A stretch of 27,545 bases of DNA from a virus. Location of the stretch: IMG/VR virus record IMGVR_UViG_3300042731_001294, positions 1 through 27,545 of that record, one strand, 5' to 3'. The notes below the pieces were generated by a model. It made no database searches, had not been told where the DNA came from, and worked only from the letters and a program-made list of their open reading frames with translations. Positions 1-27,545 of the stretch are shown one piece after another. Positions within the stretch are counted from its first letter, which is position 1. Every line of letters starts with the position of its first letter. Both the position numbers and the translations under genes were made by a program.

Positions 1-2
1 TT

Positions 3-80
3 ATCTACGTTGAGAACCGTCGTCTAATCACTCGTGCTCCTGACCAGATTGAAGACATCAAACTAGTCATCGAATTCTGA
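3..80 (+). CDS. 3' end of upstream structural gene (partial; possibly baseplate wedge)
   Basis: The window opens inside an open frame that reads 25 codons to a TGA at 78-80. The visible end contains IYVENRRLITRAP and finishes in KLVIEF, a short beta-hairpin-like tail. It is followed at once by a terminator and a late promoter, so it is the last gene of the preceding unit. In T4-like cyanophages the giant DUF4815-type protein lies next to baseplate wedge genes, so a wedge component such as a gp6-type protein is a reasonable guess. Twenty-five residues cannot settle it. The frame is certain to be open; the product name is inference. Confidence 0.5.
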   Translation: MYVENRRLITRAPDQIEDIKLVIEF

Positions 81-100
81 TTAAAACAATCGATTATAAG

Positions 101-128
101 TCCCTCCAGAGATGGGGGGATTTTTTTT
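101..128 (+). terminator. Intrinsic (hairpin plus T-tract) terminator
   Basis: TCCCTCC (101-107) pairs with GGGGGGA (114-120) around a six-base loop. All seven pairs form, one of them a G-U wobble. Eight T's follow directly (121-128). It lies 20 bases after the stop of the upstream gene and just before a late promoter, so it separates two transcription units. Confidence 0.8.
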
Positions 129-133
129 ATCTC

Positions 134-141
134 TATAAATA
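134..141 (+). promoter_or_regulatory. T4-type late promoter, TATAAATA
   Basis: This is an exact match to the T4 late promoter element, which is read by a gp55-type sigma factor with the sliding clamp as coactivator. If its last base is -6, transcription starts near 147, giving a leader of about 31 bases before the ATG at 178. It lies in the only gap between the terminator and the first giant gene, with no competing -35 box expected for this class. Confidence 0.8.
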
Positions 142-177
142 CTAAGGACAAAGAATGCTAGTATTTGGCGGAAAACC

Positions 178-3100
178 ATGCCACAGAAGACTAACCTTAA
201 TGTAAATCCTTATTATGAGGACTTTGACGCGAATAAAAATTTCTACAAGATTTTATTCCGTCCTGGGTATTCTATTCAGAGCAGGGAACTAACACAAGTT
301 CAATCTATCTTACAAAATCAGATTGAGTCTTTTGGTAAGTATGCTTTCAAGCAAGGTGACCTAGTAGTCCCAGGTGAGGTAGGTCTTAATACTAAGTTAG
401 ATTATGTAAAGCTTTCTTCAGTATCTGAAGTTGCCATTAATGAAGGTAATGAGATTGTCTATAAGAAATATGACATTTCTCAGTTAATTGGCACCCAGTT
501 GAGAGGATTAAACTCTGGTGTTATTGGCACGGTACTAGCAACAAAACTAGCAACAGAAACTACAGCAGATACAATCTATGTAAACTATCTGACTAGTGGA
601 GATTCTAACACAGAAGTAACCTTTAGGCAAGGTGAGACATTAGAAGTTATTGATGGAGTCAACACTCCATTATTGGTCGTGGGTACTGATGGTAGTGTAC
701 TACCAACTAGCATTCAAATTACAAACCCAGATACAGGAGATGTAACTTCTATTGATAGTCCCGCTATGGGATTTGGTTCTGCTGTAAAAGTAGAAGAGGG
801 AATTTACTTTGTTAATGGATATTTTGTCCGCAACAACACTGAATTGCTTGTTATTGATGATTATTATAATGAACCATCCGCAAAGGTTGGTTTTTCTATC
901 AAAGAAGATATTGTAACTCCAGAAGAAGACGATAGTCTTTATGATAATTCAATTGGTTCTTCAAACTATACTGCACCAGGAGCACATAGACTTAAGATCT
1001 CTCTTTCTCTGGTAAAGTTTGAATTAGATGAATCTACAGATAAAAACTTTATTCAGTTAATTACTACTCTTAGAGGATCTGTACAAAGAAAAGTAAGTCC
1101 TACAAATTACAGTTTAATTGAGCAAACTCTTGCAAGAAGAACTTATGATGAGAGTGGTGATTATGTTGTAGATAATTTCAGTGTAGACATCAGAGAGTAT
1201 GTCCAGAAAGAAGGAAACCGTGGTGTTTATGCAAAAGATGATTTTGGTCTCTTTAATAATCTAACCGAACAAGAAGCTTCCAGAAAGATGGTTGCTAGTG
1301 TTGGTCCTGGTAAAGCATATATCAGGGGTTATGAAATTGTCAATAAAGAAACAAAATACTTAGATATTAATAAAGCTAGAGCAAGTCTAAGCAGTGACAA
1401 TATTAGATTAAAAGCAAAATCACTACCAACTTATAACATCACAAACGTATATGGTAGTGTTCCTTTAAACAAAGAAGGTGCAGATCTAACTCCATATCCA
1501 TACGTCAATTTATATTCAACATATAATGATGGTTCTGTTGGATTAGCAAATACAGAATTGCCATCAGATCATAGACAAACTCTAAACAGACGAGGGCAGT
1601 ATTTTGATAGCAATTCGGCAATTAAAACTATTACACTTGAAGTAACTAGTACAACTAATCCTCTTGCTAATTTAACAGATACAAATTTCCAAAGTTTACT
1701 GGGAACTTTGTATTTTGTAAAAACCAGGAATGATTCTGGAGCTGCTACCTCCACAGGAAGTGTAAAAGCTTTGTCTTACGCGAAGGTAAATAAACCACTT
1801 CTAAATGCTAACGATAGTGTAAAATTCTTAGAACTTACTATTGCTGGCAATAAGGATGATATTGAACTCACTATGCTTGAGTATGACTTAGGTGATTCAA
1901 ATTACCAAAGAAAATTATTCTTGACAGAAGCAGAAGCAGCTGTTGATTCTATTAATTCATATGGTTATATTGTAGATTATTCTCCTACTATCACACCAGT
2001 TATTGGTAGAGCAAAACCAAGTAATTTCTTCCTTAAGGAGAGAGGCACAGGATTTAATCAGGATACTGATATTATTCTCTCTAAAGGTCGTTTACCTGTA
2101 GGAACAGAAGTCTATAATACTACTTTTGGTCTATCTTATTTTGATCCAGAATTCTTTACTAAAATTCTTCTAGATTCAACTCCAGCAGATGGTAGTTTTG
2201 GTATTGGTAAATATGTCTTTGGTTTAAAGAGTGGTGCATATGGTGTAGTCGAAGGAGCACCTTCTGGTGTTTACTCTGTTGGAAGACTTCTTTTTGTTAA
2301 AACTCTATCAGGTAGATTTGTCTCTGGTGAAACTATTAGAGATGAAGACTCCAATACGTCTAAGATTTCTACTGATAATACTATTTCTCACTTTGTTGTT
2401 CAAGACAGAGGTCTTGGATATGCTGATGGATCTAACATATTAATCAACGGTGTAGAAATCGATGCTGGTGTTGTAGAATTGAAGAGACTAGTTAATGGAG
2501 CTTTTTATGCAGCAATCATTAACAATAGATCAGCACTCTCAACAGAATATTCTCAACCTCCTGCTATTAGTATTGTTCAACCAGATGGTGCAGCAAATCC
2601 AACCCAGTCTGCTTCTATCTTACCAGTTCTAGTTAGAAATGCTGTTACAACTTATGTTCCTCAGAATGTTAAGTCTGTAGCATCAGCATTTGGTTCTGGA
2701 AACGCTAATGTTTTCACAGCAGATGTTGTTACTGATGACGAAAAATATGCAGAGATTAAAGCTGTAACTGAGTTCACGTTCTTTGGAACAAAAGGTTTTA
2801 ACTTTATCGAATCTACAAGTTTTAATGCTGATGCTAGCAACGATGTGCAGCAAGGTGATATTGTTCAGTTTGCTGATGTAGATAACAATATTGTTCGTGC
2901 TGTCGTACAATATGCAACTCAAAAGCAAGGATCTCAAAAGTCACGAGTATATCTAGACTCTGTACTACCAGGAGATGTTGTTAATACAAGTATTGTACGT
3001 TTACGTCCAAGAGTAGATAATGCAAACCAAGGAACTTTAATTTATCCATCTGGAAGTAGACAAATTAAAAAGATTGTTGATACCCCAGAAGATACAAAGA

Positions 3101-6100
3101 TCAACTACTTCTTCCGTAGAGATTTTATCACTACTGCTTCTAGTGGTGGTGGTATCATTACATTTGCTGCACAACTAGACTTTGGTACACAAAGGTTTGT
3201 TGCATTCACTGAAGAAAATTACATGATCACAGTCTTGGATCCTGGTGACGCTCCAAATATTTCTGCAGGTGATCTTGTATATGTTGATGCAGATAATGTA
3301 GAAATTACTTCTGCAACAGATACTGCTAGTGGTCTTGCTTCTGGTAGTATTAGTTTAAGACTTCCTAGCACTTACTTCGGAACCATTCCAACAAATGGAA
3401 CATATCCAAAACTAAAACTTACGGCAACATTAGAAGTTACTAACGCAAAACCAAGACTAAAAACTTCTATCGAGAATAAGAGAATTGTTATCTCATCTTC
3501 TGGTGATAGTGTCATTCCATTCAGAGGAACTGACTATGATTCGGAAATTGTAGAAGTTCTCTCTTATTCCGATGCGTATAAACTGAGATATGTTTATGAG
3601 GGAAGTGCTACTCAACCTCCAACTATTGATTCTGCTGGTAATCTAGTTTCTGGAACAGACGTTACTGATAGATTTACATTTGATAATGGTCAAAGAGATA
3701 CTGTATATGATATTTCTAGAATTGTCATCAAACCAGGACAAGAAAAGACAACTGGTCAATTAGTTATTGGTTTTGATTATTTTGAGCAATCTCAAGGTGA
3801 TTTCTGTACTGTTGACAGTTATGTTCATGAAGCAGGTGTAACAGAGGAAGAAATCCCATCATTCAACTCAACTGTACATGGTATTGTAAATCTTAAGAAC
3901 GTTATTGACTTTAGACCAAAAGTAGATTCTAATACTACTATCAGTGGTTTCCAAGATGAAGCATCTCTGTCAGTAACAGTTGGTAATTTCTCTGGACCAG
4001 GAGCAGTTCTTGCTTCTACTCCTGCACCTGATGCAGGACTAGAGTACACACTATCATTCAGTCAAGTTCAATACTTAGATAGAATTGATGGTATTTTCCT
4101 CAACAAAAAAGGAAACTTTATTGTCAAAGAAGGCAACTCTTCACTTAATCCTTCCAAACCAGATCCTGTTGATGATGCTATCCCACTATTCTATGCATAC
4201 ATTCCTGCATACACACAAACTAGTAAGGATGTAAGAATTACAACTATCGATAATCGTCGCTATACTATGCGCGACATCGGTAAATTAGAGAAGCGTATTG
4301 AACGTCTCGAATATTATACCACCCTTAGTGTTCTAGAGCAACAAGCTCTTAACATGCAGGTCAAAGATGAAATTGGTTTTGATAGATTCAAGTCTGGATT
4401 CCTGGTAGATAACTTTGAGTCTCATAGAACAGGTAATCTATCTTCTCTTGATTATCAGTGTGCTATTGATTCTCAGCAGTCAGTATTGCGTCCACAATCA
4501 AAAGAAAATTCTTTTGTACTAAAAGAAGTGAATACTAGAGACGACCAAAGAGTTGTCTCTGGTTATAAGAAGTCTGGAGATATTGTTACCTTACCATATA
4601 CTCACCTAAGTCTTCTTGGAAATAGTTTTGCATCTAAGACACTAAATCCAAATCCATTTGTTGTTTTACAATATGTTGGAGATAGTATTCTTTCTCCATC
4701 TATTGATCAGTGGTATGATGAGTCTAAAGAACCATTAGTTGTAGATACTAACACAGATCTGTATAAAATTTTCTTAGCAAAAGAAAATATCAAGCAAAGT
4801 CTTTCTAGTCTTTATAACTCTTTTGTAGTCAACTGGGTTGGATCTACACCATCATTTACAGCAATTAATTCTTTAGGTAAAATTAATAGTCAAGATGCAC
4901 AAGCGAGTGTAGAAGCTGCTGGAGTTTCCAGTTCCACTAATATTAGTCCACAAAATAATGATGTTGCTAAAGGTGTAAAGACAAACACTATTAGAGGAAA
5001 CAACGTATCTGCTGCCCTGCAGTTCTTCGCTAGAAGTGTTCCTATTAAGTATGTTGTGAAGAGAATGAAACCCAATACGACGTTATCTGTCTTCTTAGAA
5101 GGTAGAAATATTAATCGTTGGGTAAATCCAGACCTTAGATTCAGTGGTATTGCTGGCAATTCATTATCAGCATTTAACGGAACTATTACTACCGACAAAA
5201 ACGGTAATGCTAGTGGTCTAATCTTACTACCAGCTGGTGCTCCACCAAGAGAAAACACAACTTGGACTGGAGACGTAGATACTGTTGATTACGACAATCT
5301 TGCTGAAGAAATTAATATTTCTACAGGCATCAAGACATTTAGATTTACTTCTAGTTCTACAAATGCGGACAAAGCAAACGTAGATACTTACGCCGAAGTT
5401 AAGTATTATGCAACTGGTATTCTTCCAGAAAATCCTGGCACAATTGTTTCAACAAAACCATCCTTCTTTAAAGCAAATGAAGGTGTTCAGTTTGTAGACA
5501 GCAATACTGACAATCCAGTAAGACCTAATCCACTTGCACAAACTTTCAAAGTTGAAAACTATGAGGGTGGTGTGTTTGCTACTGGTGTAGATCTTTTCTT
5601 CAATAAGAAGAGCAATACCATTCCAATTAAGGTATATCTGTCAAATGTAGATTCTGAAAAACCAGCAAAGAATATTGTTCCTGGAACAGAAAAAGTCATT
5701 ATGCCATATACTTTCCTGAAGTTCTTTACTAATGGAAATGTATACGTAACTATTGGAGAAAGTGCTACTGGATCTTCTTCTGCTGCTAGTGGTCCTATCG
5801 AGAGAGTAATTGATAAGAACGGTGTAGATCTTGTTCCTTCATCTTCTGGTAAGTTCTTGCTTACAAATGAGCAAGTGTATACTCTTGTATTGAGTAATCA
5901 TAATGGTCGCTCTTTCTTACCAAATGAAACTTTGATTGTTCCATCTGTTACTTTAGCAAACAATACAGAGGGAACCAACTCTGTATTAACAATTGCAAAA
6001 GATAGTGGTAAAGTTTCAGCAATCAATATTAAGGACACTGGATTAAACTATGATAATGCTATTATTACAATCGAAAGTCCTCAATTGCCAGGTGGATCTG

Positions 6101-8301
6101 TCGCTACCGCAAGAGTAGAAGTTTCTGGTGGAAAAGTATATAATGCAGAGATTTCTCTCCCTGGTTTCGGTTATACCGAAGCACCATCAGTAGTCATCAG
6201 AGGTATCGGTAATGGCGCTGGTGGATGTGTATTAGAAACTCAGATAGAGATTGATACCCCTGCTGTTAGAATGGGTGTAGCGACCGATTACGTGGGAGTT
6301 ACAGACTCTACTGTTCCTACTTATTTTGAGTTTGATCATCCTGTATATCTACAGAATGATACTGAGTATGCACTAACGGTAGAAACCGATTCTGTTGATT
6401 ATGAGATGTGGGCGTCTAGATTAGGCGAGACTGATATTGCAACTAGCACAGTTATCACAACACAACCTTCTCTTGGTTCTGTTTACAGATCTCAAAATAC
6501 AGAGAACTGGACAGAGGATAATTTTGAAGATATCAAGTTTACACTATATCGTGCAGAATTTGATATTAGAAAAGATGCAGAACTTCTTCTCACTAATGAA
6601 TCTTTAGGATATGAACTTCTAGAGAAAAATCCATTTAGAACTGACGCAACAGCAAATACAAATGCAACTTCTAAGTTGTTTGGTAACAATAACAAAATTA
6701 TTAATGTATCTCATAGAGATAATGGTTTTGAAGACACAGGAAATTCCTATGTGTTCTATAGAACAGCATTAGAGACAGGTGGTATCACATCAGATACTTT
6801 AAATTCTACACTGTTCCAAGTTACTAACGGTGGTATTGATGGATACAATATTACCTCACCAATTTCATCTTCTGGTAATGCTTTAGGTGGAGGAGAAACT
6901 GTATATGCTTCATACAATAGAAAGTATGAAATTCTATATCCACAAGTACAGTATCTAACTTTTAGCGATACTAAGATTGAAACTTCGGTGAAGACTACCA
7001 ATATTGTACCAGTAGATTCTACTACCAGTACATATTCTTCATATTCTCAAGCAGAGTATGAAAAAACTTTCCTCAACGAACCACATTATTTCACTAATCA
7101 AAAGGTAATTACATCCGAGATTAATGAAATTCTAAATGACATGAACAACTCCTTAACTTATAAGTTAAAGTTGAGTTCTTCTACATCATACCTATCACCA
7201 GTTGTTGATCTGTCTACTATTAGTGTCAAAACTTCTAGTAATAGAATTGATCATCCAACTGGTCAGGAAAATCGTTACGGAAGAAGAGATCAGATTATTG
7301 AATTCTATCCTCTCTATAAGTTTGCAATTTCTAACTTAATTAACGTACAAATTCAAAATGATCAAAGTGTAGAAGGTTACACTTCTAAAGCAACAGGTCG
7401 TATTGCTAAAGTTGTAGGTAGTGAGGTCTGGGTAAGATTAACTTCGACGCAGTTCTTTAAGAGAGGTGAGAGAATCACATTAGGTTCTCAATTAGATTTG
7501 GTCGAAACCGTAAATAATGAAGAAGTTCCAAGAGCAAAAATTGATACAAATCCTACTCAATTATTCTTGGATATTCCAGATGCTTCAACTATCGAAGCAA
7601 GAAATCCATCCGTAATTGTTGAAACTTATACTAACATTATTACAGGTAAAGCAGTTATCTGGAATAATAAAACACAAGAGTTGACATTAAGAACAGATAC
7701 TCAACCTATTGCTGATGATTTCACTGGAAGAATTATTGACAACACTCTGTTTAACAGAAATGCTGTTGTGAATGATCAAATTGATGATATCTTTAGAGTA
7801 GGTGATTTTGTTAAGTATGCTACTCAAAATGACGAGGATGCTCTCTTCTTAGAGATTGCAAGAATTAGATATGCCGATGGTATTAATTTTGTTGGGGAAG
7901 ACACTTCTAAAAATAGTTCTTCTCTTGCAAAGTATATTACCAAAGAAGTTTCTATCAACAACCCAGGAACTGCTATTGATGTTCACTTAACGATGAACGT
8001 CAAGAATATTTCTGATGTTGAGGTATTGTATAAGTTCAAGAAAGCTTCTACTGCTGAAAACTTTGAAGATATCGATTGGATCTACTTTAATGGTAATGGA
8101 TATCCAGATACTGCGGAAGTTGCATCACCAGAAAATACTATTTCATCAGTGATTGAAAAGCAATCTTCATATCAAGATATCACATATAGCGCAGCAAATC
8201 TCCCTGAATTCTCATCATTTGCTATTAAAATTGTTATGAAGGGAACCGATCCAGCATTCGTTCCTAAAATTCAGGATATCCGAGCAGTAGCAGCATTCTA
8301 A
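178..8301 (+). CDS. Giant virion structural protein with N-terminal DUF4815-type domain
   Basis: The product is 2707 residues, probably a baseplate or tail-periphery protein. The N-terminus (residues 12-65) has the DUF4815 signature as I know it: YYEDFD, then KNFYKILFRPG (R28-P29-G30) and a RELTQ stretch leading to a Q-rich helix. Most of the rest is beta-rich and Gly/Thr/Ser-rich. Residues 1364-1410 break this with a charged helical, coiled-coil-like block starting MRDIGKLEKRIERLEYY, conserved in this family. Residues 1948-2016 hold two GxGY-type modules (FGYTEAPSVVI). The C-terminus looks like a compact beta domain ending RAVAAF. The start is supported by GGCGGA (167-172) five bases upstream and a late promoter 37 bases upstream. 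Its position after a probable baseplate gene suggests it fills a gp7- or gp10-like place, but that is inference. No enzymatic motif was seen. Confidence 0.85.
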   Translation: MPQKTNLNVNPYYEDFDANKNFYKILFRPGYSIQSRELTQVQSILQNQIESFGKYAFKQGDLVVPGEVGLNTKLDYVKLSSVSEVAINEGNEIVYKKYDISQLIGTQLRGLNSGVIGTVLATKLATETTADTIYVNYLTSGDSNTEVTFRQGETLEVIDGVNTPLLVVGTDGSVLPTSIQITNPDTGDVTSIDSPAMGFGSAVKVEEGIYFVNGYFVRNNTELLVIDDYYNEPSAKVGFSIKEDIVTPEEDDSLYDNSIGSSNYTAPGAHRLKISLSLVKFELDESTDKNFIQLITTLRGSVQRKVSPTNYSLIEQTLARRTYDESGDYVVDNFSVDIREYVQKEGNRGVYAKDDFGLFNNLTEQEASRKMVASVGPGKAYIRGYEIVNKETKYLDINKARASLSSDNIRLKAKSLPTYNITNVYGSVPLNKEGADLTPYPYVNLYSTYNDGSVGLANTELPSDHRQTLNRRGQYFDSNSAIKTITLEVTSTTNPLANLTDTNFQSLLGTLYFVKTRNDSGAATSTGSVKALSYAKVNKPLLNANDSVKFLELTIAGNKDDIELTMLEYDLGDSNYQRKLFLTEAEAAVDSINSYGYIVDYSPTITPVIGRAKPSNFFLKERGTGFNQDTDIILSKGRLPVGTEVYNTTFGLSYFDPEFFTKILLDSTPADGSFGIGKYVFGLKSGAYGVVEGAPSGVYSVGRLLFVKTLSGRFVSGETIRDEDSNTSKISTDNTISHFVVQDRGLGYADGSNILINGVEIDAGVVELKRLVNGAFYAAIINNRSALSTEYSQPPAISIVQPDGAANPTQSASILPVLVRNAVTTYVPQNVKSVASAFGSGNANVFTADVVTDDEKYAEIKAVTEFTFFGTKGFNFIESTSFNADASNDVQQGDIVQFADVDNNIVRAVVQYATQKQGSQKSRVYLDSVLPGDVVNTSIVRLRPRVDNANQGTLIYPSGSRQIKKIVDTPEDTKINYFFRRDFITTASSGGGIITFAAQLDFGTQRFVAFTEENYMITVLDPGDAPNISAGDLVYVDADNVEITSATDTASGLASGSISLRLPSTYFGTIPTNGTYPKLKLTATLEVTNAKPRLKTSIENKRIVISSSGDSVIPFRGTDYDSEIVEVLSYSDAYKLRYVYEGSATQPPTIDSAGNLVSGTDVTDRFTFDNGQRDTVYDISRIVIKPGQEKTTGQLVIGFDYFEQSQGDFCTVDSYVHEAGVTEEEIPSFNSTVHGIVNLKNVIDFRPKVDSNTTISGFQDEASLSVTVGNFSGPGAVLASTPAPDAGLEYTLSFSQVQYLDRIDGIFLNKKGNFIVKEGNSSLNPSKPDPVDDAIPLFYAYIPAYTQTSKDVRITTIDNRRYTMRDIGKLEKRIERLEYYTTLSVLEQQALNMQVKDEIGFDRFKSGFLVDNFESHRTGNLSSLDYQCAIDSQQSVLRPQSKENSFVLKEVNTRDDQRVVSGYKKSGDIVTLPYTHLSLLGNSFASKTLNPNPFVVLQYVGDSILSPSIDQWYDESKEPLVVDTNTDLYKIFLAKENIKQSLSSLYNSFVVNWVGSTPSFTAINSLGKINSQDAQASVEAAGVSSSTNISPQNNDVAKGVKTNTIRGNNVSAALQFFARSVPIKYVVKRMKPNTTLSVFLEGRNINRWVNPDLRFSGIAGNSLSAFNGTITTDKNGNASGLILLPAGAPPRENTTWTGDVDTVDYDNLAEEINISTGIKTFRFTSSSTNADKANVDTYAEVKYYATGILPENPGTIVSTKPSFFKANEGVQFVDSNTDNPVRPNPLAQTFKVENYEGGVFATGVDLFFNKKSNTIPIKVYLSNVDSEKPAKNIVPGTEKVIMPYTFLKFFTNGNVYVTIGESATGSSSAASGPIERVIDKNGVDLVPSSSGKFLLTNEQVYTLVLSNHNGRSFLPNETLIVPSVTLANNTEGTNSVLTIAKDSGKVSAINIKDTGLNYDNAIITIESPQLPGGSVATARVEVSGGKVYNAEISLPGFGYTEAPSVVIRGIGNGAGGCVLETQIEIDTPAVRMGVATDYVGVTDSTVPTYFEFDHPVYLQNDTEYALTVETDSVDYEMWASRLGETDIATSTVITTQPSLGSVYRSQNTENWTEDNFEDIKFTLYRAEFDIRKDAELLLTNESLGYELLEKNPFRTDATANTNATSKLFGNNNKIINVSHRDNGFEDTGNSYVFYRTALETGGITSDTLNSTLFQVTNGGIDGYNITSPISSSGNALGGGETVYASYNRKYEILYPQVQYLTFSDTKIETSVKTTNIVPVDSTTSTYSSYSQAEYEKTFLNEPHYFTNQKVITSEINEILNDMNNSLTYKLKLSSSTSYLSPVVDLSTISVKTSSNRIDHPTGQENRYGRRDQIIEFYPLYKFAISNLINVQIQNDQSVEGYTSKATGRIAKVVGSEVWVRLTSTQFFKRGERITLGSQLDLVETVNNEEVPRAKIDTNPTQLFLDIPDASTIEARNPSVIVETYTNIITGKAVIWNNKTQELTLRTDTQPIADDFTGRIIDNTLFNRNAVVNDQIDDIFRVGDFVKYATQNDEDALFLEIARIRYADGINFVGEDTSKNSSSLAKYITKEVSINNPGTAIDVHLTMNVKNISDVEVLYKFKKASTAENFEDIDWIYFNGNGYPDTAEVASPENTISSVIEKQSSYQDITYSAANLPEFSSFAIKIVMKGTDPAFVPKIQDIRAVAAF

Positions 8302-8310
8302 TTTCCGCGT

Positions 8311-8517
8311 ATGGGTTATATTAAAGTTGAAGGGCACGATGGTCTTGTCAGAGACGAGACCACAGGTGCTATCTTGAATCACAGCGATTCTGCCATAGAG
8401 GCAAGACGTAAACAAAGACAACTGAGTTCCGCGTTGGACGACATAAATATGTTGAAGGATGAAATCTCTGAAATCAAAACCCTACTACGAGAGTTAGTCA
8501 AAAATGCCAGCAGTTAA
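8311..8517 (+). CDS. Small coiled-coil phage protein, function unknown
   Basis: This 68-residue protein begins MGYIKVEGHDGLVRDETTGA, an opening I associate with a small family conserved in marine T4-like phages. Residues about 38-65 form an amphipathic, heptad-like helix rich in Leu, Asp, Glu and Lys (DDINMLKDEISEIKTLL), so it probably oligomerises through a coiled coil. It starts nine bases after the first giant gene and overlaps the next gene by 14 bases, which points to co-translation with two structural proteins. No clear Shine-Dalgarno sequence precedes the ATG. It may be a minor virion component or an assembly factor; neither is shown. Confidence 0.8.
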   Translation: MGYIKVEGHDGLVRDETTGAILNHSDSAIEARRKQRQLSSALDDINMLKDEISEIKTLLRELVKNASS

Positions 8518-11500
8518 CGTCGCACGCACGGATACCTTTGAACAACAGAGGGTCAAAATTAATGAGATTGGTGCAGCAATTTTTAACGTCACTGCAGGTG
8601 GCAGTGACCTTTCTACAGGTATTTTAAAACTAGGTGATGGAACTAGATTTATTCCATCCCTAGCTTTTACATCAGACTCAGAGCTAGGTTTATACAAACC
8701 AAGACAAGATACTATCGGGTTTGTTGCTAATACAAAGAAGTTATTCGATATCTCTGATATCAGTCTAAAAGGATACAAAGATTTTATTCTTGAGAAGAAT
8801 GTTCTTATCACTACTGGAATTACAGTAAGTAATTCTGGTTCTGGATATGATGAGGGAACATATACTGATGTTCCGTTTATTGGTGGTACTGGTGACGGTG
8901 GTACTGCAGAGATTGATGTTGTTGGTTTTGATGGCACTATCTTAAATATTGGTGCTAATTATACTCAAGGACAATATACAGGTATTCCATTAATTGGTGG
9001 TAATGGAAATGGTGCTACTTGCGAATTTGTAATTCCAGAACTAGAGGGTGGCATTACAGATGCTGGTTCTGGATATCCAATTGGTAACTATAGTAGCGTC
9101 CCAACAACCACTAATGGTTCTGGTTCAAACGCAACCCTGAATATTACCGTATCGGGTACTACTAATATTGCTGGTAATGTTGCCAATAGTGGTAGTGGTT
9201 ATACTCAAGGATTATATGCTCAGATTGATGTATATAACGTTGCTACACAGACATATGTTGTTGCTGCTGTCGCGAATCCTGGTGCTCCACCACCAAACGA
9301 AATTTATACATTAAATGGTACAAACAAACCTGTACTGACTCTTGAGATTGGAAATACATATAGATTTGATCTTTCAGATACAGGTCTATCTACTCATCCA
9401 TTTTACTTCCATGGCGCAAGTGTATTAGATGCTCTCCCAGATACTTTTACTGTAGTACCATTCGGTATTGCTGGTCAAGCAGGAGCATTTGTTGATCTTG
9501 TTATCCATGACACTGCAGCACCACAAACGATTGGATATGATTGTGCTGCTCACGCTGGAATGGGTAACAGTATCAGTGTTGTTTCTGGTACTCCAGCAAG
9601 TTCTGGTAGAGGATCTACTGCTAATGTTACTGTAGATTCTAATGGTAATGTGACAGATGTAACATTTACTCAAGTTGGTGAAGGTTACTCTGCAGGAGAT
9701 ACTTTAAGATTTGTCGATGCTCAGATTGGAGGAGGTTCTGGAGCAACGTATGCAGTTACAGGAGTAACTTATAATAGTACAGTTACTGCTGCTACAGTTG
9801 CATCTGCAGGACAAGATTACTCGGCAAACGACACTCTTGGTATTGACAATACTTTCTTTGGTGGTCTTGGTTCTGGATTTGAATTTACAGTAACATCGAA
9901 TCCTGGAAAAGTTACAGAATTTGATGTTTCTGCATATGGATCTGGATATCAAGTAGGAGATTTGCTGGCATTACCAACTGGAGTCAGTGGGTTGTCTACC
10001 GTTCTTGGCGGAACAATTACTGGCGTCAATACAACACTGATTTCTGGCAGCGCACAGATTACAGTTGCCGATACATCAATTCTGCAAGTTGGAATGAATG
10101 TTTTCAACGGTGTTGGAGATGTTGGATTTGTTGCACAGGGTGCTGTTATTAAATCTATCGATAGTGCTACAACACTAACGATGTCATTAGGTATTGGTGG
10201 TCCTGACGCTCCTCCAGATGTTCCTGGTGCTGCTTCCCTAACATTTACTTCACCAAACCCAACCCAGATTGTTTTAACATCCGTTGCAGGTATTGCTATT
10301 GGAGATGTTGTGCAGCAAACTGGAGGTACAGGTGTTCTTGCTGCTGATACAACTGTTTCATCTATTGACGAACCAAACTTAACAGTTGTATTAAACAACG
10401 CTCCAACAACTCCTGGTTCAGCAACCTTATCGTTTCTCCCATCATTTGGTATTGGTACTACTGCATTCTCTTATAGAGTTGATGTATTAGGTGCTGTAAA
10501 ACAAGTACAAGTTATTAATGGTGGTAATGGATATTCAGCTACAGATGTTCTTACAGTATCCCCAACAGATCTCGTACAACCTATTACCAAAACTGCAAAG
10601 TGGTATGGAATTCAAACCCTAACTTTACAGGGAACAGTATCTTCTTCCGCAATTAGTGTAGGAGATAGTATTAAGAAAAGAGATGGTGCTGTCGTTCAGG
10701 TAACATTAACAACTGGCACTTCAGTTCTAGCTGCTGCAGATCAAACATACAATAATGTTGCTGCTACTGGAGGATCTGGCAGTGGACTGACAGTACAAGT
10801 TATTCGTGGTGGAGATGGTTCCCCTAGTGTTATTGTTGATGGTGCTGGTTTTGATTATGTCCAAGGAGAATCTGTAACGGTTGCTGGTAACCTAGTTGGT
10901 GGCGCTACTCCTGCTGACGACATCATTCTAGAAATTAGTAGTATTACCACATTCGATACTCATGATGTTGTAGGTGTAAATTCTGCTGGTGGTAACATCG
11001 TTTCTCTTGCTGTCGCAAACCTATCCCAAGGACTTGATACTGATTTCCTTGGAGCGGACGGTATTGTCGCAGGTGGTAATACATACACTGTTTTTACAGC
11101 ATCTACAACCGCAACTGATTATAGAATCTTTATTGACGATGTATTTACACCAGATCTAACCCTTTATGTTGGATCTACATACTCATTTGATCTTACTGGA
11201 CAAGGCAATCCAAACCACACATTTGCATTATCTGCATTTGAGGGAGGAAATAAAGCACCATCATTCTACGATGGATATAGTGTAACTCTCGATGATACTA
11301 CTGCAGTTGTTTCTGTATCTAGCACAACTAATTTGGCAGTAGGGATGCTAGTCACTGCTAGTGGTGATGGAACTATCACTACAGGGACAAAAATTCTATC
11401 AGTTGATAGTTTGACTCAAATCACACTAGATCAAGTACCATCTGGTTCTGGTAATGCGCTATTAACATTCACTGGTTCCGAATATACTGATGGTGTTGTT

Positions 11501-13654
11501 AGAGAAGCTACTTCATTAAAAATTAAAATCACGGATAGCACTCCCAATCTATACTATTATGATGAGGGTGCTCTTGGACTTACTTCTGGTTTCAATTTTG
11601 ACACAGCAGCAGTATTAACAGTAAGTGCCAATAACCCCAAAACATTTGGTAGTGGACTACAAATTACTGTTGATGAAGTAGAGAGCAGTGATATTATTAA
11701 GAGTGATGTAGACACTGGTGATGTTTCAGCTGAAACATTTACTGCTACTACTAACATTACAACTTTAGATGCTACTGTAACTCAGACACTAACAGCTCCA
11801 GATATTGATGGAACTGCTATTACTGCAGAAACTATCGATAGTGCTTCTTCTTTAACAGTAACCACAGCATCATCATTCTATATCTCATCAAATATTGATG
11901 TTTTTGATCCTAACACACAGTTATCAACTCTATCAATTACTCTAGCAGATGGCAATCTGTCTACCCAAGGACAACTAAAAACACTTAGTGACCTTAATGT
12001 TAATGATCAAATCCAGATTGAAACTAACGAAATTCGTAGTTTAGGAAGTAATGATCTTTTACTTGTTCCTTCTCCTGGAAGAATTGCTAACTTTAATACA
12101 GATAGTGCTCTACAAATTCCTGTTGGTGATACTAATGCTAGACCACCATCAAACCAATTGTCAGATGGTCAAATTAGATTTAACACTGACACACAACAGT
12201 ATGAAGGATATAATGCAACGAACTCTGCATGGTCATCTCTTGGTGGCGTAAGAGATTTAGATGGCAATACTTATATCAAGGCAGAAGCTTCTGTTGGTGC
12301 AAATGATAATACTCTATGGTTTATTAATGATGGTATTAATACACTCAAGGTAACTAATGAATACCTAGAGTTTGTAAATTGCAAGAAGATTTCTTCTTCC
12401 AATACTACTGCTCCTGTATATACAGAATGGAATGCTAACACACCTGTAACTCTAGGTCAATATCTCAAATATAAGAACAATTTGTTTGAGGTAACCACTG
12501 CTGGTTCAACTGCACCATCTGGTTCTGAACCAACTGATACTTCTGGAAATGCATTTGTAAACGGAACTTGCGAACTTACTTTCTGGGGTCTTGCAGTAAG
12601 TACATTAACATTTGAAGAAATCTCTGAGGTAAGAGTAGCACCTCTTGGTGGAACACCATTAGTTGTTAATGGTGAATTGAGATTTGCTGATAACATTATT
12701 TCTACAGATGTAAATGATTTGCTAATCAGACCAAACTCTGGCAAAAAAGTTACAATTGATACAAACACATCGCTAACAATTCCTGTTGGCGCTGATGGTG
12801 ATAGAGGAGCAGCAATTCAGGGTGCAATTAGATTTAATACTACCTCCACACAGTTTGAAGGATATGATGGAACTAACTGGGGATCTCTTGGTGGAGTTAA
12901 AGACGTTGATCAAAATACTTATATTATTCCTGAATCTGCACCTGGAGCAAACGAGAATACATTATTCTTCTACAACGACAACGTAAAAACTTTAGAAGTA
13001 ACACCAATCTCCCTAGACTTCTATGGTATTGATACCATTAGATCTATGACCAGTAACGAGTTTGAAGTTACTGCTTCTCTGGTTACATGGGATAATGCTA
13101 CTAGCACTCTAGACAATACTTCTGCTACAACTACATTCTTACATACAACAAAACAGTATTTTGACTTAGGTCTTTCTGCTGGACTAGTTGTTGATCCTGT
13201 ATTGAGATTAGATAATCAAGGAGATGTTTATCTTAATATTGGTTTTGGATCAGGAACATTTGATGGTGTTAAAATCTTTGATGGTGATCTTAAAGAATTT
13301 GAACTTGCTGATACCAAGATTCTATCAGAAAGAATTACCCTAACAAAAGGCACTGTTAATAATGGAAGTAGTGATCTTTATGATATTGCTCTAGCAGTTG
13401 GATGTAAAACAACTGTTACTTGTTATGATGTGACCACTGGTGAGAAAGAGTTTATTGAATTTGGTATCACTGATGATGGTACAGATGTATTCCATAGCGA
13501 GTATGGCAATCTGAGAACAGATTATCAATTGATCATTCCAACCTTTGAATTGACTGGATCAAATGTGGTCAGACTAAATATTGAAATAGGAGCTGCAGTG
13601 CCTACAACACATCAGGTCATCACTACTATCGTCTCAAACGTCACTAAGAAATAA
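8504..13654 (+). CDS. Modular fibre-like virion protein with two cupredoxin-like domains
   Basis: The product is 1716 residues. A short N-terminal segment (1-100) begins MPAVNVARTDTFEQQRVKIN. Then come GSGY-type beta modules (about 105-240), a cupredoxin domain (about 265-360) with candidate ligands H298, C347, H350 and M353, and more GxGYxxGDxL modules (about 388-505). Two copies of a VGM/SID-type beta repeat follow (about 514-648), then a second cupredoxin-like domain (about 878-1030) with a third copy of that repeat inserted. Near the C-terminus are two copies of a domain containing IRFNT, an EGY motif and SLGGV (1182-1298 and 1404-1514), followed by a beta-sandwich-like end. The architecture fits a tail-fibre or baseplate-attached fibre protein. 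The start overlaps the previous gene by 14 bases. Role in host contact is inferred; the module boundaries are read by eye. Confidence 0.85.
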   Translation: MPAVNVARTDTFEQQRVKINEIGAAIFNVTAGGSDLSTGILKLGDGTRFIPSLAFTSDSELGLYKPRQDTIGFVANTKKLFDISDISLKGYKDFILEKNVLITTGITVSNSGSGYDEGTYTDVPFIGGTGDGGTAEIDVVGFDGTILNIGANYTQGQYTGIPLIGGNGNGATCEFVIPELEGGITDAGSGYPIGNYSSVPTTTNGSGSNATLNITVSGTTNIAGNVANSGSGYTQGLYAQIDVYNVATQTYVVAAVANPGAPPPNEIYTLNGTNKPVLTLEIGNTYRFDLSDTGLSTHPFYFHGASVLDALPDTFTVVPFGIAGQAGAFVDLVIHDTAAPQTIGYDCAAHAGMGNSISVVSGTPASSGRGSTANVTVDSNGNVTDVTFTQVGEGYSAGDTLRFVDAQIGGGSGATYAVTGVTYNSTVTAATVASAGQDYSANDTLGIDNTFFGGLGSGFEFTVTSNPGKVTEFDVSAYGSGYQVGDLLALPTGVSGLSTVLGGTITGVNTTLISGSAQITVADTSILQVGMNVFNGVGDVGFVAQGAVIKSIDSATTLTMSLGIGGPDAPPDVPGAASLTFTSPNPTQIVLTSVAGIAIGDVVQQTGGTGVLAADTTVSSIDEPNLTVVLNNAPTTPGSATLSFLPSFGIGTTAFSYRVDVLGAVKQVQVINGGNGYSATDVLTVSPTDLVQPITKTAKWYGIQTLTLQGTVSSSAISVGDSIKKRDGAVVQVTLTTGTSVLAAADQTYNNVAATGGSGSGLTVQVIRGGDGSPSVIVDGAGFDYVQGESVTVAGNLVGGATPADDIILEISSITTFDTHDVVGVNSAGGNIVSLAVANLSQGLDTDFLGADGIVAGGNTYTVFTASTTATDYRIFIDDVFTPDLTLYVGSTYSFDLTGQGNPNHTFALSAFEGGNKAPSFYDGYSVTLDDTTAVVSVSSTTNLAVGMLVTASGDGTITTGTKILSVDSLTQITLDQVPSGSGNALLTFTGSEYTDGVVREATSLKIKITDSTPNLYYYDEGALGLTSGFNFDTAAVLTVSANNPKTFGSGLQITVDEVESSDIIKSDVDTGDVSAETFTATTNITTLDATVTQTLTAPDIDGTAITAETIDSASSLTVTTASSFYISSNIDVFDPNTQLSTLSITLADGNLSTQGQLKTLSDLNVNDQIQIETNEIRSLGSNDLLLVPSPGRIANFNTDSALQIPVGDTNARPPSNQLSDGQIRFNTDTQQYEGYNATNSAWSSLGGVRDLDGNTYIKAEASVGANDNTLWFINDGINTLKVTNEYLEFVNCKKISSSNTTAPVYTEWNANTPVTLGQYLKYKNNLFEVTTAGSTAPSGSEPTDTSGNAFVNGTCELTFWGLAVSTLTFEEISEVRVAPLGGTPLVVNGELRFADNIISTDVNDLLIRPNSGKKVTIDTNTSLTIPVGADGDRGAAIQGAIRFNTTSTQFEGYDGTNWGSLGGVKDVDQNTYIIPESAPGANENTLFFYNDNVKTLEVTPISLDFYGIDTIRSMTSNEFEVTASLVTWDNATSTLDNTSATTTFLHTTKQYFDLGLSAGLVVDPVLRLDNQGDVYLNIGFGSGTFDGVKIFDGDLKEFELADTKILSERITLTKGTVNNGSSDLYDIALAVGCKTTVTCYDVTTGEKEFIEFGITDDGTDVFHSEYGNLRTDYQLIIPTFELTGSNVVRLNIEIGAAVPTTHQVITTIVSNVTKK
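8824..9238 (+). repeat. Array of GSGY-type beta modules in the 1716-residue protein
   Basis: Four successive protein-level units are seen: NSGSGYDEGTYTDVP, GANYTQGQYTGIP, DAGSGYPIGNYSSVP and NSGSGYTQGLYAQI. Each has a Gly-rich turn, a Tyr and a short strand, separated by Gly/Asn-rich linkers such as IGGTGDGG and IGGNGNGA. This kind of repeat is common in phage fibre and baseplate proteins and probably forms stacked short strands. Confidence 0.75.
9296..9580 (+). other. Cupredoxin domain with complete type 1 copper ligand pattern
   Basis: This region encodes residues about 265-360 of the 1716-residue protein. It starts with strand-like YTLNGTNKPVLTLEIG and GNTYRFDLSD, continues with THPFYFHG (H298; also H303) and ends with YDCAAHAGMGN (C347, H350, M353). 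One upstream His plus a C-x2-H-x2-M loop is the ligand set of type 1 copper proteins; amicyanin has the same loop spacing. There is no signal peptide, and the domain lies between GSGY-type modules, so it is part of a structural protein and not a free electron carrier. Confidence 0.7.
10046..10444 (+). repeat. Two tandem VGM/SID-type beta repeats in the 1716-residue protein
   Basis: Two adjacent units share one pattern: a strand, a L-x-VGM or I-x-IGD turn, a Gly-rich loop, VIKSID or TVSSID, a hydrophobic strand and a closing ASLTF or ATLSF. The first covers residues about 514-583 and the second about 583-648. A third copy lies at 11303-11480, inside the second cupredoxin-like domain. Confidence 0.7.
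11130..11590 (+). other. Degenerate cupredoxin-like domain interrupted by a beta repeat
   Basis: Residues about 878-1030 repeat the cupredoxin outline: DVFTPDLTLYVGSTYSFDLT, then NPNHTFAL with H905. The closing loop reads YYDEGALGL, where the copper loop of the first domain reads YDCAAHAGM. Aligned without gaps, Cys becomes D1020, His becomes A1023 and Met becomes L1026. Between the halves (about 934-993) sits a VGM/SID-type repeat (LAVGMLVTASG, KILSVD, ALLTF). The fold is probably kept and copper binding lost. Confidence 0.6.
12047..13045 (+). repeat. Duplicated IRFNT/SLGGV domain near the C-terminus of the 1716-residue protein
   Basis: Copy 1 (12047-12398) and copy 2 (12713-13045) share NDLL, IPVG, IRFNT, a QYEGY or QFEGY motif, SLGGV followed by D, NTYI, GANDNTL or GANENTL, and a closing hydrophobic strand. 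They are separated by a unique segment that includes WNANTPVTLGQYLKYKNN. The domain type is familiar from phage fibre proteins. Duplication is clear at protein level; DNA identity is patchy, so it is not recent. Confidence 0.75.
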
Positions 13655-13656
13655 AT

Positions 13657-14157
13657 ATGGCAACTACAAAAGAAAAGTTTGATTCAACTGGTGGATATTC
13701 TGTCGATAAAACAGTTGTACTTGATGAACTCAGAAATGCAAAAGACCTTAATAGTCTAGAACTTAAAAACTCTGAATTTACTGATAGTAAAGTATCTCAT
13801 TTTATTTTAAGAGGGGTCAATACTGCAGTATTAGAATTAGATAATGTAGGAACGCAAATTACTATTGACAATAATACTTTGAATTTTGTTACTGGACATG
13901 TTGTTGGAGTAAATCCACAAGGAACAGTATATTCTGCAAAATTAGAGTCAGTATTATTCTGTGATAATGTTGGCGCGGTGTCTGTTCTCTCTACTATGAG
14001 AACCGTTATCAAAGATGATATTCCTACAGGACAGTCTTGGTCAATTGACCCATTAGGAGCGACTAACCGTTTTAGTTACACTACTACAAGAGCAGGAACA
14101 ACTAACACAATCAAGTGGGTTGTCTCCACTCAAGTTATTAGTATTGCATGGGCTTGA
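13657..14157 (+). CDS. Beta-rich virion-associated protein, function unknown
   Basis: This 166-residue protein has a short polar N-terminus (MATTKEKFDSTGGYSVDKT), then mostly alternating strand-like segments, ending IKWVVSTQVISIAWA. No signal peptide, membrane segment or catalytic motif is visible. Its C-terminal half resembles in style the beta-sandwich ends of phage fibre proteins, including the end of the gene just before it. It starts two bases after the stop of the 1716-residue gene, so it is almost certainly translated from the same message. A small fibre-tip, collar or attachment protein is plausible but not shown. No strong Shine-Dalgarno sequence is visible, which suggests translational coupling. 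Confidence 0.75.
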   Translation: MATTKEKFDSTGGYSVDKTVVLDELRNAKDLNSLELKNSEFTDSKVSHFILRGVNTAVLELDNVGTQITIDNNTLNFVTGHVVGVNPQGTVYSAKLESVLFCDNVGAVSVLSTMRTVIKDDIPTGQSWSIDPLGATNRFSYTTTRAGTTNTIKWVVSTQVISIAWA

Positions 14158-14158
14158 T

Positions 14159-14166
14159 GCTAAATA
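14159..14166 (+). promoter_or_regulatory. Late promoter variant, GCTAAATA
   Basis: This sits in the 44-base gap before the 3026-residue gene and differs from the T4 late consensus at its first two bases. With its last base as -6, transcription would start near 14172, giving a leader of about 30 bases, nearly the same as for the exact promoter at 134-141. The leader carries GGCGGA (14183-14188) upstream of the ATG. Confidence 0.6.
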
Positions 14167-14201
14167 TAACTTAGGGAAAGTAGGCGGAGCTAGCTAGCAC
14201 C

Positions 14202-17200
14202 ATGAGTTTTAATATCAATTCTGATAAAGAGTTTGTAAGGGGTTCAAAACCCCAACTTATCGGTGATAATGAACTTACCATTAGGGGTGGTACAGGATCT
14301 CTCGAAAGAGAAGTCCTAAGAACACAACTTGATGCTGATACGGGTTTGCCTCGTGTTGGTATTAACAGAACGGGTAATCGTGTTAACAATATCGAACTAA
14401 CTAATGACGGTGTTGGATATGTTAACCCACCAACAGTTACTATCGATCCACCAGGAACTCCAGGTGGTGTTCAAGCTCTAGCATCTGCATTTATTTTTAA
14501 TGGCAGAGTTACCAGTATTGCAATTAATAATCCTGGTAGTGGATACACAACTGCTCCCACAGTTACTTTTACAGGTGGTGGTGGCGCTGGTGCAGCTGCT
14601 ACTGCTGTCCTTGATACTGTTGACTTTGAACTTGATATCAACGGTGCTATTAGAACTTCCACGTCTATCATTTCTGACACGGCGAGAGTTTTAAACCTTG
14701 ATATTGATAACTTTGTTACTCCTGACCTAAACTTAAGAGGTCCAAATCTTAAGACATATATGAATGGTTCGGGTACATTATACCCGACTGAAGCAGATAT
14801 TTTCCAAAAAGACGAGTACGTATACTTTGGTACTAATGTCTATCAAGCACTAAACCAGGGTGAAGCAACAGCAGTACCTCCAACACATACTGATGGCGTT
14901 GTCAGGAATGGAGAAGTTGACTTTAAGCACATCGGTTTCCGTGCTGATGATCCTACAGAATTCCGTTACGGAGACACAGGAGAAGCAGGTGTCTTCCCTC
15001 GTTCAATTACTCCACTACTTGGCGATAGATCTGATGCTATTGCTACCACAGAATACGTCCTCAACCTAGCAACGAATGACGTTGGTGGTCGTATCTATGT
15101 TTCTGAACAAATTGGTTCTGACTTGAACGATGGTCGTTCAGCAGTTAACCCTGTTCGTACAATTAAAAAAGCGGCACAGTTAGCTTGGGCAACTCCTGGT
15201 GTAAAAGAGACACTTATTGTCTCTGGTGGAGACTATCTAGAAGATAACCCAATCTCTCTACCACCAGATTGTTCAGTTGTTGGTGATAACCTACGTCTAG
15301 TAATTATCAGACCTAGGAATCCTGGCAAACATATTATGAAATTCGGTGACAAAAACTATGTCATCGGTGTAACATATAGAGACCAGATTGATGCAAATGG
15401 AGATTCCGTTGCAACATGGGACTTTGCTATGGTCTTCGATGACAAGCAACGTGTCATCCTTGACTATGAAGTTAATGGAGACTTTGGAGTTGAGTTCCCA
15501 ATTGGTCACCAAATCTTTGGTCCTGATCAGTTTAGATTAGGATTCCAGCAGAATGGTGGTGGATCAGCATTACAAGTAGGTAGTCAAGTTGTTGGTGTTA
15601 ACCAGGGTGCTGTTGCAGAAGTTATTGGTGTCGCATTTGATTCTACAACAGGTGCTAGCGCATATCTTAATGGTAGTGTAGATGTCAGAGCGACCAGTGG
15701 TTCTATTGTAGAAGGTGAACAATTTAGATATATTACTAACATTTCTACAGATGCATCACTTGCACTTACAATTACAGAGACTACTGGTGCAAACTCTTTC
15801 AGAACTACATCTGATCCGACAGGAATAATCTCACCTGGAGATTACATTTATCTAGATGATACTGATGATTCTAGTTTTACTCAAGGATATTTCCAAGTAT
15901 TCCAGATTGATCCAGAGCAAGGACCTCCTACAACGTATTGGGATGTTACAGTAATTCCTGTTTTTGGATCGACTGGATGGGATTCTGCAGTATCAGAGAC
16001 AATCAATATTAATGCGGCAACTGCTACATTCTTCACGTTTGACTCAATCTCTCTAAAATCAATTAGAGCAGAAGGTGAGGTTGTTAGTGTAGATGAAGAT
16101 GTTACTAACACATTACCAATTCAAAGACTAGACTTCTCTCTACAGGGAACATTTACAGAGGGATTCCAGAGTGATCAGTTCGGTAATGCAGAAGACCTTG
16201 GTGGTATTGTATTCTATACCAACGAACTAGTTGGTAGAAGTAATATCCATGAATTTAAAGAAGGTCAAGAAATTACTATTACTGGATTGCCAACAACAAA
16301 TCCAGACCTGTCTTTCCTCAACGGCAAGCAGAGAATTTACAAAGTTCTAGAAGATGCTGATGGTAGAGCAAGAAGATTTGTAATTCCAAAGAAAGCGCCA
16401 GGAATTAATGATGCAAACTTTGATCCAGGACAGTTTGCTACAGTTGCCACATATTCTAGAAGTGTAACACTATCTTTACTTAACTCTCCAAACAAATTCC
16501 CAATTTCTACACCTGTAGAAAGAAGATTCCAAGATGCTTGTGTATTCCTTCGCAACAATAGAGACTTTATCGCAGATGAAGTTGTAGGAATTATTAATGA
16601 TGAATTTAAGAGAGACTACTATTCTGTATATAATGTAACTGGTAATGATTTTGACATTTATCTAGGTCCACTAGATCACGTCAATAACTACATTAGTGGA
16701 GGTACTGTAACATTTGGTGGTAACGTTTATAACATTACATCTTTTGTTTATGATACAGGAAATACTGGTGTTGCTACTGTAACAACATCTACAGCAATTC
16801 CTAGTTTAGCAGAAGATGATACGGTTCAATTAGCAGGACTTCTTATTGAATGTGAAGCTGGTCAGAAAGTATATCCAGCATATAGTTCTCCAGACAGCAC
16901 TGGAAATAATGGTGATAATCAGTGCCGTCAAGACGTTGTTCACTTTATCAACGCTCTCGTCAGAGACCTTGAGTTTGGATCAAACCACAACGTAATTGAA
17001 GCAGCGCAGAAGTATATCGTTGATGGTAAAGTTACTTACATCGAAGATGAAATTATTCAAAATGTAAGAGCGATTGAATATGCTAGAGAGCTAGCAATTT
17101 ACTGTATGAGAAATTGGAGGATTGGTAATGGAACTCCATCTGATACAATCTATGCTCCTAGATATTCTAGTATCACTAGATATTTTGACAATAGCGTAAT

Positions 17201-20200
17201 TACTTCTACTGCTGGAGATCCTGCTTGTGCAGATGTCAAGGCAGCAATTGATACTCTATCATTCCTCTGGGTAGATGTTATCACAAATAATACTAATGGT
17301 ACGTATCTAGATGCTGCATATTTAATTGCTAGAAACAGAGATCTTATTGCAGATCAAGCACTTATCAATACTGAAGTACAATATCCTGCACTAAATCTTA
17401 GCGATATTCATCAGAGAAAGTGTCGTCGTGATATCAATATCGTTCTAGGTGGTCTAATTAGAGACTTAGCTATTGGTGGCAACCACGGTATTGTAAGTAA
17501 TGCAGAAGCATATTTCACTGGTGCTGCACTAACTGGTATCGATGCAGCTCAGTTACCTGCAACTCTCTACGCATATGAACAGGTTCGTGATCTTTGTATT
17601 CATGCGATGCGTAATTGGACCGATGGTCTGAATGATTACGTTACCCCAGTTGGTGCTGTATACAACGCTGCTTCAGGAGAACTGAATTTTACATATCCTG
17701 TCGGTTCTGGTGGGGTTCCTCAAGTTGGCGATAGAGTTGCATTCACAGAAGAAGCTATGACCTTTAGCTGTACTGTGAATAATGTACAAGGAAATCATCC
17801 AAGTCCTCTTAGATTTGATTCTAACTATGGTAATAGTTATCCAATTACTGCAGTTTCTGGAACATCATTTGTTCAAGTAACAGTTAACGTTGGTGATGCT
17901 GGTAGTGCTTCTGGTGAGCAACATACCTTCGTTAGTGCTGCAACTAATGGAACTGTTATTATCCATAATCCAGTATCAACAACATCTCCAATCCCACAGT
18001 TTGATGATTGGAATGTTTTAACAGACCCTGCTGCTGGTGCAGATTGTGCAACTGTAGAGGCAAGTATCACAACTGCATTTAGCACCTTTGAAGATATTTT
18101 AGATGGAACTTCTGCTCCTGGTGCAATTACCCAAACTTTTGGAACTTTATATGATACTGCTTCTATCATCACATATCCAGATAGTTTTGTTACTGATCTG
18201 AATAATCGCCGTATGGCAATTCGTGGTGATTATGATGATTACCCAATTATTGAAGCATCACCATACACCCAGAACTCTTCTGTTATCTCCTTCCTTGGTG
18301 GTAGTGGTGCTCTAGTTGATGGTTCTAAAGTTAAACAACCTAACTGTCCTTTCCCTGGTCTAGAACTAGACGGATCAGCATCCTTCCCTAATCAGGGTAA
18401 GTCGATGGTTGCATCCGCATTCACCATCGTCTCCTTTGGTGGTACAGGATATAAGGTTATCGAAGATGGTTACACTCAGTTAGTTTCGGTCTTCGTTATC
18501 TTCTGTGCTGACGGTGTACTTGCTGAGTCTGGTGGTTACTGTTCTATCACCAACTCTGCTACTAACTTCGGTATCTACGCTCTCCGTGGTATTGGATTTA
18601 GAAGAGAGGCGTATTCGTTTGACGTTGGTACTATTTCTAATGTATCTGCTACACCAACTGGTAGAGCAATTCTAACAGTCGATGGTTTAGGTAGAGAACC
18701 ACTGGAGCATTATGTTGTAAAAATTGACGGTATCAGCAATACAAATCCTGATATTGAATACTTCATCGATGCTGTTGGCGCAGTTGGTGCTGGTCCACCG
18801 TTCTCTGCACAGTTGACAATTGACGATGGTCAAGGTCAACCTATGAGTCTTACTGATGATGCAACTGGAAATCCAATTTCTACAGGTGCATTACTTGGTA
18901 AGACTATCAGATTACATAGACCATCTATCGTCAACTCCTCTTCGCACACCTGGGAATTTGCAGGTTCAGGTACTAACTACCTAGCACTACCAGAAAACGG
19001 TGGTACTAAAGTTCTCGCTAATGAGCAAGTATCTCAAGATTATGGTCGTGTTTATTGTTCTGGTACTGACGAACTTGGCGACTTCAAGGTTGGTACATTT
19101 GCACAAATCGAAAACAGAACTGGTGCTATTACCTTCACAGGTACGGTTACTATCTCTGAAGTTGAATTCTTGAAACTGAAGGGTGGCGACGTTGTTGTTA
19201 CAGGTTTCTCTGCTGATAATACTCTTGGTGGTGCTGGAACTAGTAACTCTGTTCTACCTACTCAAAAGGCAGTTAGAGATTACATCACTAACAACCTCGG
19301 TCCATACATCAACAAACCATACTCCACGAACGCTGTTCCTAGAGCACTGGTTGAACTTACTGACTCTGGTAAGATTTCAATTGACCAGATCCCAGCACTA
19401 AGACCATTTGAAGTCTACACTGTTGCAAATCAAGCAGAGCGACTTGCTATTGAGGGCGCACTTGCTGGTGACATCGCGATTCAATCTGATACTACAACAT
19501 CATTCATTCTAAACAACGATTTAGATAGTCTATTTACTGCGTTTGTTCCTGACCCAACAGTACAATTTACTATTGGTGATATCTTCACTGGTAGTGGAAC
19601 TGGTGGTCGTATTCAGGCAACAGAATATAGACAGGGTGTTGTCTATCAGTTGAACATCACAAACGGTGGTAGTGGTTATACTCAACCACCTACAGTTACA
19701 ATCTCTGGTACTCTACAGCAAGGTGGTGTAGAAGCAAGAGCAGAAACCACTATCGCTAATGGTGAAGTTGTAACACTAACTCTAGTTCTTTATGATGGAT
19801 TCTTAGGTGGTAAAGGATATACTTCTGCTCCTACAGTTACAATTGCTGCACCTGCAGGATCTGGTACACAAGCAACTGCTAGTGCTCTGATTGAGAGTAG
19901 ACTCTATGGATCTGTTGTAAACAGAATCCTTATTGAAGATACCGATACTATTGAGTCTAGTGACATCCCTGCTGTTACTATGAATATTACTAGAGTTGTA
20001 AATACATCATCTAGTAATAACAATAACTGGGTATCTCTATCTTCTAACCAGATTGCTGCATCTGATATCACATCTGGTGTTATTGAGACTGACAGACTTG
20101 CATCAGGTGGTGCTGCAAACTCCTTCACATTCTTACGTGGAGACCAGAACTTTGCACTTGCAGTTCAATCTGTTAAAGGTGCTGAAGTTAGATACTTCGA

Positions 20201-23200
20201 CAAACTGTATAGTACAGCAAGTTCTGGATCAAACTCTCTGATTTTTGAAACAAACGCAGATGTCCTTATTGGTCATGAAGTTGTTGCAAACGTTTCTGGT
20301 ATTCAGGCAAACACTAATATCACGGGTGTTATTACTGCTGCTGGTTTAACGACAGTTTCTCTAAACAACCCACTTACGCAAACAATTAACGCTGGATCTA
20401 TTATTGCATTCGAGCGTGGTGCGTCTCCTATGATCTTTGAGTCTTCATATACTCAAGGTAATTTTGTTGATGATATTATTATCTCCAACGGCGGTCTTGG
20501 ATTTACTGATGGTCAGTTCTTTGATGTCGAGATTGGTGGTGGTACTGGAACGGGATTAAAAGCTAATATTGTTGTTTCTGGTAATACAGTTACTGACATC
20601 ACCGTTACCGATGGCGGTAGTGGATATAGTTCAGACTTTACTGTAGTCTCACCTCCTCCTGTAATTGGTTCTGGATCTGGTCTAGTTTTAGAAGTCAAGA
20701 TCTCTACTGTTAATAGACAATACGCTAACGTTGCTGTTGATGTTCAGAGAGTTACAGATCTAACTATTTCTTCTGACCTCTATGGAACAATTGGTGTTTC
20801 TAGATTCAAGAAAGATCAATTTAATATTGGTACTGCTGGAAATGGTTCTATCGAAATTAAGACTGGTTCTGGATCTGGACTAGATGCTGACCTTCTAGAT
20901 GGTAAGCAAGGTGGTTTCTATCAGGATGCTGCAAGTCTTACCAGTGGAACGTTGAGTCCAGATAGATTATCTGGAACATACAATATCAGTATTTCTAACC
21001 AGTCTGGTAGTACACTAAGACTAGTTACTGGTACTAATAACCCAACATCAAACGCAGCACCAAGTTTCTTCGTTGAAGGTTTTGTTGCTAATACTATCAA
21101 CAACTCTGCTGATGGTCTAAATGATGGCGGCACACAGCACCTTGTTCTAACTGTTAGAAACAAAGGTCAAGGTCTAACTGCTGAAGGTGGTGTAAGACAA
21201 CTTGCATTTACAGATAACGATAACATGTACCTTCGTGGTTCTGGAACTGGCGTTGCCGCATTCGGTTCTTGGGCGAAGATGTGGACATCTCTAAATGATG
21301 GTCCTGGTTCAGGAATGGACGCTGACAAACTTGACAATAGACAAGGTATTTGGTATCAGAATGCATACAACCTTAATAAGGGAGTTCTATCTGAAAGAGT
21401 TTTACCAAGATTTATTGGTGCTACTAATTACAGAGATTCATTAACAATTAAGAGTTACAACGGAGATCTTGTACTTAAAGTCTATATCAGTGGACAAGTA
21501 TTGAATACAACACCGTTCACTCCTGGTAGTTTGATCAAGTTCTATGATAACCAGTCTCAGGCAGCGGGTGACTTACAGGTTGATAACTTAATTATTAATG
21601 ATGATACTGCAGATAACTTTAATGATTATACAATTATTATTGGTCGTCTAACTTCTGGTACGATTGCCACGGTTGCTAATGCAATTCAAATTGGTACAGC
21701 ATCAAACAAAGTTAACTTTGATGAATTTAGTCTAGAAGATTCTAATACATTTGAAGTTGCTACGTTAGAAAGTGATTCTGGTACTGCAAACCTTAGACTT
21801 GGTAGATCAGATGGTCAAGCAACGTCACCTGCTATCTACTTCACCAGCGCACAGTTATCACCTTCTAACTACAACGCTGCTATCATCGCTACTGGTGGTA
21901 ATGCAACTGATGGTTCGGGTACATTAAATGCACTCGTAGCAAATGCTGATGGATTTAATATTAACGGTAACGTTATCTGGAATGCTGGAAACATCCAGTT
22001 CCAGTCTGCAAATATTGCCAATACTGGTGTCAAGCGTGATGCTAACGGCGACTTTGCTGCAGGAACAATCACTGCAAATCTTGTCGGTTCTTCTTCACTA
22101 AACGTCCTGAAAGCAGGCGATACCATGACTGGTTCGCTAACTATCACAGGTGGTGGATCTAACTTTAGCGTCAGTGGAACAGCAAGTATGCTTTCTACTG
22201 CTAGTGTTGCTGACGATTTTGCTGTAGATTCAGATACATTATTCGTTGATGCATCTCAGGATGGTGTTGGTATCAACGTTGGTACAACACTTACCGCTGG
22301 TGTTGGTCTTGATGTTCTTGGTGGATCAATTGCTGCTCTAAGACTAAGTGGTCCTGGTAACCCAACTGGTCATCAATTATTGATTGATGGTTCCAGAAAC
22401 TCTTATTATGATGATCCTAACCACGCGATGATGTTCATCTCTTCTGGTGCAGCAGTAAGTACACATCCTGGTGAAGGCGCACACTGGATCTTTAACGGTA
22501 GAGCATCTGATAGAGATTTCATCTTCCGCAGTAACTCTAATAACAAGATGTCTATTAGAGGTAATGGTGGAGTTGTTGTTGAGAATAGTGGAACAAATAA
22601 TGGTCTTGACGTTGACAATCAGATTCTTGGTAGAGAGGGTCTACAACTTGGTGTTGGTTCTGGCAACGCTGGTCAAGGAATCACTTTCTATGGTGCTAAC
22701 TCTTACAGAAATGCTAGGGTTTCCCAGAACGAAATTGCTAACAACTTGTTCACCTTACAAGGTTCAACTGCAAATGGCGGAACTACATGGAATGGTACAC
22801 CAGCAGTTGCTGTCAATCTAAGCAACAATAGAGTTGCTATCAATACAACTGCATTTAGTGGTGTTGATCCAGAGAACAATCAGAATAGAGATTATATCTT
22901 AAATATCCAGGGAGATATGAACCTTAATGGTACATTCTTCCAGAACAACTCTGAGTTTGTTACCTCACGTTGGACAGAAGCAACTACTTCTATTTTAACC
23001 AGCAATAAGGACATTTATAGACTATCTGCTGTTGGTATCAACCAAGCAAATCCAGATTACGCACTGGATGTCAACGGTGATGCAAATGTTAGAGGAGTAT
23101 TTAGAATCAACGGAGCTCCACAGCACCTAGATACTTACGGTATCGTTAAGAGTAATCCTAACGTACTAGATGAGGACATCACTGTTCCAGCAAATACAAA

Positions 23201-23282
23201 CGCATTTATGTGCGGTGATATTACTATTGCTAATAATAGAACAATTACTGTTGGTTCTACTAGCACGTTCGTTGTTATCTAA
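14202..23282 (+). CDS. Giant tail-fibre-like virion protein (3026 residues)
   Basis: I recognise this as a very large structural protein conserved in T4-like cyanophages. In order: an N-terminal segment; two GxGY beta modules (64-137); a segment containing GSDLNDGRSAVNPVRTIKKA (from about 295), the usual opening of a right-handed beta-helix; a long middle with a duplicated helical unit (778-1290); a return to helix-like strands with SVISFLGGSGALVDG and SFGGTGYKVIEDGY (about 1370-1460); LPTQKAVRDYI (about 1685); GxGY modules (1813-1901, 2089-2167); two DADxLDxxQG units (about 2222 and 2368) like those of T4 long-fibre proteins; KAGDTMTGSL (about 2637), a common fibre motif; and a C-terminal beta tail. 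A late promoter and a 30-base leader precede it. It probably forms a baseplate-attached fibre. No autoproteolytic chaperone domain was recognised at the end. Confidence 0.9.
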   Translation: MSFNINSDKEFVRGSKPQLIGDNELTIRGGTGSLEREVLRTQLDADTGLPRVGINRTGNRVNNIELTNDGVGYVNPPTVTIDPPGTPGGVQALASAFIFNGRVTSIAINNPGSGYTTAPTVTFTGGGGAGAAATAVLDTVDFELDINGAIRTSTSIISDTARVLNLDIDNFVTPDLNLRGPNLKTYMNGSGTLYPTEADIFQKDEYVYFGTNVYQALNQGEATAVPPTHTDGVVRNGEVDFKHIGFRADDPTEFRYGDTGEAGVFPRSITPLLGDRSDAIATTEYVLNLATNDVGGRIYVSEQIGSDLNDGRSAVNPVRTIKKAAQLAWATPGVKETLIVSGGDYLEDNPISLPPDCSVVGDNLRLVIIRPRNPGKHIMKFGDKNYVIGVTYRDQIDANGDSVATWDFAMVFDDKQRVILDYEVNGDFGVEFPIGHQIFGPDQFRLGFQQNGGGSALQVGSQVVGVNQGAVAEVIGVAFDSTTGASAYLNGSVDVRATSGSIVEGEQFRYITNISTDASLALTITETTGANSFRTTSDPTGIISPGDYIYLDDTDDSSFTQGYFQVFQIDPEQGPPTTYWDVTVIPVFGSTGWDSAVSETININAATATFFTFDSISLKSIRAEGEVVSVDEDVTNTLPIQRLDFSLQGTFTEGFQSDQFGNAEDLGGIVFYTNELVGRSNIHEFKEGQEITITGLPTTNPDLSFLNGKQRIYKVLEDADGRARRFVIPKKAPGINDANFDPGQFATVATYSRSVTLSLLNSPNKFPISTPVERRFQDACVFLRNNRDFIADEVVGIINDEFKRDYYSVYNVTGNDFDIYLGPLDHVNNYISGGTVTFGGNVYNITSFVYDTGNTGVATVTTSTAIPSLAEDDTVQLAGLLIECEAGQKVYPAYSSPDSTGNNGDNQCRQDVVHFINALVRDLEFGSNHNVIEAAQKYIVDGKVTYIEDEIIQNVRAIEYARELAIYCMRNWRIGNGTPSDTIYAPRYSSITRYFDNSVITSTAGDPACADVKAAIDTLSFLWVDVITNNTNGTYLDAAYLIARNRDLIADQALINTEVQYPALNLSDIHQRKCRRDINIVLGGLIRDLAIGGNHGIVSNAEAYFTGAALTGIDAAQLPATLYAYEQVRDLCIHAMRNWTDGLNDYVTPVGAVYNAASGELNFTYPVGSGGVPQVGDRVAFTEEAMTFSCTVNNVQGNHPSPLRFDSNYGNSYPITAVSGTSFVQVTVNVGDAGSASGEQHTFVSAATNGTVIIHNPVSTTSPIPQFDDWNVLTDPAAGADCATVEASITTAFSTFEDILDGTSAPGAITQTFGTLYDTASIITYPDSFVTDLNNRRMAIRGDYDDYPIIEASPYTQNSSVISFLGGSGALVDGSKVKQPNCPFPGLELDGSASFPNQGKSMVASAFTIVSFGGTGYKVIEDGYTQLVSVFVIFCADGVLAESGGYCSITNSATNFGIYALRGIGFRREAYSFDVGTISNVSATPTGRAILTVDGLGREPLEHYVVKIDGISNTNPDIEYFIDAVGAVGAGPPFSAQLTIDDGQGQPMSLTDDATGNPISTGALLGKTIRLHRPSIVNSSSHTWEFAGSGTNYLALPENGGTKVLANEQVSQDYGRVYCSGTDELGDFKVGTFAQIENRTGAITFTGTVTISEVEFLKLKGGDVVVTGFSADNTLGGAGTSNSVLPTQKAVRDYITNNLGPYINKPYSTNAVPRALVELTDSGKISIDQIPALRPFEVYTVANQAERLAIEGALAGDIAIQSDTTTSFILNNDLDSLFTAFVPDPTVQFTIGDIFTGSGTGGRIQATEYRQGVVYQLNITNGGSGYTQPPTVTISGTLQQGGVEARAETTIANGEVVTLTLVLYDGFLGGKGYTSAPTVTIAAPAGSGTQATASALIESRLYGSVVNRILIEDTDTIESSDIPAVTMNITRVVNTSSSNNNNWVSLSSNQIAASDITSGVIETDRLASGGAANSFTFLRGDQNFALAVQSVKGAEVRYFDKLYSTASSGSNSLIFETNADVLIGHEVVANVSGIQANTNITGVITAAGLTTVSLNNPLTQTINAGSIIAFERGASPMIFESSYTQGNFVDDIIISNGGLGFTDGQFFDVEIGGGTGTGLKANIVVSGNTVTDITVTDGGSGYSSDFTVVSPPPVIGSGSGLVLEVKISTVNRQYANVAVDVQRVTDLTISSDLYGTIGVSRFKKDQFNIGTAGNGSIEIKTGSGSGLDADLLDGKQGGFYQDAASLTSGTLSPDRLSGTYNISISNQSGSTLRLVTGTNNPTSNAAPSFFVEGFVANTINNSADGLNDGGTQHLVLTVRNKGQGLTAEGGVRQLAFTDNDNMYLRGSGTGVAAFGSWAKMWTSLNDGPGSGMDADKLDNRQGIWYQNAYNLNKGVLSERVLPRFIGATNYRDSLTIKSYNGDLVLKVYISGQVLNTTPFTPGSLIKFYDNQSQAAGDLQVDNLIINDDTADNFNDYTIIIGRLTSGTIATVANAIQIGTASNKVNFDEFSLEDSNTFEVATLESDSGTANLRLGRSDGQATSPAIYFTSAQLSPSNYNAAIIATGGNATDGSGTLNALVANADGFNINGNVIWNAGNIQFQSANIANTGVKRDANGDFAAGTITANLVGSSSLNVLKAGDTMTGSLTITGGGSNFSVSGTASMLSTASVADDFAVDSDTLFVDASQDGVGINVGTTLTAGVGLDVLGGSIAALRLSGPGNPTGHQLLIDGSRNSYYDDPNHAMMFISSGAAVSTHPGEGAHWIFNGRASDRDFIFRSNSNNKMSIRGNGGVVVENSGTNNGLDVDNQILGREGLQLGVGSGNAGQGITFYGANSYRNARVSQNEIANNLFTLQGSTANGGTTWNGTPAVAVNLSNNRVAINTTAFSGVDPENNQNRDYILNIQGDMNLNGTFFQNNSEFVTSRWTEATTSILTSNKDIYRLSAVGINQANPDYALDVNGDANVRGVFRINGAPQHLDTYGIVKSNPNVLDEDITVPANTNAFMCGDITIANNRTITVGSTSTFVVI
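14391..14612 (+). repeat. Pair of GxGY-PTVT beta modules near the N-terminus of the 3026-residue protein
   Basis: Two units, DGVGYVNPPTVTI and GSGYTTAPTVTF, are each followed by an Ala/Gly-rich segment and a strand, at residues 64-137. The same module type recurs at residues 1813-1901 and 2089-2167 of this protein and in the two preceding giants. Confidence 0.75.
16533..18095 (+). repeat. Duplicated helical unit with different beta insertions in each copy
   Basis: Copy A begins D778 and copy B begins D1037. Both contain NRDFIAD or NRDLIAD, then CRxD (C908; C1074), LxRDLxxGxNH, MRNW (969-972; 1136-1139) and CAxVxAxI (C1009; C1282). The distance from CRxD to MRNW is 61 and 62 residues. Copy A is about 93 residues longer between IAD and CRxD, and copy B is about 106 residues longer between MRNW and CAxV. 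Both extra segments look beta-rich. Confidence 0.75.
20866..21425 (+). repeat. Two DADxLDxxQG fibre units
   Basis: GLDADLLDGKQGGFYQDA (from about residue 2225) and GMDADKLDNRQGIWYQNA (from about residue 2368) are the same unit. Each is followed by a L-x-x-G-x-L-S segment (LTSGTLSPDRL; LNKGVLSERVL). This motif is typical of T4-like long tail-fibre shaft proteins and supports the fibre assignment. Confidence 0.75.
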
Positions 23283-23285
23283 ATA
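23278..23285 (+). promoter_or_regulatory. Late promoter variant, TCTAAATA
   Basis: This overlaps the stop codon of the 3026-residue gene (23280-23282). With its last base as -6, transcription would begin near 23291, giving a leader of about 27 bases before the ATG at 23318. Its placement and leader length match the two other late promoters in this window. Confidence 0.55.
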
Positions 23286-23307
23286 TATAAAGGAAAAACC
23301 ACCATAT

Positions 23308-23311
23308 AGGG
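23308..23311 (+). promoter_or_regulatory. Ribosome-binding site AGGG for the kelch-like protein
   Basis: AGGG lies six bases before the ATG at 23318. It is one of the clearer Shine-Dalgarno matches in the window and supports this start. Confidence 0.55.
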
Positions 23312-23317
23312 TAAGAA

Positions 23318-24694
23318 ATGGCTTCTAAAATTAGAGTTGACAATATTACAAACCTGGCAGGTAGTGGTGCCCTAGAAATTGAGATCGGCGCAAATATCGC
23401 TGGTGATATCAATTTCACTGGTAACCTACTAAAGAATGGTCAACCATTCGCATCTCTGCCAGAACAGGGTCCAGAAACTGCTGGTTCTCAGTTGTTCTCT
23501 GATGGTCAGACTGCCTTCTGGGCATCACCGACAAGCGGTGCTGGTGTTAGTAACCCAGCAAATACAGATGACATGCCTGCTGGTGGTGGTAGAACTGGTG
23601 GTATTAACCTACAAAACCCATCAGTTCCTGCTAGTGGATATTTACCATTCTCTGGTCAAGGATCTTGGATCGATAATAATGGTAATACCTATAATATTAC
23701 AATCGGTTCTGAATTTAAATACAGAAGCATTTTTACACATGGTTTCATGTGTGGTGGATATCGTGGTGCTAACCCATGGAGAACCGTCAACCAGACATTC
23801 CACGCAACAGACGTTACTATCTGCCGTGGTGACCAGTTAGACAGAGCAGCAACATACGTTGATGGTAACTTCGGTGACTACAACGGTTATGTTTATGGTG
23901 GTAGTAACTCTTGGGGTTCTAACTCTCCACATACCTCTTCAATTAACTTGCATACAGGAACAGGCAGAACTGCTGGTTCATCTCCTGACTATAACCACAC
24001 TGATAACTATTCTACTACACCTGATAGTATTGGTGCTACCTGGGATCTTTATGCATCTTGTGATGACCCTGGTGCAGTATCTGGTCAGACAACCCAGAGA
24101 GGATATGTCACTGGTGGTGCTGATCTAGGTTCCCAGTCTTGGAACAGACTAAACTTTATGTCCGAACTGATGTCAAGAGTTAGTGGTGGTCACTCTAATA
24201 ACCACGCATCTGCTACTGAAGGAGAACTTCGTGGATATTCATTTGGAGATACAAGTAACTCAAAATATATTGAATTCTCTACAGAGTCTACTGGTAACTG
24301 GTCTACTACCAACATCGGTGGTGATGGATGGAAAAAGTCACTATCTACTAAGTGGAATCATGGATATCATGGTAACGGTGGTAACGTAACCCAGCAGTGG
24401 ATGAAGTTCACTCACAATACAGGAGCATTTATCTCAACCTTTAACCAGAATGACGTTGCTTCTGGTGAAGAAAATATGGAGATGGGTCAAGACTGGGGTT
24501 ATATGGTTGGCAACTACTCTGGAAGTGGTGGTTCTGGTAATGCTCGCCAGAACAATAGAACCATGAAGTTCTTCCATGCAACTGATGCTATGACGATGTG
24601 TGGATTTAAGACTGAACCAAAAGGACACCAGGGACAATCTTCTGGTACATGCCATAGTGCTGCATTTACTGTAACTGCTACAAGATATCAGTGA
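23318..24694 (+). CDS. Probable tail-fibre tip or adhesin with kelch-like repeats
   Basis: This 458-residue protein starts MASKIRVDNITNLAGSGA, an N-terminus typical of phage fibre proteins, followed by a beta segment with INFTGNLLKNGQPF. From about residue 142 it carries spaced GY/GF-x-x-G motifs: GFMCGG (142), GYVYGG (190), GYVTGG (262), GYSFGD (306), GYHGNGG (349), GYMVGN (394) and GFKTEP (429). The 43-48 residue spacing of most of them fits kelch-type beta-propeller blades; the 72-residue gap after 190 could hide a degenerate blade. The protein is rich in Asn, Gly, Ser, Thr, Trp and His, as adhesins often are. It has its own late promoter and is followed by a chaperone-like gene with a one-base overlap. 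A receptor-binding role is inferred from this context. Confidence 0.8.
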   Translation: MASKIRVDNITNLAGSGALEIEIGANIAGDINFTGNLLKNGQPFASLPEQGPETAGSQLFSDGQTAFWASPTSGAGVSNPANTDDMPAGGGRTGGINLQNPSVPASGYLPFSGQGSWIDNNGNTYNITIGSEFKYRSIFTHGFMCGGYRGANPWRTVNQTFHATDVTICRGDQLDRAATYVDGNFGDYNGYVYGGSNSWGSNSPHTSSINLHTGTGRTAGSSPDYNHTDNYSTTPDSIGATWDLYASCDDPGAVSGQTTQRGYVTGGADLGSQSWNRLNFMSELMSRVSGGHSNNHASATEGELRGYSFGDTSNSKYIEFSTESTGNWSTTNIGGDGWKKSLSTKWNHGYHGNGGNVTQQWMKFTHNTGAFISTFNQNDVASGEENMEMGQDWGYMVGNYSGSGGSGNARQNNRTMKFFHATDAMTMCGFKTEPKGHQGQSSGTCHSAAFTVTATRYQ

Positions 24695-25647
24695 TGAAAA
24701 AATCAAATTTTATTCAAGAAAAAGAATACGAACTTCAGTGGAAAGAACGTACTCCATTTAGATTGCCATCTCATATGGTAGAAGATGGAGAATTTATTCG
24801 TCCAGATAAGTCTTATGAGCGTCAACACCCTCTAGAAATTGAAGTAAAAAAATATATCAAAGATAAGAATGATATTCAGCAGGGTGATGTTTTAATGGGC
24901 ATTACTGAAGAAGACCTTAGAGACATGCAGTTAGAACAGCATGAAACAACGTATTTAAATTGTTTTAATTTCTTCAGTATCTCTGTCGTGAGAATGAAGA
25001 GAGACGTATTTGAAACTCTTAAGTCTGGACTCAAGAGATATATTGAGTTTACTGAAAAAGAACTACATGATGGTATTAACTATCAAGGTGAAATTAGATC
25101 ATACTCTAAAGACTACGAAGGTGTGATGAATGATGATGGCAAAATTGAATATGCCAAAGTCAAAAATCCCATGACACAGGCAAAGATTGATAATGCACTT
25201 TCATTCATGAAGAAGATGGCAGTTCTAGTTGTCGAAAGAGAATTTGAACTTCGTTTTAAAAACTTTAAAAATTGCCACGATGTAGAGCAAGAGTCTTGGG
25301 CATATCAAGTTCCTGAAGCAAAAGCACTTCTTAAAAATCCAGAAGCATCTACACCATTCTTAAATATTTTATCAATCACTAGAGGTATTGACAAGACGGT
25401 TCTTGCGAAAAAGGTCATTAAGAACCACGATAAATATGTAGTAGATTACGCCGCTCTCCTCGGCAAATATCACGCAATTAAATCTCAATTTAAACACTGT
25501 GATAATATGTGGGATATGAATATCCTATATGAGGACTATCTAAATGTTGGTATGCCATTCTCTCAAGCAGAGAAAATGGGGCGATGTGATGAAAACTATA
25601 TTCGTACTGATGGAGTTGATATAAAGTATGGAACCTTCGGATTCTAA
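24694..25647 (+). CDS. Probable tail-fibre assembly chaperone
   Basis: The product is 317 residues. The N-terminal half is charged and not recognised. The C-terminal third (about 198-285) has a pattern I know from phage tail-fibre assembly proteins: EQESWAYQVPEAKALL (W202), ASTPFLNIL, RGIDKTVLAKKV and a final helix with DYAALLGKYHAIKSQF. Such proteins help fibre or tip proteins fold and trimerise and usually lie directly downstream of them, as here. I chose ATG at 24694, which overlaps the upstream TGA by one base; a GTG at 24691 would add one residue. The tail RCDENYIRTDGVDIKYGTFGF is extra to the chaperone pattern. The chaperone role is inferred from motif and position. Confidence 0.75.
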   Translation: MKKSNFIQEKEYELQWKERTPFRLPSHMVEDGEFIRPDKSYERQHPLEIEVKKYIKDKNDIQQGDVLMGITEEDLRDMQLEQHETTYLNCFNFFSISVVRMKRDVFETLKSGLKRYIEFTEKELHDGINYQGEIRSYSKDYEGVMNDDGKIEYAKVKNPMTQAKIDNALSFMKKMAVLVVEREFELRFKNFKNCHDVEQESWAYQVPEAKALLKNPEASTPFLNILSITRGIDKTVLAKKVIKNHDKYVVDYAALLGKYHAIKSQFKHCDNMWDMNILYEDYLNVGMPFSQAEKMGRCDENYIRTDGVDIKYGTFGF

Positions 25648-26476
25648 TATTCTTGCTAGAAGAGAAGATCTGAGTATCGCGACAAAAGAAACTGTAAGTA
25701 ACGACCAAATTCTCGATGCTGCTATCAATTTACAGCAAGGTCAGACTCGTTATCAAAACAATACTTTTGTAGTTGGTTCTCAGGTCACGCCATATAAAAA
25801 AGTTCAACAAGCTTTGTTAGAACTTGAGACTAGAAATCATGGATTTACAGAGTTGCAATATAAGCAAAGACTCTGTACCAATAACAGAAAAGTTATTGAG
25901 AGAGCTCTACGGATAGAGAAAGAGAGAAAAGAACCAGACGAACTGGAAATTGAAAGACTCGAAATTGAGTTAGAAAAAGCACTTTATGATGAAGGTATTT
26001 ACGAAAGAAAATACATTACTTATAAAAGAGAGATTGACGAATTCTGTGACATGGTGCGAGAGCACATGGAAGATGGTCAAAATATTGAGCACTATCGAGT
26101 AACTAATGAATACGAGGATCGTAAGTATTGGATCAGTCGTATGGCAAAACAAGCAGCGGTTGATGTCCATGCTATTGGTCGCTTAGGCAGTGGTAATTTA
26201 GATGCAATTCTTAACATGCCTAAAGATGATCAGTTGTTAACTATCAAAGGTGCAGTAGAACATGCTACACTGTTAACTGCTGGTGTTGAACGAATGCAAC
26301 AGCAGTTGCTTCCTGAAGTCCGTAATATTATGGAACAGGAGTATGAAAAACTAGACTTGCCCATGCTACTGGGACAAGAACTTTCAAATGAACCTATGAT
26401 GCTACCCGAGGCGACACAACAAAATGAGCAACCAACCAAACTCCGTATTCAGTCTTCCCGTAAACCCAAAATTTGA
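25628..26476 (+). CDS. Conserved coiled-coil phage protein, function unknown
   Basis: This 282-residue protein has no recognised domain. Residues about 85-150 are strongly charged and helical (RIEKERKEPDELEIERLEIE) and probably form a coiled coil. The C-terminal third has a predicted helical pair (LLTIKGAVEHATLLTAGVER) and ends in a disordered, Gln/Asn-rich, basic tail (KLRIQSSRKPKI). It starts 20 bases before the stop of the chaperone-like gene, with GGAG about 12 bases upstream of the ATG, so the two are probably translated together. No membrane segment or signal peptide is visible. A role as scaffold or assembly factor is possible but not shown. Confidence 0.75.
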   Translation: MEPSDSNILARREDLSIATKETVSNDQILDAAINLQQGQTRYQNNTFVVGSQVTPYKKVQQALLELETRNHGFTELQYKQRLCTNNRKVIERALRIEKERKEPDELEIERLEIELEKALYDEGIYERKYITYKREIDEFCDMVREHMEDGQNIEHYRVTNEYEDRKYWISRMAKQAAVDVHAIGRLGSGNLDAILNMPKDDQLLTIKGAVEHATLLTAGVERMQQQLLPEVRNIMEQEYEKLDLPMLLGQELSNEPMMLPEATQQNEQPTKLRIQSSRKPKI

Positions 26477-27545
26477 TAAGATTTTTGTTGACTCAGTTTT
26501 GATACCTTGGTTGACAAAATACAAACCTTATATTAAAGACCTGTATTTTACATGCAGGATGCCACCATTTGAACAAGACGCTATGGGAGATGTCTTTAAT
26601 GGTGACACCAGACAACTGGTCTTTAATGCTATTGTTATTGCTAGAGAGACTGAGATTCCTCTTTCTGCAACATTTAACAACATCTACGTTAGACCAGATC
26701 TAGAAAACTTAGACTTATTTGTCCACAACTTCCGTCCCTTGTATGAGATGGGAATTAAGATTGCTACAATTCCACATACTAGTTGGGTTGCTACTGGCAT
26801 CTTGCAAAAAGAATTTCCAGAATTGAAAATTAAGAATACAATTCTGAGAAACGTAACTAAAGCAAATGAGATTGTATCTCTTGCTAAGGCAGGGTTTCAC
26901 TACATCAATCTGGACAGAGATCTGATGCGTGATAGAAATGCACTCTTAGAAATTAAGAGAGCGAAAGAATATTGTGCTGAGATTGGTAAACCAGTAGAGA
27001 TTTCTCTCCTTGCTAATGAGGGATGTTGGGGTGGTTGTTCTATGATGGATGAGCACTATCATTTTAATAATACTAGAGGAGACCAATCCCCTCAGTATTT
27101 CATGGATCCTATCAGCACAAACTCATGTGCTAAGTGGGATGTTGAGGATAGTTCTTCTTCACTTAAAGCAGCTAATTTGCCACCATGGCGTGAAGACTGG
27201 GATGAGTTTGTAGATCTCGGTATCGATGTATTTAAAATGCATGGCAGAGAGAATGCTATGCGATTTAAAGAGACCATGGATATCGTTGAGCGTTGGGTAA
27301 AAGGTGACGAACTTTTGTTCCCAGAGTTTGACGAATATGTAGAAGATCTAGCAGTCAAAGATGCTCCTATTAATATCTGGAGAGAAAAGATTAAAACTTG
27401 TAAATTTGATTGTTGGGACTGCCATTATTGTGAAGCAGTGGTAGAGTCACACCTCAAGAAAAAAGGAGAATCTGATGATGTAGAAGAGTATACCCAACGT
27501 ACTCTAGACGCTATCGATAATGCACTTGTAGGGAAGTCCAACTTT
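26424..27545 (+). CDS. Cys-rich, possibly U32-like Fe-S protein (partial, runs off the end)
   Basis: An open frame runs from ATG 26424 through the last base (374 codons, no stop), so the C-terminus is missing. The start overlaps the previous gene by 53 bases and has GAGG (26408-26411) upstream; the frame is clean through the overlap. The order of segments resembles U32-type TIM-barrel proteins: a strand and helix with KIKNTILRNVTKANEIV, GFHYINLDRD, then KPVEISLLANEGCWGGC (C201, C205), with further cysteines at C44, C184 and C235. Late in the protein is C326-x3-C330-x2-C333-x2-C336. U32 proteins of the UbiU/UbiV kind carry a 4Fe-4S cluster. The late Cys cluster contains the spacing CxxxCxxC of radical SAM enzymes but is in the wrong place for one. 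The substrate is unknown. Confidence 0.7.
   Translation, partial: MSNQPNSVFSLPVNPKFDKIFVDSVLIPWLTKYKPYIKDLYFTCRMPPFEQDAMGDVFNGDTRQLVFNAIVIARETEIPLSATFNNIYVRPDLENLDLFVHNFRPLYEMGIKIATIPHTSWVATGILQKEFPELKIKNTILRNVTKANEIVSLAKAGFHYINLDRDLMRDRNALLEIKRAKEYCAEIGKPVEISLLANEGCWGGCSMMDEHYHFNNTRGDQSPQYFMDPISTNSCAKWDVEDSSSSLKAANLPPWREDWDEFVDLGIDVFKMHGRENAMRFKETMDIVERWVKGDELLFPEFDEYVEDLAVKDAPINIWREKIKTCKFDCWDCHYCEAVVESHLKKKGESDDVEEYTQRTLDAIDNALVGKSNF

Follow-up and report, generated by a model that had tools for sequence, protein, structure and literature searches.

The stretch of DNA analysed here (the window; 27,545 bases, the entire IMG/VR virus record) codes for a 1716-residue virion structural protein with an internal domain whose sequence is best read as that of a cupredoxin-family module of the virion fibre, one that would be kept for metal binding, most likely of copper, in a structural or adhesion role. 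The domain covers approximately residues 267 to 360 (positions 9302..9583, + strand), has all its predicted ligands intact, and is matched by the family profile over residues 267-359 at E 2.7e-32.

The window is occupied by a head-to-tail series of structural genes such as T4-like cyanophages have, with several further gene families of unknown function alongside them. The protein that carries the domain (8504..13654, + strand) matches PHROG 6005 over residues 1-1716 with 1848 bits, and both this full-length profile match and the gene order shared with its relatives make it a member of that family. Its nearest full-length relatives are virion structural proteins of Kyanoviridae, which are 42-50% identical and stand in the same gene order; S-CAM4, ACG-2014j, S-H9-1 and Syn1 are among the relatives. 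The upstream neighbour in the structural cluster is a DUF4815 protein of 2707 aa (178..8301, + strand; PF16075, E 4.7e-48; PHROG 358). Downstream follow a virion structural protein of 166 aa (13657..14157, + strand; PHROG 5449, E 6.7e-75) and a tail fibre protein of 3026 aa (14202..23282, + strand), the first 933 aa of which match PHROG 5342, tail fiber protein. The claim of the initial annotation that the domain is embedded in a large virion structural protein is borne out by the full-length PHROG 6005 match and by the run of structural genes. GSGY/GSGF modules are repeated on both sides of the domain, around residues 112, 188, 230, 456 and 479 of the 1716-residue protein.

The type 1 ligand set of His, Cys, His and Met is complete in the domain of the window. 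When ORF 8504-13654 was read directly, the four residues were found where they had first been placed. The predicted first His ligand, H298, lies in an HPF motif (9395..9397), the predicted thiolate ligand is C347 (9542..9544), the predicted second His ligand is H350 (9551..9553), and the predicted axial ligand is M353 (9560..9562), all on the + strand. The Cx2Hx2M spacing is likewise correct; the loop reads YDCAAHAGM, which is the spacing of amicyanin. Two residues before the Cys stands an aromatic residue, Y345 (9536..9538, + strand), and this YxC arrangement is as in plastocyanin and amicyanin. The ligand pattern is not there by chance, because 20,000 shuffles of the 1716-residue protein yielded no YxCxxHxxM at all. 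No CxxHxxM was found elsewhere in the main predicted proteins of the window.

Conservation was assessed on 276 near-full-length domains from four scans of viral contigs and from annotated phage records, which clustering at 70% identity reduced to 66. Among these 66 domains, less than 70% identical to one another, the aromatic residue at Y345 is present in 100%, C347 in 98.5%, and H298, H350 and M353 in 97% each. The full type 1 ligand set with an amicyanin-like loop, as described in the initial annotation, is therefore conserved at 97% or above for each ligand, and very few other columns of the domain equal the ligands in conservation. The 35-domain group found by ligand-free search patterns retains the Cys in 97% and the other ligands in 94%. 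The invariant columns in an alignment of 27 divergent relatives are T285, Y286, F288, H298, Y345, C347, H350 and M353, and relatives at 30-40% identity retain every ligand. Where ligands are missing they are lost jointly, all four being absent from L247 and both His from L229. The spacing Cx2Hx2M is found in 59/66 domains, x3 in two and the plastocyanin-like x4 in one, so the loop varies in length (x2, x3, x4) with the ligands retained.

Direct comparison of the window domain with Pfam cupredoxins and PDB copper proteins gave no significant match, and a search of the window with PF00127 (Copper-bind) gave no match, the curated cut-off not being reached. Relationship to copper proteins was found by way of other phage domains. 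The Pfam plastocyanin/azurin model (Copper-bind) was run on 17 phage genomes. It detected the free plastocyanin gene petE in 12 of them and also matched weakly inside longer phage ORFs, two of these matches lying above the Pfam cut-off when counted with in-frame neighbours; most of the Copper-bind places in longer structural ORFs were matched independently by the window-family profile. Nine phage domains of this embedded kind make up the bridge set A7. This set aligns with the window family (A5) at E 1.2e-21, and all of the sequences that it returned from the PDB (59/59) are copper proteins or cupredoxin domains, with amicyanin first (E 6e-4) and plastocyanin, rusticyanin, azurin and NirK among the others. 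Taken singly, one of the bridge domains reaches plastocyanin at E 5e-4. In Pfam, six of the nine bridge domains match Copper-bind and two Cupredoxin_1, and the amicyanin model TIGR02657 weakly matches four of the nine. Because this chain runs from the window family through the bridge domains to copper proteins of the PDB and Pfam, sequence profile comparison assigns the window family to the cupredoxin superfamily. The cupredoxin identity first proposed stands by this route, but not by fold search alone, in which Ig-like folds did equally well. Weak matches of some phage domains to PF25489, which takes its name from the plant protein At5g54830 (E 0.001-0.007), point to a possible relative in eukaryotes. 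Picornavirus VP1, matched by the window-family profile in the PDB at E 0.03, was judged a chance match and rejected as a relative.

AlphaFold gave a pLDDT of 43 on the single sequence and a usable model only with a 109-row alignment. With the 109 sequences the domain is predicted as an all-beta sandwich (pLDDT 96.4, pTM 0.87). According to DSSP of this model, in model numbering, H34 precedes the strand 36-39, C83 ends the strand 77-83, and H86 and M89 precede the strand 91-96. The predicted ligand topology is that of cupredoxins: a strand begins just after H298, the penultimate strand ends with C347, and the loop leading from there into the final strand holds H350 and M353. A Foldseek search of the model against the PDB returned nothing below E 0.001, and many antibodies were among the matches. 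Structural re-alignment gave Z 7.3 for alpha-dystroglycan, Z 6.6 for Ig-like domains, Z 6.8 for the cupredoxin domain of the nitrite reductase 2dv6 (rmsd 2.5, 21% identity) and Z 6.5 for rusticyanin 1rcy (rmsd 2.2, 22% identity). On this model the fold search by itself expresses no preference, Ig-like folds scoring level with cupredoxins. The tied scores, with no PDB match below E 0.001, are therefore not taken as proof of cupredoxin identity. Of the structural support anticipated in the initial annotation, the confident all-beta sandwich and the cupredoxin ligand topology were obtained, but the structural search did not separate cupredoxins from Ig-like folds. A fold other than a Greek-key beta barrel, or ligands that do not cluster, had been named as grounds against the cupredoxin reading; judged by topology, the predicted all-beta sandwich, with the ligands in the places of a cupredoxin, gives no such grounds. 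Compared with predicted viral structures, the model matches tail fibres of P-SSM2 and gp9-type connectors of S-RIM14 and S-H34.

A second, split cupredoxin-like copy is present in the same protein. Its first part, residues 876-922 (11129..11269, + strand), has a profile match at E 4.5e-11, was recovered by genome search as well, and keeps the first His (NHTF). The gap between the matched parts and the sequence itself indicate an inserted module that separates the His side from the Cys side, with approximate bounds 11270..11503 (+ strand). The last part, approximately residues 1001-1031 (TPNLYYYDEGALGLTSGF; approximate bounds 11504..11596, + strand), was located by eye in an alignment with C-H-M and C-H-E relatives. 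Over the copy as a whole (11129 to about 11596) the Cys, the second His and the Met are lost (YYYDEGALGLTSGF). Among 36 non-redundant second copies the Cys is kept in 19 and lost in 17. The axial position of the 19 Cys-keeping copies is occupied by Met in 6 and by Glu (HxxE) in 13, the latter mostly with a longer Cys-His loop. The first His is visible in all 19 of these copies (17/19 by script, which missed L223 and L200) and in 7 of the 17 that have lost the Cys. A Fisher test for linked ligand loss gave p 0.004, with kinship ignored and with L223 and L200, which visibly have the His, counted as misses. Among the relatives the second copy is thus in graded decay, the Met being kept, replaced by Glu, or the Cys lost. 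Decay of the second copy beside a strictly kept first site is as expected if the first site is selected for metal binding. The initial annotation had described the first domain, but had missed both this degenerate copy and the wide distribution of the domain.

A split second copy is also found in L259, L241, L239, L196, L244, L264, L205, L209, L001, L227, L229, L247 and L252. Two other relatives, L211 and L235, have two near-full-length copies, the second of which (residues 572-671) has the longer loop Cx6H and ends in HxxE in L211 and in HxxM in L235. In L229 and L247 the first copy (residues 267-361) lacks both His and all four ligands, respectively, and the second retains His-Cys-His-Glu.

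The predicted domain is common to many marine phage proteins and is not confined to one. By tblastn, the window type was found in 50 phage records, from phages of Synechococcus, Prochlorococcus, Pelagibacter and Methylophilales, and a shorter version in 253 records, all cyanophage or marine. Among the matches listed, the shorter version is mostly in the gp9-type baseplate wedge tail fibre connector. In the gp9-type connector of Syn19 the cupredoxin-like domain forms the C-terminal end, with H...YxCxxHxxM; the gp9 proteins of L010, L012 and L333 have the same C-terminal arrangement, on which their annotation is silent. Other carriers are gp7, the proximal long tail fibre, and tail fibres of pelagiphages and methylophages, and in a SAR11 assembly the domain is in a fibre gene that adjoins an internal virion protein gene. 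The genome scan with A4 gave no loci. That with A3 gave eight. The carriers checked include three with matches to families of phage tail fibres or tail proteins, two of the three having phage structural neighbours, and the 1798-aa ORF of L330, which had no PHROG match. No cellular source of the domain was identified among the A3 carriers checked. Pelagibacter and Methylophilales phages without petE carry the domain too. The S-SCSM1 carrier is annotated as a virion protein, and the virion proteome of this phage has been determined by mass spectrometry (PMC9602691); in a virion study of S-SM1 many hypothetical proteins of such kind were present in the particle (PMC3037559). In the open-access literature, judged in part by title and abstract, no published description of a cupredoxin, plastocyanin or blue copper protein in tail fibres, cyanophages or phages was found.

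Among known systems, amicyanin (TIGR02657) is like the phage domain in its YxCxxHxxM spacing and is the best PDB match of the bridge profile. Amicyanin is a free secreted electron carrier of methylamine dehydrogenase, whereas the phage domain is a leaderless module of a 1716-residue virion protein in a structural gene run. Plastocyanin, including phage PetE (PF00127, TIGR02656), has the superfamily and the four ligand types in common with the phage domain, and the bridge domains reach plastocyanin. Phage PetE stands alone, measures 109-131 aa, carries a leader peptide and has the spacing Cx2Hx4M; the window domain is embedded (residues 267-360) and has Cx2Hx2M in place of the PetE spacing. This difference upholds the early view that the domain is distinct from a free plastocyanin, and a direct profile comparison of the window family with phage PetE aligned 13 columns only. 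Rusticyanin and the cupredoxin domains of nitrite reductase and multicopper oxidases are among the best copper-protein structural matches (2dv6, 1rcy; 20-22% identity), and in its HPF-x-F-H-G the phage domain is similar to a motif of multicopper oxidases (6vow, E 0.14). Unlike the phage domain, these proteins are enzymes or free carriers, and their Z scores are no higher than those of Ig-like folds. The cyanophage gp9-type connector (PHROG 677) has a related C-terminal domain with H...YxCxxHxxM, but it is another carrier, its domain is more compact, and its annotation contains neither cupredoxin nor copper.

Several other explanations were weighed against a metal-binding cupredoxin that holds copper. 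The domain might be a spacer with an Ig-like or another beta-sandwich fold, its Cys, His and Met being metal-free core residues and its likeness to cupredoxins convergent, and Ig-like domains and alpha-dystroglycan do rank as high as cupredoxins in the fold search. By sequence, however, the bridge domains match copper proteins exclusively, and the ligands outrank nearly all other columns in conservation and are lost jointly; convergence is regarded as highly improbable. Free petE in 12 of the 17 sampled phages would suit a functionless relic, left by a plastocyanin gene of recent capture that became fused to a structural one. A relic would lose its ligands at random across relatives, but all of them are retained in relatives at 30-40% identity, and the idea is therefore largely refuted. 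The family profile is hardly like phage PetE, and petE-less phages of Pelagibacter and Methylophilales have the domain; almost no weight is given to a relic. A cupredoxin fold with its ligands kept could also hold a metal other than copper in the particle, e.g. zinc, in a purely structural role. In the cytoplasm, where virions assemble, zinc is more available than copper, and cupredoxin sites can bind zinc in vitro. The strictly kept Met and single Cys of the type 1 pattern are more usual in copper sites than in zinc sites, and zinc or another such metal is considered unlikely.

Two further explanations concern the use to which the metal would be put. A fibre-bound metal ion might be taken up by the host as a lure, the phage docking on the metal-uptake machinery in a copper version of the Ferrojan Horse. 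Such a role fits the location of the module, which marine phages have in their fibres and fibre connectors, and for iron the idea has been published, as cited in PMC10892097. The gp9-type positions, however, are at the fibre joint and not at the tip, a link to a receptor is absent here, and iron-uptake mutants were as susceptible as the wild type in a different phage group (PMC10892097), so that a lure seems quite unlikely. A redox site would exchange electrons with host surface or photosynthetic carriers, or would trigger a change of the fibre on contact. The ligand set is of the electron-transfer cupredoxin type, but the virion has no electron-transfer partner, the protein has no leader peptide, the site is buried in the fibre array, and several carriers infect non-photosynthetic hosts (Pelagibacter, Methylophilales); this role is judged very unlikely.

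The domain is thus probably a true cupredoxin that forms part of a T4-like marine phage's virion protein associated with the baseplate or fibre, with ligands kept for a metal, most likely copper. It is proposed that the complete type 1 ligand set has been kept because the domain binds metal, most likely copper. The reducing, copper-poor cytoplasm is an odd place for making a copper protein, and this counts against the copper reading. Since the carrier is leaderless and its assembly takes place in the cytoplasm, copper would probably be loaded after lysis or on the particle, outside that compartment. The metal may mainly lend rigidity to a small beta module, free of disulfides, at one of the joints or tips of the fibre system; alternatively, it may shape a host-contacting surface, rather than relaying electrons along a chain. 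A tentative proposal, given somewhat less than an even chance, is that type 1 copper centres are a systematic feature of baseplate and tail-fibre proteins in the particles of marine phages, T4-like cyanophages foremost; the virion itself would then be a copper protein, with the metal serving to stabilise the fibre, to contact the host or to bring about a change triggered by redox.

In cells, cupredoxins are familiar as carriers of electrons and as domains of enzymes. If true, an intact copper site under selection in tail-fibre and connector proteins of many marine phages would be a new setting for the cupredoxin fold. It would also supply a name for a domain left unnamed by database annotation in gp9 and in fibre proteins of well-studied isolates. 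With the module predicted in the tail fibres and baseplates of marine phages by the hundred, phage particles may carry copper, and this would tie seawater copper to the adsorption or stability of phages at the molecular level, in a way that can be tested.
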